From contig JAJPIG010000011.1 in the NCBI GenBank assembly GCA_021324855.1, positions 194,877-258,876 of the forward strand: a DNA stretch of 64,000 bases, read 5' to 3'. Under the pieces are notes generated by a model. That model ran no database searches. It saw nothing but the letters and a program-made list of their open reading frames with translations, and had not been told where the DNA came from. The translations under genes were made by a program, and so were the position numbers. This DNA is from Pseudomonadota bacterium (GTDB taxonomy: Bacteria; Desulfobacterota; Binatia; Binatales; Binataceae). Below, piece after piece: positions 1 to 64,000 of the stretch (the stretch's first letter is position 1; every line of letters starts with the position of its first letter).

Positions 1-373
1 GCAGACGCGCCGCAACCTCATCCATCTTGCCGCTCAGATGCGCTACGGCGATTACCAGCCAATAGGTGCCAAGCGGTTTGTCGTAATAGACACGTCCGTT
101 GATGGTGGGCCAGAAATAGTTGTTGTTGGCCAACATTTCGCGCGCAATCTCGGCCCATCGAAACTCCGACGCCCACAGGGCGCGCGTCCCAAGGCGAACC
201 AGGAACAGCACCGCCGCCAGAATCATCACGCCGACGGCCGCTCGCTGCCAAACGATGTCGGTTGATACAGCCGTCGCGTCCTCGCTCAAGGGGCGAGGCT
301 TCGAGAGCATCGTTTCGTTAACGCTGGTTTCGGGTCGTGTCATTGGCGCCGCCGAAATTTTATGCGCACGCAT
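1..373 (-). CDS. ArnT/PMT-family membrane glycosyltransferase, N-terminal part (runs off the left edge)
   Basis: An open frame runs leftward from an ATG at 373 to the window edge, giving 124 codons with no stop. After a polar N-terminus of about 40 residues comes one hydrophobic helix (VGVMILAAVLFLVRLG). It is followed by LWASEFRWAEIAREML and a YYDKPLGTYWL segment. This layout is typical of the first helix and first periplasmic loop of lipid-linked sugar transferases (GT39/GT83, PMT/ArnT), where the acidic residue after the helix is part of the active site. A GGAAGAGGG-type ribosome site lies just upstream of 373; an internal ATG at 343 is an alternative start. The C-terminal transmembrane part is outside the window, so donor and acceptor cannot be judged. 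Confidence 0.7.
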   Translation of the reverse strand, partial: MRAHKISAAPMTRPETSVNETMLSKPRPLSEDATAVSTDIVWQRAAVGVMILAAVLFLVRLGTRALWASEFRWAEIAREMLANNNYFWPTINGRVYYDKPLGTYWLVIAVAHLSGKMDEVAARL

Positions 374-594
374 TGACCCTCTTCCAGACCGGTGCCTGAT
401 TCAGCGTGCCTGCTAAAAGGACCGGAAGATTTGGTGAGACCGATGAGCTGCGGGAAGTGCGAAGAACTACGATCGCGCCGCCACGACCAGACGCGTAGTA
501 TGCCCACACGCGGCATGATAGGTTGGACACTTCAGGAACGTTCTCCATTCAGTTCGCGCCATTGGCGATCGGAAAATCCGCGGGCATCCCCACT
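374..594. other. Intergenic region between divergent genes
   Basis: This 221-base stretch separates the leftward glycosyltransferase from the rightward thioredoxin-like gene and should hold both promoters. I see no convincing -35/-10 pair, no terminator and no credible small ORF. An in-frame TTG at 523 could extend the downstream gene by 24 codons into this region. Confidence 0.4.
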
Positions 595-2667
<2,073 letters not shown>

Positions 2668-2676
2668 TCCGAGACA

Positions 2677-3618
2677 ATGGCTGAGCTGGCGACCTCCCAC
2701 AGTCAATCGCATCACAGCCCGCACTTTCCACCGATCGTCGTCAATCGGCCATCGCGCCGCTGCCGCTTTCCGATTCGCGTCGTGGTCTTTAACGCGAAGG
2801 GCGGCGCACGAGTAGAAGCGATTGTCGCGCGGCTCAGGCGTCCCCCGCTCGCCAACGCCGATCTGATCCTACTGTGTGAGGCGGGATGGCGCGTGCGACA
2901 CTCGGCGCGTCGCGAGTTCGCGCGCGAGGTGGCCGACGCGATGGGAATGAGCTTCGCATTCGGCGCTGTCTGGGGCGTCCCGACTGGCCCGGGCGAACCG
3001 GTCAGCCGTTTCATCGGCAACGCGATTCTCTCCGCCGAGCCGCTCCAGGAGGTGCGTGTAATTCCCACGCCGCGCTACCCGCGCCGCGATTTCGCCCATC
3101 TTCCCGGCGCGCCCAACGGCGTAATCGCGGCCATTTCGATCGATGGGATACCGCTGTTGGTCGCCGTCGCGCATCTCGAGAGCCGCGCAGGCCCGGAGTT
3201 TCGCGCCCGCCAGGTAAGAACCATCGCCGAAGCACTTCCGGCCGACGGGCCGGCGGTCATAGGCGGGGACCTGAACACCACCACGATCGAGATCGGCGCC
3301 TATCGTATACCGATCGGCGTCGCCCGTTCGATCCCGTTGAAGCGCCGTCGCCGGCATCAGCCGCGTTCCCATGAGCCGCTCTTCGATGCTCTGGAAGAAT
3401 ACGGCTTCGACTTTGAGGGCGCGAATGTACCCGAGCAGCCGACCTTCACGTTCGCGAAATTGGTCCCGCGGTTCCTCCGTCCCAAGCTCGATTGGATAGC
3501 GCTGCGCGAGATGGAGGCGGTGCCGGGTTCGGCCGCGGTGGTTGCCGCGCAGAGTTCAGCCTGGTCTACGCGGTTTTCCGATCACGATTTCGTCACCTGC
3601 CAAATCCGCCTTCGCTGA
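2677..3618 (+). CDS. Endonuclease/exonuclease/phosphatase family protein
   Basis: 313 residues. The metal-dependent phosphoesterase motifs appear in order: the Asn of VVVFNAKGG, the Glu of LLCEAGW, the His of AVAHLESRAGP, GGDLNTT, the Asp/Trp of KLDWIAL and a C-terminal SDHDFV. These are the metal- and phosphate-binding residues of the DNase I/AP endonuclease/sphingomyelinase fold. There is no signal peptide; the first 35 residues are Ser/His/Arg-rich and of uncertain relevance. The family includes nucleases, lipid phosphatases and others, so the substrate cannot be assigned. It follows the YyaL-like gene at 9 bases and converges with the amidase gene, ending 6 bases from it. Confidence 0.8.
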   Translation: MAELATSHSQSHHSPHFPPIVVNRPSRRCRFPIRVVVFNAKGGARVEAIVARLRRPPLANADLILLCEAGWRVRHSARREFAREVADAMGMSFAFGAVWGVPTGPGEPVSRFIGNAILSAEPLQEVRVIPTPRYPRRDFAHLPGAPNGVIAAISIDGIPLLVAVAHLESRAGPEFRARQVRTIAEALPADGPAVIGGDLNTTTIEIGAYRIPIGVARSIPLKRRRRHQPRSHEPLFDALEEYGFDFEGANVPEQPTFTFAKLVPRFLRPKLDWIALREMEAVPGSAAVVAAQSSAWSTRFSDHDFVTCQIRLR

Positions 3619-3624
3619 AGCGGT

Positions 3625-5049
3625 TCAGATCGATGGCGGCGGCAGGGGACCGCGCGCCTCTTCGTAGGCGTGCGCGACCCTCAGCACCGTTGCTTCATCA
3701 AAGGCCCGGCCAACGATCTGGATCGAGATCGGCAGGCCTCTAGGCGAAAGTCCGGTCGGCACGGCGATCGCCGGCTGACCGGTGGCATTGAACGGCGCGG
3801 TGAACGATGAGAGGGCGGCCAGTACGTTGATGAGCTGTCCATTCGGAAGCTGGATGCGTTCTTCGCCAATCTTCGGCGCCGTGATCGAGCAGGTCGGACA
3901 GGCTAGAACATTGAAATCTTCGAGCGCGCTCTCGGACTGCGTAAGCATCAGGACTCTTGTTCGCTGCGCGCGGACGTAATTGCTAGCCGTCACCGCCATT
4001 CCCTGCTCAAGCAGTCGGCGGACATCGTCGCCATAATCGCCGGGGTGCTCTCTGAGCCAGCGTTCGTGATATTCAAGCGCCTCCGCCCGCACCACCATGG
4101 TGCGTGCCGTCATCGCGGCCGACATTGCAAGGTAGGGAATTGAAACTTCCTCGACCGTCGCGCCGAGTCCCTCGCCCATCAGATCGAGCGCCGCTTTGAA
4201 CGACGCCTCGACGGCGGGTTCGAGGTCGCGGCTAAGCTCGTAGATGACGCCGATCCGCAGCCCGCGCAGGCCCTCGTTCAAACCGCGCGTGAAGTCAGGC
4301 ACCGGCGCCGCGTTGCTGGTCGAATCGTTACGATCATGGCCGGCGATCACTTTCAGCATCAGCGCCGCATCGCGCACCGTGCGTGTCATCGGACCGACAT
4401 GATCGACCGAAAAGGCGAGCGGGATTACGCCGTAGCGGCTCACACGGCCGTAGGTCGGCTTCAGCCCGACGCACCCGGCCAGCGCCGCGGGTATTCGGAT
4501 CGATCCGCCGGTGTCGGTACCGATCGTCGCGGCGGCGGAGCGCGTCGCGATCGCCGCTGCCGATCCGCCGCTCGATCCACCCGGGATGCGTTCGAGATCG
4601 TATGGGTTGCGCACCGGTCCCCAGTGCGGATTATTGCTGCTGGCGCCGGCCGCGAACTCATGCAGGTTGAGTTTGCCGAGCAGTATCGCGCCCGCCTCAC
4701 GCAGTCGCGTCCAGACCGTCGCATCGTGGTCGGGTATGTAATCGGCGAGGATCCGCGAGCCGGCGGTCGTACGCACCGCGCGCGTGCAACAGAGATCCTT
4801 GAGCGCGACCGGGATGCCGTGAAATGGCCCGCGCCAACGATCTGCGACGATCTCGGCCTCGGCCTCGCGCGCCATCTGCCGCGCCAGATCCGCGGTCACG
4901 GTCAGATAGGCATTGAGCTTCGGTTCCGTCAGCTCGATTCGCGCGAGATAAGCGTCGGTGACTTCGATCGGCGATAGCTTGCGCTCGCGGATCAGCCGCG
5001 ACAATGCGGAGACATCGAGCGACAGAATTTCCTGATGCGCCGCGGTCAT
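3625..5049 (-). CDS. Amidase signature-family hydrolase (second of a tandem pair)
   Basis: 474 residues. The Ser-cisSer-Lys triad is visible: Lys84 (IPVALKDLCC), cis-Ser159 in the GGSSGGSAAA loop and nucleophile Ser183 in GTDTGGSIRIPA. The fold is shared by GatA, AtzE/AtzF and plain amidases; length and a C-terminus ending after RGPLPPP fit a stand-alone amidase. Its ATG overlaps the stop of the preceding amidase gene (ATGA at 5046-5049), so the two are translationally coupled. It is the last gene of the minus-strand operon that begins with the CoA-transferase at 10073. The substrate is unknown. No GatB neighbour is present, which argues against a role in Gln-tRNA amidation. Confidence 0.85.
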   Translation of the reverse strand: MTAAHQEILSLDVSALSRLIRERKLSPIEVTDAYLARIELTEPKLNAYLTVTADLARQMAREAEAEIVADRWRGPFHGIPVALKDLCCTRAVRTTAGSRILADYIPDHDATVWTRLREAGAILLGKLNLHEFAAGASSNNPHWGPVRNPYDLERIPGGSSGGSAAAIATRSAAATIGTDTGGSIRIPAALAGCVGLKPTYGRVSRYGVIPLAFSVDHVGPMTRTVRDAALMLKVIAGHDRNDSTSNAAPVPDFTRGLNEGLRGLRIGVIYELSRDLEPAVEASFKAALDLMGEGLGATVEEVSIPYLAMSAAMTARTMVVRAEALEYHERWLREHPGDYGDDVRRLLEQGMAVTASNYVRAQRTRVLMLTQSESALEDFNVLACPTCSITAPKIGEERIQLPNGQLINVLAALSSFTAPFNATGQPAIAVPTGLSPRGLPISIQIVGRAFDEATVLRVAHAYEEARGPLPPPSI

Positions 5050-6473
5050 CGCGCCGTTCCCTCCGTAAGCGTTGGCGGCGGCAGCGGACCGCGCTCCCGC
5101 TCGAAGGCGCCGGCGATCTGCAGGACGCGACCTTCATCGAAGGCGCGGCCGACGATCTGAACCGCAATCGGCAGGCCAGCGCGCGAAAGCCCGCTGGGCA
5201 CGGAGATCGCGGGCTGACCGGTGCAATCGAAGGGGCCGGTAAAGGCGATAAAAGTCGGCAGATAAGGGACCTCGGCGCCCGATGGCGCGCGGACCAGCTC
5301 CTGTCCGATCCGCGGTGCTGTGGTCATGCACATTGGCGTGACGATCGCGTCGTGCGCCTCGAGCACGCTGGATGACTCGGCGATCATCATGGCGCGCGCC
5401 CGCTGCGCGCGTATATAGGCGGTTGCCGGAATCACCATCGCGCCTTCAACCAGCGGCCGCACCGCGTCGCTGTAATCGTGCGCGTGTCTAAGCAGCCAAT
5501 CCTGGTGATAGTCGAGCATCTCAGGCCGTGCGACCAATCCGGTCACCTGCACGCCGAGTTTGAAGGAAGGAATTGACACCTCGTCCAATTCCGCTCCAAG
5601 CGATTTCATGATTCGCAATGACTCATCGAAAGACTGCTCGATCTCGGGTTCGTACCACTCCGCAAGATCACGGATAACGGCGAGCCGCACGCCCTTAAGA
5701 TCCCCGCCGAGGAAACGCGTGTAGTCAGGAACCGCGACTCGGCTCGAGGTTGAGTCGTTGGGGTCGTGGCCGGCGATAACATTGAGCATCAGCGCGGCAT
5801 CGCGCACTGTACGGGTAATCGGTCCTACATGGTCGAGCGTGTAGGATAGCGTAATCACGCCGTAGCGGCTGACGCGGCCGTAGGTCGGTTTGAGCCCGAC
5901 GCATCCGCAGAGCGCCGCCGGCTGTCGAATCGATCCACGGGTATCGGTGCCGATCGTTGCGAGGTTCGAGCGCGCAACGACCGCGGCCGCCGATCCGCCG
6001 CTCGAGCCGCCGGGGATGCGCGCCGTATCGTACGGATTTCGCACAGCGCCGAAATGCGGATTGTTCGAGGTGCCGCCGCACGCGAACTCATGCAGGTTCA
6101 GTTTGCCGAGCAATATCGCGCCCGCTTCGCTCAGACGCGACCAGACCGTGCAATCGTCATCGGGTACGAAGTTGGCGAGCACCTTCGAGCCGCCGGTGGT
6201 CACGATGCCGCGCGTGCAGCAGAGATCCTTCAGCCCGACCGGGATGCCATGGAAAGGGCCGCGCCATCGTCCCGCCGCGATCTCGGCATCGGCCGCGCTC
6301 GCAGCCTCGCGCGCGAGGTCTGCAGTGACCGTAATGTATGCGTTGATGAGCGGTTCGGTCGCCGCGATTCGCTCCAGATAGGCTTCTGTGACGTCGATCG
6401 CCGAAACCTCGCGGGCGCGGAGTTTTTCGCTCAACGAGGCGAGATCGAGCTCGAGTAGGTCGCTGCGAACCAT
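5046..6473 (-). CDS. Amidase signature-family hydrolase (first of a tandem pair)
   Basis: 475 residues, clearly paralogous to the amidase that follows it, sharing for example WRGPFHGIPV, CVGLKPTYGRVSRYGVI and LPPP near the C-terminus. Triad: Lys82, cis-Ser157 and Ser181. The residue two before the nucleophile is Arg179 (GTDTRGSIRQPA) instead of Gly; that site is variable in the family, so activity is still expected. It has GGTSNNPHFG where its sister has GASSNNPHWG, so substrate range may differ. It starts 15 bases after a small GatC/AtzG-like protein, which suggests that this amidase may work with that subunit. Confidence 0.85.
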   Translation of the reverse strand: MVRSDLLELDLASLSEKLRAREVSAIDVTEAYLERIAATEPLINAYITVTADLAREAASAADAEIAAGRWRGPFHGIPVGLKDLCCTRGIVTTGGSKVLANFVPDDDCTVWSRLSEAGAILLGKLNLHEFACGGTSNNPHFGAVRNPYDTARIPGGSSGGSAAAVVARSNLATIGTDTRGSIRQPAALCGCVGLKPTYGRVSRYGVITLSYTLDHVGPITRTVRDAALMLNVIAGHDPNDSTSSRVAVPDYTRFLGGDLKGVRLAVIRDLAEWYEPEIEQSFDESLRIMKSLGAELDEVSIPSFKLGVQVTGLVARPEMLDYHQDWLLRHAHDYSDAVRPLVEGAMVIPATAYIRAQRARAMMIAESSSVLEAHDAIVTPMCMTTAPRIGQELVRAPSGAEVPYLPTFIAFTGPFDCTGQPAISVPSGLSRAGLPIAVQIVGRAFDEGRVLQIAGAFERERGPLPPPTLTEGTAR

Positions 6474-6488
6474 CGAATCTGCTGACGC

Positions 6489-6713
6489 TCAGGAGCCTGA
6501 GAGTGTCCGGCGAAGGCGTTCCGCTTCGGCGACCATCGTGGCGTAAGAGAACGGCGGCTCCACGCCGTCGAGGCCGAGTGCGCTCAGCCGGCGCGCGTCG
6601 GTCAGCATCGCGTCAGCGATCTTCGCCACCGCTGCGGCGGTCTCCGCGTTCATCGGGTAGTCGTAGAACTCACGTGCGACGCGCATAACGGTTTCCGGCG
6701 TCAGCTCAGCCAT
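6489..6713 (-). CDS. Small GatC/AtzG-like amidase partner (putative)
   Basis: 74 residues, largely helical. It starts MAELTPETVMRVAREFYDYP and ends with EPPFSYATMVAEAERLRR. Size, helical N-half and the Glu-Pro-Pro-Phe stretch near the C-terminus recall the short helper subunits of amidases (AtzG with AtzE, GatC with GatA), which wrap around the catalytic subunit. It lies 15 bases upstream of the first amidase and 24 bases after the LLM oxidoreductase gene. The match is by pattern and context only; I do not see enough to place it firmly in a named family. Confidence 0.6.
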   Translation of the reverse strand: MAELTPETVMRVAREFYDYPMNAETAAAVAKIADAMLTDARRLSALGLDGVEPPFSYATMVAEAERLRRTLSGS

Positions 6714-6737
6714 TTCGACGCTCCTTTGGATTCGCGT

Positions 6738-7706
6738 TTATTTTGCGGGCGCAAAAACCCGAATGTTCTCGCGCACCGCGGAGAGATAGTCGCCGTGCAC
6801 GGCGTGTGAAACCAGCACCGGCGTGATCGCACCCTGGTTGCGATATTGCTCGAGCCGCGCGAGGCAACGTGAGGCTGGCCCAACGAGCGCCACGGCGTCG
6901 ATCATCGCGTCGGTCATCGCCGCGCCGACGGCGGCGCGGTCGCCGCGTTCCGCCGCGTCCAGCCCCCGCTTCGCCTCAGCTTCGAACCCGCTCGCCGCCC
7001 ATATCCGGTTATAGAACTGGAGTCCGAGGTAGGTCGCGAGGTCGCGCCGCGCCGCTGCGTAAGCGGCATCGAGATGATCGTCGAGGAACACCGGCAGGCC
7101 CATCGTAACACTGACGGTTTCGGGTCCCCGTCCGGCCTTGGCTGCCGAGTTCCGGGCGGCATCGATCATAATGCGCATCCTATCCGGCGGGCACATGTAG
7201 AGCATCAGGCCGTCCGCGAGCTCGCCGGCCAGCCGCGCCGTCCCGAGCGCGAGCGCCGCGAAGAAGACCGGAATGCGCTGCGGTGCGGGACGAAACTGGT
7301 ACGGAAAGTTTGGGATGGCGCCGCCGTTCAGAATCGGCACGAGCAGTTCCATGTAGCGGCGCAAAAACTCGCGCGCGTTCCCCATTTCGATTCCGAGCGG
7401 CTTCAGGAGCGCGCGATGGCCGACGCCGAGGCCGAGCACAAAACGCCCGCCCGATTCCTCCTGGAGCATCAGCGCGCCCGCGCCACAGGTGATTGCCGAT
7501 CGCAGATGGATATTAATCACGCGCGTGCCGATAATGATGCGGCTGGTCGCTTTCGCGATCGCATACGCGACCAGCATCGCATCGTTGTTGGCTTCCGGCA
7601 CGTAGACGCCGCTGAATCCGGCATCCTCGGCTTCCCGTGCAAGATGCGCAAGCGCCGGGTACGGCATCCGGGAGAAGGTCGAGAGCGAAAGCGCACAAGT
7701 GGGCAT
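6738..7706 (-). CDS. LLM class flavin-dependent oxidoreductase
   Basis: 322 residues of the luciferase-like TIM-barrel type. Typical segments are LAREAEDAGFSGVYVPEAN, TSRIIIGTRVINIHLRS, SGGRFVLGLGVGH and a C-terminal ALVGPASRCLARLEQYRNQG. Members use reduced FMN or F420; cofactor choice cannot be read safely here. The ATG at 7706 has GGAG seven bases upstream and is chosen over a TTG one codon earlier. The operon context (CoA-transferase before, amidases after) suggests oxidation of an organic substrate followed by amide-bond hydrolysis, but no specific pathway can be named. Confidence 0.85.
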   Translation of the reverse strand: MPTCALSLSTFSRMPYPALAHLAREAEDAGFSGVYVPEANNDAMLVAYAIAKATSRIIIGTRVINIHLRSAITCGAGALMLQEESGGRFVLGLGVGHRALLKPLGIEMGNAREFLRRYMELLVPILNGGAIPNFPYQFRPAPQRIPVFFAALALGTARLAGELADGLMLYMCPPDRMRIMIDAARNSAAKAGRGPETVSVTMGLPVFLDDHLDAAYAAARRDLATYLGLQFYNRIWAASGFEAEAKRGLDAAERGDRAAVGAAMTDAMIDAVALVGPASRCLARLEQYRNQGAITPVLVSHAVHGDYLSAVRENIRVFAPAK

Positions 7707-7769
7707 CAACGGGCTCCATTCATGGTGAACTTGGATGGCTGAATATACTCGATCGCGCCCTGCATCGCG

Positions 7770-10073
7770 CTATTTGCCGAGCACGCCCATTTCGCGCAAT
7801 GCGTTTGCCTCGCCGGACCCGATTCCGAGCAGCTCCTTGAGAATAGCCTCGCTATGCTCCCCGAGTCCGGGCGCCGGCCGTTGCAACCGGCCGGGTGTCG
7901 CGGCGAATTTGATCAGGATTCCGGTCTGCGTCACCGGACCGCGGCCGGGATGGTCGAGATTCGCGAAGAGATGATTCGCGACGAGCTGCGGATCGTCGAA
8001 CAGATCTTTCACGCGATTAACCGGAACGGCGGAAATTCCGTCGGCCCGCAACTCCGCGAGCGCCCGATCGCAGGCGCGAGCCGCGAACCATTCCGCGAGC
8101 CGCGAGGCCAATACGCCGTCCGCGGGTTCGCTCCGCGCCGACTCATAGTCCGTTGTTCGATTGAACTGGATATGCTCCAGGAGCCGCCGGCAGCGAAGTT
8201 CATCGTCGACCGTGAGAAATAACCAGCGCCCGTCGGCGCATCGATAGGCGCGCGAGAGCGCTGCTGCGCCACGGTATTCGGCCGAGCCATTCTCGAGCGC
8301 GGGACGGCCGTTGTAAAAGATCAGTTCCCCCGCCTGAAACGCGATCGATGCCTGCAGCAACGAGGTCTCGCAGAACTGGCCGCGGCCGGCGCGACGCCGG
8401 GCGAAGATCGCGAGCGTGCAGCCGAGCGTCGCCAGCATCGCTGCGCCGTAGTCACACGGCGAGCAGGTCAGGTAGACCGGCGCGCCGTCTGGTCCACCCT
8501 GCGCCGCCATCATGCCGGAGCGCGCCTGGAGCAGCGGATCGAAGCCGGGCTGATTATATTCGGGGCCGCGGCTGCCGTATCCGGTGATAGTCATATAGAT
8601 GAGGCCGGGATTTTTTGCCGACAGGCTTTCGTAGTCGAGACCGAAGCGATGCATCCGGCCGGGCCGCATGTTTTCGAGCACGATATCGCCGCACTCAGTG
8701 AGCCGTCTCGCCACGTCACGCCCCTCGGTTCGTGTCAGGTCAAGCGCGAGGCTGCGTTTGCCCTGGTTCCATCCCATGAATGCGAATTCCATCGAGCGGA
8801 ACGAATCGCCTTGCAGGCTTTCGATTTTGATCACTTCCGCGCCGAGTTGTGCGAGGAGCATTCCGCAGAACGAGCCGGCGATATACGAAGAGAAATCGAG
8901 CACCCGGATACCGTCGAGAGGCGGCGCATCGGCCGGCTTCGTTTCGACCCGCGCGTCATTGCGTTGCTTCGATCCGACGAAGCCATCGCTGCTGGCGTCG
9001 AGCGAAATCCCACCCGGCGTGGCGCTCAGGCGGATCGTCGTACCGGGTTGGATGGTCGATCCGAGGAGCGCATCGCGCAGCTCACGGCGCGCATCCATGT
9101 AGCGGACCTGAGGCGTATCGAAGAACTCAGCGCGCGTGACAACCGGCGCGCATGGCACATCATTCTCGCGCAGAATTTCGAGCCACTCGGCCATCGGCCG
9201 GCTCCGGATGATTGGCTCGAGGATTTCGCGCAGCGCCTCGCGATTCTCATTCGATAGTCCCCACGGCGCAGATTCAAAACGCGGATCGACAACTAGGTCG
9301 GGCCGCTCGATCGCGAGTGTGAAGCGGTTCCAGAAGGTCGGATTTCCACACGCGATAAAGAGGTGGCGGCCGTCGGCCGCCTCGAAGATGCGATAGCAGG
9401 GAATCGGTCCGAACGGATTCTGCGAGCCCTCGGTCGGATGCAGCGGGCGCATCGCGGGATGCCGCAGCGCCGCACCGGTCTGCAACGCCAGGCCCCCGGC
9501 GATCATCGGCACCTCGACCACCTGCCCGACGCCCGAGCGGTCGCGCGCGATGAGGGCGGCGGTTGCGCCAATCGCGCCGAGCACGCCGGTGGCGTAGCTG
9601 ACGACCGGGAAAATCGTCGCGACCGGATCGCCGCTGCGCGCCCATTGACTGGCGGTGACTCCAGAAAGCGCCGCCGCCAGCTCTTCGCCGCCCTCCATAT
9701 CCGCGAGCGGTCCCGCGCCGCCGAAGGGCGGCAGGTAAAGACCGATCGCGGCGCGGTTCAGATGAGTTACGGATTCATAATCGACCCTGAGCGCTTTGCA
9801 TCGCCCCGGCGTATCGCCCGTGACGATTACATCGGCGGCGGCGATCAGTCGCTCGACTGCGGCGCGCGCCCCGGGCGCGGCTGGATCGAGCGTCAACGTA
9901 CGCTTGCTGCGATCGAACACGCGACGCGCCGGCGAGGACAGGCTCGCGGCGCGCTCGGGCGATACGACGAGCGTCGTCCGCGCGCCATGCTCCGCCAGCA
10001 GCATGGCCGCATACGCCGCCGGCAGATTCGACGCGAACTCAACGACGGTTATGCCATCCAACGCACCCGGCAT
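7770..10073 (-). CDS. Fused two-domain CaiB/BaiF (class III) CoA-transferase
   Basis: 767 residues from the ATG at 10073 (a TTG six codons upstream, at 10091, is possible). Two complete family III CoA-transferase domains lie head to tail: residues about 1-365 (LDGITVVEFASNLPAAYAAM) and about 380-767 (LDGIRVLDFSSYIAGSFCGM). Family III enzymes move CoA between acids through a catalytic Asp. In the C-terminal half that Asp is present (Asp541, in SPCDYGAAMLATLG). In the N-terminal half the aligned residue is Ser159 (FPVVSYATGVLGAIG), so that half is probably inactive. Single-domain members form interlocked dimers, so the fusion may act as a built-in heterodimer. It is the first gene of the five-gene operon. 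Substrate unknown. Confidence 0.88.
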   Translation of the reverse strand: MPGALDGITVVEFASNLPAAYAAMLLAEHGARTTLVVSPERAASLSSPARRVFDRSKRTLTLDPAAPGARAAVERLIAAADVIVTGDTPGRCKALRVDYESVTHLNRAAIGLYLPPFGGAGPLADMEGGEELAAALSGVTASQWARSGDPVATIFPVVSYATGVLGAIGATAALIARDRSGVGQVVEVPMIAGGLALQTGAALRHPAMRPLHPTEGSQNPFGPIPCYRIFEAADGRHLFIACGNPTFWNRFTLAIERPDLVVDPRFESAPWGLSNENREALREILEPIIRSRPMAEWLEILRENDVPCAPVVTRAEFFDTPQVRYMDARRELRDALLGSTIQPGTTIRLSATPGGISLDASSDGFVGSKQRNDARVETKPADAPPLDGIRVLDFSSYIAGSFCGMLLAQLGAEVIKIESLQGDSFRSMEFAFMGWNQGKRSLALDLTRTEGRDVARRLTECGDIVLENMRPGRMHRFGLDYESLSAKNPGLIYMTITGYGSRGPEYNQPGFDPLLQARSGMMAAQGGPDGAPVYLTCSPCDYGAAMLATLGCTLAIFARRRAGRGQFCETSLLQASIAFQAGELIFYNGRPALENGSAEYRGAAALSRAYRCADGRWLFLTVDDELRCRRLLEHIQFNRTTDYESARSEPADGVLASRLAEWFAARACDRALAELRADGISAVPVNRVKDLFDDPQLVANHLFANLDHPGRGPVTQTGILIKFAATPGRLQRPAPGLGEHSEAILKELLGIGSGEANALREMGVLGK

Positions 10074-10403
10074 CAAAGGAAACCCGCTCAATCAGGGCTG
10101 ATTTTTCATCCGGCTCGCGGACAAAAGCAAACGTGCGCAGGCATTCAGTGTCGAATCGGCAAGTCACCAATTAATCGGTCAAATTTCAATACTCCGCAAT
10201 GCTCGGTTAATTCGCCCTTAATTTTGACTCCGTAAGTTGCGCGCCGAAGCGAGGGGGCTCGTTCGCGCCGGTTGTATTCGGACCACGGTGAACTTCGCAC
10301 AGCGAGGGCCCGGATACGATGCGCGTGCGGTCCGCGAACTCGGAGCGAGAACTCAGTTGCAAAGGACGGCTTACAACGTGGTGAGACATTTGGAGATTGC
10401 TTT
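10074..10403. other. Intergenic region between divergent transcription units
   Basis: This 330-base stretch separates the leftward CoA-transferase operon from the rightward lipoprotein/porin pair. It has an AT-richer patch at about 10165-10235, where a promoter would be expected. I could not find a -35/-10 pair good enough to mark, nor a convincing hairpin or small gene. Confidence 0.35.
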
Positions 10404-10772
10404 ATGAGAGATCCAACCGGCGGTAGGCGAGCAGTCTGGGTGATGGCAGGAGCAATGCTTCTGTTGTGCGGCTGTGCCGATATGAACCAGGTCTTCGGGT
10501 ACAACTTCAACGACCTGTCCAAGCCGTTTTTTCGCGACGCGAAGATGGAAGGTCCGCCGCAGGTCGAAAACTGCGGCATCATAGCGATTTCGACGCCGAC
10601 CCAATATCAGTGCAACGGCAAGAAGTACACGACGGTTGAGTTGGCGGACATCAGGCAGGGCAAGGCGCTGCCGCCACCGCCGAGTTTCCAACCGATGGTC
10701 CCAAGGAGCGGATTGCAGCGCCCGCCCGCCAGCGCACTTCATCCAAATTCGGGGAGCGGAACGCAGCCATGA
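10404..10772 (+). CDS. Small lipoprotein of unknown function
   Basis: 122 residues from the ATG at 10404. The N-terminus has a short basic segment (MRDPTGGRRAVW), a hydrophobic stretch and an LLCGC lipobox, giving a predicted lipidated Cys at about residue 24. The mature part contains two further Cys and a Pro-rich C-terminus. The open frame extends 44 codons upstream to 10272, but that part lacks the signal-peptide start and is probably untranslated. Its stop overlaps the start of the porin gene (ATGA at 10769-10772), so the two proteins are made together and may act at the same outer-membrane site. I do not recognise a family. Confidence 0.72.
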   Translation: MRDPTGGRRAVWVMAGAMLLLCGCADMNQVFGYNFNDLSKPFFRDAKMEGPPQVENCGIIAISTPTQYQCNGKKYTTVELADIRQGKALPPPPSFQPMVPRSGLQRPPASALHPNSGSGTQP

Positions 10773-12367
10773 AAACCAGGACGATAGTCGCGACTATTTG
10801 GATACTCGCCGTGATCGCCACGGCTTTGATTCCCCTTCGGGCATTTGCCCAGCTCTCATCCGGAATCACCGCACAACAGCTTTATGTCGATCCACGAACC
10901 GGACAAGTCTTTATCCGCCCCGGTCACGGCCGCTTGCCGCTTAAGATCCAGGGCGCCAGCAGCGCTGACATACAGCAACAGGTTCAACAGCAGGTTGACC
11001 AGCGGGTGCAGGAATCAGAAGCGCGCCTTGAGGCAAGCAATGCGCAACTCCAGGCCAGCAACGCCGATCTGCAACAGAAGGTCGCAGCGATGCAGCCGGC
11101 GTGGAAGACGTTTGCCAGCAATTTCGGGAGTCGCATCAAGATCGGTACGCTCGTTTATGGCAGCTACACTCTTTTCACGCATACCGGGTTCGGTCCACAG
11201 GAGCTGACCCAGTTCAATTCGCCGGGTCCGGGTAACAATTACTGGAACTCTTTCGACATTACTCGAACCTATTTGAATTTCATGTTCTCGCCGACCGACG
11301 ACTGGACGGTGCGAGTGACCCCGAACCTGTATCGAACTTTCGGCACGGCGAACCAAAAATTCGGGACCAACTCAGCAGTCGGCAGCAGCCTCAACGGCAA
11401 TTACAGTTACCGTGTAAAATACGCCTACCTGCGATACGGCAAGGGGTTCCAGTGGTGGGACGCAGCCAAGACCGACACCATCACGCTGGGATCTCAACCC
11501 AACCCGTTGGTTGACTGGGAAGAGCAGATGTACGAGTTCCGCTTCGTCAACCTGACGCCGTGGAACTACCTGAGCCTGTCATCCTCGCAGCTCGGACTCT
11601 CGGCGCAGGGCCCGCTTATTTTCAACGAGAAGCAGTACGTCGACTACGACGTTGGCGTGTACAACAACGCGAGCTTCCATACCTATGAGGCGACCAATAC
11701 CAAGGAGGGAATGGCGCGAGTTTCGGTCTACCCGTTTGGGGCCAACTGGCGCTTCGACGGCCTGGGGCTGACCGGGTTTTTTAACTACGGCTACGGCAAT
11801 ACGACACCCGACGCCGCGCAACTCCCCGGCACCAGCAAGGGTCCCAACTCAGCCCTCTATCGTATGGCTTATCTGATCCATTACGAGACCGAGCAATTCG
11901 GCCTCGCGTTCGAGTACGACCTTGGCAAGAACGCCTTCAGCTCGGGCAATTTCTTCTCCGGCAGCGGTCCTCCGCAGGAGTTTGGGATATCGGGACCACC
12001 ACAGTATACGGCATGGACCGCGATGGTGAATGGAATTCTCAACCGGGGCAATACTCGCCAGGAAGGGTTTGACTGGTTCGGCCATTATCATATCCCGAAC
12101 ACGCCATTCACCTTCTTCGGCATGTATGAATGGTTTCTGCCGAATACAAGGATACCGACCGACCCGATCGATTTTCAGAGGTATATCGTCGGTATAGCCT
12201 ATCAGTATAACGAGTACCTGCGATTCGCATTGGATACTCAGAATCTGATGTTCTATCACAGTCAGTTTACTTTCCCGGCCGATAAGGCCGCGGGGATTCC
12301 GACGACGCCCAACGCGGTGCCGCGGGACAGCCACTCTTTCTGGCTGAACGTGGAGTTCAATTACTAA
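10769..12367 (+). CDS. Outer-membrane porin-like beta-barrel protein with N-terminal coiled coil
   Basis: 532 residues. A Sec signal peptide ends near AFA/Q (residue 27). A Gln/Glu-rich coiled coil spans about residues 65-109 (IQQQVQQQVDQRVQESEA). From about residue 115 to the end, alternating hydrophobic and aromatic strands indicate a barrel. The last strand, SFWLNVEFNY, ends in an aromatic residue as recognised by the BAM machinery. The layout (signal, trimerising coil, barrel) resembles OprO/OprP- or DcaP-like porins, but no diagnostic selectivity motif is seen. It is coupled to the preceding lipoprotein and followed by a strong terminator. Confidence 0.75.
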   Translation: MKTRTIVATIWILAVIATALIPLRAFAQLSSGITAQQLYVDPRTGQVFIRPGHGRLPLKIQGASSADIQQQVQQQVDQRVQESEARLEASNAQLQASNADLQQKVAAMQPAWKTFASNFGSRIKIGTLVYGSYTLFTHTGFGPQELTQFNSPGPGNNYWNSFDITRTYLNFMFSPTDDWTVRVTPNLYRTFGTANQKFGTNSAVGSSLNGNYSYRVKYAYLRYGKGFQWWDAAKTDTITLGSQPNPLVDWEEQMYEFRFVNLTPWNYLSLSSSQLGLSAQGPLIFNEKQYVDYDVGVYNNASFHTYEATNTKEGMARVSVYPFGANWRFDGLGLTGFFNYGYGNTTPDAAQLPGTSKGPNSALYRMAYLIHYETEQFGLAFEYDLGKNAFSSGNFFSGSGPPQEFGISGPPQYTAWTAMVNGILNRGNTRQEGFDWFGHYHIPNTPFTFFGMYEWFLPNTRIPTDPIDFQRYIVGIAYQYNEYLRFALDTQNLMFYHSQFTFPADKAAGIPTTPNAVPRDSHSFWLNVEFNY

Positions 12368-12393
12368 TCAGCGATTTCGCATTGGCAGCCGGA

Positions 12394-12429
12394 CCGGCGG
12401 GTTCCAGACGGGACCCGCCGGCTTTTTTT
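12394..12429 (+). terminator. Rho-independent terminator of the lipoprotein/porin unit
   Basis: A perfect 9-bp stem, CCGGCGGGT (12394-12402) with ACCCGCCGG (12413-12421), and a 10-base loop are followed by seven T (12423-12429). It lies 27 bases after the porin stop codon. Confidence 0.92.
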
Positions 12430-12474
12430 CCGGCGGTTGAGACCCCGCCCCGCAAACCATTATAAACTGCGGGC

Positions 12475-12885
12475 ATGCGTAACCTGGTTCAGGGTTTGAT
12501 TGGCGGTGCGATGCTGATGTTGGTCGTCAGCGGATGCGCCGAAACTCCCCAGCAGAAAGCGGAGCACATCGAGCCTTTGTTGTCGGCGGCGGGCTTCCAT
12601 ATGCATCCTGCCGACACACCCGAGCGCGAGAATGCGCTGAAAGCGCTGACGCCGTACAAGATGCGGTACTACGTCAAGGGCGGCCAGCTCCATTACTGGT
12701 ACGCCGACCCGGACTACTGCGATTGCATCTACATCGGCCGGGAAAAAAATTATCAACAGTTCGAGAAGTTGCGCGTCCAGCAACGCATGGCGAACGAACA
12801 GGCTGAAGCCGCGCAATTGAACGAGGAAACGGTCCAGCAGGAGCAGATGAACCTGTCGTTCTGGCCCTACGATCCGATGTGGTGA
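12475..12885 (+). CDS. Small lipoprotein of unknown function
   Basis: 136 residues. The signal peptide ends in a VVSGC lipobox (Cys at about residue 21). The mature protein contains YYVKGGQLHYWYADPDYC followed by CIYIGREKNY, with two close Cys (CDC), and then a Gln/Glu-rich helical stretch. It ends in WPYDPMW. The family is not recognised. The gene stands alone between the porin terminator and a degraded region. An AT-rich box (TATAAACT) lies about 15 bases before the ATG, but no matching -35 element is clear. Confidence 0.72.
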   Translation: MRNLVQGLIGGAMLMLVVSGCAETPQQKAEHIEPLLSAAGFHMHPADTPERENALKALTPYKMRYYVKGGQLHYWYADPDYCDCIYIGREKNYQQFEKLRVQQRMANEQAEAAQLNEETVQQEQMNLSFWPYDPMW

Positions 12886-12977
12886 CCATGCGGCCGCGCC
12901 GGGCCTGCGCTTTCGCGAGCGAGCGGGCCGTCCGCGGTCAGCCGGGACCGCGGGTGCCTTGGAGCCGCAAACTCGCG

Positions 12978-13151
12978 AACGGAAGATCTATTTGAGGACG
13001 CGACGTAGGGCTTGTCTTTCATCGGCATGGCCTCGACCTTGTCGCCCGATTGCAGCGCATTGTCGAAGGTTTGAACCACGAGCTCCTGAGCTGTGAGACC
13101 GTGGGTAATCTCGACCGAGCGGCCGTCGGAGACTCCCGTTTGCACCGATGG
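12978..13151 (-). pseudogene. Remnant of an RND/HlyD-type efflux adaptor (C-terminal fragment)
   Basis: On the minus strand about 58 codons read PSVQTGVSDGRSVEITHG, then LTAQELVVQTFDNALQSGDK and VEAMPMKDKP. This matches the typical C-terminal membrane-proximal domain of periplasmic adaptor subunits: V-x-TG, a DG-x-x-VEI strand, GL-x-x-x-E-x-VV and a final L-x-x-GD-x-V. Upstream in the same frame (beyond 13151) the sequence turns into antisense of the BON-like gene and is unrelated to an adaptor, and no start or transporter gene is adjacent. I read it as a gene fossil left by a deletion. The identification is by motif only. Confidence 0.5.
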
Positions 13152-13229
13152 CGGGCGGGGAAGGCAATGGCAGCTTCCAAGGCGCCGCCGGCAGCGATGT
13201 GATAATAATTCTATCGCAGGCACTTGCAG

Positions 13230-13754
13230 ATGAAGCGGACTCGGCATCGACATGTTTTCGTCGTCTTTGTTGCCACGCTGGCGGTCGTAACGGCCGTGCT
13301 CCAGGCCATCGTCGGCAACGCCGGGGCGCAAAGCTCGAACGTTGACCGTCCAGCGAGCGAGGCGCTGACGAGCTATTTGCGCGAGCATCATCTGCCGCTG
13401 GTCGGCGCTTCGGTGTCGAAGGGGGCCGATGGCAGCACGCAGGTAATGCTCTACGGATACGTTGCGACCGAGAAGGGCAAGCAGAATGCGGCGTCGCGTG
13501 CGGCAAAGTACTTCCATAACGACCCGCGCGTCGTGATGATCAACCGCATCGCGGTGAACCCGGAGATCAGAAATCTGGGCTCCGGCTCATCCGGGTCGAA
13601 TATTGCCGCTGCGCCCGATTCCGGGATGTATGCGCCGCCTGCGGCCTCCGCATCGCCCGGTACGCTCACCTGGGATCAGGTCTACCGCGAGATTCAGCAG
13701 GGCGGTATTCATCCCGCCCCCGATCCGGCCGACGCCGGCTCGGGCGCATGGTAA
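13230..13754 (+). CDS. Secreted BON-like domain protein
   Basis: 174 residues from the ATG at 13230 (a TTG lies two codons upstream). The N-terminal signal sequence or anchor is VFVVFVATLAVVTAVLQAIV, followed by GNAGAQ. The middle part (about residues 42-105: ALTSYLREHHLPLVGASVSK, then VMLYGYVATEKGKQNAA and DPRVVMINRIAV) follows the alpha-beta pattern and 'output-strand, repeat-helix' rhythm of BON/OsmY-type domains. The C-terminus is Gly/Ser/Pro-rich. It probably acts in the periplasm or envelope. The assignment is tentative; the usual central Gly of BON is present in YGYV. Confidence 0.6.
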   Translation: MKRTRHRHVFVVFVATLAVVTAVLQAIVGNAGAQSSNVDRPASEALTSYLREHHLPLVGASVSKGADGSTQVMLYGYVATEKGKQNAASRAAKYFHNDPRVVMINRIAVNPEIRNLGSGSSGSNIAAAPDSGMYAPPAASASPGTLTWDQVYREIQQGGIHPAPDPADAGSGAW

Positions 13755-13784
13755 CGAGCCGCCCGATCGCGCCTTATCGGGGGC

Positions 13785-15821
13785 GTGCTAGAATTCCAAA
13801 CAGTGGCAGACAAAGTAATCATGCTGCGCGACTCCGCTGCGGGGGCGGAGCGTGAACGCTATCGCATCCGTTACGCCGAACTGCTGAACCCCGCCCAACT
13901 CGCCGCCGTATGCCATCGCGATGGCCCGCTTTTGGTGGTTGCGGGAGCAGGCTCGGGCAAGACGCGCACGCTTATCTATCGGGTCGCGCGGTTGATCGAG
14001 AGCGGTGTGCCGCCCGGCGCAATCCTGCTGCTTACATTCACTCGTCGCGCCGCGAACGAGATGCTGCGCCGGGTCGAAGATCTGCTTGGCGAGCAAGCCC
14101 GCGGTGTGGCCGGCGGCACGTTTCATTCCTTCGCTAACACGACCCTGCGCCGCCATGGCGCCGTGCTTGGCCTCAAACCCAACTTCACGATCCTCGATCG
14201 ATCGGACATGGAGGACGTCCTCAACCTGATCCGCACCCGGATGGGCCTCGCTTCGCGCGATCGGCGATTTCCGAAGAAGAACACGCTCGCCGAAGTGATC
14301 AGCATGGCGCGCAACAAGCGCCGCAAACTGACGGACGAGATCGTGGCCGATTTTCCGCATCTGGCCGAGTCGGAAGCCGAGATCCTCAAGATCGCCGCGC
14401 AGTACGAGAGCTATAAGCGGGAGCGCGGCCTGCTCGATTACGACGACTTGCTCGAACGGCTCGTCGAGTTGCTCGAAAATCACGAACCCGTGCGCCGCCG
14501 CCTCGCCGCGACTTACCGTTACCTCATGATTGACGAATACCAGGATACGAACCTGGTGCAGGCCGAGATCGTGCGGCTGCTTGGTACGGAGCGGCGCAAC
14601 GTGATGGCGGTCGGCGATGACGCGCAGTCGATCTATTCGTTTCGCGGCGCGAACTTTCGCAACATCCTGGCCTTTCCGGCTCTCTTCCCCGGCACCAAGG
14701 TCATCAAGCTCGAGGAGAACTATCGCTCGCTGCAAGGCATCCTCGATGTCGCCAACGAGGTGATCTCGCGCGCCTCGGAGCGCTACACCAAGGCGCTCTT
14801 CACCCAGCGCCGCGGCGAGTTTCGCCCGCTGCTGGTGCGCGCGCAGGACGAGCATATGCAGTCGCGCTTCGTCGCGCAGCGAGTCCTGGAGCTGCGCGAG
14901 GAGGGCGTCGCGCTTAACGACATCGCAGTGCTGTTCCGCTCGAGTTTCCATTCGTTTGATCTCGAGCTCGAGCTGCAGCGCCGCGATATTCCGTTCGTCA
15001 AGCGCGGCGGCTTTAAATTCATCGAGACCGCGCACATCAAGGACGTGCTGGCGCATCTGCGCGTGGTCGCGAATCCGACCGATCCGGTGTCATGGCTTCG
15101 CATCCTGATGCTACTGCCCAAAATCGGACATCGCGGCGCCGAACGCCTGATCGAGGCGGTCGCCAGCGCCGATGACCCAATCGCGGCGCTTGCCGAAGCG
15201 CTGGCGCGCAAGACCGGAGAGCGTGCGGATGAGGTGACGCCCGGCGCGCGACTGATCGCACTCTGCAAGGACCTTCGCGATGAAGCGAAAACGCCGGCCG
15301 ACCGGGTCGCAATGGTCCTCGACTACTATTTGCCGCTGATGCGCGAGGCGTATCCCGACGACTACCCGAAGCGCGAGCGCGATCTCGAGCACTTCCACAC
15401 CATCACCGCGCGCTATCGAAGTTTGGAAGCGATGCTTGCCGACATGGCGCTGGAGCCGCCGAGCGATTCGATCGGCGACGTGCTCGCGGTCGATCCCGAG
15501 GAAGGTTATCTGACGCTCAGCACGATCCATTCGGCGAAGGGACTCGAATGGCGCGTCGTGTTCCTCATCTGGGCCGCCGACGGACGCTTCCCTGGCCCGA
15601 TGAGCGTCGCGCCCGATGAGCTCGAAGAAGAGCGCCGCCTGATGTACGTTGCGAGCACGCGCGCCCGCGACGAACTCTACCTGACCTATCCGATCCAGAT
15701 GTTCGATCGCGCAACCGGCTACGTGCTCGGCCGTGCTTCGCGCTTTCTTGAAGACCTCGCCCCGGAAATCCTGCCTGCCGCGAGCCTGGAAGAGGCTGAT
15801 GACTCTCAGTTGCCGGATTAG
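13785..15821 (+). CDS. UvrD/Rep/PcrA-like superfamily I ATP-dependent DNA helicase
   Basis: Up to 678 residues. The motifs appear in order: Q-motif region LNPAQLAAV, Walker A AGAGSGKT, motif Ia LLTFTRRAANEM, motif II DEYQDTN, motif III VGDDAQSIYSFRGA, motif IV ENYRSL, motif V STIHSAKGLEW and motif VI YVASTRARDELYLTYP. It is a 3'-5' translocase of the type used in repair and replication restart. Candidate starts are GTG 13785, GTG 13803 and ATG 13821; none has a good ribosome site, and all precede the conserved region. It is shorter than UvrD at the C-terminus. The stop overlaps by 4 bases the end of the convergent LLM gene. Confidence 0.9.
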   Translation: MLEFQTVADKVIMLRDSAAGAERERYRIRYAELLNPAQLAAVCHRDGPLLVVAGAGSGKTRTLIYRVARLIESGVPPGAILLLTFTRRAANEMLRRVEDLLGEQARGVAGGTFHSFANTTLRRHGAVLGLKPNFTILDRSDMEDVLNLIRTRMGLASRDRRFPKKNTLAEVISMARNKRRKLTDEIVADFPHLAESEAEILKIAAQYESYKRERGLLDYDDLLERLVELLENHEPVRRRLAATYRYLMIDEYQDTNLVQAEIVRLLGTERRNVMAVGDDAQSIYSFRGANFRNILAFPALFPGTKVIKLEENYRSLQGILDVANEVISRASERYTKALFTQRRGEFRPLLVRAQDEHMQSRFVAQRVLELREEGVALNDIAVLFRSSFHSFDLELELQRRDIPFVKRGGFKFIETAHIKDVLAHLRVVANPTDPVSWLRILMLLPKIGHRGAERLIEAVASADDPIAALAEALARKTGERADEVTPGARLIALCKDLRDEAKTPADRVAMVLDYYLPLMREAYPDDYPKRERDLEHFHTITARYRSLEAMLADMALEPPSDSIGDVLAVDPEEGYLTLSTIHSAKGLEWRVVFLIWAADGRFPGPMSVAPDELEEERRLMYVASTRARDELYLTYPIQMFDRATGYVLGRASRFLEDLAPEILPAASLEEADDSQLPD

Positions 15822-16774
15822 GCGGCCATCTTGATGTAATGGCTCGCGACCTCGCGCCCGATAAGCTCCATCTGGCGGGGCCAGTCCTCGGGCGTCGCGA
15901 GCGGCCAGAGCACGAACTTGTCGAGTCCGGCGGCGACATATTTCTGCATCGTCTCGATCACGTCATCGGGCGACCCGTAAGCCGATCGCTTGAGCACGGC
16001 ATCACCGTCAACCTGGCCGAGCCGCCAGAGCTTGGGATCGACCTCTTCGAGCGCGCGCTTCTTCGACGTACTGATGCGGCAGCGCAGGATGAGCCCCGAT
16101 TCGATCCGCGCATTCTCGCGTCCATAGCCCCTGGCATAGTCGCGAATCTGCCTCATGTGGTCGGCGAACTCATCCGGGGTCTGGAACGAGGCGAAGTAGC
16201 CGTCTCCCAACCGCGCCGTGCGCATCAGCGCGCCTTTCGATTGTCCGCCGATCCACAGATCGATCGTGCCGAAGTCGTTGTTGGGACGACGCACCGGCCG
16301 CGGATCGATGGTCACGTTGTCGAACTGATAGAATTTCCCCGCGAAGCTGACCTGCGGTGCGAGCCAGACCTTCCGCAGAATTTCGATCCCCTCGTCGAGG
16401 CGCGCGCCTCGACCTTCGAGCGGGACGCCGCAGGCGGCGTAGTCATCGAGGTTGGCACCCGTCCCGACCGCCATCACGATCCGTCCGCGCGCCAGGTAGT
16501 CAAGCGAGGCGAAGGACTTGGCGACGATCAGCGGATGGCGCAGATTGAGGAGATAGACGCTGGGCCCGAGCCGGAGTTTCGAGGTGCGCGAGGCGATTAG
16601 CGAGAGCGTTGCCACCACGTCGAGCTCGGGAGTCGGTGCGAGCAGATGATCGGAAAGCCAGAAAGAGTCAATGCCCCATTCCTCGGCGCGCTCGGCGACG
16701 CTGGCGATCGTTTCAGGCGCAGGCAGACCGAACCGCCACAAACCAACCCCAACGCCGACCTTTATCTGTTTCAT
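15818..16774 (-). CDS. LLM class flavin-dependent oxidoreductase
   Basis: 318 residues from the ATG at 16774, which has AAGGAAG upstream; a longer open frame to 16867 overlaps the divergent gene and is not needed. Luciferase-like features include VAERAEEWGIDSFWLSDH, TSKLRLGPSVYLLNLRHP, LARGRIVMAVGTG and IDLWIGGQSKGALMRTAR, followed by a C-terminal YGSPDDVIETMQKYVAAGLD. The SDH and GVG/GTG patterns are those seen in F420-dependent members (methylenetetrahydromethanopterin reductase-like), but FMN use cannot be excluded. The substrate is unknown. It converges on the helicase gene and is divergent from the MBL hydrolase. Confidence 0.85.
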   Translation of the reverse strand: MKQIKVGVGVGLWRFGLPAPETIASVAERAEEWGIDSFWLSDHLLAPTPELDVVATLSLIASRTSKLRLGPSVYLLNLRHPLIVAKSFASLDYLARGRIVMAVGTGANLDDYAACGVPLEGRGARLDEGIEILRKVWLAPQVSFAGKFYQFDNVTIDPRPVRRPNNDFGTIDLWIGGQSKGALMRTARLGDGYFASFQTPDEFADHMRQIRDYARGYGRENARIESGLILRCRISTSKKRALEEVDPKLWRLGQVDGDAVLKRSAYGSPDDVIETMQKYVAAGLDKFVLWPLATPEDWPRQMELIGREVASHYIKMAA

Positions 16775-16833
16775 GTTAATCCGCTTCCTTGTTTGCCTGA
16801 ATGCATCCTGAATACTAACATGCGGCGCACCTG

Positions 16834-17607
16834 ATGAACTCGCGACCACCGGCTTCGAGCCAATCACCGGTTCACGTGACGATCCTCGGCACGGGCGACG
16901 CGTTCTCCAGTCATGGACGATTCAACTCCGGCTATCTCATCGAGGCTGGTGGCTATCGCATCCTGATGGAAGCCGGGCCGACGATTCTGACCGCGCTCAA
17001 GCGGGCTGCGATCAATCCGGCCGACATCGATTTGGTCCTGATCAGCCATCTGCACGGCGATCATTTCGGCGGACTGCCGTTCCTGTTCCTCGAGTATACG
17101 TACGAAAGTCGACGGCGGACCAGACTGGCGATCGCCGGCCCGCAGCGCCTCGAACGCCACACCATGACCCTGGTCCGTGCAATGTTCCCCGGTACCGAGG
17201 CTCTCGACGTGGTGCGCAAGAGCCGCTGGACCGTACTCGAGCCGGGCAAGCGCGCCAGCTTTGGCCCGCTGCGGGTTGCGGCAATTCGGACGCCGCACAT
17301 GAAGCGCTACAAGTCGCTCGCTTTCCGAATCGAACTCGCCGGACGCACGATCGTCTTCTCCGGCGACAGCGGATGGACCGAAGAGCTGGTGCCGTTTGCC
17401 GCCGGCGCCGATCTATTTCTTTGTGAATGCACCTATTTCGAGAGCGCGCATCTGGATTTTCATCTCAATTATCCCCGGCTCGCAAACGAACGGCCCCGCC
17501 TCGATGTGAAGCGGATGGTGCTGACGCATCTCGGACGCGAAGTGCTCGATCGCCAATCCGAAGTCGCGATGGAGATGGCGTCGGACGGGATGCGAATCGA
17601 GCTCTAG
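16834..17607 (+). CDS. MBL-fold metallohydrolase, RNase Z/phosphodiesterase-like
   Basis: 257 residues. The zinc motif H-x-H-x-D-H is seen as LISHLHGDHFGGLP. Other ligands fit His in RTPHMKRY, Asp in FSGDSGW and the His of MVLTHLG. The ILGTGDAFSSHGRFNSGYLI opening (Gly-Thr-Gly followed by a serine-rich loop) is typical of the RNase Z/ElaC and related phosphodiesterase group. It lacks the long exosite arm of true RNase Z, so a role outside tRNA processing is more likely. It starts 59 bases from the divergent LLM gene. Confidence 0.78.
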   Translation: MNSRPPASSQSPVHVTILGTGDAFSSHGRFNSGYLIEAGGYRILMEAGPTILTALKRAAINPADIDLVLISHLHGDHFGGLPFLFLEYTYESRRRTRLAIAGPQRLERHTMTLVRAMFPGTEALDVVRKSRWTVLEPGKRASFGPLRVAAIRTPHMKRYKSLAFRIELAGRTIVFSGDSGWTEELVPFAAGADLFLCECTYFESAHLDFHLNYPRLANERPRLDVKRMVLTHLGREVLDRQSEVAMEMASDGMRIEL

Positions 17608-17685
17608 CTGCACTCGACCGCGTCGCTCGCGCCGGATTATGCTCGCAGGGCGCGTGCGGCGCGCAAATTTTCGGGAGCATCATGC

Positions 17686-18456
17686 ATGGGAATCGCTGAT
17701 GGAAAGACGGCGCTGGTGGTCGGCGTCGCCAATGACAAAAGCCTGGCCTTCGCGATCGCGAGCGAGCTTCGCGCCCAGGGCGCATCGGTTGCCCTTACCT
17801 ATCAGGGTGAAGTGCTCGAAAAACGCGTGCGGCCGCTGGCGGAACAGATCGGCGCCGAAGTGATCGGCGAGCTCGATGTCAACGATGACCGGCAGATCGA
17901 CGCCGCGATGGCGCGCGCAGGCGAGAAATTCGGCGGACTCGACATGCTGGTGCATGCGGTCGCGTTCGCCGAACGCGAAGACCTGCGCGATCGGTTCCTG
18001 AACGTCAGCCGGACCAACTTCACTCGTTCGCTCGAAATCAGCGCTTACTCGCTGGTTGCGCTGGCGCGCGCGGCGGAGCCGTTGATGGAGCGGCGCGGCG
18101 GCGGCGCGATCCTCACGCTCAGCTATCTCGGCGCGGTCCGCGCGATTCCGAATTACAACGTGATGGGCGTTGCGAAAGCCGCTCTCGAAGCGTGCGTGCG
18201 CTATCTTGCTGCGGACCTCGGCGGCAAGAACATCCGCGTCAATGCGCTCAGCGCCGGTCCCGCGCGGACACTTTCGTCATCGGCGATCCGTGATTTCTTC
18301 ACGATGGCTCATCATGTCGAAGAGCGCGCGCCGCTCAAGCGCTCGATGAGGCCCGAGGAGGTCGGCAGGATGGGTGCGGCGCTGCTGAGCGACCTCGCAA
18401 GCGGCGTGACCGGGCAGACCGTCTATGTCGACGTGGGCTACAATATCGTCGGCTAG
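17686..18456 (+). CDS. fabI: Enoyl-ACP reductase (NADH), FabI type
   Basis: 256 residues. This is the last reducing step of type II fatty acid synthesis: trans-2-enoyl-ACP plus NAD(P)H gives acyl-ACP. The short-chain dehydrogenase fold has the FabI-specific variant of the nucleotide loop (VVGVANDKSLAFAIA) and the Tyr-x6-Lys pair in NYNVMGVAKAALE. The C-terminal loop RAPLKRSMRPEEVG, followed by SDLASGVTGQTVYVDVGY, is characteristic. The start ATG at 17686 fits the family N-terminus. It is followed after 23 bases by glyoxalase II, probably in one transcript. Confidence 0.9.
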   Translation: MGIADGKTALVVGVANDKSLAFAIASELRAQGASVALTYQGEVLEKRVRPLAEQIGAEVIGELDVNDDRQIDAAMARAGEKFGGLDMLVHAVAFAEREDLRDRFLNVSRTNFTRSLEISAYSLVALARAAEPLMERRGGGAILTLSYLGAVRAIPNYNVMGVAKAALEACVRYLAADLGGKNIRVNALSAGPARTLSSSAIRDFFTMAHHVEERAPLKRSMRPEEVGRMGAALLSDLASGVTGQTVYVDVGYNIVG

Positions 18457-18479
18457 TTCATCCAAGGGAGCACAGTCCG

Positions 18480-19256
18480 ATGGCAATCATTCCGGTTCCC
18501 CAGCTTAAGGACAATTTCGCCTACCTCGTAATCGACGACGCCGCGAAGCAATGCGGAGTAGTCGATTGCGCTGAAGCTGACAAGGTGCTCGCCGCCGTCA
18601 AGCGCGAAGGCCTGCAGCTTGTCGCAGTCCTATCCACGCATTGGCATCCCGATCACGTGGGCGGCAATCTCGACCTCGTGAAGGCCGTGCCCGGACTCAA
18701 GGTTTACGGCGCCCGCGCCGAGAACGGCCGGATTCCGGCGCTGACTGACGCCGTCGACGACGGCGATACGGTGCGCGTCGCGTCGCTCGAGGCGCGAGTG
18801 CTCGGAATCCCGGCCCATACCAACGGGCACATTGCTTACTATTTTCCGACCCTCAAAGCGGTTTTCTCGGGCGACACGCTGTTCATCGCCGGATGTGGCC
18901 GCGTGTTCGAGGGCAAGGCCGACACGATGCTCGCCTCGCTGCGCAAGCTCGCCGCGCTCCCCGACGATACCAGGGTTTACTGCGGCCACGAGTACACGCA
19001 GCGCAATCTCGAATTCGCGCTCACGCTGGAGCCGAACAACCCCGATCTGAAGGCCAAGTACGACTGGACGCTTAAGACCCGCGCCGCCGGCAACTGGACC
19101 ATTCCATCGACCATCGGCGACGAGAAGCGCTTCAACCCGTTTCTGCGCGTCGACAGCCCCGAGCTGCGCACCAATCTGAAGAAGGCCGACCCTTCGCTGC
19201 GCGACGATCCGGTGGCGATCTTCGCCCGCGCCCGCGAGCTCAAGGATCGCTTTTAG
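18480..19256 (+). CDS. gloB: Hydroxyacylglutathione hydrolase (glyoxalase II)
   Basis: 258 residues. It hydrolyses S-lactoylglutathione to lactate and glutathione, the second step of methylglyoxal detoxification. The metallo-beta-lactamase fold has the motif T-H-W-H-P-D-H at residues 53-59 (Trp55 replaces the more usual His), then AHTNGHIAYY, FSGDTLFIAGCGR and CGHEYTQRNLEFA. The C-terminal glutathione-binding helical domain is present (IGDEKRFNPFLRVD). Length and motifs fit GloB well. A GGGAG ribosome site lies a few bases before the ATG. Together with the formaldehyde dehydrogenase at 62066 it points to glutathione metabolism. Confidence 0.9.
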   Translation: MAIIPVPQLKDNFAYLVIDDAAKQCGVVDCAEADKVLAAVKREGLQLVAVLSTHWHPDHVGGNLDLVKAVPGLKVYGARAENGRIPALTDAVDDGDTVRVASLEARVLGIPAHTNGHIAYYFPTLKAVFSGDTLFIAGCGRVFEGKADTMLASLRKLAALPDDTRVYCGHEYTQRNLEFALTLEPNNPDLKAKYDWTLKTRAAGNWTIPSTIGDEKRFNPFLRVDSPELRTNLKKADPSLRDDPVAIFARARELKDRF

Positions 19257-19263
19257 CGCGACG

Positions 19264-19680
19264 CTAAAATGGCTTGATTATCACCATCGCCAGAATCGCG
19301 AGCAGCGCCACGCTCACCAGGCTGTGGACGATCAGAAACTCACGCCGCGTCGCCGCGCCCGGCCCGCTGCCGACGCGCCGGCCCCGCAACAGCATCCAGA
19401 CGTGCAGCGCGATCAGCAAGGCCACTGAGGCGAGCTTGACGTGAAGCCATCCGCGGGCCATCACCTGCGGCTCGCTCGCGATGATCAGGACACCGAAGAT
19501 GATCGTGATCACGGCGCCCGCGTTGCAGACCGAGTTGAAGAGTCGGTGCGTGAGCCGCATCAGCGCGTCCTGCGCCGCGCCGCTCTCGCGCGTCGCGACT
19601 CCCAGGATGCTGCTCACGATCAGCAGGCCGCCGACCCAGAAAATCGCGCCAAAAAGATGAAAGACGATGAACCACTTCAC
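19264..19680 (-). CDS. HemJ/CopD-like four-helix membrane protein
   Basis: 138 residues with four predicted membrane helices. The N-terminal helix has a His (VFHLFGAIFWVGG). A central GWLHVKLASVALLIALH recalls the GWLH-x-K-L...H motif of HemJ protoporphyrinogen oxidase and the related CopD/UPF0093 proteins, which bind haem. In HemJ the second conserved segment is L-x-x-x-I-M-N-P; here it is LTHRLFNSVCNAGAV, so identity as HemJ is not certain. The start is GTG at 19680, overlapping the stop of the MFS gene (GTGA), with CTGGAG upstream. Confidence 0.55.
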   Translation of the reverse strand: MKWFIVFHLFGAIFWVGGLLIVSSILGVATRESGAAQDALMRLTHRLFNSVCNAGAVITIIFGVLIIASEPQVMARGWLHVKLASVALLIALHVWMLLRGRRVGSGPGAATRREFLIVHSLVSVALLAILAMVIIKPF

Positions 19681-20912
19681 TCCAGTTTTCTCCCGTCAAG
19701 TGAGGACGCACTGCGGGCCGGCAAAATCATGAACGCGGCGGCCGCGAGTACTCCGCTCGCGTAGTACGGCGCTCCCGGCCCGAAGAACTGGTAGAGAAGG
19801 CCGCCGGCGATCGGTCCCGCGATTCGAGCAAGCGACATCGCGGATTGATTCACACCCAGCGCTTCGCCCTGGAACCGGCGTTCGCTCACCTTTGAAATAA
19901 GCGTCGCGATGGCCGGGCTGGCGAAGCCGTACCCGAGCGAGAGCATGGCGAGGAAAACTATCATCAGGGTGTGCGAACCGAGATTCGCCAAGGGTGCGAT
20001 GCCCACCGTGAAGATCAATACGCCGGCCATCAGCACTATTCGCTCCCCCCATTGCGCAACCAGCTTGCCCAGCAGGTAGCCCTGTGCGATCGCCTGGATG
20101 AACCCCGCATAAGCGAGCAACACTCCCACGCCGAGCGCGCCGTAACCATAGACCGCCGGAATCATGATCGCGAAGGTCACCTCGAACACTGCCATCGCAG
20201 TCGTCATCAGAAAGGCGATTGTAAACAGCCGCGTCAAAAACGGATTCCCGAGTTCGCGCGAAAAACCGACAATCCGGGAGGCGGCCGCGGTCAGATCGAC
20301 GCGCACGCCCGGCTCCGGCCGATGCGATTCAGGCAACGCCGCGGCGGCGAAGATCAGATTCGCGAAGGTCAGCGCGGCGGCGAAGAATACCGGTGTCCTC
20401 AGGCTTGTATGGCCGAGGATTCCGCCGATCGCCGGCCCGAGCACAAAACCGAGCCCGAACGCGGCTCCGATCATTCCCATCCCGCGCGCGCGGCCGGCCT
20501 CGTCCGTGGTGTCGGCGATATAAGCCTGCGCGGTCGAAACGGTTGCGGCGCAGACGCCGTGAACCGCGCGCGAGATCAGCAGCATCGCGAACGACCCCGC
20601 AAAACCGTAGATCACGTAGCTGATTGATGATCCGAGCAGGCCGAGCATTATGACGGGGCGTCGTCCGATTCGATCGGAAACGCGGCCCAGGATCGGAGCG
20701 CAAACAAACTGCGCGATGGAGTAAGCCGCAAGAATCAGCCCGATGCCGCCGGCGGCAATCCGCATCTGTTCAGCGAACAGCGGCAGAAACGGGATCACGA
20801 TGCCGAAGCCGAGCAGGTCGATAAAGACCGTCAGGAAGATAATCAGATTCGATTTATGGCCGGACCGGCCGGTTTCGAACGGCGCTTGCCTGACTGACTC
20901 AATCGTTGGCAT
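19677..20912 (-). CDS. MFS transporter, TetA/multidrug-efflux-like (DHA1 group)
   Basis: 411 residues from the ATG at 20912, with 12 hydrophobic segments. The first helix, VFIDLLGFGIVIPFLPLF, and the loop 2-3 motif GRVSDRIGRRPVIMLGLLG (motif A) are classic for the TetA/DHA1 drug:H+ antiporters. Motif C-like GLGFVLGPAIGGILG lies in helix 5. An upstream in-frame ATG at 20945 would add 11 residues. The substrate cannot be deduced. It is co-transcribed with the HemJ/CopD-like gene and divergent from the CoA-transferase gene at 21010. Confidence 0.85.
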   Translation of the reverse strand: MPTIESVRQAPFETGRSGHKSNLIIFLTVFIDLLGFGIVIPFLPLFAEQMRIAAGGIGLILAAYSIAQFVCAPILGRVSDRIGRRPVIMLGLLGSSISYVIYGFAGSFAMLLISRAVHGVCAATVSTAQAYIADTTDEAGRARGMGMIGAAFGLGFVLGPAIGGILGHTSLRTPVFFAAALTFANLIFAAAALPESHRPEPGVRVDLTAAASRIVGFSRELGNPFLTRLFTIAFLMTTAMAVFEVTFAIMIPAVYGYGALGVGVLLAYAGFIQAIAQGYLLGKLVAQWGERIVLMAGVLIFTVGIAPLANLGSHTLMIVFLAMLSLGYGFASPAIATLISKVSERRFQGEALGVNQSAMSLARIAGPIAGGLLYQFFGPGAPYYASGVLAAAAFMILPARSASSLDGRKLE

Positions 20913-21009
20913 TGTCTGACGAGATGCGTGCTGAGGAAATCGCATGCGGCGCGCACAGTCAAGCCGAGCTTCGGAAAGAAGCAACGGCAATCGCGAATCG
21001 AGGTAGCTG

Positions 21010-22341
21010 ATGGCTGATTACGCGTCCGAGCTGAAGCGCAAAACCATGACCGCCGAGCGCGCGGCCGAACTCGTGCGTTCCAACTCCTGGGTCGATTACG
21101 GATTCGGGCTTGGCCAACCCGACCTGTTCGACAAGGCGCTTGCCGCGCGGGTATCCAAACTCGAGGACGTCAAGATCCGCGGGTGTCTCGCGATGCGTCC
21201 GCGCGCCGCGGTTGAAGCCGATCCCGAAGGCCGGCACATCAGCTATCTCTCCTGGTATTTCTCCGGCCTCGAACGTGCGATGCATGATAAAGGGCTTTGT
21301 CATCACATCCCGATGAACTTCGGCGAGGCGCCGGATTACTACCGGCGCTTCAACCAGGTTGATGTCGCGGTGCTCAAGACCGCGCCCATAGACGAGCACG
21401 GCTTTTTCAACTTCGGACCCTCAGTTACCTATCACAAAGCCGTCACCGAGAAGGCGAAAACCGTTATCGTCGAGACCGACGCAAGCGTCCCGTACGTTTT
21501 CGGCCTCGAAAACGGAGTGCATATCAGCGAGGTCACGGGCGTGATCGACGCGGGCAGCACCGCGCTCCCCACGCTTCAAAATCCGCCCGCCGGTCGCGTC
21601 GAACAAAAGGTCGCCGAGCAGATCGCATCCGAAATCGAGAACGGAGCCTGTATCCAGATCGGCATCGGCGCGATGCCCAACGCGGTCTGCGAACTCCTTG
21701 CCGGATCGCCGATCAAGGAACTTGGCGTCCACACCGAAATGTTCGTCGATTCCCTGATGACGCTGTACGAGACCGGCAAGGTCACCGGCGCTCATAAGCA
21801 GACCAATCGATACCAGATGAGTTATTGCTTCGCGGCCGGATCGACGCGGCTCTACCGATTTCTCGATCGCAATCCGGCCTGTTTCGCGGGCCCGGTCGAT
21901 TACACCAACCTGCCGCATCACATCATGCAAAACGATCGCGTGGTCTCGATCTGCAACGCGGCCCAGATCGATTTAAGCGGACAGGCCTGCTCGGAATCGG
22001 CGGGAGTTCGGCAGATCAGCGGCACCGGCGGCCAGCTCCAGTTCATTCGCGGCGCATACGCCTCGCGCGGCGGCAAAGCGTTTCTCTGCCTGTCGTCGGC
22101 CTACGAGCGCGGTGGCCGGCGCGAGAGCCGGATTGTCGCGCGCATCGCCGACTGCAACATCGTCACGACCCCGCGCACCGACGTCATGTACGTTGTGACC
22201 GAGTATGGGATGGTCAATCTCAAGGGCAAGTCGGTGCCGGAGCGGGCGCGCGCTCTGATCGGAATCGCGCATCCGGATTTTCGCGAGGAACTCGAACGTA
22301 AGGCGCGCGAGTGCCGCCTGCTGCCGCGCAGATTTTTCTAA
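21010..22341 (+). CDS. Acetyl-CoA hydrolase/transferase family (4-hydroxybutyrate or butyryl-CoA:acetate CoA-transferase-like)
   Basis: 443 residues with the two-domain class I CoA-transferase fold of the AcH/Cat2 group. The catalytic Glu that forms the glutamyl-CoA thioester is Glu243 in LGVHTEMFVDSLM. The CoA-binding G-x-G loops IQIGIGAMPNAV and SGTGGQLQFIRGA are present. The family exchanges CoA between acetate and 4-hydroxybutyrate, butyrate, propionate or succinate; sequence alone does not separate these here. The gene is close to FabI and near crotonases and other acyl-CoA enzymes. Its end overlaps the convergent ftsB-like gene by 4 bases. Confidence 0.82.
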   Translation: MADYASELKRKTMTAERAAELVRSNSWVDYGFGLGQPDLFDKALAARVSKLEDVKIRGCLAMRPRAAVEADPEGRHISYLSWYFSGLERAMHDKGLCHHIPMNFGEAPDYYRRFNQVDVAVLKTAPIDEHGFFNFGPSVTYHKAVTEKAKTVIVETDASVPYVFGLENGVHISEVTGVIDAGSTALPTLQNPPAGRVEQKVAEQIASEIENGACIQIGIGAMPNAVCELLAGSPIKELGVHTEMFVDSLMTLYETGKVTGAHKQTNRYQMSYCFAAGSTRLYRFLDRNPACFAGPVDYTNLPHHIMQNDRVVSICNAAQIDLSGQACSESAGVRQISGTGGQLQFIRGAYASRGGKAFLCLSSAYERGGRRESRIVARIADCNIVTTPRTDVMYVVTEYGMVNLKGKSVPERARALIGIAHPDFREELERKARECRLLPRRFF

Positions 22342-22652
22342 GGCCGTTCAGCGGAATTCGAAAAGCGATAGATCAGCTCATCCGGCCGGGCGTAGCCAAG
22401 TTCGCGCCGGATGAGACGCTCAATCTGACGATCGTCGGACTTCAGACTCGCGGCGCGCCGATCAAGCGCGTCGTTCTCGGCGACCAGCTTGTCGCGGGCC
22501 GTCTCGAGGCGGGTTTGATGCTGCCGCAGCGCAATCAAATCGCGTACGCCCATCGGGCCTTTGATGCAATCGACGGCGAGCGCGATCGCGATCGCGGCAA
22601 GGATTAGCGTTGGCCAGATACGCCGCAGCCCGTTGCTTAAGTCAGGCATCAT
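22338..22652 (-). CDS. FtsB/DivIC-like septum formation protein
   Basis: 104 residues from the ATG at 22652 (a second ATG follows immediately, and AGGAT lies upstream). It has one membrane helix (ILAAIAIALAVDCI), a short periplasmic coiled coil (ALRQHQTRLETARDKLVAEN) and the C-terminal signature RRELGYARPDELIYRF, typical of FtsB/DivIC (E-x-x-A-R-x-x-L-G-x-x-x-x-x-E). FtsB joins FtsL and FtsQ in the cell-division complex. The gene is divergent from the AT-rich cassette at 22707-23129. Confidence 0.8.
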   Translation of the reverse strand: MMPDLSNGLRRIWPTLILAAIAIALAVDCIKGPMGVRDLIALRQHQTRLETARDKLVAENDALDRRAASLKSDDRQIERLIRRELGYARPDELIYRFSNSAERP

Positions 22653-22706
22653 GGCGATCCTAAGGTCTCGATCGCATTTCCGCAAGGCTTACTAATCCTG
22701 AACGTC

Positions 22707-22758
22707 ATTCTAATTTTCGGAATGTCCCTATCTTCGGGACGTTCTCAGTTTTTAGAAT
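22707..22758. repeat. Nested inverted repeat, possible operator or RNA hairpin
   Basis: The outer arms are ATTCTAA (22707-22713) and TTAGAAT (22752-22758). Inside lies a 9-bp stem, GAATGTCCC (22720-22728) with GGGACGTTC (22736-22744), with one T-G wobble and a 7-base loop. The nested symmetry sits about 27 bases upstream of the promoter for the small basic ORF, and between it and the divergent ftsB-like gene. It could be a protein-binding site for either gene. Confidence 0.5.
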
Positions 22759-22784
22759 ATTTTTATAAATTTTAGACGAACGTA

Positions 22785-22813
22785 TTGATCGTGGAATAAC
22801 GTTTTTATATATT
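22785..22813 (+). promoter_or_regulatory. Sigma70-type promoter of the small basic ORF
   Basis: The -35 box is TTGATC (22785-22790) and the -10 box is TATATT (22808-22813), with a 17-base spacer. The flanking DNA is unusually AT-rich for this genome. The leader between it and the ORF can form CCCAC/GTGGG (22818-22830) or the competing GGTGG/CCACC (22825-22847). Confidence 0.6.
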
Positions 22814-22895
22814 CGCGCCCACGAGGTGGGAAACCAGATTGGCCACCCATTAGTTTTGGTGCTTGTCCAGCAGAGGCGCTGCAGAGGAGGTGTCT

Positions 22896-22994
22896 ATGCC
22901 AGTTAAGCGAAAGGCTAAACGCACGGTTCGCAAATCCAAACCCAAGCTAAAAAGAGCTATGAAGAAGAAGGCCGGAAAGAAAAAGAAGAAGTAA
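22896..22994 (+). CDS. Lys/Arg-rich 32-residue peptide, putative nucleic-acid-binding
   Basis: The ORF runs ATG to TAA with 32 codons and begins MPVKRKAKRTVRKSKPKLKR. It ends in runs of Lys after a single AG pair; about 20 of 32 residues are Lys or Arg, and acidic residues are absent. A perfect AGGAGG ribosome site (22885-22890) is 5 bases before the ATG, the best in the window. A promoter is upstream and hairpins with a terminator are downstream. Composition is that of histone-H1-like tails or small ribosomal-type proteins; no family can be named. Coding status is inferred from the translation signals. Confidence 0.65.
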   Translation: MPVKRKAKRTVRKSKPKLKRAMKKKAGKKKKK

Positions 22995-23009
22995 CCAATC
23001 AAATCTTTT

Positions 23010-23033
23010 CCCCTGAGAAATCGTTCTCAGGGG
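23010..23033. other. Perfect 10-bp hairpin after the small basic ORF
   Basis: CCCCTGAGAA (23010-23019) pairs with TTCTCAGGGG (23024-23033) around a 4-base loop. There is no U-tract after it, so it is not a normal terminator; it may protect the 3' end or be part of a structured RNA. A second, imperfect stem follows at 23047-23072 (pairing CCGGGCTTA with TAAGCCGG). Confidence 0.6.
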
Positions 23034-23096
23034 CTGGCTAAGGATGCCGGGCTTACTGCTGGATTAAGCCGGGGCGACTAAGCCTCGTATGAACGG

Positions 23097-23129
23097 AAGG
23101 GCCTCTTAAACCGAGGCCCTTTCTCTTTT
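23097..23129 (+). terminator. Rho-independent terminator
   Basis: The 9-bp stem AAGGGCCTC (23097-23105) with GAGGCCCTT (23113-23121) and a 7-base loop are followed by TCTCTTTT. It ends the transcript of the small basic ORF. Confidence 0.85.
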
Positions 23130-23234
23130 GACGAGTTCATCGATTTATCATCTTAAATTAATAGCCACTCGATCAAACCTCTACTGCCGGAATTTTGTCT
23201 GTCAGAATTAGATTCGAAGCTGGAGGAGTGAACC

Positions 23235-24008
23235 ATGGAAGCGAACCTACAGATCGAATCAGGCGACGGGTTGGTCACGCTGACGATGAACCGGCCCGAG
23301 AAGCGCAACCCGCTCTCTTCCGACATGATGAAAGAAATGATCGCGGCGCTGCGCGAGATCGGCGCGAATCGTCAGGCCCGCGCCGTGATTCTCGCCAGCC
23401 GCGGCGCGGCGTTCAGCGCCGGCCACGACCTCGTCGAATTGCGCGGCCGAGAGCTCTCCTTCTACCGCGAGATTTTCGATCTCTGCACGGAGCTGATGAC
23501 CACCATCCAGCGCATTCCGCAACCTGTCATCGCCAGCGTCGGCGGCGTTGCGACCGCCGCCGGATGCCAGCTCGTCGCGACCTGCGATCTCGCAATCGCC
23601 GCCGAGGGTGCGCGCTTCGCGACCCCCGGCGTGAAGATCGGGCTCTTCTGCTCCACCCCGATGGTCGCGTTGTCGCGCGCCGTCGGCCGCAAGCATGCGA
23701 TGGAGATGCTGCTGTCGGGCCGCATGATCGATGCGCAGACGGCGGAGCAGTGGGGGCTCGTCAACCGCGTCGTGCCCGATGCCGAGTTGGCTAGCGAGAC
23801 GCGCCGGCTTGCGCTGGAAATCGCGAACGCCAGCCCGCTCACCATCGCGATCGGCAAGCAGGCCTTCTATGCGCAGATCGATCTCGACCAGGCCAAAGCC
23901 TACGACTACACCAGGGAAGTCATGTCGCTGAATGCGATGGCGGCCGATGCACAGGAAGGGATCGGCGCCTTTCTCGACAAGCGCCAGCCAGCCTGGTGCG
24001 GACGCTGA
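23235..24008 (+). CDS. Crotonase-fold protein (enoyl-CoA hydratase/isomerase family) lacking both catalytic Glu
   Basis: 257 residues, with a GGAGGAG ribosome site. The crotonase fold is clear: RPEKRNPLSSDMM, AAFSAGHDLVEL (oxyanion hole, His64-Asp65) and the AAGCQLVATCDLAIAAEGAR segment. The two Glu that do hydratase chemistry (Glu144 and Glu164 in rat crotonase) correspond here to Gln112 (AGCQL) and Gly132 (ATPGVKIG). It is therefore unlikely to be a normal hydratase. The pattern resembles ECHDC3-like proteins, whose reaction is not settled. It stands alone, downstream of a terminator and upstream of the guaB promoter. Confidence 0.8.
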   Translation: MEANLQIESGDGLVTLTMNRPEKRNPLSSDMMKEMIAALREIGANRQARAVILASRGAAFSAGHDLVELRGRELSFYREIFDLCTELMTTIQRIPQPVIASVGGVATAAGCQLVATCDLAIAAEGARFATPGVKIGLFCSTPMVALSRAVGRKHAMEMLLSGRMIDAQTAEQWGLVNRVVPDAELASETRRLALEIANASPLTIAIGKQAFYAQIDLDQAKAYDYTREVMSLNAMAADAQEGIGAFLDKRQPAWCGR

Positions 24009-24030
24009 CCAGCCTGCTGTAGATGCTGAA

Positions 24031-24059
24031 TTGATCGCGCGCCCTCGGTTTGTTAAATA
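24031..24059 (+). promoter_or_regulatory. Sigma70-type promoter of guaB
   Basis: The -35 box TTGATC (24031-24036) and the -10 box TAAATA (24054-24059) are separated by 17 bases. Transcription should begin at about 24065-24067 and must pass the hairpin at 24114-24140 before reaching guaB. Confidence 0.6.
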
Positions 24060-24064
24060 AGAGT

Positions 24065-24109
24065 ATGGCGCGCTTTTTCGACAGCCATCCTGAACACGAA
24101 TTCTGTTAA
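24065..24109 (+). CDS. Putative 14-residue leader peptide upstream of guaB
   Basis: ATG to TAA, MARFFDSHPEHEFC. The ATG falls at the expected transcription start, so translation would be leaderless or nearly so. It ends 4 bases before a terminator hairpin, the position expected of an attenuation peptide. It may be chance; conservation is needed to accept it. Confidence 0.3.
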   Translation: MARFFDSHPEHEFC

Positions 24110-24113
24110 TCGA

Positions 24114-24140
24114 AGCCCGCGGGAAGCTGCGGGCTTTTTT
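24114..24140 (+). terminator. Terminator-like hairpin between the guaB promoter and guaB (possible attenuator)
   Basis: The stem AGCCCGC (24114-24120) with GCGGGCT (24129-24135) and an 8-base loop are followed by a run of T to 24140. It is only 20 bases before the guaB start, too close for a promoter to fit between them. It could also serve as the terminator of the upstream crotonase gene, but it must then be read through for guaB expression. Confidence 0.75.
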
Positions 24141-24160
24141 GCATCTAGGAGATCACGGCC

Positions 24161-25618
24161 ATGGCATACCACGAGGAGCTTCGTGAAGGACTCACTTTCG
24201 ACGACGTCCTCCTCCTGCCTCAGGCCTCCGACCTGCTGCCCTCGGATTGCGATGTCACAACTGCGCTGAGCGCCCGGATCCGCCTGCGCATCCCGCTGGT
24301 TTCCAGCCCGATGGACACGGTCACCGAGTCGCGCACCGCGATCGCGATCGCGCAGCTTGGTGGCCTCGGCTTCATCCATCGTAATCTTCCTGTCGATCGC
24401 CAGGCGGCCGAGGTCGAAGCGGTCAAAAAGTACGAAAGCGGGATGATTGTCGATCCCGTCACGGTGAATCCCGAGCAGAAGATCAGCGACGCACTGGCCG
24501 TGATGGAGCGTCATCGGATCTCCGGACTGCCGGTGGTCGCCGACGGACATTTGGTCGGGATTCTCACCAATCGCGACTTGCGCTTCGAGAAACGGCTCGA
24601 CAAGCCAGTACGCGAGGTGATGACCAAGCAGGTGATTACCGCGCGGGTCGGAATCGATCTCGAGCGCGCCAAGGAGATCCTGCAGACTCATCGGATCGAA
24701 AAGCTGCCGCTGGTCGACGATCGCGGGCGGCTCTGCGGCTTGATCACCGTCAAGGACATGGACAAGGCCACGCGCTACCCGGCCTCCAGCAAGGACCATA
24801 TGGGCCGTTTGCGGGTCGGCGCGGCGATCGGTGTCGGGCCGGATCGCGAGGAGCGGGTCGCGGCGCTGAAGCGCGCCGGCGTAGATGTACTGTGCATCGA
24901 CACCGCGCACGGCCATTCGCGCAACGTCATCGAAGCGCTGCGCGCCACCAAGCGCGAAGCCCCGGACCTCGACGTAATCGCCGGGAGCATCGCGACCACC
25001 GAGGGCGCGCGGGCGCTTTGCGATGCGGGCGCAGACGGATTGCGCGTCGGGATGGGCCCGGGATCGATCTGCACGACGCGCGTGGTCTCGGGAGTCGGCG
25101 TGCCCCAGATCACCGCGATCATGGATTGCGCCGCGATCGCCGAGCCGCGCGGCATCCCGATCATCGCTGACGGCGGCATCCGCTTCTCAGGCGATATCGC
25201 GAAGGCGATCGCCGCAGGCGCGAACAGCGTGATGATCGGTTCGCTGTTCGCCGGTACCGAAGAGAGCCCGGGCGAAACGATTCTTTACCAGGGGCGCACG
25301 TACAAACTTTACCGCGGGATGGGCTCGCTGGGCGCGATGTCGGAACGGACGCGCGATCGCTACGGCCAGCAAGATGTGCCCGAGACCAAGCTGGTGCCGG
25401 AGGGGATCGAAGGCCGGGTACCGCATCGCGGCTCGCTCGCCTCGAACATCGAGCAGCTAATCGGCGGGCTCAAGGCCGGGATGGGTTACGTGGGCGCGGC
25501 GAATCTGGATGATCTGCGCAAGCGCGCCAGGTTCATCCGCATCACCGATGCCGGCCAGCGCGAAAGCCACGTCCACGACGTCTTCATCACCAAGGAAGCG
25601 CCCAACTACCGCCGCTGA
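24161..25618 (+). CDS. guaB: Inosine-5'-monophosphate dehydrogenase
   Basis: 485 residues. It oxidises IMP to XMP with NAD+, the committed step of guanine nucleotide synthesis. Features are the N-terminal [11 protein letters not shown], two CBS domains (about residues 95-210, for example [20 protein letters not shown]), the active-site loop [14 protein letters not shown] with catalytic Cys, [20 protein letters not shown], and the flap with RYGQ and [15 protein letters not shown] ribosome site precedes the ATG. Length and domain order are standard for bacterial GuaB. The leader carries a promoter and an attenuator-like hairpin. Confidence 0.96.
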
Positions 25619-25758
25619 TCGTTTCTCGACAGCTTCCAAAATCGCCCGCAAGTATTCGGAGGATGCGGGACTACGCGAGCCGTCCGCTATAATGCGCCGA
25701 GCGCCTTCGCGGCGCGGTTGAACCATGTCCGAGGAAACCTGAGCAGGAGACCGTTCCG

Positions 25759-26832
25759 ATGGATTTTGGACTCAAGGAATCGTTCCGCGGCATCAATGTG
25801 GGCCGCAGCGAATTTAACCGCCTCTATCGCGAGCATCTCGAGCTCGCGGTCGAGGCCGAGCGGCTCGGTTACGATCACGTCTGGATGAACGAGCATCACT
25901 TCGTCGGGGACGGCTACTCGCCCAGCGTACTGCCGCTGGCAGCCGCGGTCGCCGTGCAAACCGAACGCATCCGCATCGGCACGAGCCTGCTCCTGATGCC
26001 GCTGCACCATCCGATCAACGTCGCCGAGGACGCCGCCGTGGTAGATGTCCTTTCCAACGGTCGGCTCGATCTCGGCATGGGCCAGGGCTACAAGCCCGAT
26101 GAATTCGTGAGCTACAACATCCCGCCGACGCAGCGCGCGCGCCGTCTGCGCGAAGGCGTCGAGATTGTGCGGCGGCTCTTATCGGGCGAGCGCGTCACGT
26201 TCGCAGGCAAATATTTCAGCGTGACCGATGCGCTCCTCGATCCGCCGGTCGTCCAGCGGCCGCATCCTCCGCTATGGCTCGGCGGGCGCAGCCGCTCGAT
26301 CATCGAATGGGCCGCGCGCAACGGCTATCACCTGATCGGCGCCGGCGGTCTTGGCATCTTCGGCGACAAGCGGCCGTCGGAAGTCTACAAGCAGGTGCTG
26401 CGCGAGTCGGGCCGCAATCCCGATGACTTCCATATCGGCCAGGTTCGTTATGGCTACGTCGCCGCAACGACCGAGCGCGCATGGGCCGAGGCCTCGCACG
26501 CTGCGCACTATTCGCTGCGCACCCTCGGCGCGTGGCTTGCCGATGCCGCCGATATTCCGGGTGACGAGGGTTTCCGCAAAGTCCCGCCGCCCAACGAGAT
26601 GCAGCAGGTGTTCGGCGCCGCGAACAACACCACCCTGCTGATCGGATCGCCCGACGACATCGTCAGGAGCCTCGAGCATTGGCTCGCCATCGATCCCTTT
26701 ACGCACCTGGTGCTTGAGATGTCGTTGCCGGGAATCGAGAGCGCGAAGGTGCGCGAGAGCATGCGGCTCTTCGCCACCGAGGTGATTCCGCATTTCCGCA
26801 ATCGCGAAACCAAACGCGCTGCGGCGCGCTAG
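25759..26832 (+). CDS. LLM class flavin-dependent oxidoreductase
   Basis: 357 residues of the luciferase-like monooxygenase group. Typical segments are AERLGYDHVWMNEHHFVGDG, TERIRIGTSLLLMPLHHP, SNGRLDLGMGQGY and HPPLWLGGRSRSIIEWAARN. The EHHF motif is shared with the bacterial luciferase alpha-subunit-like and alkanal monooxygenase-like members. The protein differs from the other two LLM proteins of this window, so they are not recent duplicates. A GAGCAGGAGACC ribosome site precedes the ATG. The next gene, ddl, begins 20 bases downstream. Confidence 0.86.
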   Translation: MDFGLKESFRGINVGRSEFNRLYREHLELAVEAERLGYDHVWMNEHHFVGDGYSPSVLPLAAAVAVQTERIRIGTSLLLMPLHHPINVAEDAAVVDVLSNGRLDLGMGQGYKPDEFVSYNIPPTQRARRLREGVEIVRRLLSGERVTFAGKYFSVTDALLDPPVVQRPHPPLWLGGRSRSIIEWAARNGYHLIGAGGLGIFGDKRPSEVYKQVLRESGRNPDDFHIGQVRYGYVAATTERAWAEASHAAHYSLRTLGAWLADAADIPGDEGFRKVPPPNEMQQVFGAANNTTLLIGSPDDIVRSLEHWLAIDPFTHLVLEMSLPGIESAKVRESMRLFATEVIPHFRNRETKRAAAR

Positions 26833-26852
26833 CAGGTCGAGAGTTCGGATCG

Positions 26853-27989
26853 ATGGCCGGGCGGCGGAAACTTCGGGTCGGGGTCTTGTTCGGCGGACGC
26901 TCCGGCGAGCATGAGATTTCACTGCGCTCAGCGCTCACGGTGATCTCGGCAATCGATCGCGCGCGCTACGATGTCGTACCGATCGGCATCAGCCGCGACG
27001 GCCGCTGGTATCTCGAAACCGACGCGCTCAAGATGCTCGGCGCGGCGGCGCCGCGCCTTGCCGCCCTCAAACGCACCGGCATTGCTGTAAGCCTGCTGCC
27101 CTATCCCGACCATCGCGCGCTGGTGGCGCCGGCGAACGGACGCGCGGCCGTGCGCGGCGGCCTCGATGTGATCTTTCCCGTCCTTCACGGCACCTTCGGT
27201 GAAGACGGCACAGTGCAGGGCCTGCTCGATCTCGCGGGCATTCCCTACGTCGGCGCAGGCGTGCTCGGCTCGGCGATCGGAATGGACAAGGACGTTCAGA
27301 AGCGGTTGCTCCGCGAGGCGGGATTGCCGGTGGTGCGGTACATGGCGATTACCGATGCTGATTACCGCGACGATCCGGCCGCGGCGCGGCGGCAGGCTGC
27401 GCGTCTTGGATGGCCGGTGTTCGTGAAGCCCAACGCGCTCGGTTCGTCGATCGGCGTCACCCGCGTCACAGGCCCGCGCGGACTCGCGCGCGCGATCGAA
27501 GAGGCGCTGCGCTACGATCGCAAGGTGCTGGTCGAGGCGGCCTGCGAGGGACGCGAGCTGGAATGCGCGGTGCTCGGCAACCAACGGCCCGCCGCATCGG
27601 TGGTCGGCGAAATCGTGGTGCGCGGCGCGCATCGCTTCTACAGCTACGAATCGAAATATGTCGATGAGCACGGCGCAGCGATCGAAATTCCGGCGCGGCT
27701 TCCGGCGCGCGCTGCAAATCGGATTCGCGCGCTCGCGATTCGCGCCTTCACCGCGCTCGAATTGCGCGGGATGGCGCGGGTCGACTTCCTCGCCAAGCCC
27801 GACCTCCGCGAAATCTACGTGAGCGAGGTCAACACGATTCCCGGCTTCACCGCGATCAGCATGTACCCGAAGCTGTGGGAGGCCTCGGGCCTGCCGCTCA
27901 AGGGCTTGCTCGACCGCCTGATCGCACTGGCGCTCGAAGACCATCGCGCGCGTTCCCGCCTCAAGTTTACCTATCAACCGCGTCTCTGA
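26853..27989 (+). CDS. ddl: D-alanine--D-alanine ligase
   Basis: 378 residues. It makes the D-Ala-D-Ala dipeptide for peptidoglycan. ATP-grasp features are VGVLFGGRSGEHEISLRSA at the N-terminus, VLHGTFGEDGTVQGLLDLAG, FVKPNALGSSIGVTRV (ATP loop), YSYESKYVDEH in the substrate-side loop, and metal ligands in VDFLAKPD and SEVNTIPGFTAISMYPKLWE. The Tyr in the omega-loop fits D-Ala, not D-lactate, ligases. It is slightly longer than Ddl of E. coli and closer to the DdlA type. RdgB follows after 21 bases. Confidence 0.93.
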   Translation: MAGRRKLRVGVLFGGRSGEHEISLRSALTVISAIDRARYDVVPIGISRDGRWYLETDALKMLGAAAPRLAALKRTGIAVSLLPYPDHRALVAPANGRAAVRGGLDVIFPVLHGTFGEDGTVQGLLDLAGIPYVGAGVLGSAIGMDKDVQKRLLREAGLPVVRYMAITDADYRDDPAAARRQAARLGWPVFVKPNALGSSIGVTRVTGPRGLARAIEEALRYDRKVLVEAACEGRELECAVLGNQRPAASVVGEIVVRGAHRFYSYESKYVDEHGAAIEIPARLPARAANRIRALAIRAFTALELRGMARVDFLAKPDLREIYVSEVNTIPGFTAISMYPKLWEASGLPLKGLLDRLIALALEDHRARSRLKFTYQPRL

Positions 27990-28010
27990 ACGGCTCGCAC
28001 CGGCACCTTC

Positions 28011-28631
28011 ATGACGCGGCTGCTGATCGCGACCACCAATCCGGCCAAGCTCGCCGAGTACCGACTTTTGATGCGAGGTTTCGCGATCGAGCTGGTGTCG
28101 CTGGCCGACCTCGAGATCGCCGATGCGCCAATCGAAAACGGCGCAACCTTCATTGCCAACGCGTTATTGAAAGCGCGCTTCTACTTTGATGCCGCGAAGC
28201 TGCCGACGCTCGCCGACGACGGTGGTCTTGAAATCGATGCGCTCGGCGGGGAGCCGGGCGTCCGATCCCATCGATGGCTTGGCGCGCGCGGCGGCGGGGA
28301 TCGCGAGCTGGCCGAAGAAGTGATTAACCGGATGCACGGCGTGCCGGACGCGCAGCGCACGGCGCGGCTCAAAGCCGCCGCGGCGATCGTGTGGCGCGAC
28401 GCGCACGCGCTTCACGAGCGCGCGGTCATCGCGGCGCTCGAAGGCGTTATCGCCGGGCGGGTCTATGATCGGATTCAGCCGGGGTTTCCGTATCGCGCAG
28501 TCCTCGTGATGCGCGACTCGGGAAAATACCTGGCCGAGCTGACCGAGGAAGAGGCCGCGGCGCTCAGCCAGCGGCGTGCGCTCGTCGAGCAGCTTCGCCC
28601 GGCCCTCGCGGCAATTGCTAAATCAGACTGA
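28011..28631 (+). CDS. rdgB: Non-canonical purine NTP pyrophosphatase (RdgB/HAM1)
   Basis: 206 residues. It removes dITP, dXTP and ITP from the nucleotide pool. The N-terminal nucleotide-binding motif is LLIATTNPAKLAEYRLLM. The active-site stretch is LADDGGLEIDALGGEPGVRS (the usual Ser after Asp-Asp is Gly here), and GAR plus YDRIQPGFPYRAVLVMRDSG follows. Length is typical. Its position behind ddl suggests shared transcription. Confidence 0.85.
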   Translation: MTRLLIATTNPAKLAEYRLLMRGFAIELVSLADLEIADAPIENGATFIANALLKARFYFDAAKLPTLADDGGLEIDALGGEPGVRSHRWLGARGGGDRELAEEVINRMHGVPDAQRTARLKAAAAIVWRDAHALHERAVIAALEGVIAGRVYDRIQPGFPYRAVLVMRDSGKYLAELTEEEAAALSQRRALVEQLRPALAAIAKSD

Positions 28632-28656
28632 GACCTGATGTGCGCGGGAAGCCGCA

Positions 28657-29871
28657 CTAGACCGCCTCGAGGAGCGCATGTTCGAGCTCGTGCAGTGTGC
28701 GCGACGGTATCAGCGCGGCGACGTGGCGCGCATACTGATTAATCGCGCTGTCGCCCGCGCCCCATCGCTCGGTCGGCTCGGGATTCAGCCAGTAAACCGC
28801 GCGACATCGATGGGCGATATCGCCGAGCAGGTCGGCGCGCGCCGGACGGCGATTGTTGCGGCCGTCGCCCAGAACGATCATCAGCGTGGCCGGACCGAGC
28901 AGTTCGCTGCGCCGCTCCCATAGTTCCTCCAGCACGCGACCGAAATCTGAGCGCGCGTAGGGATCGAGCGTCGGCGTCATCACCAGATGTCCGTCCTCGA
29001 AGCCGGCTTCCGCGAGATGATCGATGTAGACGAAGCTCCGCACGCGATGGAACGACTCGCGAACGCCCGCGATCAATTCGAGCATCAGGGTTGCTGCGTA
29101 ACGCACCGAGCCCGAGACGTCGGCGAGAATCAGGACATCGATATGACGCGGACGGCGCGCGCGGAAGCGGAGATCGACGAGCGTGCCGCCGCGTTGGGTC
29201 GCGGCGCGTATCGTGCGGCGGAAATCGACCCGGCCGCGCCCCGTGATCTTCAGCCGCCGGCCGAGGCGCACGCGAAACCGACGGATCAGAATCGCGAGTA
29301 GATCGTGCGCCATCTCGTAGTCGAGCGCGGAGTAATGCTCAAAGGGCGCGCGTTCGATCGCGGCGAGCCGCGCCTGTCGCGTCGCCTCGGTTCCCACCGC
29401 CTCGCGGCGCTCGGAATTTTTCTCGCCGGCCTCGTCACTGAAATCTCTATCGGCTTCGCCCGCGGGCTTAATACGCACTTGATCCGATTGCCCCGGTTTC
29501 TGAATTTTTGCTTTACGAGCGGCCTTCGCGATGCTCTCCTCAGGCTCCTCGCGCGGCCGGGGCATCACGCCCGCACCGGAATTCGGGGGACCGCCGCGCG
29601 CCGCGCGCGCCCCGCTGTGCGAATCTGATTGGCGCGGCTCGGCTGCATGCGCGCGGCCAAAGAACTGCGCGTAGGCGCGATCGAAGAGCGGACGGTCGGC
29701 CTCGTCCTTGATTAAACTCGCGGCGAGCGCCTCGCGCATCGGGCCACGCTCGAAACCCGCCGCCGCCACCGCGCGCATCGCATCGAGCGTCTCGGCGACC
29801 GAGATCCGCACGCCTTCGCCGCGCAGCTCGTCGACGAAACGCAGGAGCTGCTCGCGCATCGGGGTCGTCAT
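28657..29871 (-). CDS. CoxE-like VWA domain protein (partner of MoxR ATPase)
   Basis: 404 residues. The N-terminal helical region (about 1-90) is followed by a charged, low-complexity linker (EKNSERREAVGTEATRQARLA). The C-terminal VWA domain carries a metal site at ILADVSGSVRYAA (D-x-S-G-S), later TLDPYARSDFGRVLEEL and LGDGRNN. This is the CoxE/YeiN-like group that works with MoxR AAA+ ATPases to mature or remodel metal enzymes and complexes. Its start overlaps the MoxR stop (ATGA at 29868-29871). No carbon-monoxide dehydrogenase genes are nearby. Confidence 0.85.
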   Translation of the reverse strand: MTTPMREQLLRFVDELRGEGVRISVAETLDAMRAVAAAGFERGPMREALAASLIKDEADRPLFDRAYAQFFGRAHAAEPRQSDSHSGARAARGGPPNSGAGVMPRPREEPEESIAKAARKAKIQKPGQSDQVRIKPAGEADRDFSDEAGEKNSERREAVGTEATRQARLAAIERAPFEHYSALDYEMAHDLLAILIRRFRVRLGRRLKITGRGRVDFRRTIRAATQRGGTLVDLRFRARRPRHIDVLILADVSGSVRYAATLMLELIAGVRESFHRVRSFVYIDHLAEAGFEDGHLVMTPTLDPYARSDFGRVLEELWERRSELLGPATLMIVLGDGRNNRRPARADLLGDIAHRCRAVYWLNPEPTERWGAGDSAINQYARHVAALIPSRTLHELEHALLEAV

Positions 29872-30746
29872 CGCGGATGCGAATGCGAAATCAGTGCTCC
29901 GACCTTGCTCTCGATCTTCACGCGGTCGTCCTCATGCTTGAGCAAAAGCCCGAGCGTCGCGCGCACCGATGCAGCCTCGAGTTCACGCACGCCGAGCCGC
30001 GTCAACGCGCGCGCCCAATCCAGCGACTCCGCGATCGAGGGCGGTTTTTTGAGCCCGGCCTTGCGCAGAGCGTTGACGAAGCGCGCCGCCTGCTCCGCCA
30101 GCTTTGTGTCGAGCTCCGGCACCTTGATTTCGATGATGCGCCGCTCCTGATCGATCGACGGAAAATCGATGAACAGATGGAGGCATCGCCGGCGGAGCGC
30201 CTCCGAAAGCTCGCGCGCGCGATTCGAGGTCAGCACCACTGCGGGACGCTCGCGCGCCCGGATGGTGCCGAGCTCCGGGATGCTCACCTGGAAATCGGAG
30301 AGCAGCTCGAGCATGAAGGCCTCGAACTCCTCGTCGGCCTTGTCGACCTCGTCGATCAAAAGCACCACCCGATGCGGCGCGAGGATCGCGCGCAACAGCG
30401 GCCGCTCGAGCAGATAGTCGCGCGAGAAGAGATGCTCCGAAACGTCCTCCCATCGAAGCCCCTGGTACTCGTCGGCCTGCAGGCGCAAAAGCTGCTTCTG
30501 ATAGTTCCATTCGTAGAGGGCCCGCGCCTCGTCGAGCCCCTCGTAGCACTGCAGCCGGATGAGCTCGGTGTGGAGCATCGCGGCGACGACCTTGGCGACC
30601 TCGGTCTTGCCGGAGCCCGCGGGCCCCTCGATCAGGAGCGGCTTGTCGAGCGCTAGCGCGAGGAAGATCGCGGTCTCGATGCGCTGATTCGCGATATAGC
30701 CGGCATCGCGCAATCCCTCGCTGACGTTTTCGGGAGTGATCTGCAT
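29868..30746 (-). CDS. MoxR-family AAA+ ATPase
   Basis: 292 residues from the ATG at 30746. Walker A is GPAGSGKTE, Walker B VVLLIDEVDKAD, sensor 1 PAVVLTSNRARE and an Arg-rich RRRCLHLFIDFPS. The IRLQCYEGLD segment is typical of the MoxR subfamily that pairs with CoxE-like VWA proteins. It is coupled to the VWA gene and begins 8 bases after the uracil-DNA glycosylase gene; an in-frame GTG/ATG extension to 30785 would overlap that gene and is disfavoured. It likely acts as a chaperone-like remodeler. Confidence 0.87.
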   Translation of the reverse strand: MQITPENVSEGLRDAGYIANQRIETAIFLALALDKPLLIEGPAGSGKTEVAKVVAAMLHTELIRLQCYEGLDEARALYEWNYQKQLLRLQADEYQGLRWEDVSEHLFSRDYLLERPLLRAILAPHRVVLLIDEVDKADEEFEAFMLELLSDFQVSIPELGTIRARERPAVVLTSNRARELSEALRRRCLHLFIDFPSIDQERRIIEIKVPELDTKLAEQAARFVNALRKAGLKKPPSIAESLDWARALTRLGVRELEAASVRATLGLLLKHEDDRVKIESKVGALISHSHPR

Positions 30747-30753
30747 CGACGGT

Positions 30754-31401
30754 TCAGGATTGCGGCTTACAGGAAGCCGAGTCAATCAGGCGGGCGAGCC
30801 GCGCAAAATCACGGGCGTAGGCGCGTACGGGATAGGCGCCGCGAATTACATAGCCCGGATGATAGATGGCGACATAAGTTGCACCGTCGCGAAGCACTGC
30901 TTTCGCGCTGTGCGGATCGAACGCCGCATCGCGGCCGACCAGTTCGCGCCATGCGATGCGCCCGAGGCATACGACGATTCGCGGGTGCACCATTTCGAGC
31001 TCTCGCATCAGATGATCGCGGCAGTTCGCGATTTCGCGCGCGCTGGGGTCGCGATTGCGCCCGGCGGCATCGCGCGGATTGCATCGCACCAAGTTGGTGA
31101 TGAAGACGCGGCGCAAGCCGGCGCGCCGGATCATCTCGCGCAGCATCCGGCCGGAGCGATCGCCGCTGAACGGGACGCCGGTACGATCGCCGCCGAAGCG
31201 TCCCGGCGCGATCCCGACGAACATCACGTCCGCCGGCATCCGGCCGGCTCCGGGCACGGCGCGCGAGCGACTTGCCACCAGCGCGGGGCATCGGAGACAT
31301 TCGAGAATCGAGGCGCGGATCGCGTCCCGGCTAGAGCAGTTCTTTTTCCTCGACGGCGCGGTACTCGGCGTCGCCGAGTGCCTGGGCCTTGCGGCTTCCA
31401 T
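30754..31401 (-). CDS. Uracil-DNA glycosylase superfamily (Fe-S type, family 4/5-like)
   Basis: The conserved body is about 190 residues. Four Cys suited to an iron-sulphur cluster are seen: LECLRCP, NLVRCNP and IANCRDH. Motif A is GIAPGRFGGDRTGVPFSGD, closer to family 5 (UdgB) than to family 4, which has GEAPG. The C-terminal motif is YHPGYVIRGA. It removes uracil or other deaminated bases from DNA. The start is uncertain: the CxxC must be included, and the nearest upstream ATG codons (31401 and 31410) lie inside the 3' end of thyX, giving about 70 bases of overlap; a rare ATT start at about 31308 is the alternative. Confidence 0.75.
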   Translation of the reverse strand: MEAARPRHSATPSTAPSRKKNCSSRDAIRASILECLRCPALVASRSRAVPGAGRMPADVMFVGIAPGRFGGDRTGVPFSGDRSGRMLREMIRRAGLRRVFITNLVRCNPRDAAGRNRDPSAREIANCRDHLMRELEMVHPRIVVCLGRIAWRELVGRDAAFDPHSAKAVLRDGATYVAIYHPGYVIRGAYPVRAYARDFARLARLIDSASCKPQS

Positions 31402-32158
31402 AGCGATCATGAAGTTCGAACAGCGCCGCCTTGTGCGGGCGCACCCTGCCGATCGGGCACTTTTGCCAATCCTCAAGCGATTCGTCGCAGTAGCCCATCC
31501 GGTTCTCGCCGCACTTGGGTTGCAGGAAAAGCGCGACTTCGGGGAGTACGCGCTTCACCTCCGCGCGCATCATCGCAACCATCCGGCGGATCTCCCATTG
31601 CGCGCGCACGCAGAGCCGCACGTCGCAGATGTGCAGCAGCTCGGCGAAGTTGACCATCACGTGAAAGTTGGTCGGTGCGGCGTTGGGCAGCACGAAGCGC
31701 GCGTCCTCGGCTGGGATCCCAGCCTTGAGCGCACGCGCGTAAAGCTCCGAGGTGCGATCGAGCAGCGCGGCGAAGTCGTCCTCGAGACCGGCGCGTCGCC
31801 ACGACTCGGGCATCACGAAAGCGAGGCGATCCTGCTTGAACTTCACGTAGCGCTGACTCTGCTGCTCGAAGCTGATGCCGACGCGATGACGGACGAACTG
31901 ATGCGACAGCGAGCGTGAGACATTGGCGATCGCGAACCAGAAGACCACCTGTTCAAGCGGCGACGAATGGCCGGTCTTGAGCCGCTCGCCGATAAACTCG
32001 CGGATCTTCTCGTGGCTGATTTTCCGGGCTTCGATTTTTTCCCAGATTTCGATCGGCGTCTCGGAACTGTAGCAGGTGCGGAAGGCGGCGTAGAGCTTTT
32101 CGAGCGGCGCCGCCGCGAAATCGATCAACTTGACCTGCATCGAGGTGTGATTGCTCAT
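31331..32158 (-). CDS. thyX: Flavin-dependent thymidylate synthase
   Basis: 275 residues. It makes dTMP from dUMP with FAD and methylenetetrahydrofolate. The ThyX signature R-H-R-x7-S is seen as QFVRHRVGISFEQQSQRY; GHSSPLEQVVFWFAI and a later QWEIRRMVAMM also match the FAD and dUMP-binding regions. Family members are usually 220-260 residues, so this one is slightly long at the C-terminus. Co-orientation with uracil-DNA glycosylase links two enzymes that keep uracil out of DNA. It is divergent from pyrD. Confidence 0.93.
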   Translation of the reverse strand: MSNHTSMQVKLIDFAAAPLEKLYAAFRTCYSSETPIEIWEKIEARKISHEKIREFIGERLKTGHSSPLEQVVFWFAIANVSRSLSHQFVRHRVGISFEQQSQRYVKFKQDRLAFVMPESWRRAGLEDDFAALLDRTSELYARALKAGIPAEDARFVLPNAAPTNFHVMVNFAELLHICDVRLCVRAQWEIRRMVAMMRAEVKRVLPEVALFLQPKCGENRMGYCDESLEDWQKCPIGRVRPHKAALFELHDRYGSRKAQALGDAEYRAVEEKELL

Positions 32159-32304
32159 GGTCGGGGCCGCGCGCTTCAGTTCCGCTCGCGACGTCTCAAT
32201 CTAGCCCGAAGCGCCACCGACTGCATCGCGCGGGCCTGTTTATTATTAACACGCGGAGACATCCGATTGCGTGGGGCCGGCGCGGCTTCTACAGTCCTCT
32301 CTCG

Positions 32305-33375
32305 ATGACGGCCGTGTCGCACCTGCTCTACCGCTCCCTGCTGCGGCCGATCCTGTTCCAGCTCGATGCGGAAACTGCCCATCGGGCGACGCTCGCGGCG
32401 CTCGGTGTGCTTCCTGCGATCCGCCGCGCCGATCCGCCGGCGCTCGCAACCCGCGTCTGGAACATCGATTTTTCCAACCCGGTCGGCTTGGCCGCCGGGC
32501 TCGACAAGGACGCCCGCGCGATGGGCGCGTGGGAGACGCTGGGCTTCGGCTTTGCCGAACTCGGCACGATCACGCCGCTGGCGCAGCCGGGGAACGAGCG
32601 GCCTCGGATGTGGCGGCTTACCGAGCATCGCGCGATCATCAATCGACTGGGGTTTCCGAGCCTCGGAAAGGATGCAGCGATGCGGCGCGTCGAAAGATTT
32701 CGCGCCCATCCGCGGCGCATCCGGATCGGATTGAATTTCGGCCCGAATCGCAGCACACCGCCAGAGAAAATCGCCGACGACTACGCGCGCCTGATCGCCG
32801 AAATGGGCTGGCTCGCCGACTTCATTGTGATCAACGTGAGCTCGCCGAACACGCCCGGGCTGCGCGATTGGCAGGCGCCCCAGGCGCTCGCTGCCCTGCT
32901 CGATCGAATCGTCGCCGCGCGCCGTGCGCTCCAAACCGCACCTCCATTGCTCGTCAAGCTCGCGCCCGATTTCGACGCCGCCGCGATCGTCGAAATCTGT
33001 ACGGCCGCCGCGGCCCATGGCGCGGATGGCTTCGTCGCCGGCAACACCACGCTGGCGCGCGCCGAGTACGGACTTGTCGACGCGCCGCCCGGAGGACTCA
33101 GCGGATCGCCGCTGCTGGCGAGGGCGCGCGCGCTAATCCAGACCGTCTATCGCGCGACGGAAGGCCGTCTCCCGATCATCGGCGTGGGCGGGATCTTCAG
33201 CGCCGAGGATGCGTGGGGTCATCTCGCGGCCGGCGCCAGCCTGGTGGAAATCTACACCGGCTTCATTTACGAGGGTCCGGCGCTCGTCGGAACCATCAAG
33301 CGCGGTCTGATGCGCTTGATGCGGAAGGGTGGATGGCGCTCTATTAGCGAAGTGACCGGCAGCGAGGCGAGATGA
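32305..33375 (+). CDS. pyrD: Dihydroorotate dehydrogenase (quinone), class 2
   Basis: 356 residues. It oxidises dihydroorotate to orotate in pyrimidine synthesis and passes electrons to quinone. The N-terminal helical membrane-associated part (SLLRPILFQLDAETAHRATL) marks class 2. Flavin and substrate motifs are NPVGLAAGLDKDA, FGFAELGTITP, GFPSLG, the catalytic-base region VINVSSPNTPGLR and VGVGGIFSAEDAW. Next to thyX and uracil-DNA glycosylase it makes a small pyrimidine-related neighbourhood. Confidence 0.93.
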   Translation: MTAVSHLLYRSLLRPILFQLDAETAHRATLAALGVLPAIRRADPPALATRVWNIDFSNPVGLAAGLDKDARAMGAWETLGFGFAELGTITPLAQPGNERPRMWRLTEHRAIINRLGFPSLGKDAAMRRVERFRAHPRRIRIGLNFGPNRSTPPEKIADDYARLIAEMGWLADFIVINVSSPNTPGLRDWQAPQALAALLDRIVAARRALQTAPPLLVKLAPDFDAAAIVEICTAAAAHGADGFVAGNTTLARAEYGLVDAPPGGLSGSPLLARARALIQTVYRATEGRLPIIGVGGIFSAEDAWGHLAAGASLVEIYTGFIYEGPALVGTIKRGLMRLMRKGGWRSISEVTGSEAR

Positions 33376-33408
33376 CTTGCACGCCCCAGCCGGTCTGAAG
33401 GAGGCATC

Positions 33409-34224
33409 ATGGCGACCGATCAATACCTGGTGGATGCGCGCTGGCTCAGAGAGCATCGCGATGACCCGGCGGTAATCATCGTCGATGCGCGGCCGCCGAA
33501 GGACTACTGGGCGGGACATCTTGCCGGCGCGCGCCATTTCGATCCTTACCCATTCGCCTTTTATGACACGAGCGAGCATGGCCTGCAGGTGTTCCGCAAG
33601 CAGATGGAATGGATCTGCTCGACGCTCGGGATCAGCGGCAAAGAGACCGTCGTGTTCTATGAAGATGACTCCGGGATGCGCGCGGCGCGCGGCGCGTGGG
33701 CGCTCGAATACGTGGGGCACCACGGCGCTAAAATGCTGGACGGCGGACTCAAGGCGCTGGCCGGCGAGAAGCTCGTGACCGAGGCGCCGGCGGTCAAGGC
33801 GACGCCGTTTCGCGAGCATGAGCATCCGGAGATCGTCGCCTCGCTGAGCTATACTCGCGAGCGTCTCGGCACGCCCGGAGTGCAGATTTTCGATGTGCGT
33901 ACTCCAGAGGAGTACTACGGCGAGAACGTGCGGGCGCGTCATGGCGGCGCGATTCCCGGTGCGATTCATCAGGAGTGGATCCATTTCAAGAATTCTGCGG
34001 GCGCCTTCGAGTCGCCCGAGGAACTGCGCGAGCGCTTCACCAGGCTCGGACTGAACCCGGCCTCCGAGGTCATCACCTACTGCCAGGGCGGCTACCGCGC
34101 GGCGCATGCCTACATCGCGCTGAAGCGCGCGGGCTTCACACGCGTGCGCAATTACCTCGGCTCGTGGGCGGAATGGGGCAATCACGACGATGTGCCGATC
34201 GATCATCCGACGCGCCAATCGTAG
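33409..34224 (+). CDS. Sulfurtransferase with two rhodanese domains
   Basis: 271 residues. The N-terminal domain (about 8-125) has DARPPKDYWAGHLAGARHFD but no active Cys at the end. The C-terminal domain (about 145-265) carries the persulfide Cys in TYCQGGYRAAHAYIAL. This is the layout of thiosulfate/3-mercaptopyruvate sulfurtransferases; the CQGG-YR loop is closer to thiosulfate-type rhodaneses than to the CGSGVTA loop of mercaptopyruvate enzymes. GGAGG lies ahead of the ATG. The next gene starts 3 bases downstream. Confidence 0.87.
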   Translation: MATDQYLVDARWLREHRDDPAVIIVDARPPKDYWAGHLAGARHFDPYPFAFYDTSEHGLQVFRKQMEWICSTLGISGKETVVFYEDDSGMRAARGAWALEYVGHHGAKMLDGGLKALAGEKLVTEAPAVKATPFREHEHPEIVASLSYTRERLGTPGVQIFDVRTPEEYYGENVRARHGGAIPGAIHQEWIHFKNSAGAFESPEELRERFTRLGLNPASEVITYCQGGYRAAHAYIALKRAGFTRVRNYLGSWAEWGNHDDVPIDHPTRQS

Positions 34225-34227
34225 GCG

Positions 34228-34839
34228 ATGCCGCCAATCCTGCTGCTCACCGGGTTTGCGCCGTTCGGCGGCGAGCGGGTGAATCCGTCGTGGGAGGTGG
34301 CGCGCCGGTTCAAACGCAGGACGATCGACGGCCTCGAAGTCAGGGCAATGCGGCTGCCGGTCGCGATGGGGCCGGCGACGCGGCGCGTCGCGGAATCGAT
34401 CGCGAGGGTTAAGCCGCAGGCGGTGCTCGGTCTCGGTCAGGCCGGCGGACGGCCGGCACTTTCGCTCGAACGGGTCGCGATCAATCTTTTCTCGAAAGAC
34501 GAAGCGGGCGGCGGAGGGCGGAGCCGCGCAGTGATCGCGGGCGCGCCCGATGCTTACTTCGCGCGGCTGCCGCTCGATCGGATGCTCAATGCGCTCATGC
34601 GCGAGGGCATCCCCGCCGCGTTATCGCTGAGTGCAGGAGCGTTTGTCTGCAACGCGGTAATGTACGCCGGCTTGCACGCGATGCGCCGGAACCCGGCGAT
34701 TCCGGTCGGTTTTATCCATCTACCGTACGAGGCGCGTCAGGCGGCGCGCCATCGTGGTGCGCCGAGCATGACGCTCGATCTGATGGTCCGCGCAGTCGAG
34801 TTGGCGATTATCACGATCGCGCGCGAAGTGGGCGGGTAG
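34228..34839 (+). CDS. pcp: Pyroglutamyl-peptidase I (cysteine peptidase C15)
   Basis: 203 residues. It removes N-terminal pyroglutamate from peptides. Family signatures are LLTGFAPFGGERVNPSWEV, the Glu of LSLERVAIN, the catalytic Cys in SAGAFVCNAVMYAGLH and the catalytic His in VGFIHLPYEARQA. Length fits. It follows the rhodanese gene at 3 bases, so both are probably on one transcript. The substitution of A for E in TGFAPFGG (usual TGFEPFGG) is mild. Confidence 0.88.
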   Translation: MPPILLLTGFAPFGGERVNPSWEVARRFKRRTIDGLEVRAMRLPVAMGPATRRVAESIARVKPQAVLGLGQAGGRPALSLERVAINLFSKDEAGGGGRSRAVIAGAPDAYFARLPLDRMLNALMREGIPAALSLSAGAFVCNAVMYAGLHAMRRNPAIPVGFIHLPYEARQAARHRGAPSMTLDLMVRAVELAIITIAREVGG

Positions 34840-34853
34840 AGACAGAATCCCTA

Positions 34854-36011
34854 TCAGGCTGAAACGGCGGGGGCGGGGCGCGGCGAGCTGGGTTTCTGGT
34901 GGATGCCACACAAGAGGTCGCGCAGCTTGTCGGGATTTACCGGCTTCTTGAAAATGGCGCCCTCAAGCCCGCGCATCCGGCTGCGCTTGATGACGTGATC
35001 CTTGTCGTAATAGTAGGCGGTCATCAGGATGCACGGCAGGTCGGGAAACTCCTCCTTGACGCGCAGGTAGAACTCGTAGCCGTCCATCTCCGGCATCACG
35101 ACGTCCGACAACACTGCATCGACGCGCACGTTGCGGATGAGGCCCAGCGCGGCGCTGGGGCGGGTCGCCGTGTAGACCACACATCGCTCGGCGCGCAGGA
35201 TGTCCGCGAGCGAATTGACGACCGAGACGTCATCGTCGAGCACCAACACCGCCATTCCGGAGAGCGGCCATTCTCTGGCGGGACGCGGCTGGCCGTTCGC
35301 CGCGGTCTCCTCGGAAACGACTTCGCAGGCGAGATCGGCCATCCGCTTGCCCTTGAGATAATCGCGCGTGATGTACTTGCCGGTGCGCGCCATGTCGTCG
35401 AGCCGGCGGACGATCGCCTGCACGCGCTTGACGCCGAGCCGAATCGATTCGAGGCGTTCGTTTTCGACCACGCGCTCCGCGCCGCTCAGATGCATTTCCA
35501 TGTCGCGCCCAAGCAGGTCGAGATTGTTCGTGATGCTTTCGAGGGGGTTGTTGATCTCATGGGCGAGGCTGACGGCGATTTCGCCGGCGGTCGCAAGCTG
35601 CTCCCGCTGGCGCATCTGGCGGATATCGCGGGCGAAGCCGATCGATCCGACCTCGCGATGTTCGTCGTCGTAAATAATCGAGCCGGAAATCGCTACCGGC
35701 AGGTCTTGATTGTCCTTGTCGCGGAAAACGGTTTCAAAATTCGAGATGCGGCCCGAGTCGGGTGACTCGCGCATCGCCTTCATCACGCGGCGTGCCTCGT
35801 CGATCGACGGATAGATGCGGGTGACTTTCTGCCCGATAATCTCGCTCGGAACATAGTGGAGGCTTCGACGCGCGCTGTCGTTGTAATAGATCACCACGCC
35901 GTCACGGTCGACGGCGATCACGATGTCGGGCGAACTTTCGATCAGCCTGTATAGGTATTTTTTTTCGAGTGAAAGCATGGAGATATTAGAACGCTCCTGA
36001 GCGGTAGTCAT
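34854..36011 (-). CDS. PAS-HisKA-receiver protein without an ATPase domain
   Basis: 385 residues from the ATG at 36011 (GGATAG upstream). A PAS domain covers about 18-130 (LIESSPDIVIAVDRDGVVIY). A dimerisation/His-phosphotransfer helix has His151 in LAHEINNPLESITNNL. A receiver domain occupies about 253-370 with Asp259-Asp260, phosphoacceptor Asp303 (LSDVVMPEMDGYEF) and Lys356. Between HisKA (ending about 215) and the receiver there is only about 35 residues, so the HATPase_c domain that would phosphorylate His151 is absent. The frame is open throughout and no frameshift is needed. It may relay phosphate from another kinase. Confidence 0.82.
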   Translation of the reverse strand: MTTAQERSNISMLSLEKKYLYRLIESSPDIVIAVDRDGVVIYYNDSARRSLHYVPSEIIGQKVTRIYPSIDEARRVMKAMRESPDSGRISNFETVFRDKDNQDLPVAISGSIIYDDEHREVGSIGFARDIRQMRQREQLATAGEIAVSLAHEINNPLESITNNLDLLGRDMEMHLSGAERVVENERLESIRLGVKRVQAIVRRLDDMARTGKYITRDYLKGKRMADLACEVVSEETAANGQPRPAREWPLSGMAVLVLDDDVSVVNSLADILRAERCVVYTATRPSAALGLIRNVRVDAVLSDVVMPEMDGYEFYLRVKEEFPDLPCILMTAYYYDKDHVIKRSRMRGLEGAIFKKPVNPDKLRDLLCGIHQKPSSPRPAPAVSA

Positions 36012-36494
36012 CGCTATCCGACGCTGCCGTGCGATATCAGATTGTTGAAGGCGTGATTGTACAGGGAAAGAACCCGGTAAATCCTCGAGTCTAACGCGGT
36101 CCCCTCGGACGGTTTCAGACACATGTGCGTCGCCACCATCCCCACATACCTCGCTAGCACCATCATTCACTACATCATACCCCTGCGTATGGTGAAAGAG
36201 GCACTTGTGGCTAAATTCAGCCCCTTATGGCCAGTCGGCGGCACCATCGTCGGGATCACTCCACAGGGAACGAGAGCTATCTAGGACAGATCGCGGCCGG
36301 TGGTCAAACATCATTCGGAAGCGGCGTCGGTCGTCTATACTGTGATAGAGCTCCGATACTGGGCATTCTGCCGCTCAGCGCGATTGCCCAAGAAAACGGC
36401 CATCGCCGCCGATGGCGCCGGATCGCGAATGTGATGGCCGGTCAGTTGCTAGATGCGACCCTTGAACCTAGAATTGGTCAAGGAGATTTTGCTA
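36012..36494. other. Long intergenic region between divergent signalling genes
   Basis: About 480 bases separate the PAS-HisKA-receiver gene (minus) and the VWA gene (plus). A TATACT box at 36336-36341 could be a -10 element but has a poor -35 partner (TTCGGA, 36314-36319). I see no terminator or believable gene; short frames here have atypical composition. It should carry the promoters of both units, including that of the phospho-signalling cluster. Confidence 0.35.
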
Positions 36495-37796
36495 ATGGCC
36501 GAGCAGCTTAGCTTTGAGGCGCTTCCCAGCCGCCAATACGTCCTTTCAAGTGCGGAAAACTTTGTGCTCTACGTGCTGCTCGAAGCCATTGCGCAAGGTG
36601 CGGCCAGTGGCCAAGGCGGCAGATTACCGCTCAACCTGGGCGTGGTGCTCGATCGTTCCGGGTCGATGTACGACGAACGGCGCCTCGAGTTCGTAATCGA
36701 AGCCGTCAAGTTCCTGATCGACAATCTCACGCCGGAAGACAAGGTGACGATCGTCGCGTTCGCCGATCAGGCGCGGATTATTGCCTCACCCGAGACGATG
36801 CGCGACAAGGCAGGTGCCAAGCACGCTATCGATGACATCGACCTGCTCGAGATCGGCGGTGGCACCCAGATGGCGCTCGGGATGCGGATGGCGATCGACG
36901 AGGTGAAGAAAAACCTCACTGCCAATCGTCTAAACCGGGTGCTCATTTTGACCGACGGTCAAACCTACGAAGAGACTGCTTGCATCGATCTCGCCAATCA
37001 GAATCGCGACCAGATGTCGTTTTCGGCGATGGGGGTGGGTGTCGAATTCAACGAGAAGCTTTTGATGCGGATCGCACAGGACTCGCACGGAAAATATCAC
37101 TTCATCGGTGATCCCTCCGAGATTCCAGGCATCTTCGACGATGAGTTGCAGGGCCTGCGCGCGATCACGCTACGTAACGGCCGTATCGATCTCACGCTCT
37201 CGCAGGGCGTCCAGATTCGCGAGGCGTTCCGCGCCAGCCCGGAGATCTACGCGCTCGGAACGCCGCTGGTCGGCGACGAACGCAACATCAGCTACGAGAT
37301 TGGCGATCTCGAGGCGGGCGTGCCCGGCTCCGTCCTGCTGACGCTGGTGCTGCCCCCGCGTCGTCCGGGTCCGGTCCGCATCGGCCAGGCGAGCTTTCAC
37401 TACGAAGTTCCGGGCGCCGGCGAGCGGAGCGTCAATACCGATGTGACCGTGGAATACACCCTCGATCGCACGCTCACCAGCCGGGTCAACGGGCGCGTGA
37501 TGAACCTCGTCGACCAGGTCTCGATCGCCAAGCTCCAGGCGCGTGCCGAAGAGGAACTCAAGGCCGGCAACGTCGATCGCGCCACGCGCCTGTTGAGCAA
37601 CGCGATCCAAGGCACGCAACGGTTGGGCAATACCAAGGCGACCCAAGCGCTCGCGGGCTTGATGGATCAGGTCAAGAAGACCCAGACGCTTCAGACCAAG
37701 GCGGCCAAGACCACACTTCTGCAAGCGCAGGCGGTCGTGCGCAAGACGCAGATGCTCGACCCTGAGGCGTTGAAGGAATTCAGCAAACCGGATTGA
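36495..37796 (+). CDS. VWA domain protein heading the Ser/Thr phospho-signalling cluster
   Basis: 433 residues from the ATG at 36495 (AAGGAG upstream; an ATG at 36453 is possible). The VWA domain (about 45-220) has an intact metal site: Asp53-Ser55-Ser57 in VVLDRSGSMYDERR, a Thr in GGGTQMALGM and Asp in LILTDGQTYEE. A beta-rich middle part follows (about 225-335), then a helical C-terminus with QARAEEELKAGNVDRATRLL, TPR-like. There are no membrane helices, so it is cytoplasmic. Proteins of this form accompany FHA and kinase genes in several phyla and probably act as a scaffold or target in phospho-dependent assembly. Confidence 0.8.
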   Translation: MAEQLSFEALPSRQYVLSSAENFVLYVLLEAIAQGAASGQGGRLPLNLGVVLDRSGSMYDERRLEFVIEAVKFLIDNLTPEDKVTIVAFADQARIIASPETMRDKAGAKHAIDDIDLLEIGGGTQMALGMRMAIDEVKKNLTANRLNRVLILTDGQTYEETACIDLANQNRDQMSFSAMGVGVEFNEKLLMRIAQDSHGKYHFIGDPSEIPGIFDDELQGLRAITLRNGRIDLTLSQGVQIREAFRASPEIYALGTPLVGDERNISYEIGDLEAGVPGSVLLTLVLPPRRPGPVRIGQASFHYEVPGAGERSVNTDVTVEYTLDRTLTSRVNGRVMNLVDQVSIAKLQARAEEELKAGNVDRATRLLSNAIQGTQRLGNTKATQALAGLMDQVKKTQTLQTKAAKTTLLQAQAVVRKTQMLDPEALKEFSKPD

Positions 37797-37862
37797 GACC
37801 GATTAAAATGGATCTGGCGGACGGGATTATCGAACAGTCACCCGCGAAGGGGCCTAAAGACA

Positions 37863-38492
37863 ATGGTTAAGTGCAGCGAATGCGGCTACGAGAATATCGA
37901 CGGGCTTGATTACTGCGACGGATGCGGCGCGAAGCTTCCAGTCGCGGCCAGCGCACCGGCCGGCGGCGCTCCCAATGGCGGAGCTGCGCCCACGCCGAGC
38001 GAAGCCTCCGCGGCGGAGCCGGCGGCTCCGGCAGCGGAGGCCGGGGCGGGAGGCGCTGCAGCGCCAGCGTCGGAGGCGCCGACTGGCGAGATCACACCGC
38101 CGCCCGCCGCTCCGACTCCGGCGGTTGAGCCCGCAGCAGCAGTGGCCTCTGCGTTCAAAGCTAAGCTCCAAATTGTTCGCGGCGAGGGCAAGGGACAGGA
38201 GCTACCCCTCGATGAAGGCAACAATGTCATCGGGCGATGGGATCCTGAAACCGGCGCGTTCCCCGAAGTCGACCTCGACAAATACGATCCGGAAGCCAAA
38301 GTATCGCGCAAGCATGCGCTGCTTCGAATTGATGGTGGAAAGATAACGGTCGAGGATATGGGCAGCCTCAACGGAACCTATGTGAATCGTCAGCCGCGCC
38401 TGGCTCCGGGCACTCCGGTTGAGCTTAAATCCGGCGATGAGATCATTATCGGCAAGACTTTCCTGAAGCTAGTCGTCGACCCGATTTCCTGA
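37863..38492 (+). CDS. Zinc-ribbon and FHA-domain protein
   Basis: 209 residues. The N-terminal zinc ribbon has Cys4, Cys7, Cys18 and Cys21 (KCSECGYENIDGLDYCDGC). An Ala/Pro/Glu-rich linker of about 75 residues leads to the C-terminal FHA domain (about 102-205). The FHA domain has the conserved VIGRWDPETG, KVSRKHALLRIDG and DMGSLNGTYVN elements; the Arg, Ser and Asn needed to bind phosphothreonine are present. It is likely the phospho-reader of the cluster. The linker is typical of flexible tethering. It begins 66 bases after the VWA gene. Confidence 0.85.
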   Translation: MVKCSECGYENIDGLDYCDGCGAKLPVAASAPAGGAPNGGAAPTPSEASAAEPAAPAAEAGAGGAAAPASEAPTGEITPPPAAPTPAVEPAAAVASAFKAKLQIVRGEGKGQELPLDEGNNVIGRWDPETGAFPEVDLDKYDPEAKVSRKHALLRIDGGKITVEDMGSLNGTYVNRQPRLAPGTPVELKSGDEIIIGKTFLKLVVDPIS

Positions 38493-38499
38493 GGGTTTG

Positions 38500-38538
38500 C
38501 CGGAATCCGGGCAGGCCCGCCAGACCGTCGGATTCCGG
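38500..38538. repeat. Perfect inverted repeat between FHA and kinase genes
   Basis: CCGGAATCCG (38500-38509) and CGGATTCCGG (38529-38538) form a perfect 10-bp stem with a 19-base loop. No U-tract follows, so it is more likely an RNA-processing or stability element or a protein-binding site than a terminator. Confidence 0.55.
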
Positions 38539-38550
38539 TAATCAGTACCA

Positions 38551-40155
38551 ATGCAACGGGGAGAGCCGCTCCCTACCGGTCATCTGCTCGACAGCCGCTA
38601 CCGCATCAAAAAGATGATCGGCGCGGGGGGAATGGGACGGGTCTATCTCGGCAACGACACCCGGCTTTCGAGCCGTCCCGTCGCGGTCAAGGAGATGATC
38701 GTCAGCGACGGAGTGCATGAAAAAAAAGCGATGGAGGATTTCACGCGCGAGGCGCGGGTCCTTGCGATGCTCACCCACCCGGGAATTCCCAACATCATCG
38801 ATTTCTTCACCGAGGGAAACCGCCATTACCTGGTAATGGAGTTCGTGGCCGGCGGCGATTTACAGCATCTGCTGGACCAGTTCGGACCGGGCGGGCGGAT
38901 GCCCGAAGTGGCGGTGCTCAAATGGTCGCGCCAGATTCTCGACGTCCTAATCTTCCTGCACTCGCAGAACCCGCCGATCGTCTATCGCGATCTGAAGCCG
39001 GGCAACATCATGGTGGACAAGGACGGACGCGCGATGCTGGTCGATTTCGGCATCGCGCGATTCCTGCCTCCGGGCGGACGCGGGACCCAGATCGGCTCAG
39101 TCGGTTATGCGCCGCCCGAGCAGTATATGGGTAAGACCGAGCCGCGCTCTGATCTCTACTCGCTCGCCGCCACGATGCATCATCTGCTGACCGGACGCGA
39201 TCCGCAGCTCGCACCGCCCTTCAGCTTTCCACCTGTCCGTGAACTGGCCCCCGATGTCTCGATCCAAACCGAGCGCGTGGTAATGAAGGCGCTTGACAAG
39301 GACGTCGCGAAGCGGCCGGCCTCCGCCCTCGAGATGAAGGAGGCGCTGCCGGAGCCTCCGTCCGACACGCCGGAGGAAACCTTCGCCCCAGCCAGTCACA
39401 GCCTCACTCCCGCCGCCGTTCGTCCGATCTCGAATGTCGCGACAGTCGTATTGCCGGGGAGCGCAGCGATGCCAGCTCTTCCGGCCCGCCCTGCGCCACC
39501 GGCTTCATCGACGATGAAGACAGTGGTCCTGCCTACGGCTGAATCGCCCGCGCCGACAATCAGCCGGGTCGAGCGCCTAAAGAACGTGATCAAAGCGCTC
39601 GCTCCCACGCCGCATCAGATCAGCACCGAGGTTACCGAGCCTCTTAAGCCTCCGCCCTCGGTATCATCGACGGCCAAGACACAGGATCTGGCGCCTGCGC
39701 GTTCCTCGATGCCAACGCCGGCCAAGCCTGTGCCGCGTCAGGTATCGCGGCCGCCGGTGCGCGTTCCGGCATCGGCCCCGACCCCAGCTCCACGTCCGAA
39801 TTCGAACGGCGCCGCTCACCGGGCGCCTTCCGGCCCGGTTCCCAAGCTAATTGCACGGGCGCAGGGCGCGCAGTTCGAACTGGTCGCTGGGCGCATGGTA
39901 ATCGGGCGGTCGATAAATGCGGCCGATCGGCCCGATATCGATTTGGCATCGCTCAAAGACGGTATCGGCCGGGTCTCGCGCCGGCATGCCGAGATCATCC
40001 GCAAGGGCAACGACTACTTCATCCGCGATCTCGGCAGCCTGAACGGCACTTACATCGGCGGTCGTGGCCGACTTGGGCGCGACCAGCTTTATAAGCTCAA
40101 AGATCGCGATGAGGTCGTCCTCGGCGAAACGCGGCTTCAGTTTCGAGAAAGCTGA
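38551..40155 (+). CDS. Ser/Thr protein kinase with C-terminal FHA domain
   Basis: 534 residues. The kinase domain (about 14-270) has a glycine loop IGAGGMGRVYLG, Lys47, Glu67, YRDLKPGN with catalytic Asp147, DFG Asp165, and the APPEQY variant of the APE motif. The activation loop RGTQIGSVGYAPPEQY is short with possible phosphosites. A Pro/Ala/Ser/Thr-rich linker of roughly 160 residues leads to an FHA domain (about 440-534) with MVIGRSINAADRPDIDLASL, RVSRRHAEII and DLGSLNGTYIGG. There is no membrane segment, so it is soluble. The kinase could mark its own linker, then be bound by FHA proteins of the cluster. Confidence 0.92.
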   Translation: MQRGEPLPTGHLLDSRYRIKKMIGAGGMGRVYLGNDTRLSSRPVAVKEMIVSDGVHEKKAMEDFTREARVLAMLTHPGIPNIIDFFTEGNRHYLVMEFVAGGDLQHLLDQFGPGGRMPEVAVLKWSRQILDVLIFLHSQNPPIVYRDLKPGNIMVDKDGRAMLVDFGIARFLPPGGRGTQIGSVGYAPPEQYMGKTEPRSDLYSLAATMHHLLTGRDPQLAPPFSFPPVRELAPDVSIQTERVVMKALDKDVAKRPASALEMKEALPEPPSDTPEETFAPASHSLTPAAVRPISNVATVVLPGSAAMPALPARPAPPASSTMKTVVLPTAESPAPTISRVERLKNVIKALAPTPHQISTEVTEPLKPPPSVSSTAKTQDLAPARSSMPTPAKPVPRQVSRPPVRVPASAPTPAPRPNSNGAAHRAPSGPVPKLIARAQGAQFELVAGRMVIGRSINAADRPDIDLASLKDGIGRVSRRHAEIIRKGNDYFIRDLGSLNGTYIGGRGRLGRDQLYKLKDRDEVVLGETRLQFRES

Positions 40156-40161
40156 GAATTT

Positions 40162-42111
40162 ATGATCACGTGCCCGCAATGCGGTCAAGATGCGTCCGAA
40201 GGAACCCGGTTCTGTGAGCGATGCGGTCAGGGATTGAGCGCAACGGATCCGCAATCGCCCGCGCCGTCGCTTTCCCCGCTCGCGGCAGGGACCGTTCTCA
40301 AAGGCGGCTTCGAGGTAGTTGAACTTCTGAGCCAAACTTCGATTGAGAACCGCTATCGGGCTACGCGCGAGGAATCCGGCAACAAGGTCGCGTATCAACT
40401 CCGCGAGCGAGTCGGGTCATCGCGCGAACTTGAGGCGGAGTCGTCATCAGCATCGAACGTCGCGAGCGATGGCGCCCAGCCCGATGCAGCTCCAGTGGTT
40501 CCGGATGAAGATCCCGCCGGGCCACGCGCGAAAACCGCGGAGCTTAGCCCGCCGGCGCCGAGCGGTTCAGATGAGCAGCCGACCGAGCAACCCAGTCCAG
40601 CCCCCGAAGCCGGCGAAGTGGGCCAGGTTCTGCTCGCCGAAACGGCGGCTGTCGAAGTGGAACCTGAGCAGTCGAAACCGGCTGAATCCGAACCGGAACC
40701 GGCCGCCGGCGTCGACGATCTCGGAGATGCTTTCGGCCGTGTGCTCGCGCTCTCAATGACGCTCAAGCACGCCGCCTTCCAGCGCGCAATCGAAGGCTTT
40801 GCCGCCGATGGCCGCGTCTACCTGGTCTATCCCGATGAGCCGTTCACGCCACTCTCGCAGCGCAAGGGCGGCATCAAGATGAGCGAAGCGGAAGCGATCA
40901 ACGTCGCGATCCAGCTTTGCCAGGCAGTAAGCTTTCTCCATCGGCGCGCGCTCCGCCTTAACGACATCTGCCCCGAATCGATCGGCTACGGCGCCGACCG
41001 ACGCATCAAGGTGGCGGGCCTTGAGAGCGTCAGCAACGATAATGAGCTGCAGGCCGATCCGATCTTCAACGATGGCTATACGGCGCCCGAAATCTATCGT
41101 GCTAGGAAGGTCGACAAGCGCGCGGACATCTTTTCGATCGGGGCCCTGCTCTACACTTGCCTGACAGGCGAGCGCCTTGAATCTGAGAGCTGGCGCGAGG
41201 AATCCGGTCCGATCCGGTTCTATCCGCCGCACGTGATCACGCCAGCGCTCGAACAGGTGGTGCGGCGTGCCTTGGTCTTCAATCCGGAGGGGCGGTGGCC
41301 GAATGTGGATGCGATGAAAGCCGAGCTGGTGAAGCTTGCAGGGGCAATCGAGCTGCGCTCGGCCGCGATGACGGACGTTGGGATGGTCCGCGAATTGAAT
41401 GAAGACATCGTAATGGCGATCGATTACCGCCGCGACTCGCAGGTCGAGCCCGCCGAGCGGCATCTGTACGTCGTATGCGACGGGATGGGCGGCGCCGAGG
41501 CGGGTGAGATCGCGGCCGCAATTGCCGTCGGCGCGATCCGGAATTACATTGAGGCCAGACTCGACTCTGCACCGAATGCTAACTTGGCGGAACTGCTGCA
41601 AGCTGCGCTGGAGGAGGCTAACTCGAAAATCATTGAGTACCAGGCGGCGCATCCGGAGGCGCGCGGGATGGGCTCGACGGCGGTCGGCGTGCTCGCGGTG
41701 CCGCCGAGGGCCGCGTTCGCATGGGTCGGCGACAGCCGTGCCTACCTGCTCGAGAACGGCGAATTACGTCAGCTCACCAGGGATCACTCGCTGGTGCAGA
41801 GGCTGGTCGAGATCGGACAGATCAGCCCCGAAGAGGCGCGGCATCATGAGCACAAAAACGTCATCACGCGATCGCTCGGCGCGCGCGCAAGCGGAGCGGC
41901 GGGCGCCGAGGCGAAGGAGCTTCGCCTCAAGCGGGGCGATCGCCTAATGCTGTGTAGCGACGGACTGGTGGCGCATGTCGACGACGCGCAAATCGCCGAG
42001 GTGCTTCGGCGTCATCAGGAGCCGGCGGCCGCGGCGCGCGAACTGGTGGTGGCGGCTAATGCGGGCGGGGGAACGGATAACGTATCGGTGATTGTTGTTT
42101 TTGCGGATTGA
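40162..42111 (+). CDS. Zinc ribbon - pseudokinase - PP2C phosphatase fusion
   Basis: 649 residues. The zinc ribbon has Cys4, Cys7, Cys18 and Cys21, the same spacing as in the FHA protein at 37863. A kinase-like domain (about 42-395) is interrupted by a low-complexity insertion (about 90-185). The VAIK Lys is Gln79 (KVAYQL), the HRD/N segment reads RLNDICPESI (Asp268 kept, Lys and Asn replaced by Cys270 and Ser273), and DFG is AGL at 285-287, so it should be catalytically dead. A complete PP2C domain follows (about 396-649): TDVGMVRELNEDIVMAI, VVCDGMGGAEAGE, LCSDGLVAHVDD and GGTDNVSVIVV. Soluble. It probably reverses the cluster's kinases. Confidence 0.9.
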   Translation: MITCPQCGQDASEGTRFCERCGQGLSATDPQSPAPSLSPLAAGTVLKGGFEVVELLSQTSIENRYRATREESGNKVAYQLRERVGSSRELEAESSSASNVASDGAQPDAAPVVPDEDPAGPRAKTAELSPPAPSGSDEQPTEQPSPAPEAGEVGQVLLAETAAVEVEPEQSKPAESEPEPAAGVDDLGDAFGRVLALSMTLKHAAFQRAIEGFAADGRVYLVYPDEPFTPLSQRKGGIKMSEAEAINVAIQLCQAVSFLHRRALRLNDICPESIGYGADRRIKVAGLESVSNDNELQADPIFNDGYTAPEIYRARKVDKRADIFSIGALLYTCLTGERLESESWREESGPIRFYPPHVITPALEQVVRRALVFNPEGRWPNVDAMKAELVKLAGAIELRSAAMTDVGMVRELNEDIVMAIDYRRDSQVEPAERHLYVVCDGMGGAEAGEIAAAIAVGAIRNYIEARLDSAPNANLAELLQAALEEANSKIIEYQAAHPEARGMGSTAVGVLAVPPRAAFAWVGDSRAYLLENGELRQLTRDHSLVQRLVEIGQISPEEARHHEHKNVITRSLGARASGAAGAEAKELRLKRGDRLMLCSDGLVAHVDDAQIAEVLRRHQEPAAAARELVVAANAGGGTDNVSVIVVFAD

Positions 42112-42114
42112 TTG

Positions 42115-44514
42115 ATGGCTAATCCGCCCACATCATCCGATCCGACGGCAAGCGGGCCGCTGGAGACCGGCACGATTCTCCAGAACCGCTACCAGATCGA
42201 GCGGCTGCTCGGCGGCGGCGGGATGGGGATGGTGTATCTCGCACGTGACCAGCGCCTCGCCAATCGCCCCTGCGCCATCAAGGAGATGGTCGATCATTTC
42301 ATCGACCCTCAGCAACGCATCGAGGCCAACGAATATTTCGCGCGCGAGGCAGATACCCTGGCCCAGTTGAAGCACGTCGCGATTCCGGCCATCACCGACC
42401 GTTTCGATCAACGCAATCGCCATTACCTCGTGATGGAGTACATCGAGGGGCGCAACCTCGAAGAGGAACTCGCCGCAGGCGGCGGCGGTCCGCTCTCCGA
42501 GGGGCTGGTGATCGACATCGGGCGCCAGCTCTGTGACGTGCTCGCTTACCTGCACGGCCTCACGCCGCCGATCATCTATCGCGACATGAAGCCGTCGAAC
42601 GTGATGCTCACGCCGCGCGGCCGCGTGGTGCTGATCGACTTCGGCATCGCGCGCCTGTTCCGCGCCGCGCGCAAGGGCACGATGATCGGAACGTTGGGCT
42701 TCGCGCCGCCCGAGCAATACCAGGGCGCGGTCGATCCTCGCAGCGACATCTATTCGTTGGGCGCGACGCTACATTACATTCTGACCGGGCGCGACCCTGA
42801 AAAGTTTCCACCCTTCAGCTTCCCGCCGGTGCGCGACCTGCGGCCTGACGTGTCGAGCAATCTCGCCGGGGCGATCGATCGCGCGCTCAAATACGATGTA
42901 AACGCGCGCCCGCAATCTATCCAGGAATTCCGCGACATGATGCTCTACGGGCGCGGACTCACCGCCGAAAGCTCCGGCGTGAGCGGACGCACCGGCACGG
43001 CGGACCTTGTGATGCCTGCGGAGCCGTACCATACCGGCCCGGTTCGGCCGCGGCCCGCGCATCCGATGCGCCGCGCGATTGGAATCGCGTTAGTAGCGCT
43101 GATTCTGGGCGGCGGCGCGTTCGGTGCGACTTACATATACCGCAATCCCGCTCTTCAGAATCAGCTTGGAATCAAAGACTACATCGACAGTTTGCCCTGG
43201 AAACACGAAGAGCTGATCGCCGAGATCCGTAAGCACCCGCTTGATTTTCAGCGAATGACGCTAGCGCTTTCTACCCGCGAAGGCACGCCGCTGTCGCGCC
43301 CTCAATCGACCTTCAAGGATACCGACATCAACTCGGCGCATTACATGCAATGGAACGCATCGTTCATCAACAGGATGGCGGGACTCGAGGGGATCAACGA
43401 CAAGATCGATGCGAGGTTCTATGACCCGGCGGGCCATCAGATTGCGATGAGCACAGCGAGCCGGTTCATCGGGCCGGCGGACAAGGCCGTCGATTTCAGC
43501 GGCGTCGTGTTGATGCCGGACGTCAGCACCAGGCCGGCTGGCGATTACAAGGTCGCGCTTTTCTCCAACGATCAACTCCTGGCCGAGCAGCGCTTCACAG
43601 TCACGCAAGACCTTGCGGCGCGTACCAGGGCGGGGACGTCGTCGTCCGCATCGGTCCCGGCGCCGGCGCCAGCACCGTCGGTGGATGAGAAGAAACGCGA
43701 GCGAGAGCTTGCGATGCTCGAGGAGCGCAGACGGCGCCCGCTCGAACTCAGGAGCATCCAATTTGTCAATACCACCAAGAGCGGCACCGAGCTTTCCGGT
43801 CCATCCACCAGCTTCAAGGTTTCCAAAGTGCTCTTCGTTGGGTGGCAGGTGTCGTTCGCCAATCGGCTGTTTGGACTGCAATCCAATGAATACCGGGTTG
43901 ATGCCGCTTACATCGCGCCCAGCGGCGGGATGCTCGGCAGCGTTGATGACATCCAAGTGGTGCCGCGCACAGCCCGCACCGCGACCTTCAGCGGGCGCGT
44001 GGGCAACTCCGCTGGTGGCGCATTCCTGCCCGGCGTCTACACGGTAAATTTCTATCTCAACGGGCAATACTTCGCGCAGCGCAAGTTCCGGGTTGTCGAG
44101 GATGGACCGCCGCCGGCCTCGACGACGGCATCGTCGGGTATGAGCGGCGGCGCGATGGGCGGAGGTTTCCCAGCCTCGCCGCCGGTTGCCACCAGCGCGT
44201 TTCCGCCGCTCGACAGCCCGCTTCTGGCCCGCGGAGAAATCAACGGTATCGGCGGGCGTAACAACGTCGGTATGGAACTGCGGCTTCGTCCGCAGCCCAA
44301 CGGCTTCCTGCACGGCGAGCTGGTGGTCAACGAGCCCGGCTACGGCCTCACCTCAATCGAGGGCTTCGTGCGCGGTAATCGCCTTCAGTTCCAGGTGCCA
44401 TACGGAACCGAGACCTATTATTTCGAAGGCACACGCGCGAGCGATCATCTGAGCGGCACGTTCGAATCGACTCCCTCCGGCTCGCGCGGAACCTGGAGCA
44501 CGGTGGCGAACTGA
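42115..44514 (+). CDS. Transmembrane Ser/Thr protein kinase with duplicated extracytoplasmic domain
   Basis: 799 residues from the ATG at 42115, 4 bases after the PP2C gene. The cytoplasmic kinase (about 20-285) has LLGGGGMGMVYLA, Lys56, YRDMKPSN with Asp157, DFG Asp175 and the APPEQY motif. A single membrane helix spans about 320-342. Outside lie two homologous beta-rich units, about 378-496 (FKDTDINSAHYMQWNASFIN) and 543-661 (FKVSKVLFVGWQVSFANRLF), joined by an Ala/Pro-rich, then basic linker. A C-terminal domain, about 700-799, ends without further motifs (ELRLRPQPNGFLHGELVVNE). The ectodomain is not a PASTA repeat, so the ligand is unknown. This is the envelope sensor of the cluster. Confidence 0.9.
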   Translation: MANPPTSSDPTASGPLETGTILQNRYQIERLLGGGGMGMVYLARDQRLANRPCAIKEMVDHFIDPQQRIEANEYFAREADTLAQLKHVAIPAITDRFDQRNRHYLVMEYIEGRNLEEELAAGGGGPLSEGLVIDIGRQLCDVLAYLHGLTPPIIYRDMKPSNVMLTPRGRVVLIDFGIARLFRAARKGTMIGTLGFAPPEQYQGAVDPRSDIYSLGATLHYILTGRDPEKFPPFSFPPVRDLRPDVSSNLAGAIDRALKYDVNARPQSIQEFRDMMLYGRGLTAESSGVSGRTGTADLVMPAEPYHTGPVRPRPAHPMRRAIGIALVALILGGGAFGATYIYRNPALQNQLGIKDYIDSLPWKHEELIAEIRKHPLDFQRMTLALSTREGTPLSRPQSTFKDTDINSAHYMQWNASFINRMAGLEGINDKIDARFYDPAGHQIAMSTASRFIGPADKAVDFSGVVLMPDVSTRPAGDYKVALFSNDQLLAEQRFTVTQDLAARTRAGTSSSASVPAPAPAPSVDEKKRERELAMLEERRRRPLELRSIQFVNTTKSGTELSGPSTSFKVSKVLFVGWQVSFANRLFGLQSNEYRVDAAYIAPSGGMLGSVDDIQVVPRTARTATFSGRVGNSAGGAFLPGVYTVNFYLNGQYFAQRKFRVVEDGPPPASTTASSGMSGGAMGGGFPASPPVATSAFPPLDSPLLARGEINGIGGRNNVGMELRLRPQPNGFLHGELVVNEPGYGLTSIEGFVRGNRLQFQVPYGTETYYFEGTRASDHLSGTFESTPSGSRGTWSTVAN

Positions 44515-44598
44515 TCTCGACAATCGATCCGGTTTCCGGCTCGGTTACGAACGGTGCTTGAACCGGAGCGTCGCTAGCTGCAATGCTGTGGGTGACCG

Positions 44599-45471
44599 AT
44601 GGCTTCTAGCGTTTCTCGCGAAAAGCTCCTGTTCTATGCCGTGGCGGGCGGTCTAGGCGGCCTCGGTGCATGGGGCGCCGCTGAGCCCTTCCTTGGCATC
44701 CGCAGCGTTTACGGCCGCGACATCCTGCTCGGCGCGCTGATCGGGCTCTTTATCGCGGTCTTTCTCGCCTCGATCGAAGCGCTCAGCGTCGATCAATGGC
44801 GGCAGGCGATGCGCGGCACGAGCAGCGGCGCGGTTTTCGGCATTATAGGCGGCGCGGCGGGTCTGGTGGTCGGCGAGTATGCGTTCGATATCGTGGGTGG
44901 AACGCCCGGCCGGATAATCGGCTGGACGCTGCTGGGCCTGGTCGTCGGACTCGGCGCCGGATGGGCTACGCGATCGAATGCGCGCCGGCGCAACGGCGCA
45001 ATTGGCGGAGTCATCGGCGGGGCTCTCGGCGGGTTTATTTACCAGATTCTCACCGCGATCTTCCCGCAGGCATTCGGCCGCGCCATCGCGATCATCGTGC
45101 TCGGCATGCTGATTGGATTTTTCATCGGGCTGGTCGGTGAGCTGCTCAAGCGGGGATGGCTGATGGTCGTGCGAAGCCAGAGCCGCAATGCGCGCGAAGG
45201 CCGCGAATACCCGCTGATTAAGCCGGTCACCACCATCGGGCGCGCCGAGGAAAGCGATGTCGGTCTGTTCGGTGACAGCAGTGTGATGCCGCAGCATGCG
45301 CTCATCCGGCGCGAAGGCCGCAACTTCGTGGTCAGTCCCGCAGGGGGCGGTCAGGTAATCGTGAATCGACAGCCGCTCGCAGGCCGACAGGTGCTGAAAA
45401 GCGGCGATCGCATCGAGGTTGGAGGAACACTGTTCCTGTTTCGTGATCGAGCGCAGGCCAGCGGCAGTTAG
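44599..45471 (+). CDS. Multi-pass membrane protein with C-terminal FHA domain
   Basis: 290 residues. Five or six Gly/Ala-rich membrane helices cover about 10-190, including glycine-zipper stretches such as AVFGIIGGAAGLVVG and NGAIGGVIGGALGGFIY. A cytosolic FHA domain follows (about 195-285): PLIKPVTTIGRAEESDVGLF, MPQHALIRREGRNFVV and VNRQPLAGRQVLKSGDRIEV. The usual GSxNGT loop is replaced by GGGQVIVN, so phosphopeptide affinity may differ. It may anchor phosphorylated partners at the membrane. The kinase gene lies 84 bases upstream. Confidence 0.82.
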   Translation: MASSVSREKLLFYAVAGGLGGLGAWGAAEPFLGIRSVYGRDILLGALIGLFIAVFLASIEALSVDQWRQAMRGTSSGAVFGIIGGAAGLVVGEYAFDIVGGTPGRIIGWTLLGLVVGLGAGWATRSNARRRNGAIGGVIGGALGGFIYQILTAIFPQAFGRAIAIIVLGMLIGFFIGLVGELLKRGWLMVVRSQSRNAREGREYPLIKPVTTIGRAEESDVGLFGDSSVMPQHALIRREGRNFVVSPAGGGQVIVNRQPLAGRQVLKSGDRIEVGGTLFLFRDRAQASGS

Positions 45472-45484
45472 GCGGGGGAATCAG

Positions 45485-46252
45485 GTGCCGGATTCGGGGA
45501 GAGCATGGCTCGCGATGGTCGCTCTGACCGGCGCGCTATGGCTTGCCGGTTGCGCCCCGGCGGGACAGTCTTCGTTGAGCACGGCCGCGCCCGCCATCAC
45601 CAACATTGAATATTACCCGTACCTGGTCAAAGGTTATCAGAATAGCTATCCCAAGCGGCGGATCTTGATTTTGATGCCTGTCGACGCTCATCAGGCGACC
45701 GCGATTTCGGGCGCCGCTGCAACTTCGTACCAGGGCAACACCGCGATCGGCATGACTGAAGATGCGACCGGTCGCGCGGTCGAGGAACTCTACGCCCCGC
45801 CGCTGGCGCCGGTGGTGCAGAACGCGATCCAGCAATCCGCGACCGAGGCGGGCTTGATCGCAACGCTTGCGCCCGATGCGGTCTACGTTCCGGCGAAAGA
45901 CCTGAACGAGGATTACGTGCTCGAGAGCCGCATCGTCCGCTGCTGGGTGACGAAACGTCCAGGCCCGGGCGGCGACGCGGGCCCGGCCTGGTTCAGTGCA
46001 GCGGAATTCGCGGTCGAAGTGACAATCTATAAGCCGCCGTTCACGGTGCCATTCTGGCAGGGCAAGAGCGGCTCGAATTATGACGATCCGCCTGTGGACA
46101 GCAATGCGATCAGCCCCGAGGACGAGACCGCGATCTACGATCAGCCCGGGCAGGTGCTGTCGGTTGCGATGACGCGCGCGGTGGCCGGAATTTTCGACCG
46201 CACCGAGTTGTACGCGCTGGTGAATGACGATCGGATGTCCGCGCGCCGCTAA
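45485..46252 (+). CDS. Lipoprotein of unknown function at the end of the phospho-signalling cluster
   Basis: 255 residues from a GTG at 45485 with GGGGGA upstream (an ATG at 45515 is an alternative). The signal peptide ends with a LAGC lipobox. The mature protein has KRRILILMPVDAHQATAISG, then GLIATLAPDAVYVPAKDLNE and ESRIVRCWVTKR. It has no recognised domain. Mixed alpha-beta pattern; a role as a membrane-anchored periplasmic partner of the kinase or a transport component is possible. The gene is 13 bases after the FHA membrane protein. Confidence 0.65.
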   Translation: MPDSGRAWLAMVALTGALWLAGCAPAGQSSLSTAAPAITNIEYYPYLVKGYQNSYPKRRILILMPVDAHQATAISGAAATSYQGNTAIGMTEDATGRAVEELYAPPLAPVVQNAIQQSATEAGLIATLAPDAVYVPAKDLNEDYVLESRIVRCWVTKRPGPGGDAGPAWFSAAEFAVEVTIYKPPFTVPFWQGKSGSNYDDPPVDSNAISPEDETAIYDQPGQVLSVAMTRAVAGIFDRTELYALVNDDRMSARR

Positions 46253-46327
46253 GTGGTTCGCTTCGCCGGCTACAAGAGCTGAACCGAACGGGGGCCTTAA
46301 GCCGCCCCCACTTGGAAGGTAGGACGC

Positions 46328-47860
46328 ATGGCCCAGGACTCCCGCCAGACCGTCGAAATCCATCCGTCCCGAATCAAGCAGCGGATGCCGCCGTGCGCGC
46401 TGGTAATCTTCGGCGGCGCTGGCGACCTGAGCCATCGCAAGCTGCTGCCCGCGCTCTACAATCTTTCGATCGACAATGAACTGCCGGAGCATGTTGCGGT
46501 CGTCGGGTTTTCGATGGAGGATCTGAATGACGATTCCTACCGTCAATTCGCGCGCAGCGGGATCGAGCAGTTCTCGCGCCGGCCGCTCGATGAATCGCAG
46601 TGGAGCAGGTTCGCGCCGCTGCTGCATTTCGTGCGCGGCGACTTTACCGACGCTTCGACTTACAACGCACTGCGCACGCGCCTCGCGGAGATCGATCAGC
46701 AGGCCGGTACGCACGAAAATCGCGTCTTCTACTTCGCGATTCCACCCTCGTTCATCGACACCTGCTCGAACGGTCTAAAGGCAAGCGGCATGATTCAGCC
46801 GGCCGACGTCGAGCGGGCGCCATTCACGCGCGTCGTTGTGGAAAAGCCAATCGGCTCGGATCTGGCGAGCGCGCGCGAAATCAATGCACGGCTCGCGCGC
46901 TACTTCGACGAGAGCCAGATTTTCCGCATCGATCACTATCTCGGCAAGGAGACCGTCGAGAACCTGCTGGTATTGCGCTTTGCCAACTCGGTCTTCGAAC
47001 CGCTGTGGTCATCGCACTTTGTCGATCACGTGCAGATCACGGTGGCCGAGCAGGAAGGGGTGGGCACGCGCGCCGCGTATTACGATCACGCTGGAGCGCT
47101 GCGCGATATGGTGCAGAGCCACCTGTTGCAGGTGTTGTGCATGATCGCGATGGAGGCGCCGCGCACCACGGCCGCCGACGCGGTGCGCGACTCGAAGCTC
47201 GATGTGTTGCGCTCGCTCAAACCGCTTGAAGGCGACGAAATCGGCCGCTTCGTCGTGCGCGGACAGTATGCCGAGGGCGTGGTCGCCGGCGAAAAGGTGA
47301 ACGCCTATCGCAGCGAGGAGCACGTCGCGCCCGATTCGACCATCGAGACTTTCGTCGCGCTGCGCTGCTTCGTCGAGAACTGGCGCTGGGCGGGAGTGCC
47401 GTTTTACCTGCGCACCGGCAAGCGGATGCCGAAGCGGGCGAGCGAGATCGCGATCTACTTCAAGTCCGTGCCGCGCATCCTGTACAACAATCCGCCGCGC
47501 CCGCCGCTTGAGCCGAACGTCCTGGTGCTGCGGATTCAGCCCGACGAAGGTCTCGCGCTGAATATCATCTCGAAGCTGCCGGGCGCCGAAGTCCGGCTTG
47601 CGCCTGTCAAGGTCGATTTCCATTACACCACCGCGTCGCCCGAGGCGTATGAGACCTTGCTGCGCGATGTGATCCTCGGCGATCAGACGCTCTTCATGCG
47701 CCGCGATACGATCGAAGCCGCGTGGCAGTTCGTGCAGAACATTCTCGACGCCTGGGCGGAGGCGCCGAGCGAACCGCCGCTCTATCCCGCCGGATCATGG
47801 GGCCCGATCGAGTCGGCCCTGATGATCGCCGCGGACGGACGCGCCTGGCGCAATCCTTGA
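46328..47860 (+). CDS. zwf: Glucose-6-phosphate 1-dehydrogenase
   Basis: 510 residues. It oxidises glucose 6-phosphate to 6-phosphogluconolactone, feeding the oxidative pentose phosphate or Entner-Doudoroff route. The dinucleotide motif is VIFGGAGDLSHRKLLPALYN. The substrate and catalytic stretch is RIDHYLGKETVENLLVLRFA with its His. LYNNPPRPP and VDFHYTTASPEAYETLLRD are also typical. A GGAAGG ribosome site lies ahead of the ATG. It is followed 12 bases later by glucokinase, so the two form a glucose-entry operon with the aldolase. Confidence 0.95.
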   Translation: MAQDSRQTVEIHPSRIKQRMPPCALVIFGGAGDLSHRKLLPALYNLSIDNELPEHVAVVGFSMEDLNDDSYRQFARSGIEQFSRRPLDESQWSRFAPLLHFVRGDFTDASTYNALRTRLAEIDQQAGTHENRVFYFAIPPSFIDTCSNGLKASGMIQPADVERAPFTRVVVEKPIGSDLASAREINARLARYFDESQIFRIDHYLGKETVENLLVLRFANSVFEPLWSSHFVDHVQITVAEQEGVGTRAAYYDHAGALRDMVQSHLLQVLCMIAMEAPRTTAADAVRDSKLDVLRSLKPLEGDEIGRFVVRGQYAEGVVAGEKVNAYRSEEHVAPDSTIETFVALRCFVENWRWAGVPFYLRTGKRMPKRASEIAIYFKSVPRILYNNPPRPPLEPNVLVLRIQPDEGLALNIISKLPGAEVRLAPVKVDFHYTTASPEAYETLLRDVILGDQTLFMRRDTIEAAWQFVQNILDAWAEAPSEPPLYPAGSWGPIESALMIAADGRAWRNP

Positions 47861-47872
47861 CGCGGGACCGCT

Positions 47873-48877
47873 ATGGCCGAACAAGTCATCCTAGCCGGCG
47901 ATGTCGGCGGCACCAAGACTCATCTGGCGCTGTGGCGCGCGACGAGCAGCGGGCCGGAGCGGCTGCGGGATAGGGTTTATCGGACGACGGAGTTCCCAAG
48001 CCTCGAAGCGCTGTGCGCGGAATTTCTCAAAGGCTCCGGGCCCCCGGACGCCTTATGTTTCGGCGTGCCCGGACCGGTGATCGATGGCCGCAGCCAGCCG
48101 ACCAACATCATGTGGAAGATCGAGCAGACATCACTGGCTGCGGCTTTCGGCTGCGCTTCGGTGCGTCTCATGAACGACCTCGAAGCAACCGCCTACGGCG
48201 TGTTGCATCTCAGGCAGGACGAATCGGTGATGCTGCAGGCGGGGGCTCGCCGCGCCGGCGCCAACATGGCAATCGCGGCCGCCGGGACCGGACTGGGCGA
48301 AGCCGCGCTGATTGCCGATCGGGATGGCGGCTATCTCGCGGTCGCGACCGAGGGCGGCCATTGCGATTTCGCGCCGCGCGGCGCGGAGCAGATCGAGCTG
48401 ATGAAGTTCGTCGCTGCCGAGTTCGGCCATGCGAGTTATGAACGCGTGCTCTCCGGTCCCGGCCTTATGAACATCTATCGCTTCCTGCGCGAAAGCAGCG
48501 GCCCTCCGGAGCCTGATTGGCTGAAAGCGGAGCTCGAAAAAGCGGAAGATGAGGCTGCGGTTGTGAGCAAAGCTGCGCTTGACGATCGCGATCCGCTATG
48601 CGTTCGCGCGCTCGAGATGTTCGTTGAGATCTACGGCGCGGAGGCGGCCAACCTGGCGCTCAAGACGCTTGCAACCGGCGGCGTTTGGCTCGGCGGCGGA
48701 ATCGCGCCGAAGATTTTGCCGATTCTCCAGCGCGGCGGGTTCGTCCGCGCCTTCAACGACAAAGGCCGGCTCGGCGAAATTTTGCGGCGCATCGAGGTGC
48801 GCGTCGTGATGAACGAGGCCGCGGCGCTCATCGGGGCGGCGTGGTGCGGTTTCGAGTTACTCCACCGTCAAGATTGA
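47873..48877 (+). CDS. glk: Glucokinase
   Basis: 334 residues, of the E. coli Glk type (PF02685). It phosphorylates glucose with ATP. The phosphate 1 motif is AGDVGGTKTHLALW. The catalytic-base region has VRLMNDLEATAYGV, followed by AAAGTGLGEAAL (adenosine/phosphate 2) and GGHCDFAPRGAEQIELM. A later ATGGVWLGGGIAPKILP closes the ATP site. It is directly behind zwf and ahead of fructose-bisphosphate aldolase. Confidence 0.9.
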   Translation: MAEQVILAGDVGGTKTHLALWRATSSGPERLRDRVYRTTEFPSLEALCAEFLKGSGPPDALCFGVPGPVIDGRSQPTNIMWKIEQTSLAAAFGCASVRLMNDLEATAYGVLHLRQDESVMLQAGARRAGANMAIAAAGTGLGEAALIADRDGGYLAVATEGGHCDFAPRGAEQIELMKFVAAEFGHASYERVLSGPGLMNIYRFLRESSGPPEPDWLKAELEKAEDEAAVVSKAALDDRDPLCVRALEMFVEIYGAEAANLALKTLATGGVWLGGGIAPKILPILQRGGFVRAFNDKGRLGEILRRIEVRVVMNEAAALIGAAWCGFELLHRQD

Positions 48878-48901
48878 GCAAAAGATTCTCGAGAGGTGGT
48901 T

Positions 48902-49816
48902 ATGACCAAGCGAGTACGTGAAATTCTGAGTTGGTATGATTCCGCAAACGTCGGCGTGCGCGCGAATCTCGCGCGGATGCTTAACCATGGACGGCTCGCC
49001 GGCAAGGGAAAGATGGTGATTCTGCCGGTCGACCAGGGTTTCGAGCACGGGCCGGCGCGCAGCTTCGCCGTGAATCCTCCCGCTTACAGCCCGCTGTATC
49101 ATTTCCAGCTTGCGATCGACGCCGGTCTCAACGCCTACGCCGCGCCGCTCGGATTTCTCGAAGCCGGCGCAGCCGAGTTCGCCGGCGAAATCCCGCTCAT
49201 CCTGAAGCTCAACAATCATGACCTGCTGGCCGAAGAGGACGATCCCGCGCCTGCGGTGACAGGCAGCGTCAAGGACGCGCTGCAGCTCGGATGCGCGGCG
49301 GTGGGCTATACAATCTACCCGGGCTCGCTCAAGGCCGGCCTGATGTACGAGGAATTGCGCGAGATCGCCGAAGAGGCGCAGGACCACGGGCTGGCGGTGG
49401 TGGTCTGGTCGTATCCGCGCGGTTCGGGACTCAGCAAGGATGGCGAGACCGCGCTCGATGTGGTCGCGTATGCCGCGCAAATCGCGGCGCAGCTCGGCGC
49501 ACACATCATCAAGGTGAAGCTGCCGACGGCGCACCTCGAACAGCCGGCCGCGAAGAAGGTTTACGAAGATCTGAAAGTGCCGCTCGAACCGCTGGCCGCG
49601 CGCGTCCGGCACGTAGTGCAAAGCGCATTCGATGGCCGCCGCATCGTTATCTTCTCCGGCGGCGCGCGCGAGGACGACCAATCTTTGCTGGAGCAGGTCG
49701 GCGCGATTCACGAGGGCGGCGGGTTCGGCTCGATCATCGGGCGCAACTCGTTTCAACGTCCACGCCAGGCGGCGATCGAGCTGCTCGGCAAAATCATCGA
49801 CATCTACGCGCGCTGA
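48902..49816 (+). CDS. Class I fructose-bisphosphate aldolase (FbaB/DhnA type)
   Basis: 304 residues from the ATG at 48902 (GAGAGG upstream). It cleaves or forms fructose 1,6-bisphosphate by a Schiff-base mechanism. The Schiff-base Lys is in AHIIKVKLPTAHLE. Other family features are MVILPVDQGFEHGPARSF, a PRGSGLSKDGE region and RRIVIFSGGAREDDQSLL with GGGFGSIIGRNSFQRP (phosphate binding). This DhnA/archaeal-type aldolase is independent of metal. It is the third gene after zwf and glk, 24 bases behind glk. Confidence 0.88.
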   Translation: MTKRVREILSWYDSANVGVRANLARMLNHGRLAGKGKMVILPVDQGFEHGPARSFAVNPPAYSPLYHFQLAIDAGLNAYAAPLGFLEAGAAEFAGEIPLILKLNNHDLLAEEDDPAPAVTGSVKDALQLGCAAVGYTIYPGSLKAGLMYEELREIAEEAQDHGLAVVVWSYPRGSGLSKDGETALDVVAYAAQIAAQLGAHIIKVKLPTAHLEQPAAKKVYEDLKVPLEPLAARVRHVVQSAFDGRRIVIFSGGAREDDQSLLEQVGAIHEGGGFGSIIGRNSFQRPRQAAIELLGKIIDIYAR

Positions 49817-49840
49817 TTTCCAACCGCGATGGAGCGGAGC

Positions 49841-50644
49841 ATGCAATACGGCGATTACCAGTTCCTCAAGTTCGAGCGGCACGATCCGGGAATCCTGCTG
49901 ATTACACTCAACCGGCCAGATGTCCTCAATGCGACCAACAGCCGCCTGCATTGGGAGCTGAGCCAGGTCTGGAAGGACATCGGCGAGGATGACGAAACGC
50001 GCGTCGCGCTGGTGACCGGCGCAGGCAAGGCTTTCTCGGTCGGCGGCGATTTTGAGCTGATCGACAAAGTCGTTGGCCGCCACGATGAAATCGTCCGGAT
50101 TTGGCGCGAAGCGGGCGACATCGTCTACAACATGATCAATCTCGACAAGCCGATCGTCTCCGCGATTAACGGGACTGCCGTCGGAGCGGGACTGGCGGTC
50201 GCGCTGCTCGCCGATATCAGTATCGCCGCCGACAACATGCGCATCACCGACGGCCACATCCGGCTCGGCGTCGCCGCCGGCGACCATTCGGTGATCATCT
50301 GGCCGCTGCTGTGCGGGATGGCGAAGGCGAAGTACTACCTGCTGACCGCCGATTTCATCGATGGCAAGGAGGCCGAGCGCATCGGACTGGTAAGCCGCTG
50401 CGTGCCGGCGGCGGAGTTGATGGACCGCGCGTTCGAGGTCGCGCGCAAGCTGGGCAGCGGTCCGCAGCATTCGATCCGCTTTACGAAGCGCAGCCTGAAT
50501 CACTGGCTCAGGATGGCCGGGCCGGCCTTCGATGCATCGCTCGCGCTCGAGATGATCGAATTCTTCGGCGCGGACGTGGCCGAGGGCGTCGAAGCAGTCA
50601 AGCAGCGGCGGCCGCCTGCGTTTCCGAGCGCGCGTCAGCGATAG
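49841..50644 (+). CDS. Crotonase-fold protein lacking both catalytic Glu
   Basis: 267 residues from the ATG at 49841, where GGAG lies 6 bases upstream; an ATG at 49829 is possible. Crotonase features include [31 protein letters not shown] and the [19 protein letters not shown] loop. The hydratase Glu pair is replaced: Ala119 in GAGLAV and His139 in TDGHIRLG. An Asp at 148 ([13 protein letters not shown]) lies where some isomerases and decarboxylases place an acidic residue. So a plain enoyl-CoA hydratase is unlikely. It is not a close paralogue of the protein at 23235. It follows the aldolase gene at 24 bases. Confidence 0.8.
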
Positions 50645-50764
50645 CAACCTCGCCGGTACACTCTGAATTGAAGCGCCGGATGCTCCCGCGATGCCATCGG
50701 ACTGCCGCTTTATGCTAATCAACGGTGGCTCGCATATTTCTGAATCAAGGGAGGGTTCGGAAAA

Positions 50765-51397
50765 ATGGGTGGGAATGGCCGCTGGTGGTATCTACCGGTG
50801 ATCGTGACTGCGGCTACGCTGGGTGGCGCCGCGTCCAACCTGCTGCTCAGCTCGGGCTCCGCGTTCGGCGCGGTCAAGCATCATCACGTTGCTGCGCTCA
50901 AAAGCATCGACGCGCAAACCGTGACGGCTCGGGAATTCGTGATGGTCGACAATGGCGGCAACAAGCGCGCGCAGATTCACATGATGGACGAGTCGGCGGG
51001 GCCATCGTTCGATCTCTACGATCCCAACGGCACGATGCGCGTCTCGCTCGCGGTCACTCCGCGCGGTGTCGCCCGGGTCCGCTTTTACAATGCTGAAGGA
51101 AATCCACAGGCCGCCCTTGGCATCGCGCCCAACGATCGTCCCGGACTCGCCCTGATGGATAAGAAGCGCAACCTGCGCGCGACTGTCGAGGTTAGCGAGC
51201 AGGGCGCTCCGACCCTGCGTTTGTTCGGCGAAAAAGGGACGCAGGCGGGAATCGACGTGACACCCGACGGATTGCCGGGCGTGGTGCTGCTGAATCCGGA
51301 CGGAAAGACCGTTGCCGCCATGACTGTCGGCAATGACGGCAAAGGTGCGGTCACGCTCTACGATGCATCTGGGCAAGTTATCGGCGGATTGCCTTAA
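50765..51397 (+). CDS. Exported beta-repeat protein of unknown function
   Basis: 210 residues. The N-terminus has a hydrophobic segment (YLPVIVTAATLGGAASNLLL) that may act as a signal peptide or anchor. From about residue 60 to the end, repeats of about 22 residues with an alternating hydrophobic pattern occur. Examples are FYNAEGNPQAALGIAPND, LFGEKGTQAGIDVTPDG, LLNPDGKTVAAMTVGNDG and LYDASGQVIGGLP. Each has Asp/Asn-Gly turns, suggesting a beta-helix or beta-propeller-like stack. The start has a GGGAGGG ribosome site. Family not recognised. Confidence 0.6.
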   Translation: MGGNGRWWYLPVIVTAATLGGAASNLLLSSGSAFGAVKHHHVAALKSIDAQTVTAREFVMVDNGGNKRAQIHMMDESAGPSFDLYDPNGTMRVSLAVTPRGVARVRFYNAEGNPQAALGIAPNDRPGLALMDKKRNLRATVEVSEQGAPTLRLFGEKGTQAGIDVTPDGLPGVVLLNPDGKTVAAMTVGNDGKGAVTLYDASGQVIGGLP

Positions 51398-51411
51398 GTT
51401 TGGACATCGCT

Positions 51412-51439
51412 TTGCGCGGCAACTGTTTTTTGGCATACT
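51412..51439 (+). promoter_or_regulatory. Possible promoter for the small exported protein
   Basis: A TTGCGC (51412-51417) and CATACT (51434-51439) pair with a 16-base spacer precedes a GGGGGA ribosome site and the ATG at 51481. Match to the consensus is moderate. Confidence 0.3.
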
Positions 51440-51480
51440 CCGCGCTTTGAAAGCACTTCGCTGCCCAGGGGGAATTTACG

Positions 51481-51768
51481 ATGAAACGGCTCGCTAAAAT
51501 GGGGGCTTGTCTGGCGATTGGTTCGATGATGGCGTTCGGCTTCTCGGCGCCGAACGCGCGCGCCGCTCGCGGCGTGAAGACCGATTGCACGAAGGTGATG
51601 CAGGAGCTTGACTCCGGCAAAAAGCCCAAGGAAGTCGCCGCGGACATGAAGATTTCGGTGTCGACGGTCTACAAGTGCCGGCGGCGCGCTCACGAGACCA
51701 CCGGCGGCGGCCCGGCCCATATGGGCAGCCATCCGAAAGCGACCGCGACGCCGGCAGCGACGCATTAG
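51481..51768 (+). CDS. Small exported protein with a helix-turn-helix-like segment
   Basis: 95 residues. The first 28 residues form a plausible Sec signal peptide with an ARA cleavage site (MKRLAKMGACLAIGSMM then AFGFSAPNARA). The mature part has a single Cys pair (Cys at TDCTKV and at YKCRRR) around LDSGKKPKEVAADMKISVST, a pattern typical of the recognition helix of helix-turn-helix or resolvase-type DNA-binding domains. The C-terminus is Ala/Thr/His-rich. DNA binding is not expected outside the cytoplasm, so either the signal peptide is not real or the helical hairpin has another role. No family named. Confidence 0.6.
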   Translation: MKRLAKMGACLAIGSMMAFGFSAPNARAARGVKTDCTKVMQELDSGKKPKEVAADMKISVSTVYKCRRRAHETTGGGPAHMGSHPKATATPAATH

Positions 51769-51810
51769 TTAACCACAGGGCCCGGCGGCTCTGATGAATT
51801 GCGTTTTTCG

Positions 51811-52101
51811 ATGCCTTGCGAACTGTGTGAGCTTCGCGAGTACACGCAGCATTATTGCCGCTTCACGCATCCGTTTCGATTCACGATCCTCGAATGCGAT
51901 TCATGCGGCACGCCGATGGCCGTGCTCGGGGAGCATCGCTCCGAGGCGAGCGATTTCGAGCGTGCGTTCATGGTCGAAGCGCTGACGGTTGTCGCGCGGT
52001 TCCGTTATGGCGACGGCCGTTTCGTTATGGATGAGGTGATGCGGCAGATTCCCGACCATTGCCATATTCACGCGCGGCCGCTTCCAGACTGGGCGCATTA
52101 G
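51811..52101 (+). CDS. Small Cys/His-rich protein, putative metal binder
   Basis: 96 residues from the ATG at 51811 (a TTG at 51799 is the far end of the frame). The N-terminus is MPCELCELREYTQHYCRFTH and includes further CDSCG, with a later DHCHIHARP; these Cys and His form likely zinc sites. No signal peptide. The rest is helical (RAFMVEALTVVARFRYG). Family not recognised; the reading frame is supported by its length and position between two real genes. A clear ribosome site is not seen. Confidence 0.5.
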   Translation: MPCELCELREYTQHYCRFTHPFRFTILECDSCGTPMAVLGEHRSEASDFERAFMVEALTVVARFRYGDGRFVMDEVMRQIPDHCHIHARPLPDWAH

Positions 52102-52198
52102 CGCTCATCGTGGCAAACCCGATGAGTAGTCGGTTGAACGCCTCTCTGCCGCGCCATCGTGTGCCATATCGGTTGAAATTTTTTGATGGCATGCCTAT

Positions 52199-52226
52199 TT
52201 GGTAACAACCCGTCTTATGGTATATG
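52199..52226 (+). promoter_or_regulatory. Possible promoter of the cold-shock gene
   Basis: TTGGTA (52199-52204) and TATATG (52221-52226) with a 16-base spacer lie about 80 bases before the cold-shock ATG, in a locally AT-rich stretch. Weak evidence. Confidence 0.3.
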
Positions 52227-52251
52227 CGCGGGCACATGACCTGCGCATCCA

Positions 52252-52283
52252 GGTTGGCCTTCGGGAGGGGGCCCGCCTTTTTT
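52252..52283 (+). promoter_or_regulatory. Terminator-like hairpin in the cold-shock leader
   Basis: GGTTGGCC (52252-52259) pairs with GGCCCGCC (52270-52277) with one mismatch and one wobble around a 10-base loop, followed by six T (52278-52283). It lies in the leader 22 bases before the cold-shock ATG. It could be an attenuator or thermosensor; it may otherwise be the terminator for the upstream gene. Confidence 0.45.
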
Positions 52284-52305
52284 AGTTCAGGAGGTTCGGG
52301 GGAGA

Positions 52306-52512
52306 ATGACAAGCGGTACAGTCAAGTGGTTCAGCCCCAAGAAGGGCTATGGGTTCATCACGATGGAGGACGGCCAGGAAGTTTTCGTCCACTACACCGC
52401 GATCGACGGGAACGGCTTTCGTTCGCTCGAGCAGGGTGAACGAGTGAAGTTCGAGGTCGCCCAGGGCCCGAAAGGCCTGCAAGCCTCGAACGTCGTTCGC
52501 GCGCAAGCCTAG
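52306..52512 (+). CDS. Cold-shock protein (CspA family)
   Basis: 68 residues: an OB-fold single-strand nucleic-acid chaperone. RNP1 is KGYGFITM and RNP2 is VFVHYTAI; the start [15 protein letters not shown] is diagnostic. Two purine-rich ribosome sites (GGAGG and GGGGGAG) lie before the ATG. A hairpin with a T-run at 52252-52283 sits in its leader, a place where cold-shock mRNAs are often thermally controlled. It converges on ligD. Confidence 0.95.
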
Positions 52513-52612
52513 CGCGCCTTTCGACTATATTTACCGCCGCTTGCCGACCCCGCGGGCGCGCCGCTGATTATCAGACGCCAATGCGGTGGCATCGGCAGAT
52601 GGCGGCACGTTC

Positions 52613-55207
52613 CTAGGCCAGCATCGGCTCGAGCTTCTTCAGCGGTGGCTCGAGCCGCTGGCGATCCTGGAGCACACCCAGGAATGGATCCCGGCCGAGT
52701 CGCTCCATCCGTGCAGGCATCGTTTTGATCGTGAACTTGCGCGGGTCGAGATTTGGTTTGAGTTCGTCCCACGTAATCGGCGCAGAGACCGGAGCGCCCG
52801 GCCATGGCCTGACCGCGAATGGCGCGGCGATCGTCTTGCCGTGGCCGAGTTGCAGGTAATCGATGTAGGCGCGCCCCCGGCGTGAGCCCGGCCGGGCGAG
52901 TGTCGCATGCTCGGGCATCCGCTGGACGACCACTCGCGCCACCAGTTCCGAAAACATCCGCGCGTGCTCGTAGGTGTAGCTTGTCTCGAGTCCGACCATC
53001 ACGTGGATTCCCATCTGACCCGAGGTCTTGAGGTACGGGCGCATCCCGATTTCGCGCAGCACCGCGCCGACCTCGTTCGCAACCCTGATCGCGGCGACCG
53101 TCGTCGACTCCTTGCTGTCGATATCGAACAGCAGCCAATCCGGATTTTCGAGATGTGGTACGCGCGAAGCCCAGATATGAATCGGAATCACGCCCAAGTT
53201 AGCCATGTAAGCGATCGCTTCCGCGCTTTCGAGGATAAAGTACGAAATCCATCGATGAGCGTCGCGCGAGTAGATTTTTTCCCGGCGAATCCACGACGGC
53301 GCGAACGATGGCGCATCCTTCTGGTAGAAGCTCTTGCCCTTGAATCCGTCCGGATAGCGCGTCAGCACCACCGGACGATCCTTGAGGTAGGGGAGCATCC
53401 AATGCGCAATCGCCAGGTAGTAACTAATCAGGTCGCCCTTGGTGTAGCCCTCCTCGGGCCAGAAGATCTTCTCAGGATGCGTGATCTGAAACGTGCGTTG
53501 TGCTCGCACGGGCGCAATATCCTTCTCGGCCGTGACCCGCGAAGTTGATGCGGGCTGCGGTTTCGATCGACGCTGCTCTTCTTCAGTTGGCGTGTATTCC
53601 AGGCGACACTCCCTCGGATCGGCGTCATCGAGCATGCGGACGAACGCCGGATGCCGCAGTACGCCGCCCTCGGTCCATTCAGCGTAGCGCACCTCACATA
53701 CCAGCTCCGGGCGGCAGAAGTGTGCGCCGCGCGGAACCGTAGGCTCGCCGGCGCGATGAGGCCGAAACGGCGATCGATCGATCGCGATCGATTTAATCCG
53801 CCGGCTGATCGAAGTCAGCGACCCTCCGTCGAAGCCGGTCCCCGCGCGCCCCACAAAGCGCAAACGATCGTCATCCTCGTATTGGCCGAGCAGCAGCGCG
53901 CCGAATCCCGATCGGCTACCGGCCGGATCGGTCCATCCGCCAATCACGAAGCGTCCAAGCCGCGGACATTTAATTTTGAGCCAGTCACCGGTTCGGCGTC
54001 CGGAATACTTCGAGTCCCGGCGCTTGGCGATAATCCCTTCGAGTCCCGAATCGGCGGCGAGTGCGTAAAACTCGCGCCCGTGCTCGACCACGTGGTCGCA
54101 GTAACGCAGAATGCCGTCGCCGCGCACCATCCGCGCCAGGATCGCCTTGCGATTCTCGAGCGCGATGCCGCGCAGGTCATAGCCCGCGACACTCAGTAAA
54201 TCGAAGGCGTAACAGGTCGCCGGTTGCTCGATCGCGAGCCGCTCGATCTCAGCGGCGTTTGTGATGCCGATGCGCCGCTGGAGCATCCGGAAGCTCGCCT
54301 TTCCGAACTCATCCAAAACGACGATCTCGCCGTCAATGACGAAGCGCTCAAACGGGAGGCGACTCATCGCCAGCGTCACCTCGGGATAACGCGTCGTGAT
54401 TTCCGCGCTGCTGCGGCCATAGAGCCGCACTTCGCCGCCGTCGCGAATTGCGATCATGCGCACGCCGTCGTACTTGATCTCGAACAGCCACGCCGCGCTG
54501 TCGAACGCCTCGCCGTGCAGCCGTGCAAGTGTGAGCGGGAACGACTTCACGCTCGGCGGCGCGAGAAGCCGCGGCGCCTTGAGCTGTGCGGCCGCGCGCT
54601 CGATCTCGGCGGCAATCTCCCCGCTCGCCGCCATCTCCTCGACCGTGAGCCCCGACAGCACAGATCGGGGACGCATTATTTCGAGGTCGTCCGTGCTCGC
54701 CCATTCGTCGCGTTTTTTGATCAGCAGCCAATTCTCTTTGTCAGACGGGCCGCGTTGCCCGGGCGTTCCGCGCGTACGGACAAGTGTAAATGCGCCGTGC
54801 AGCTTGAACCCGTGCAGCTCGATGTCCACCTTGCCGTCGCGGATGCTCCGTGCGACGTCGCCGGGCGGACTGATCGCGCGATAGTATCCGCGATCCCACA
54901 CGATTACCGAGCCGGCGCCGTAATTTCCCGGCGGGATGACACCCTCGAAATTGCCGTAATCTAGCGGATGGTCCTCGACCATCACGGCGAGATGCTTCCG
55001 CGCAGGATCGAGCGATGGACCCTTCGGCACTGCCCACGATCGCAGCACGCCTTCCATCTCGAGCCGGAAGTCATAATGGAGCCGCCGCGCCGAATGTTTC
55101 TGGACAACGAACAGACCGCCATCGATACGGCGGCTCGCGCCCGGCGGGCCGAACGGCTCGGGCGTCCGATCAGGACTGCGCTTCTCGTGGTAGGTATCGA
55201 GCGCCAT
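52613..55207 (-). CDS. ligD: Multifunctional ATP-dependent DNA ligase D
   Basis: 864 residues for bacterial non-homologous end joining. Domain order is phosphoesterase (about 35-165; HYDFRLEMEG, AVMVEDHPLDYGNFEG), ligase (about 235-535, adenylated Lys245 in EIKYDGVR; ERFVIDGEIVVL and GDWLKIK) and polymerase-primase (about 575-860; ITHPEKIFWPEEGYTKGDLI, the metal Asp pair in LLFDIDSKE). This is one of several known orders. The start at 55207 gives an MALDTYHEKR opening. The gene is divergent from ku across 106 bases. Confidence 0.94.
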   Translation of the reverse strand: MALDTYHEKRSPDRTPEPFGPPGASRRIDGGLFVVQKHSARRLHYDFRLEMEGVLRSWAVPKGPSLDPARKHLAVMVEDHPLDYGNFEGVIPPGNYGAGSVIVWDRGYYRAISPPGDVARSIRDGKVDIELHGFKLHGAFTLVRTRGTPGQRGPSDKENWLLIKKRDEWASTDDLEIMRPRSVLSGLTVEEMAASGEIAAEIERAAAQLKAPRLLAPPSVKSFPLTLARLHGEAFDSAAWLFEIKYDGVRMIAIRDGGEVRLYGRSSAEITTRYPEVTLAMSRLPFERFVIDGEIVVLDEFGKASFRMLQRRIGITNAAEIERLAIEQPATCYAFDLLSVAGYDLRGIALENRKAILARMVRGDGILRYCDHVVEHGREFYALAADSGLEGIIAKRRDSKYSGRRTGDWLKIKCPRLGRFVIGGWTDPAGSRSGFGALLLGQYEDDDRLRFVGRAGTGFDGGSLTSISRRIKSIAIDRSPFRPHRAGEPTVPRGAHFCRPELVCEVRYAEWTEGGVLRHPAFVRMLDDADPRECRLEYTPTEEEQRRSKPQPASTSRVTAEKDIAPVRAQRTFQITHPEKIFWPEEGYTKGDLISYYLAIAHWMLPYLKDRPVVLTRYPDGFKGKSFYQKDAPSFAPSWIRREKIYSRDAHRWISYFILESAEAIAYMANLGVIPIHIWASRVPHLENPDWLLFDIDSKESTTVAAIRVANEVGAVLREIGMRPYLKTSGQMGIHVMVGLETSYTYEHARMFSELVARVVVQRMPEHATLARPGSRRGRAYIDYLQLGHGKTIAAPFAVRPWPGAPVSAPITWDELKPNLDPRKFTIKTMPARMERLGRDPFLGVLQDRQRLEPPLKKLEPMLA

Positions 55208-55313
55208 TTTCGCCTTACATTTGCCTTTGGAGATTTCTGTTGCGGACCCGCTGAGTGGGGCTGTTTCCGGACCTCGGGTAAGCTACGATTTCCGTCCGGA
55301 GGCGCACCTTCCC
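55208..55313. other. Divergent intergenic region between ligD and ku
   Basis: This 106-base stretch should hold both promoters and any shared regulation of the two end-joining genes. A clear -35/-10 pair or inverted repeat is not seen. The ku frame remains open upstream to 55221, but that part is unlikely to be translated. Confidence 0.35.
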
Positions 55314-56189
55314 ATGGCAGCACGGCCAATCGCCAACGGCAATATCTCATTCGGCCTCGTGTCGATTCCCGTCGCCGTCTTTCCCGCGACCTCCTCCAAA
55401 TCGGTCAGCTTTCATCTGCTGCATGCCAAGGACAAAAGCCGTATCCAGCAGCGCATCTACTGTCCTGTCGATGACGCGATCATCGATCGCAGCGAACTCG
55501 TGCGCGGATACGAAGTCGAGAAGGGCCGCTACGTGGTCTTCACTGATGAAGAGCTCAAGGACCTTGAGGCGCGCCACGACCATGCGATCCAAATCGCCGA
55601 GTTCCTACCGCTTGCGGCGGTCGATCCGATCTATTTCGAGAATGGCTATTTTCTCGGATGCGAGCCCGGCTCCGCCAAAGCCTATCGATTGCTCACCGAA
55701 GCGATGACCACGATGCAGCGCGTGGCGCTCGGAACCTTCACAATGCGCGGCAAGGAGCATCTCGTTATCGTTCGTCCATACCAGGACGGCCTGATGCTGC
55801 ATACGGTTTATTATGCTGATGAAGTCCGTTCGATCGCCGATATCGATCGCGGCCAGAACGAAAGCGTCAAGGCCGCTGAGATGAACCTCGCCAAGCGTCT
55901 GATCGAGGATCTGGCAACGAAAAAATTCGAGCCGGAAAAGTATCACGACACCTACCGCGAACGCGTCCGGGAAGCCGCGCAAAAGAAGCTCGAAGGTCAG
56001 CAGGTCACCGAGGCGCCGACCGAGCCCCGCCACGCCCAGGTCATCGATCTGATGTCCGCACTCAAAGCATCGCTCGAAAAGCGCGGCAAAAGCGTTGCAT
56101 CGGCTAAAGGCGAGGCTGCGCCGCAGACGCGAAGACAGGCATCGACACGTCCCCGCGGCGAGCGCCGCCGGAGCGGCAGTAAGGGCTGA
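55314..56189 (+). CDS. ku: Non-homologous end joining protein Ku
   Basis: 291 residues from the ATG at 55314, matching the family start ARPIANGNISFGLVSIPV. The open frame reaches 31 codons upstream to 55221. It binds DNA ends and recruits LigD. Core features include VSFHLLHAKDKSRIQQRIYC, RGYEVEKGRYVVFTDEEL and a dimer-forming MLHTVYYADEVRSI. The C-terminal tail is basic (TRRQASTRPRGERRRSG), as in many bacterial Ku proteins that bind DNA or ligase with it. A GGAGG lies 12 bases before the ATG. Confidence 0.93.
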   Translation: MAARPIANGNISFGLVSIPVAVFPATSSKSVSFHLLHAKDKSRIQQRIYCPVDDAIIDRSELVRGYEVEKGRYVVFTDEELKDLEARHDHAIQIAEFLPLAAVDPIYFENGYFLGCEPGSAKAYRLLTEAMTTMQRVALGTFTMRGKEHLVIVRPYQDGLMLHTVYYADEVRSIADIDRGQNESVKAAEMNLAKRLIEDLATKKFEPEKYHDTYRERVREAAQKKLEGQQVTEAPTEPRHAQVIDLMSALKASLEKRGKSVASAKGEAAPQTRRQASTRPRGERRRSGSKG

Positions 56190-56217
56190 TCGCGAGGCCT
56201 CCCACCGTGGGAAAATC

Positions 56218-56239
56218 ACCGACCATGAGGTCGGTTTTT
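56218..56239 (+). terminator. Rho-independent terminator after ku
   Basis: The stem ACCGACC (56218-56224) with GGTCGGT (56229-56235), a 4-base loop and a T-run to 56239 lie 28 bases after the ku stop. Confidence 0.8.
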
Positions 56240-56325
56240 GACTCTCGCCTGCTTACTGTGCGATATAGGCGGCATGCGGCTCGTGTCCTGTTCACGGTCC
56301 GCAAATCCGCTCGGCGCGGTGATCG

Positions 56326-57351
56326 ATGAGCCGACGCTACAGCAAGGTCGTACTGACCCGCGAACCGCCGCACGCTCGCGCACGCGACGCTCTGATCGAA
56401 GCCGGCTATGAAGTTACCGTCGGTCCTTTCAATTGGTACAGCGGCGGCGATCCAAACAGCGAAGAATTGATCAACCTCATCGGCGACGCCGATGCGGCGC
56501 TGGTCTGCCCGCGCGACAAGATCGACGCGCGCGTGATCGAGGCCTGTCCCAATCTCCAGGTTCTGGTCTGCGCGGTGATCGGCGTCGACAAGATCGATCA
56601 GGAAGCGGCTACGCGCCGCGGCGTCCTGGTCTGCAACAGTCCCGCGCCCGAAAACTTCATCGGCCTTGCCGAAGCGACCATCGGGCTGATCGTCGTGTTG
56701 ATGAAGGGACTCAAGCGCAACGAAGCCGAGGCGCGCGATGGTATCTGGTATCGGGTCGAAAATCGCGGTCTCATGATGCAGGGCCGGACCGTCGGTTTGG
56801 TCGGACTTGGACGCGTCGCTCAGGAGACCGCGCAACGGCTCGCAGGATGGGGGATGCGCCTGATCGGCTACGATCCGTACGTCGACGCTGACGCGGCGCG
56901 CCGCTTCGGAGTCGAGAAGGTCGAACTTGAAGACCTGCTGGCGCAATCCGATGTAGTGAGCCTCCATGTCGTCCTCACCTCCGAAACCCGAGACCTCATC
57001 TCGATGCGCGAGCTCAAGCTTATGAAGCCGCAAGCGTACCTTGTGAACACCGCCCGCGGGGGCGTCGTCAACGAGGCCGACCTCGCCGTGGCGCTTAATC
57101 AGGATGTAATCGCGGGCGCAGCACTCGACGTCTTCGTGAATGAGCCCCTGGAACGCGACAGTCCGCTGCTAAAAGTAGATCCCAGAAAGCTGATTATCAC
57201 GCCGCATATCATCGGCCACGGCCAGAACGTCGAGGCCGGCGGCTTCGACATGGCGGTGGACACGATCCGCTCCATCCTGAGCGGCAAGGTTCCAAAGACG
57301 GTGAAGAACAGCGCGGCGATCGATCGATGGCGCGCGCGGTTTCATGCCTGA
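56326..57351 (+). CDS. D-isomer specific 2-hydroxyacid dehydrogenase
   Basis: 341 residues. NAD(P)-dependent reduction of 2-keto acids or oxidation of D-2-hydroxyacids. Nucleotide motif: TVGLVGLGRVAQETAQRLAG. Catalytic residues: Arg in VNTARGGVVNEADL, Glu in DVFVNEP and His in ITPHIIGHG. The specificity loop is not like that of phosphoglycerate dehydrogenase, and there is no ACT domain, so serine synthesis is not implied. It precedes the twin amidohydrolases by 56 bases and may be co-transcribed with them. Confidence 0.86.
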   Translation: MSRRYSKVVLTREPPHARARDALIEAGYEVTVGPFNWYSGGDPNSEELINLIGDADAALVCPRDKIDARVIEACPNLQVLVCAVIGVDKIDQEAATRRGVLVCNSPAPENFIGLAEATIGLIVVLMKGLKRNEAEARDGIWYRVENRGLMMQGRTVGLVGLGRVAQETAQRLAGWGMRLIGYDPYVDADAARRFGVEKVELEDLLAQSDVVSLHVVLTSETRDLISMRELKLMKPQAYLVNTARGGVVNEADLAVALNQDVIAGAALDVFVNEPLERDSPLLKVDPRKLIITPHIIGHGQNVEAGGFDMAVDTIRSILSGKVPKTVKNSAAIDRWRARFHA

Positions 57352-57407
57352 TCAATTCAAATAGCCACTGGCCCATCGACAACGGCCGTGGGAGAGGAGT
57401 GAGTACT

Positions 57408-58886
57408 ATGGCAGCATCAGTTACGGCGCGAAGTGAATCCAAGTCCGCCCGTGTTCGAGCGCGCCTGAACCATCCGATCATCGACTCCGACGGCCATACG
57501 TTCGAACTAATGCCGGTGATGCTCGACTATCTGAAGGCGGTCGGCGGCGACCGCGTCGTGCACGGCTGGAAAACCGCCTTTCACGGCACCTTTCAGGATC
57601 CACGCTGGAAATCTTTCACGATGGAGGAGCGGCGCGAGCGGCGCGCGATGCGTCCGACGTGGCGCGGCCTTCCGGCGCGCAATACGGTCGACCTCGCGAC
57701 CGCGGTGATGCCGAAGTTGCTATACGAGCGGCTCGGCGAGATGGGACTTGACTACTCAGTCGTTTATCCGACGCTGGCTTTTCTCGCGATCGAAGTTGCC
57801 GACGAGGAAGTCCGGCGCGCCGCATGCCGCGCGATCAACGACATGCGCGCCGACATGTTCCGCGATTACAGCGACCGGCTGACGACTGCCGCGACCATCC
57901 CGATGCATACGCCGCAGGAAGCAATCGCAGAACTCGAGCATTGCGTAAAAGACCTCGGCCTCAAAAGCGCGATGGTCGCGAGTTATGTGCGCCGGCCGAT
58001 CGCGGCGGTCGAAAAGCGCTTCAACGGCGTCAGCGCCTGGGCATACTGGATGGACACGTTTGGGCTCGACAGCGAATACGATTACGATCCGTTTTGGGCA
58101 AAATGCCTCGAGCTCGGCATCTCGCCGACCTTCCATTCGGTCGGCTACGGATGGGGCACGCGCCAGTCGATTACCAATTACGTACACAATCATCTCGGCA
58201 ACTTCGCGGCCAGCGCCGAGGCGGTATGCAGATCGTTGCTGCTGGGCGGTGTGCCGAAGCGCTTTCCGAAACTCACTTTCGCTTTCCTCGAAGGCGGTAT
58301 CCCGTGGGCGCGGACGCTCTTTTGCGATTTGATATCGCACTGGCATAAGCGCAACCGCGAGGGAATCGAGAACTACAATCCCGCGTTGGTCGACAAGTCG
58401 CGATTTCTCGAGCTCGCCGGCCGTTACGGCGACAGATTCATCGCAGGGCGTTCCGATCGGGTGCTGGGCTCGCTGATGGAATCGATGGAGATCGGCGAGG
58501 ATCGCGAACTGAACGACGAATGGGCGCCGAGCGGCATTCGCTCGCCTGAGGACATCCGCGACATCTTCGTCAATCAATTTTATTTCGGCTGCGAGGGCGA
58601 TGATCCGCTGAACGCTATGGCGTTTCGTCCGCACGGCACTCCCATGAATGTGCGGCTCAATGCGCTCTACGGCTCGGACATCGGGCATTGGGATGTTCCT
58701 GACATGTCGGAAGTGGCCGAGGAGGCTTATGAACTCGTGGAAGACGGCCTGATTACTGCCGAAGAGCTGCGCGAGTTCGTGTTCGTTAACGCCGTGAAGT
58801 TCTGGACCTCGACCAATCCGAAGTTTTTCGAAGGCACGGCAGTTGAGAGCGACGTGAACAAGCTGGTCGCGAACGGCTGGAAGTAG
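57408..58886 (+). CDS. Amidohydrolase family 2 (TIM-barrel metal-dependent hydrolase), first of twins
   Basis: 492 residues from the ATG at 57408, with GAGGAG 8 bases upstream. Amidohydrolase-2 features are NHPIIDSDGHTFELMPVM (Asp-x-Asp-Gly-His metal strand instead of the common His-x-His), FHSVGYGWG, WARTLFCDL and YGSDIGHWDVPDMSEVAEEA (metal Asp). The family includes decarboxylases (ACMSD-like) and hydrolases; the substrate is unknown. It is strongly similar to the next gene, which indicates an old tandem duplication. Confidence 0.85.
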   Translation: MAASVTARSESKSARVRARLNHPIIDSDGHTFELMPVMLDYLKAVGGDRVVHGWKTAFHGTFQDPRWKSFTMEERRERRAMRPTWRGLPARNTVDLATAVMPKLLYERLGEMGLDYSVVYPTLAFLAIEVADEEVRRAACRAINDMRADMFRDYSDRLTTAATIPMHTPQEAIAELEHCVKDLGLKSAMVASYVRRPIAAVEKRFNGVSAWAYWMDTFGLDSEYDYDPFWAKCLELGISPTFHSVGYGWGTRQSITNYVHNHLGNFAASAEAVCRSLLLGGVPKRFPKLTFAFLEGGIPWARTLFCDLISHWHKRNREGIENYNPALVDKSRFLELAGRYGDRFIAGRSDRVLGSLMESMEIGEDRELNDEWAPSGIRSPEDIRDIFVNQFYFGCEGDDPLNAMAFRPHGTPMNVRLNALYGSDIGHWDVPDMSEVAEEAYELVEDGLITAEELREFVFVNAVKFWTSTNPKFFEGTAVESDVNKLVANGWK

Positions 58887-58939
58887 GTATTCAACTGACT
58901 CGCATTAAACCGCTGTGGCTTACGAGTGAGTAATCGCAG

Positions 58940-60409
58940 ATGAACCGGAACGGTCTCTCGAAATCAGCGGTCGTACGCGCGGGCCTGGACCATCCGATTA
59001 TTGACTCGGACGGTCATACGGTCGAGAACGCATTGATCCTTTCTGAATATATAGAGTCACTCGCGGGACCGAAGCTTGCGCAGGATTTTCGCGAGCGGTT
59101 TCGCAGCCGCGATCAGCGGTTTACGAGGCTTTCGGCTGACGAGCATCGCGCACATCGGATAACGCGCCTGCCGTGGTGGGCGATTCCGGCCCGCAACACG
59201 GTCGATCGCGCGACCGCGATGCTCCCGAAGTTGCTTTACGAGCGAATGGGCGAGTTGGGACTCGACTACTCAGTGCTATATACAACGGTCGGATTTCACG
59301 CGATTGGACTTCCCGACGATGAATTACGGCGCGCCGCCTGCCGCGCGTTGAATCAGATGCGCGCCGACATGGTGAAGGGCCTGGAGGACCGCCTGACCGC
59401 GGCGGCCGTGATACCCATGCATACGCCCGACGAAGCGATCGCGGAGCTGGAGTACGCGGTCGAAGAGCTCGGGATGAAGACCGCGATGGTCGCGAGTTAC
59501 GTCAAGCGCCCGATTCCGGCGCTCGCCCGCAAGCATCCGGACGCCAACGCATATGCATACTGGCTCGACGTCTATGGCCTCGACAGCGACTACGACTACG
59601 ATCCCTTCTGGGCGAAATGTGTCGAGCTCGGAATCAATCCCACGTTTCACTCGCTCGGCTACACGTGGGGCAGCCGGCAATCGATTTCGAACTACGTCTA
59701 CAATCATATCGGCAGTTTCGCGGCGAGCGCCGAGGCGGTTTGCAAAGGGCTCGTGCTCGGCGGCGTTCCCAAACGTTTTCCGATGCTCCGCTTTGCGTTT
59801 CTTGAAGGCGGCATTCCGTGGGCGGTGTCGCTCTATTGCGATTTGATCGCGCACTGGCACAAGCGCAATCGCGAAGCGGTCGAGCGTTACAATCCGGATG
59901 CGATCGATCGCAGGTTGATGGCCGATTTGACGCGGCGTTACGGACGGCGGAAGTGCGAGGGCGATGCGAGCATGGTGGTCGACAATTACTCGTTTCTGCC
60001 GATCACGGATGAATACCCGTTCGTGCTCGACGAGTTCGCGCAAAGCGGAATTCACGGCCCCGAAGACATCCGGGATATTTTTGTGAACCAATTATATTTC
60101 GGATGCGAAGGCGACGACCCGCTGAATGCGATGGCGTTCCACCCGAACGGGATACCCTTCGAGATTCGCTTCAACGCGCTTTATGGGTCCGATATCGGGC
60201 ATTGGGATGTGCCCGAGATGTCGGAGGTCGCGGAGGAAGCGTACGAGCTGGTCGAGCGCGGACTAATCTCGAAGGAGAACCTGCGTCAGTTCGTGTTCGG
60301 CCATGCGGTGAAGTTCTGGACCGCGAATCGCCCGGATTTTTTCCGGGGCACCGCGGTGGAGACGCAGGTTTCGCAATTCCTGGACGCCGGAGCCAATTCC
60401 ATTAGCTGA
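58940..60409 (+). CDS. Amidohydrolase family 2 (TIM-barrel metal-dependent hydrolase), second of twins
   Basis: 489 residues. It shares the DSDGHT metal strand (DHPIIDSDGHTVENALIL), ARNTVDRATAMLPKLLYER, NPTFHSLGYTWGSRQS and YGSDIGHWDVPEMSEVAEEA with its neighbour, so the two are paralogues, 53 bases apart. Differences lie mainly in the middle-to-late region, for example TRRYGRRKCEGDASMVVDN against GRYGDRFIAGRSDRVLG in the twin; these probably shape different substrate pockets. Substrate unknown. Converges with the acyl-CoA dehydrogenase gene. Confidence 0.85.
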   Translation: MNRNGLSKSAVVRAGLDHPIIDSDGHTVENALILSEYIESLAGPKLAQDFRERFRSRDQRFTRLSADEHRAHRITRLPWWAIPARNTVDRATAMLPKLLYERMGELGLDYSVLYTTVGFHAIGLPDDELRRAACRALNQMRADMVKGLEDRLTAAAVIPMHTPDEAIAELEYAVEELGMKTAMVASYVKRPIPALARKHPDANAYAYWLDVYGLDSDYDYDPFWAKCVELGINPTFHSLGYTWGSRQSISNYVYNHIGSFAASAEAVCKGLVLGGVPKRFPMLRFAFLEGGIPWAVSLYCDLIAHWHKRNREAVERYNPDAIDRRLMADLTRRYGRRKCEGDASMVVDNYSFLPITDEYPFVLDEFAQSGIHGPEDIRDIFVNQLYFGCEGDDPLNAMAFHPNGIPFEIRFNALYGSDIGHWDVPEMSEVAEEAYELVERGLISKENLRQFVFGHAVKFWTANRPDFFRGTAVETQVSQFLDAGANSIS

Positions 60410-60426
60410 CGCGCTGATTACTCTAC

Positions 60427-61581
60427 TCAGTACGGCCGGGCGGCGGGGCCGAGGATCTCGCGCGCGACGAGCAGCTTCATGATCTGCGCCGTGCCGTCAC
60501 CGATCTCGAGCCCGATCACATCACGGAGCCGCTGCTGATGCGGCAGATCGAGGCTGTAGCCGAAATGACCGTGCAGGAGGAGGCATTGGTGAATCACCTC
60601 TACTGCAAGTTCGGGAGCCCACCATTTGCATCCGGCGGCGAGCCATCCGTGCGGCGCGCCGCGATCGCGAAGCCATAAGGCCTCGTAACAGAGCAGGCGC
60701 GCGGCGCGGAGTTTGACCGCCGCCTCCGCGAGCGGAAACGAGACGCCCTCAAAGCGGGCGAGCGTGCTCCCGAACGCCTGGCGTCCGGTCACATAGGCGC
60801 AGGTCTCCTCCAGGCTCTGCCCGGCCGCGCCGAGGCACATCAGGCCGATCAGCGCGCGGCTGAAATCGAAGCCCTGCATCACTTGGACAAAGCCGGCGCC
60901 TTCCGGCCCGATTCGCATTGCGGCCGGCACACGCACCGAATCGAAAAACAACGACCCGCGCCCGACGGCGCGTGAGCCGAGATCCTTGAAGCGCGTGCGC
61001 GTGATGCCGGAGCCGTTGAGATCGACGTAGAACGCGCTCACGCCGCGCGCTCCGGAATCCGCCGCGCCGGTGCGGGCCATCACCAGCGCGCCGTCGGCCG
61101 CCGAGGCAAACGAAATCGAGCTCTTTTCGCCGTCAAGGACGTAGTGGTCGCCGTCGCGGCGCGCATTGAGCTTCACATGCGCCGCATCGGAACCTGCGCC
61201 GGGCTCGGTGACGGCGAGAGCGGCGAGCGTCTCACCCCGGCAGATCGACGGCAGGATCGCGGCGCGCTGAGCATCGTCGCCGTGACGGGCGATGATCGCG
61301 CCGACCAGCGCCGAGAGCAGCAATACATACGCGGCGTTGAAGTCGGCTCGCGCGATCTCTTCATGCGCGATTCCGAGCGCGACGTAGTCGAGATTGTTAC
61401 CACCGAAGCGCGGCTCGACCATCGGCGCGAGCAGACCCATCGCGCCCAGTTGGCGAACCAGCTCGCGCGGCAGATCGGCATCCCGATCGCGCGAAGCGTA
61501 GAACGGCGCCAGCTCGCGCGCGCCGAAATCGCGCAGCGTCGATTGCATCAACTTGTGATCCGCGGAAAATTCGAAATCCAT
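60427..61581 (-). CDS. Acyl-CoA dehydrogenase
   Basis: 384 residues from the ATG at 61581 (the frame is open from a GTG at 61608). The FAD-dependent dehydrogenase fold includes ALAVTEPGAGSDAAHVKLNA, DGEKSSISFASAADGALVMA and FDSVRVPAAMRIG. Near the C-terminus the substrate-base segment reads IGDGTAQIMKLLVAREILG, so the position of the usual catalytic Glu (YEGT) is Asp here; Asp at this position occurs in some family branches, so activity is probably kept, but chain-length or substrate class is unclear. Confidence 0.88.
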   Translation of the reverse strand: MDFEFSADHKLMQSTLRDFGARELAPFYASRDRDADLPRELVRQLGAMGLLAPMVEPRFGGNNLDYVALGIAHEEIARADFNAAYVLLLSALVGAIIARHGDDAQRAAILPSICRGETLAALAVTEPGAGSDAAHVKLNARRDGDHYVLDGEKSSISFASAADGALVMARTGAADSGARGVSAFYVDLNGSGITRTRFKDLGSRAVGRGSLFFDSVRVPAAMRIGPEGAGFVQVMQGFDFSRALIGLMCLGAAGQSLEETCAYVTGRQAFGSTLARFEGVSFPLAEAAVKLRAARLLCYEALWLRDRGAPHGWLAAGCKWWAPELAVEVIHQCLLLHGHFGYSLDLPHQQRLRDVIGLEIGDGTAQIMKLLVAREILGPAARPY

Positions 61582-61651
61582 CGACCGTGACCTCGTCGGC
61601 TCCATCACGAGCCGTGATGTGGATTGCGATCGGACGGAGAGGGGCGGCGGT

Positions 61652-62017
61652 TCAGGGGCTCGCGCCGGCCGGCGGTGCGCTCTTCAGATATTGCGGAAGG
61701 TCGCTAAGGCCGCCGCCCGAGGGCGGCGTTACCGAGGGCTGGTCGGGCGCGTCGCCCGCCGCCTCTTCCATCACACGGCGCATCACGTCCTGCTGCATTT
61801 CCTTGGGGGACATCGCGGGCTGCAGTCCCTGTCCGCGCTCGAACTTGACGCGCTCCTCGGGAGTCATCTGGAGCCAAATCTGGCTCGCCTGCGCGGAGTT
61901 GCCGCGCTTGAGCGCTTCAAGAAAATGCTGCTGGGGAGTCTCAGCCTGGTTATGAGAGCATCCGCCGAGAGCGGCTGCCAGCGCGATTACCAGCGCCACG
62001 CCTGAAGCCCTGACCAC
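61652..62017 (-). CDS. Small lipoprotein of unknown function
   Basis: 121 residues. The signal peptide ends in ALGGC (Cys about residue 20). The mature protein starts SHNQAETPQQHFLEALKRGN, with helices, ending in Pro-rich PSVTPPSGGG. I do not recognise a family. It may be an outer-membrane or periplasmic accessory. It lies between the acyl-CoA dehydrogenase and the formaldehyde dehydrogenase genes, with 48 bases to the latter. Confidence 0.65.
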   Translation of the reverse strand: MVRASGVALVIALAAALGGCSHNQAETPQQHFLEALKRGNSAQASQIWLQMTPEERVKFERGQGLQPAMSPKEMQQDVMRRVMEEAAGDAPDQPSVTPPSGGGLSDLPQYLKSAPPAGASP

Positions 62018-62065
62018 GTGAGGATGATCCTCGAACGGTCGGGGCCATTCAAGCGGGTTCGATCG

Positions 62066-63175
62066 TCAGAAGGTTACGACGCTGCGGATCGATTTACCCG
62101 CATGCATCAGGTCAAACGCCTCGTTGATCTTCTCGACCGGCATCACGTGTGTAATGAGGTCATCGATGTTGATGCGGCCCTCCATATACCAGTCGACGAT
62201 TTTGGGTACATCGCGGCGGCTGCGTGCGCCGCCGAAAGCGGTGCCTTTCCACGTCCGTCCAGTAATGAGCTGGAACGGGCGCGTTGAAATCTCCTGGCCG
62301 GCGCCAGCCACGCCGATGATCACGGAAGTTCCCCAGCCGCGATGGCAGCATTCGAGCGCCTGGCGCATCAGCTTGACGTTGCCGACGCACTCGAAGGAGA
62401 AATCAGCGCCGCCGCCGGTCAGATCGATCAGGTACGGGACCAGGTCCCCCTCAATCTCGTCGGGATTGACGAAATGAGTCATCCCGAATTTTTCTGCGAT
62501 CGCCTTACGGCCAGAGTTGAGATCGATCCCGACGATCATCCCCGCGCCAGCAAGCCTCGCGCCTTGAATCACGTTCAAGCCGATGCCGCCGAGGCCGAAG
62601 ACCACCACTGTATCGCCGACCTGCACCTTCGCAGTGTTGATCACCGCTCCGATGCCGGTCGTCACGCCGCATCCGATGTAACAGATCTTGTCGAACGGCG
62701 CGTCCTCGCGCACCTTGGCGACCGAAATCTCGGGCAGCACGGTGTAATTCGCGAAGGTCGAGGTGCCCATATAATGATGAATCTTGTTGCCGCCGAGAGA
62801 GAACCGGCTGGTCCCGTCGGGCATCACGCCGCGGCCCTGCGTCTCGCGAATCGCGGTGCACAGGTTGGTTTTGCCTGAGAGGCACGCTTTACATTGGCGG
62901 CATTCCGGAATGTAGAGCGGAATCACGTGATCGCCCGGTTTGACCGAACTAACGCCGGGGCCGACTTCGACCACAACGCCTGCGCCCTCATGACCGAGGA
63001 TGGCAGGGAAGAGTCCTTCGGGATCGGCGCCGGAGAGCGTAAAGGCGTCGGTATGGCACACGCCGCTCGCCTTGATCTCGACCATCAGCTCGCCCTGCTT
63101 GGGGCCTTCGAGCTCGACCTGCTCAATCTTTAGCGGCTCGCCGGCTTTGTGTGCGACCGCGGCTTTGACTTTCAT
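62066..63175 (-). CDS. frmA: S-(hydroxymethyl)glutathione dehydrogenase / class III alcohol dehydrogenase
   Basis: 369 residues from the ATG at 63175 (AAGGA upstream; the frame is open to 63214). It oxidises the formaldehyde-glutathione adduct with NAD. Catalytic zinc ligands are in KASGVCHTDAF and ILGHEGAG. Structural zinc Cys are in PECRQCKACLSGKTNLC. Nucleotide loop VVFGLGGIGLNVIQGARLAG. Downstream GGARSRRDVP and ITHVMPVEKINEAFDLM are typical of class III. It fits detoxification of formaldehyde, perhaps produced in C1 or amine breakdown. It is divergent from the cyclase gene. Confidence 0.92.
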   Translation of the reverse strand: MKVKAAVAHKAGEPLKIEQVELEGPKQGELMVEIKASGVCHTDAFTLSGADPEGLFPAILGHEGAGVVVEVGPGVSSVKPGDHVIPLYIPECRQCKACLSGKTNLCTAIRETQGRGVMPDGTSRFSLGGNKIHHYMGTSTFANYTVLPEISVAKVREDAPFDKICYIGCGVTTGIGAVINTAKVQVGDTVVVFGLGGIGLNVIQGARLAGAGMIVGIDLNSGRKAIAEKFGMTHFVNPDEIEGDLVPYLIDLTGGGADFSFECVGNVKLMRQALECCHRGWGTSVIIGVAGAGQEISTRPFQLITGRTWKGTAFGGARSRRDVPKIVDWYMEGRINIDDLITHVMPVEKINEAFDLMHAGKSIRSVVTF

Positions 63176-63323
63176 GGCAAGTTCGTCCTTGGAGAGGTAA
63201 TCAAGCGCTAGCACGAGTTATTCATCAAACCCGCGCCGCTGTCAAAATCTCCGATCGGATGCTGGTGCAAGTTCCATTTCCTACGAACGGCACGCTATAA
63301 GAAGCCGAGGAGGTACTTCCACG

Positions 63324-64000
63324 ATGGCATCGCAGGCACTCCAGATGTTACTCGCGGAACTCGCCGAGGGCCGGGTCCGGGTGGTCGATCTCACAGTCCG
63401 CTTGGCGCCAGATACGCCGATCATCCATCTGCCGGATCAGTTCGCGCAATCGCACCCGCTGTCGATCGAAGTGATCTCGAAATTCGATGCGCACGGGCCG
63501 GGATGGTACTGGAACAACCTCGATCTCGGTGAGCATACCGGCACGCATTTCGATGCGCCGGTGCATTGGGTGACCGGCAAGGACCTGCCAAACAATACGA
63601 CCGACACGATTTCGCCGGCCAAGTTCATCGGGCCGGCCTGCGTGATCGACGCCTCGCGCGATGCCGCCGCAAACCCTGATTTCCTGTTGACGCCGGAGCG
63701 CATCCTGGCCTGGGAGAAGGACCACGGTCGCATTCCGCGCGGCGCATGGCTGCTCCTGCGCACCGACTGGAGCAAGCGCACTGGCGATGCGTTCCTCAAC
63801 AATTCGCCGACCGGACCGCATAGTCCCGGATTTCATAAGAGCGCGTCGGAGTTCTTGGCGCGCGAACGCGATGTGCTCGGGGTGGGCGTAGAGACCGTCG
63901 GCACCGATGCCGGCCAGGCGGCGACCTTCGATCCGCCGTTCCCGAATCATTCCACGATGCATGGGGCGGGCAAGTTCGGGCTGGCGAGCCTCTGCAATCT
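63324..64000 (+). CDS. Cyclase family protein (kynurenine formamidase-like), 5' part
   Basis: From the ATG at 63324 (GAGGAGG upstream) the frame stays open to the right edge for 225 codons. The metal motif of the family is LGEHTGTHFDAPVHWVTGKD, with the earlier RVVDLTVRLAPDTPII. Later VGVETVGTDAGQAATFDPPF and HSTMHGAGKFGLASL fit the C-terminal half. Family members hydrolyse N-formylkynurenine, isatin or other amide/lactone-like rings. The end of the protein is outside the window. Divergent from frmA. Confidence 0.82.
   Translation, partial: MASQALQMLLAELAEGRVRVVDLTVRLAPDTPIIHLPDQFAQSHPLSIEVISKFDAHGPGWYWNNLDLGEHTGTHFDAPVHWVTGKDLPNNTTDTISPAKFIGPACVIDASRDAAANPDFLLTPERILAWEKDHGRIPRGAWLLLRTDWSKRTGDAFLNNSPTGPHSPGFHKSASEFLARERDVLGVGVETVGTDAGQAATFDPPFPNHSTMHGAGKFGLASLCN

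Follow-up and report, generated by a model that had tools for sequence, protein, structure and literature searches.

A bacterial gene cluster with an ArnA-ArnB-like protein pair, its own kinases and a PP2C phosphatase

Introduction

ArnA and ArnB, which control swimming in archaea, form a module of the archaellum regulatory network of Sulfolobus acidocaldarius (PDB 5A8I, 8S05). They are encoded by adjacent genes and consist of a zinc-finger FHA protein and a VWA protein with a beta-sandwich and C-terminal helices. Hanks-type kinases phosphorylate threonines in the ArnB C terminus, and a phosphatase reverses this. In Sulfolobus, the FHA domain of ArnA binds the C terminus of ArnB phosphorylated by the kinase ArnC, and PP2A dissociates the complex. 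Thr-375 of ArnB is one of three threonines phosphorylated by ArnC within 5 min in vitro. No single ArnB phosphosite is essential, and the last phosphopeptide was not detected at significant levels in vivo.

Other described systems share some of these parts. TerY-P, as described in PMC11090510, combines a VWA protein, a PP2C phosphatase and a kinase with a C-terminal zinc ribbon, and that description mentions no FHA protein. In actinobacterial GAP1-N2 GTPase systems, genes for a kinase (often with a zinc ribbon), a PP2C and a standalone vWA protein occur together, with FHA outside the theme as PMC7159879 describes it. The PpkA/PppA/Fha proteins of type VI secretion comprise a kinase, a phosphatase and a phosphothreonine-reading FHA protein (PMC3953482). 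Further papers drawn on are PMC12852372, PMC7472852, PMC10470591, PMC1262709 and PMC5549992. No description of the bacterial cluster reported here was found in searches of an open-licence library, which lacks most subscription papers.

Results

The window is a stretch of 64,000 nucleotides from a bacterium of the Binataceae, and the cluster occupies seven ORFs within it (Table 1). The original prediction of seven genes in one orientation with short gaps was borne out, as all seven lie on the plus strand and no intergenic gap exceeds about 85 bases. Its domain labels also agree with Pfam, which returns VWA (E = 1.7e-18), three FHA domains (1.9e-15, 3.9e-14 and 3.5e-9), PP2C (5e-16) and Pkinase (1.9e-39 and 3e-35 for the kinases, 6.8e-12 for the pseudokinase); the lipoprotein has no Pfam match. 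The zinc ribbons fall below the Pfam cutoffs but show the CxxC...CxxC pattern. Between positions 36000 and 46600, the one sigma-70-like site directly precedes the VWA gene, while all three terminator-like sites on the plus strand are intragenic; this evidence is weak because both scans gave fewer sites than shuffled sequence.

Table 1. Features of the cluster, in positions of the window
Feature	Position	Strand	Length	Evidence or location
VWA protein (ArnB-like)	36495..37796	+	433 aa	ORF, Pfam, PDB profile
Three KTxxL sites in VWA C-terminal tail	37677..37757	+		motif search
KTQTL	37677-37691	+		VWA tail
KTTLL	37707-37721	+		VWA tail
KTQML	37743-37757	+		VWA tail
Zinc-ribbon FHA protein (ArnA-like)	37863..38492	+	209 aa	ORF, Pfam, PDB profile
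Soluble Ser/Thr kinase-FHA	38551..40155	+	534 aa	ORF, Pfam, motifs
KTVVL	39517-39531	+		kinase-FHA linker
KTQDL	39676-39690	+		kinase-FHA linker
Zinc ribbon, pseudokinase and active-looking PP2C	40162..42111	+	649 aa	ORF, Pfam, NCBIfam
KTAEL	40531-40545	+		PP2C-protein linker
Transmembrane Ser/Thr kinase	42115..44514	+	about 799 aa	ORF, Pfam, predicted model
Membrane FHA	44599..45471	+		Pfam; FHA-fold domain C-terminal
Envelope lipoprotein	45515..46252 (start near 45467 or 45515)	+		LAGC lipobox by eye

The gene order is conserved beyond this genome, which the original prediction depended on. Among 50 genomes of the family and class, 31 keep the order VWA, PP2C and membrane FHA within 15 kb, and in one (G392) the cluster is dispersed across 24 kb; in the remaining 18 a contig break or an absent gene prevents the comparison. 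Six sister-family loci retain VWA, FHA and PP2C, and neither kinase-FHA nor lipoprotein was found in them. The core of kinase, PP2C, VWA and zinc-ribbon FHA also occurs in Chloroflexota, and in part in Armatimonadota. Kinase, PP2C and FHA lie close to the VWA gene at 24 Chloroflexota loci, and in all of these the FHA gene is the first scored gene to follow it. A mobile island was put aside, since several relatives have zwf or fba beside the cluster and a search of the plasmid collection gave no match for the membrane FHA.

The original prediction held that the combination seemed to match no described system; however, the VWA and zinc-ribbon FHA proteins are homologous to archaeal ArnB and ArnA. 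Against the PDB, the VWA profile matches 4fx5_A (7.4e-18, residues 45–399) and ArnB itself (8s05_A, 1.8e-16, residues 45–391). The best match, 4FX5, is the solved structure of a VWA protein from Catenulispora acidiphila, to which PMC6509490 ascribes the ArnB architecture. With the VWA domain removed, the C-terminal profile still matches 4fx5_A (8.3e-6) and does not retrieve ArnB at E≤1. The Pfam family ArnB_C (PF18677) gives no match to the window VWA at E≤1, and of ten bacterial VWA proteins one matches it, at 11.1 bits against a cutoff of 26.3. The ArnB paralogue vWA2/ArnE (5a8j_A) aligns within the VWA domain only. As judged by sequence comparison alone, the protein has the ArnB-type beta-sandwich and C-terminal helix bundle, so that its inferred order is VWA domain, beta-sandwich and helical C terminus. 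Its MIDAS residues are intact (DRSGS, T, D), and no signal peptide was seen by eye.

The partner protein resembles ArnA in combining a zinc ribbon with a canonical FHA domain. It aligns with ArnA over both parts (5a8i_A, 8.7e-10, residues 3–182; 8s05_C, 1.3e-9), and its residues GR, SRKH and NGT are all present. GarA and OdhI are switches in which an FHA domain reads phosphothreonine, and both outscore ArnA over the FHA part. The FHA proteins of the window score far below both the TagH and the OdhI cutoffs. Control of type VI secretion was rejected: their best VI_FHA score is 36.4 bits against a cutoff of 120.25.

The C-terminal tails of the bacterial VWA proteins carry a conserved threonine motif, which reads KTxxL, TRxL or TKxL. 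All 19 VWA proteins of the window's class have [KR]TxxL within their last 50 residues. In Chloroflexota the motif is found in the tails of 39 of 42 proteins (mean of 3.4 among 2000 shuffles, none of which reached the observed count), with 61 occurrences in 1,890 residues of tail and 47 in 17,178 residues elsewhere in the same proteins, a roughly twelvefold density. Armatimonadota tails have EKTLMGT in place of TxxL. The motif recurs in linkers that are otherwise unalignable, in 12 of 13 kinase-FHA proteins and in 11 of 12 pseudokinase-PP2C proteins of the window's family (0 of 2000 shuffles as high in each case). It is absent from all six sister-family PP2C linkers, one of which (L079) is accompanied by RTAEL just inside the pseudokinase boundary. 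The patterns were defined after the sequences had been inspected, and kinship among the proteins inflates the shuffle tests.

The tail motif has a possible counterpart in the archaeal protein. For a Herpetosiphon VWA protein, ArnB is the best PDB match (residues 34–413), and LTQKL is aligned on VTKKL of ArnB at the end. By the spacing of Thr-371 and Thr-375, the ArnB threonine under this motif is Thr-375. The suggestion that the VWA protein may be the target of the system is supported: because the threonine motif at its C terminus is retained in different phyla, it is the apparent main target, with the tail threonines as candidate sites.

The prediction of two writers and one eraser agrees with the sequences, in which two kinases and one phosphatase retain catalytic motifs. 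The kinase-FHA has its catalytic Lys, YRD and DFG. In the pseudokinase the DFG aspartate is missing in all 18 copies shown (by eye), which upholds that label. The PP2C scores 238.4 bits with the NCBIfam model Stp1_PP2C_phos (Stp1/IreP; NF033484), above the cutoff of 230. With the NCBIfam model for PASTA kinases (Stk1/PknB), the two kinases score 207.6 and 186.5 bits against a cutoff of 450, and the matches stop at the end of the kinase domain.

The membrane kinase has one transmembrane segment (by eye) and a large extracytoplasmic region, in which the predicted model shows two domains of Ig/FnIII-like type followed at the C terminus by an all-beta domain. Because the pTM of this model is low (0.38), the individual domains were used and not their arrangement. 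A fold search with the modelled ectodomain suggests similarity to carbohydrate-binding and GH2 beta-sandwiches (the third beta domain had no separate run), and the matches from a PDB sequence search were for the most part biased ones of WD40 type and weak ones of FimD type. The membrane FHA protein has a hydrophobic N-terminal part that looks multi-pass by eye. In every copy shown, its FHA domain is missing the SxxH serine and the NG pair; the three FHA readers originally proposed are reduced to two canonical ones because this domain is degenerate. No match to its profile was scored in 38 Chloroflexota loci, and one was scored at locus L100. The lipoprotein has no match in a PDB sequence search, and its predicted fold falls in the group of DUF330/PqiC, PelC, CsgG, FlgT and LptE. 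The shared folds of ectodomain and lipoprotein are no indication of function.

Neither a secretion gene nor an output target gene was recognised among the seven. Clustering of Chloroflexota neighbours without a profile hit gave largest groups of 18, 8 and 8 of 38 loci, which by eye resemble GAF/sensor, lipoate ligase and dihydrodipicolinate synthase proteins; no common output was established in these 38 loci, and the 18-locus group may be linked merely through a domain that its members share.

Discussion

The ArnAB pair was known from archaea, and the VWA and zinc-ribbon FHA proteins described here align with ArnB and ArnA over most of their length. What is new, on our best reading, is a bacterial ArnAB-like pair clustered with its own kinases and a PP2C eraser. 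Homology and gene order, together with catalytic residues, motif conservation and predicted folds, make it probable that the cluster is a phospho-switch of the ArnAB type with its own writer and eraser; its phosphorylation, docking, sensing and output are inferred. In such a switch, the membrane kinase, with its extracytoplasmic beta domains as the probable sensor, and the soluble kinase-FHA would phosphorylate the KTxxL threonines, first in the VWA tail and further in the kinase-FHA and PP2C linkers. The zinc-ribbon FHA protein would then dock its FHA domain on the VWA phospho-tail, turning a loose complex into a tight one. The PP2C would reset the switch, probably regulated by the pseudokinase and zinc ribbon attached to it, and the membrane FHA-fold protein and lipoprotein would connect it to the envelope.

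The bacterial cluster, as a candidate counterpart, differs from ArnA-ArnB in several respects. Kinases and eraser are encoded in the same cluster, the eraser is a PP2C instead of PP2A, and a pseudokinase, a membrane kinase, a membrane FHA protein and a lipoprotein are added. The bacterial tails carry KTxxL or TRxL, whereas ArnB also has IETT motifs. ArnA-ArnB is tied to the archaellum, and the bacterial cluster has no known archaellum link.

A less favoured reading, which nevertheless carries appreciable weight, is control of envelope or transport functions, with the membrane FHA protein and the PqiC/PelC/CsgG-like lipoprotein as effectors and the VWA protein as accessory. The modelled lipoprotein fold, the membrane FHA and the carbohydrate-binding or GH2-like ectodomain would fit it, as would an extra FHA-FHA-ABC transporter at the L100 locus (by eye). 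However, the sister-family loci that keep VWA, FHA and PP2C are those in which no lipoprotein was found, and the membrane FHA went unscored in the 38 Chloroflexota loci, though one was scored at L100.

It is unlikely that the tail motif is a docking or structural element independent of phosphorylation. Neighbouring residues are likewise conserved, many tails from Chloroflexota reading KYGTR, which would be superfluous for a bare phosphosite; yet Thr and the Leu at +3 are what the divergent tails have in common and what recurs in the linkers, and the enrichment in Chloroflexota tails argues the same way.

A TerY-P-like stress or defence triad of VWA, PP2C and kinase with acquired FHA and membrane parts is more doubtful still. 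The three protein classes and zinc ribbons are shared, both kinases and the pseudokinase match PADLOC kinase models, and among 29 listed kinases of Chloroflexota two (L209, L211) carry a ribbon C-terminal to the kinase domain. However, neither window kinase has the ribbon pattern, which sits instead on the FHA and PP2C proteins. At E≤0.01, PADLOC models match none of the VWA, zinc-ribbon FHA, membrane FHA and lipoprotein. The single phage-collection match of the VWA is confined to its VWA domain, and the plasmid result and the zwf/fba neighbours give no hint of mobility.

An ArnAB-like phospho-switch in bacteria would provide a second system besides archaeal ArnAB, a switch for which structures exist. 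With kinase and PP2C beside the pair, site, reader, writer and eraser become testable in one system. The cultured Herpetosiphon giganteus DSM 589 carries VWAs and a zinc-ribbon PP2C at one locus (L099) and kinase, PP2C, VWA and FHA at another (L240). It may be, though we put it forward tentatively, that the ArnAB-type switch is ancient in prokaryotes and common to archaea and three or more phyla of bacteria, that the bacterial form is complete, its cognate writer and eraser sharing one operon, and that TRxL/KTxxL is its general FHA docking site. For many unnamed VWA, FHA and PP2C genes the cluster points to a likely role, and it also provides a candidate docking motif.

Organization of the Cluster and of Its Signalling Proteins

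The seven plus-strand genes span positions 36495–46252 of the window and encode, in order, a VWA protein, a zinc-ribbon FHA protein, a kinase-FHA protein, a pseudokinase-PP2C protein, a membrane kinase, a membrane FHA protein and a lipoprotein. The gaps between the first six are 66, 58, 6, 0–3 and 84 bases, and the lipoprotein gene starts close to the 3′ end of the membrane-FHA gene, in agreement with the single-orientation, closely spaced island of the original prediction. The VWA, FHA, kinase and PP2C domains are backed by Pfam. The zinc ribbons show the CxxC pattern and score below the Pfam cutoff, and the lipoprotein has no Pfam match. Upstream, a PAS-HisKA-receiver gene (34854–36170, minus strand) has the opposite orientation; Pfam detected no HATPase domain in its product, and relatives of it lie upstream of the VWA gene in L037, L038, L040, L082, L086, L089 and L093. 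The downstream ORFs appear by eye to be zwf-, glk- and fba-like.

Both kinases of the window keep the catalytic Lys, YRD and DFG. The pseudokinase domain lacks the DFG aspartate in 18 of 18 copies (by eye), and its HRD aspartate is retained as ND in 12 copies from the window's family (f1). The PP2C motifs DGMGG, GDSR, SDGL and DN are present in all 18 copies. In FHA domains, phosphothreonine is bound by GR, SxxH and NG (PMC1262709), and all three are present in the zinc-ribbon FHA and kinase-FHA proteins of the window. The membrane FHA protein keeps GR and H, and the SxxH serine and the NG pair are missing in every copy listed, which argues against the three FHA readers proposed originally.

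The envelope parts were compared with known folds. The lipoprotein model (pLDDT 86.6, pTM 0.83) and the second of two β-sandwiches in the membrane-kinase ectodomain model (pLDDT 83.3, pTM 0.38) gave the matches tabulated below. We would guess from the fold that the ectodomain ligand is a carbohydrate.

Fold matches of the envelope parts of the cluster
Query	Match	PDB entry	Z	rmsd	Aligned
Lipoprotein	DUF330	2iqi_F	12.9	4.1	167
Lipoprotein	PelC	5t0z_B	11.4	2.6	129
Lipoprotein	CsgG	4uv2_D	11.4	5.8	172
Lipoprotein	FlgT	3w1e	11.3	3.2	148
Lipoprotein	PqiC	8q2d_A	10.2	3.6	142
Ectodomain, second β-sandwich	GH2 sandwich domain	6byg_B	11.1	2.4	99
Ectodomain, second β-sandwich	Wzt carbohydrate-binding domain	6o14_B	10.5	2.4	106

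Conservation of the Gene Order

The seven genes occur in identical order in nine f1 loci (L037, L038, L039, L040, L082, L083, L086, L089 and L093) as well as in the f1 contigs L094 and L096; loci L084, L085, L088 and L090 are incomplete at contig ends or at the limits of the stretch chosen. At L087 (genome G392), the membrane-FHA and lipoprotein genes are present and the other five do not adjoin them. The VWA, PP2C and membrane-FHA genes of G392 are spread over 24 kb of one contig, and a desaturase-like ORF (by eye) adjoins the membrane-FHA gene.

A search with the membrane FHA protein matched 51 of 145 class genomes, of which 50 were retained; G308, whose sole match was at 7.6e-6, was left out. 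The VWA and pseudokinase-PP2C proteins are each present in 46 of the 50 (E ≤ 1e-60). The VWA, PP2C and membrane-FHA genes are ordered within 15 kb in 31 of the 50, including G417, where the membrane FHA protein is represented by a fragment of 89 residues at the end of a contig, and a contig break or missing gene prevented assessment in 18. The order thus extends beyond this genome, as the original prediction required, and its core also reaches other phyla. G411 and G422 have no strong membrane-FHA match, yet contain matches of the grade of a paralogue found in a second mini-locus, in G000:C10 (L091, 8595–11827) and G121:C8 (L092). There, a kinase with an internal zinc ribbon and an FHA-domain membrane protein are paralogues of the window's kinase and membrane FHA protein.

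In the sister family f97, all six loci read retain the VWA, zinc-ribbon FHA, pseudokinase-PP2C, membrane kinase and membrane FHA genes; the kinase-FHA and lipoprotein genes were not found at these six loci. The membrane FHA protein of L077 (f97) has 782 residues. L041 (G068, another class), apparently one contig with L098, carries PP2C, VWA, zinc-ribbon FHA, a membrane FHA-VWA-FHA-zinc-ribbon fusion and a kinase. In G031:C1 (L042, L043), the VWA gene is broken at runs of Ns and its halves are separated by ~143 kb, a pattern that fits a misjoined scaffold better than a biological rearrangement.

Contigs were also scanned with the VWA alignment, and the neighbours of the VWA relatives were scored with profiles built in this analysis. 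Of 320 relatives the best 80 were kept. Among these, the VWA gene has kinase, PP2C and/or FHA genes beside it in L099–L103, in L104, L107, L112, L124, L136 and L141, which are titled as Armatimonadota, and in L106 and L108 (phylum not given); most lower-ranked VWAs have no such neighbours. Within this set, L104 is the only Armatimonadota locus with VWA, FHA, PP2C and kinase genes together. The titles of L099–L103 point to members of Chloroflexota, the phylum of Herpetosiphon, Promineifilum and Ardenticatenia.

Of 201 genomes from the Herpetosiphon phylum, 59 contain a VWA relative (E ≤ 1e-40), and 38 loci from 34 of them, with 42 VWAs, were sampled at this threshold. For 24 of the 42, kinase, PP2C and FHA genes lie within 4.5 kb on the same strand. 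The FHA gene is the next scored gene after VWA in all 24, and kinase-PP2C-VWA-FHA is the most frequent order (14 of 24). One VWA of the module carries an N-terminal DnaJ domain (L222, 9146–10633, minus strand; Pfam 8.9e-20). Adjoining the core in L100, an ORF (12635–13866) by eye combines zinc ribbons with a pair of FHA domains and the beginning of an ABC ATPase, a layout that resembles Rv1747; it is a possible lineage-specific target.

Relation to the Archaeal ArnA-ArnB Pair

Against the PDB, the VWA profile matched the Catenulispora acidiphila VWA 4fx5_A (7.4e-18) and 8s05_A (1.8e-16), and both alignments take in most of its length. The remaining matches listed, among them 5a8j_A (vWA2/ArnE, 3.7e-9), fall in or near the VWA domain. 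In 8S05, ArnA and ArnB are seen in complex (PMC12852372), and 4FX5 shares the architecture of ArnB (PMC6509490). The zinc-ribbon FHA protein matches ArnA across both ribbon and FHA (5a8i_A, 8.7e-10; 8s05_C, 1.3e-9), although OdhI and GarA outscore ArnA for the FHA part. None of 10 bacterial VWAs reaches the Pfam ArnB_C cutoff, and a C-terminal-only VWA profile retrieved 4fx5_A and did not retrieve ArnB from the PDB at E ≤ 1; both results count against strict ArnB membership.

In Sulfolobus, ArnC phosphorylates the C-terminal helices of ArnB, the ArnA zinc finger holds a loose complex and the ArnA FHA domain a tight one, PP2A dissociates the complex, and no single ArnB site is essential. The phosphorylated threonines T371 and T375 are four residues apart near the protein end; T375 is phosphorylated in vitro by ArnC within 5 min, and the last ArnB phosphopeptide was not detected at significant levels in vivo. 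ArnB is the top PDB match for the Herpetosiphon VWA (2.2e-13). The tail LTQKL of that VWA aligns on ArnB VTKKL, whose threonine we read as T375 because of the T371/T375 spacing. The available sections of a 2026 paper (PMC12852372) name two structural relatives in bacteria, the C. acidiphila VWA and E. coli YfbK, place such proteins mostly outside multi-phosphorylation processes, and do not mention a cluster in bacteria that joins FHA, kinase and phosphatase.

Threonine Motifs in Tails and Linkers

The tail of the window's VWA contains three KTxxL sites. At least one motif is present in 19 of 19 class tails (13 f1, 6 f97), with 55 motifs in total versus a shuffle mean of 2.84. We could not align the low-complexity linkers of the kinase-FHA proteins, yet 12 of 13 contain [KR]TxxL, mostly inside T-A-[KR]-T-x-[DE]-L. 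The exception, a 506-residue frame in L094 with a kinase part that duplicates the membrane kinase, is probably an assembly chimera. The pseudokinase-PP2C linker carries the motif in 11 of 12 f1 proteins and 0 of 6 f97 proteins. In 2000 shuffles, the counts observed for the tails, the kinase-FHA linkers and the f1 PP2C linkers were never reached, and 40 other window ORFs hold 9 motifs in 15,935 residues. T[RK]xL or KTxxL occurs in 39 of 42 Chloroflexota tails (shuffle mean 3.4), two of the three others ending at a contig edge; density is 61 motifs per 1,890 residues in these tails versus 47 per 17,178 in the rest of the proteins. Because the patterns were chosen with the sequences already in view, and because related proteins do not count as independent cases, the shuffle figures make the enrichment look stronger than it is.

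In a first cross-phylum test, T..[LM] was present in the last 45 residues of 32 of 40 VWAs that had at least one kinase, PP2C or FHA neighbour (a group that takes in the doubtful or cut cases L043, L139 and L157) versus 11 of 58 that had none (including L095, which belongs to the family and lies on a short contig, and L109, which has the Armatimonadota tail). Armatimonadota tails have a different threonine motif, EKTLMG or EKTLMGT. A cyanobacterial-titled VWA (Paraprochloron; L148, 9869–11125) ends in KKTRIVSKTILQE, and the neighbour profiles scored no kinase, PP2C or FHA gene near it, so such a tail may also exist where the partner genes are dispersed. FHA domains can select on the residue at pT+3 (PMC5549992). 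The leucine at this position of the tail motif may suit such selection.

A Proposed Phospho-switch Acting on the VWA Tail

The VWA/zinc-ribbon-FHA pair is already known in archaea as ArnB/ArnA, and to this extent the proposed novelty of the combination does not hold; for a bacterial operon with the pseudokinase-PP2C, the membrane kinase and the tail motif, we found no published description in the open-licence literature searched. Two points slightly lower our confidence in the switch and in the module being ancient: the linker motif does not occur in f97, and most of the Armatimonadota sets are incomplete. Homology, gene order, residues and motifs are what we observed; phosphorylation, docking, signal and output we infer. 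Among the targets suggested originally, the VWA protein is favoured by the recurrence of the threonine motif in the class and Chloroflexota tails. On the best-supported reading, the cluster forms a switch of the ArnAB kind that has kinases and a PP2C of its own, in which the kinases would phosphorylate the VWA tail and the PP2C would be the cognate phosphatase.
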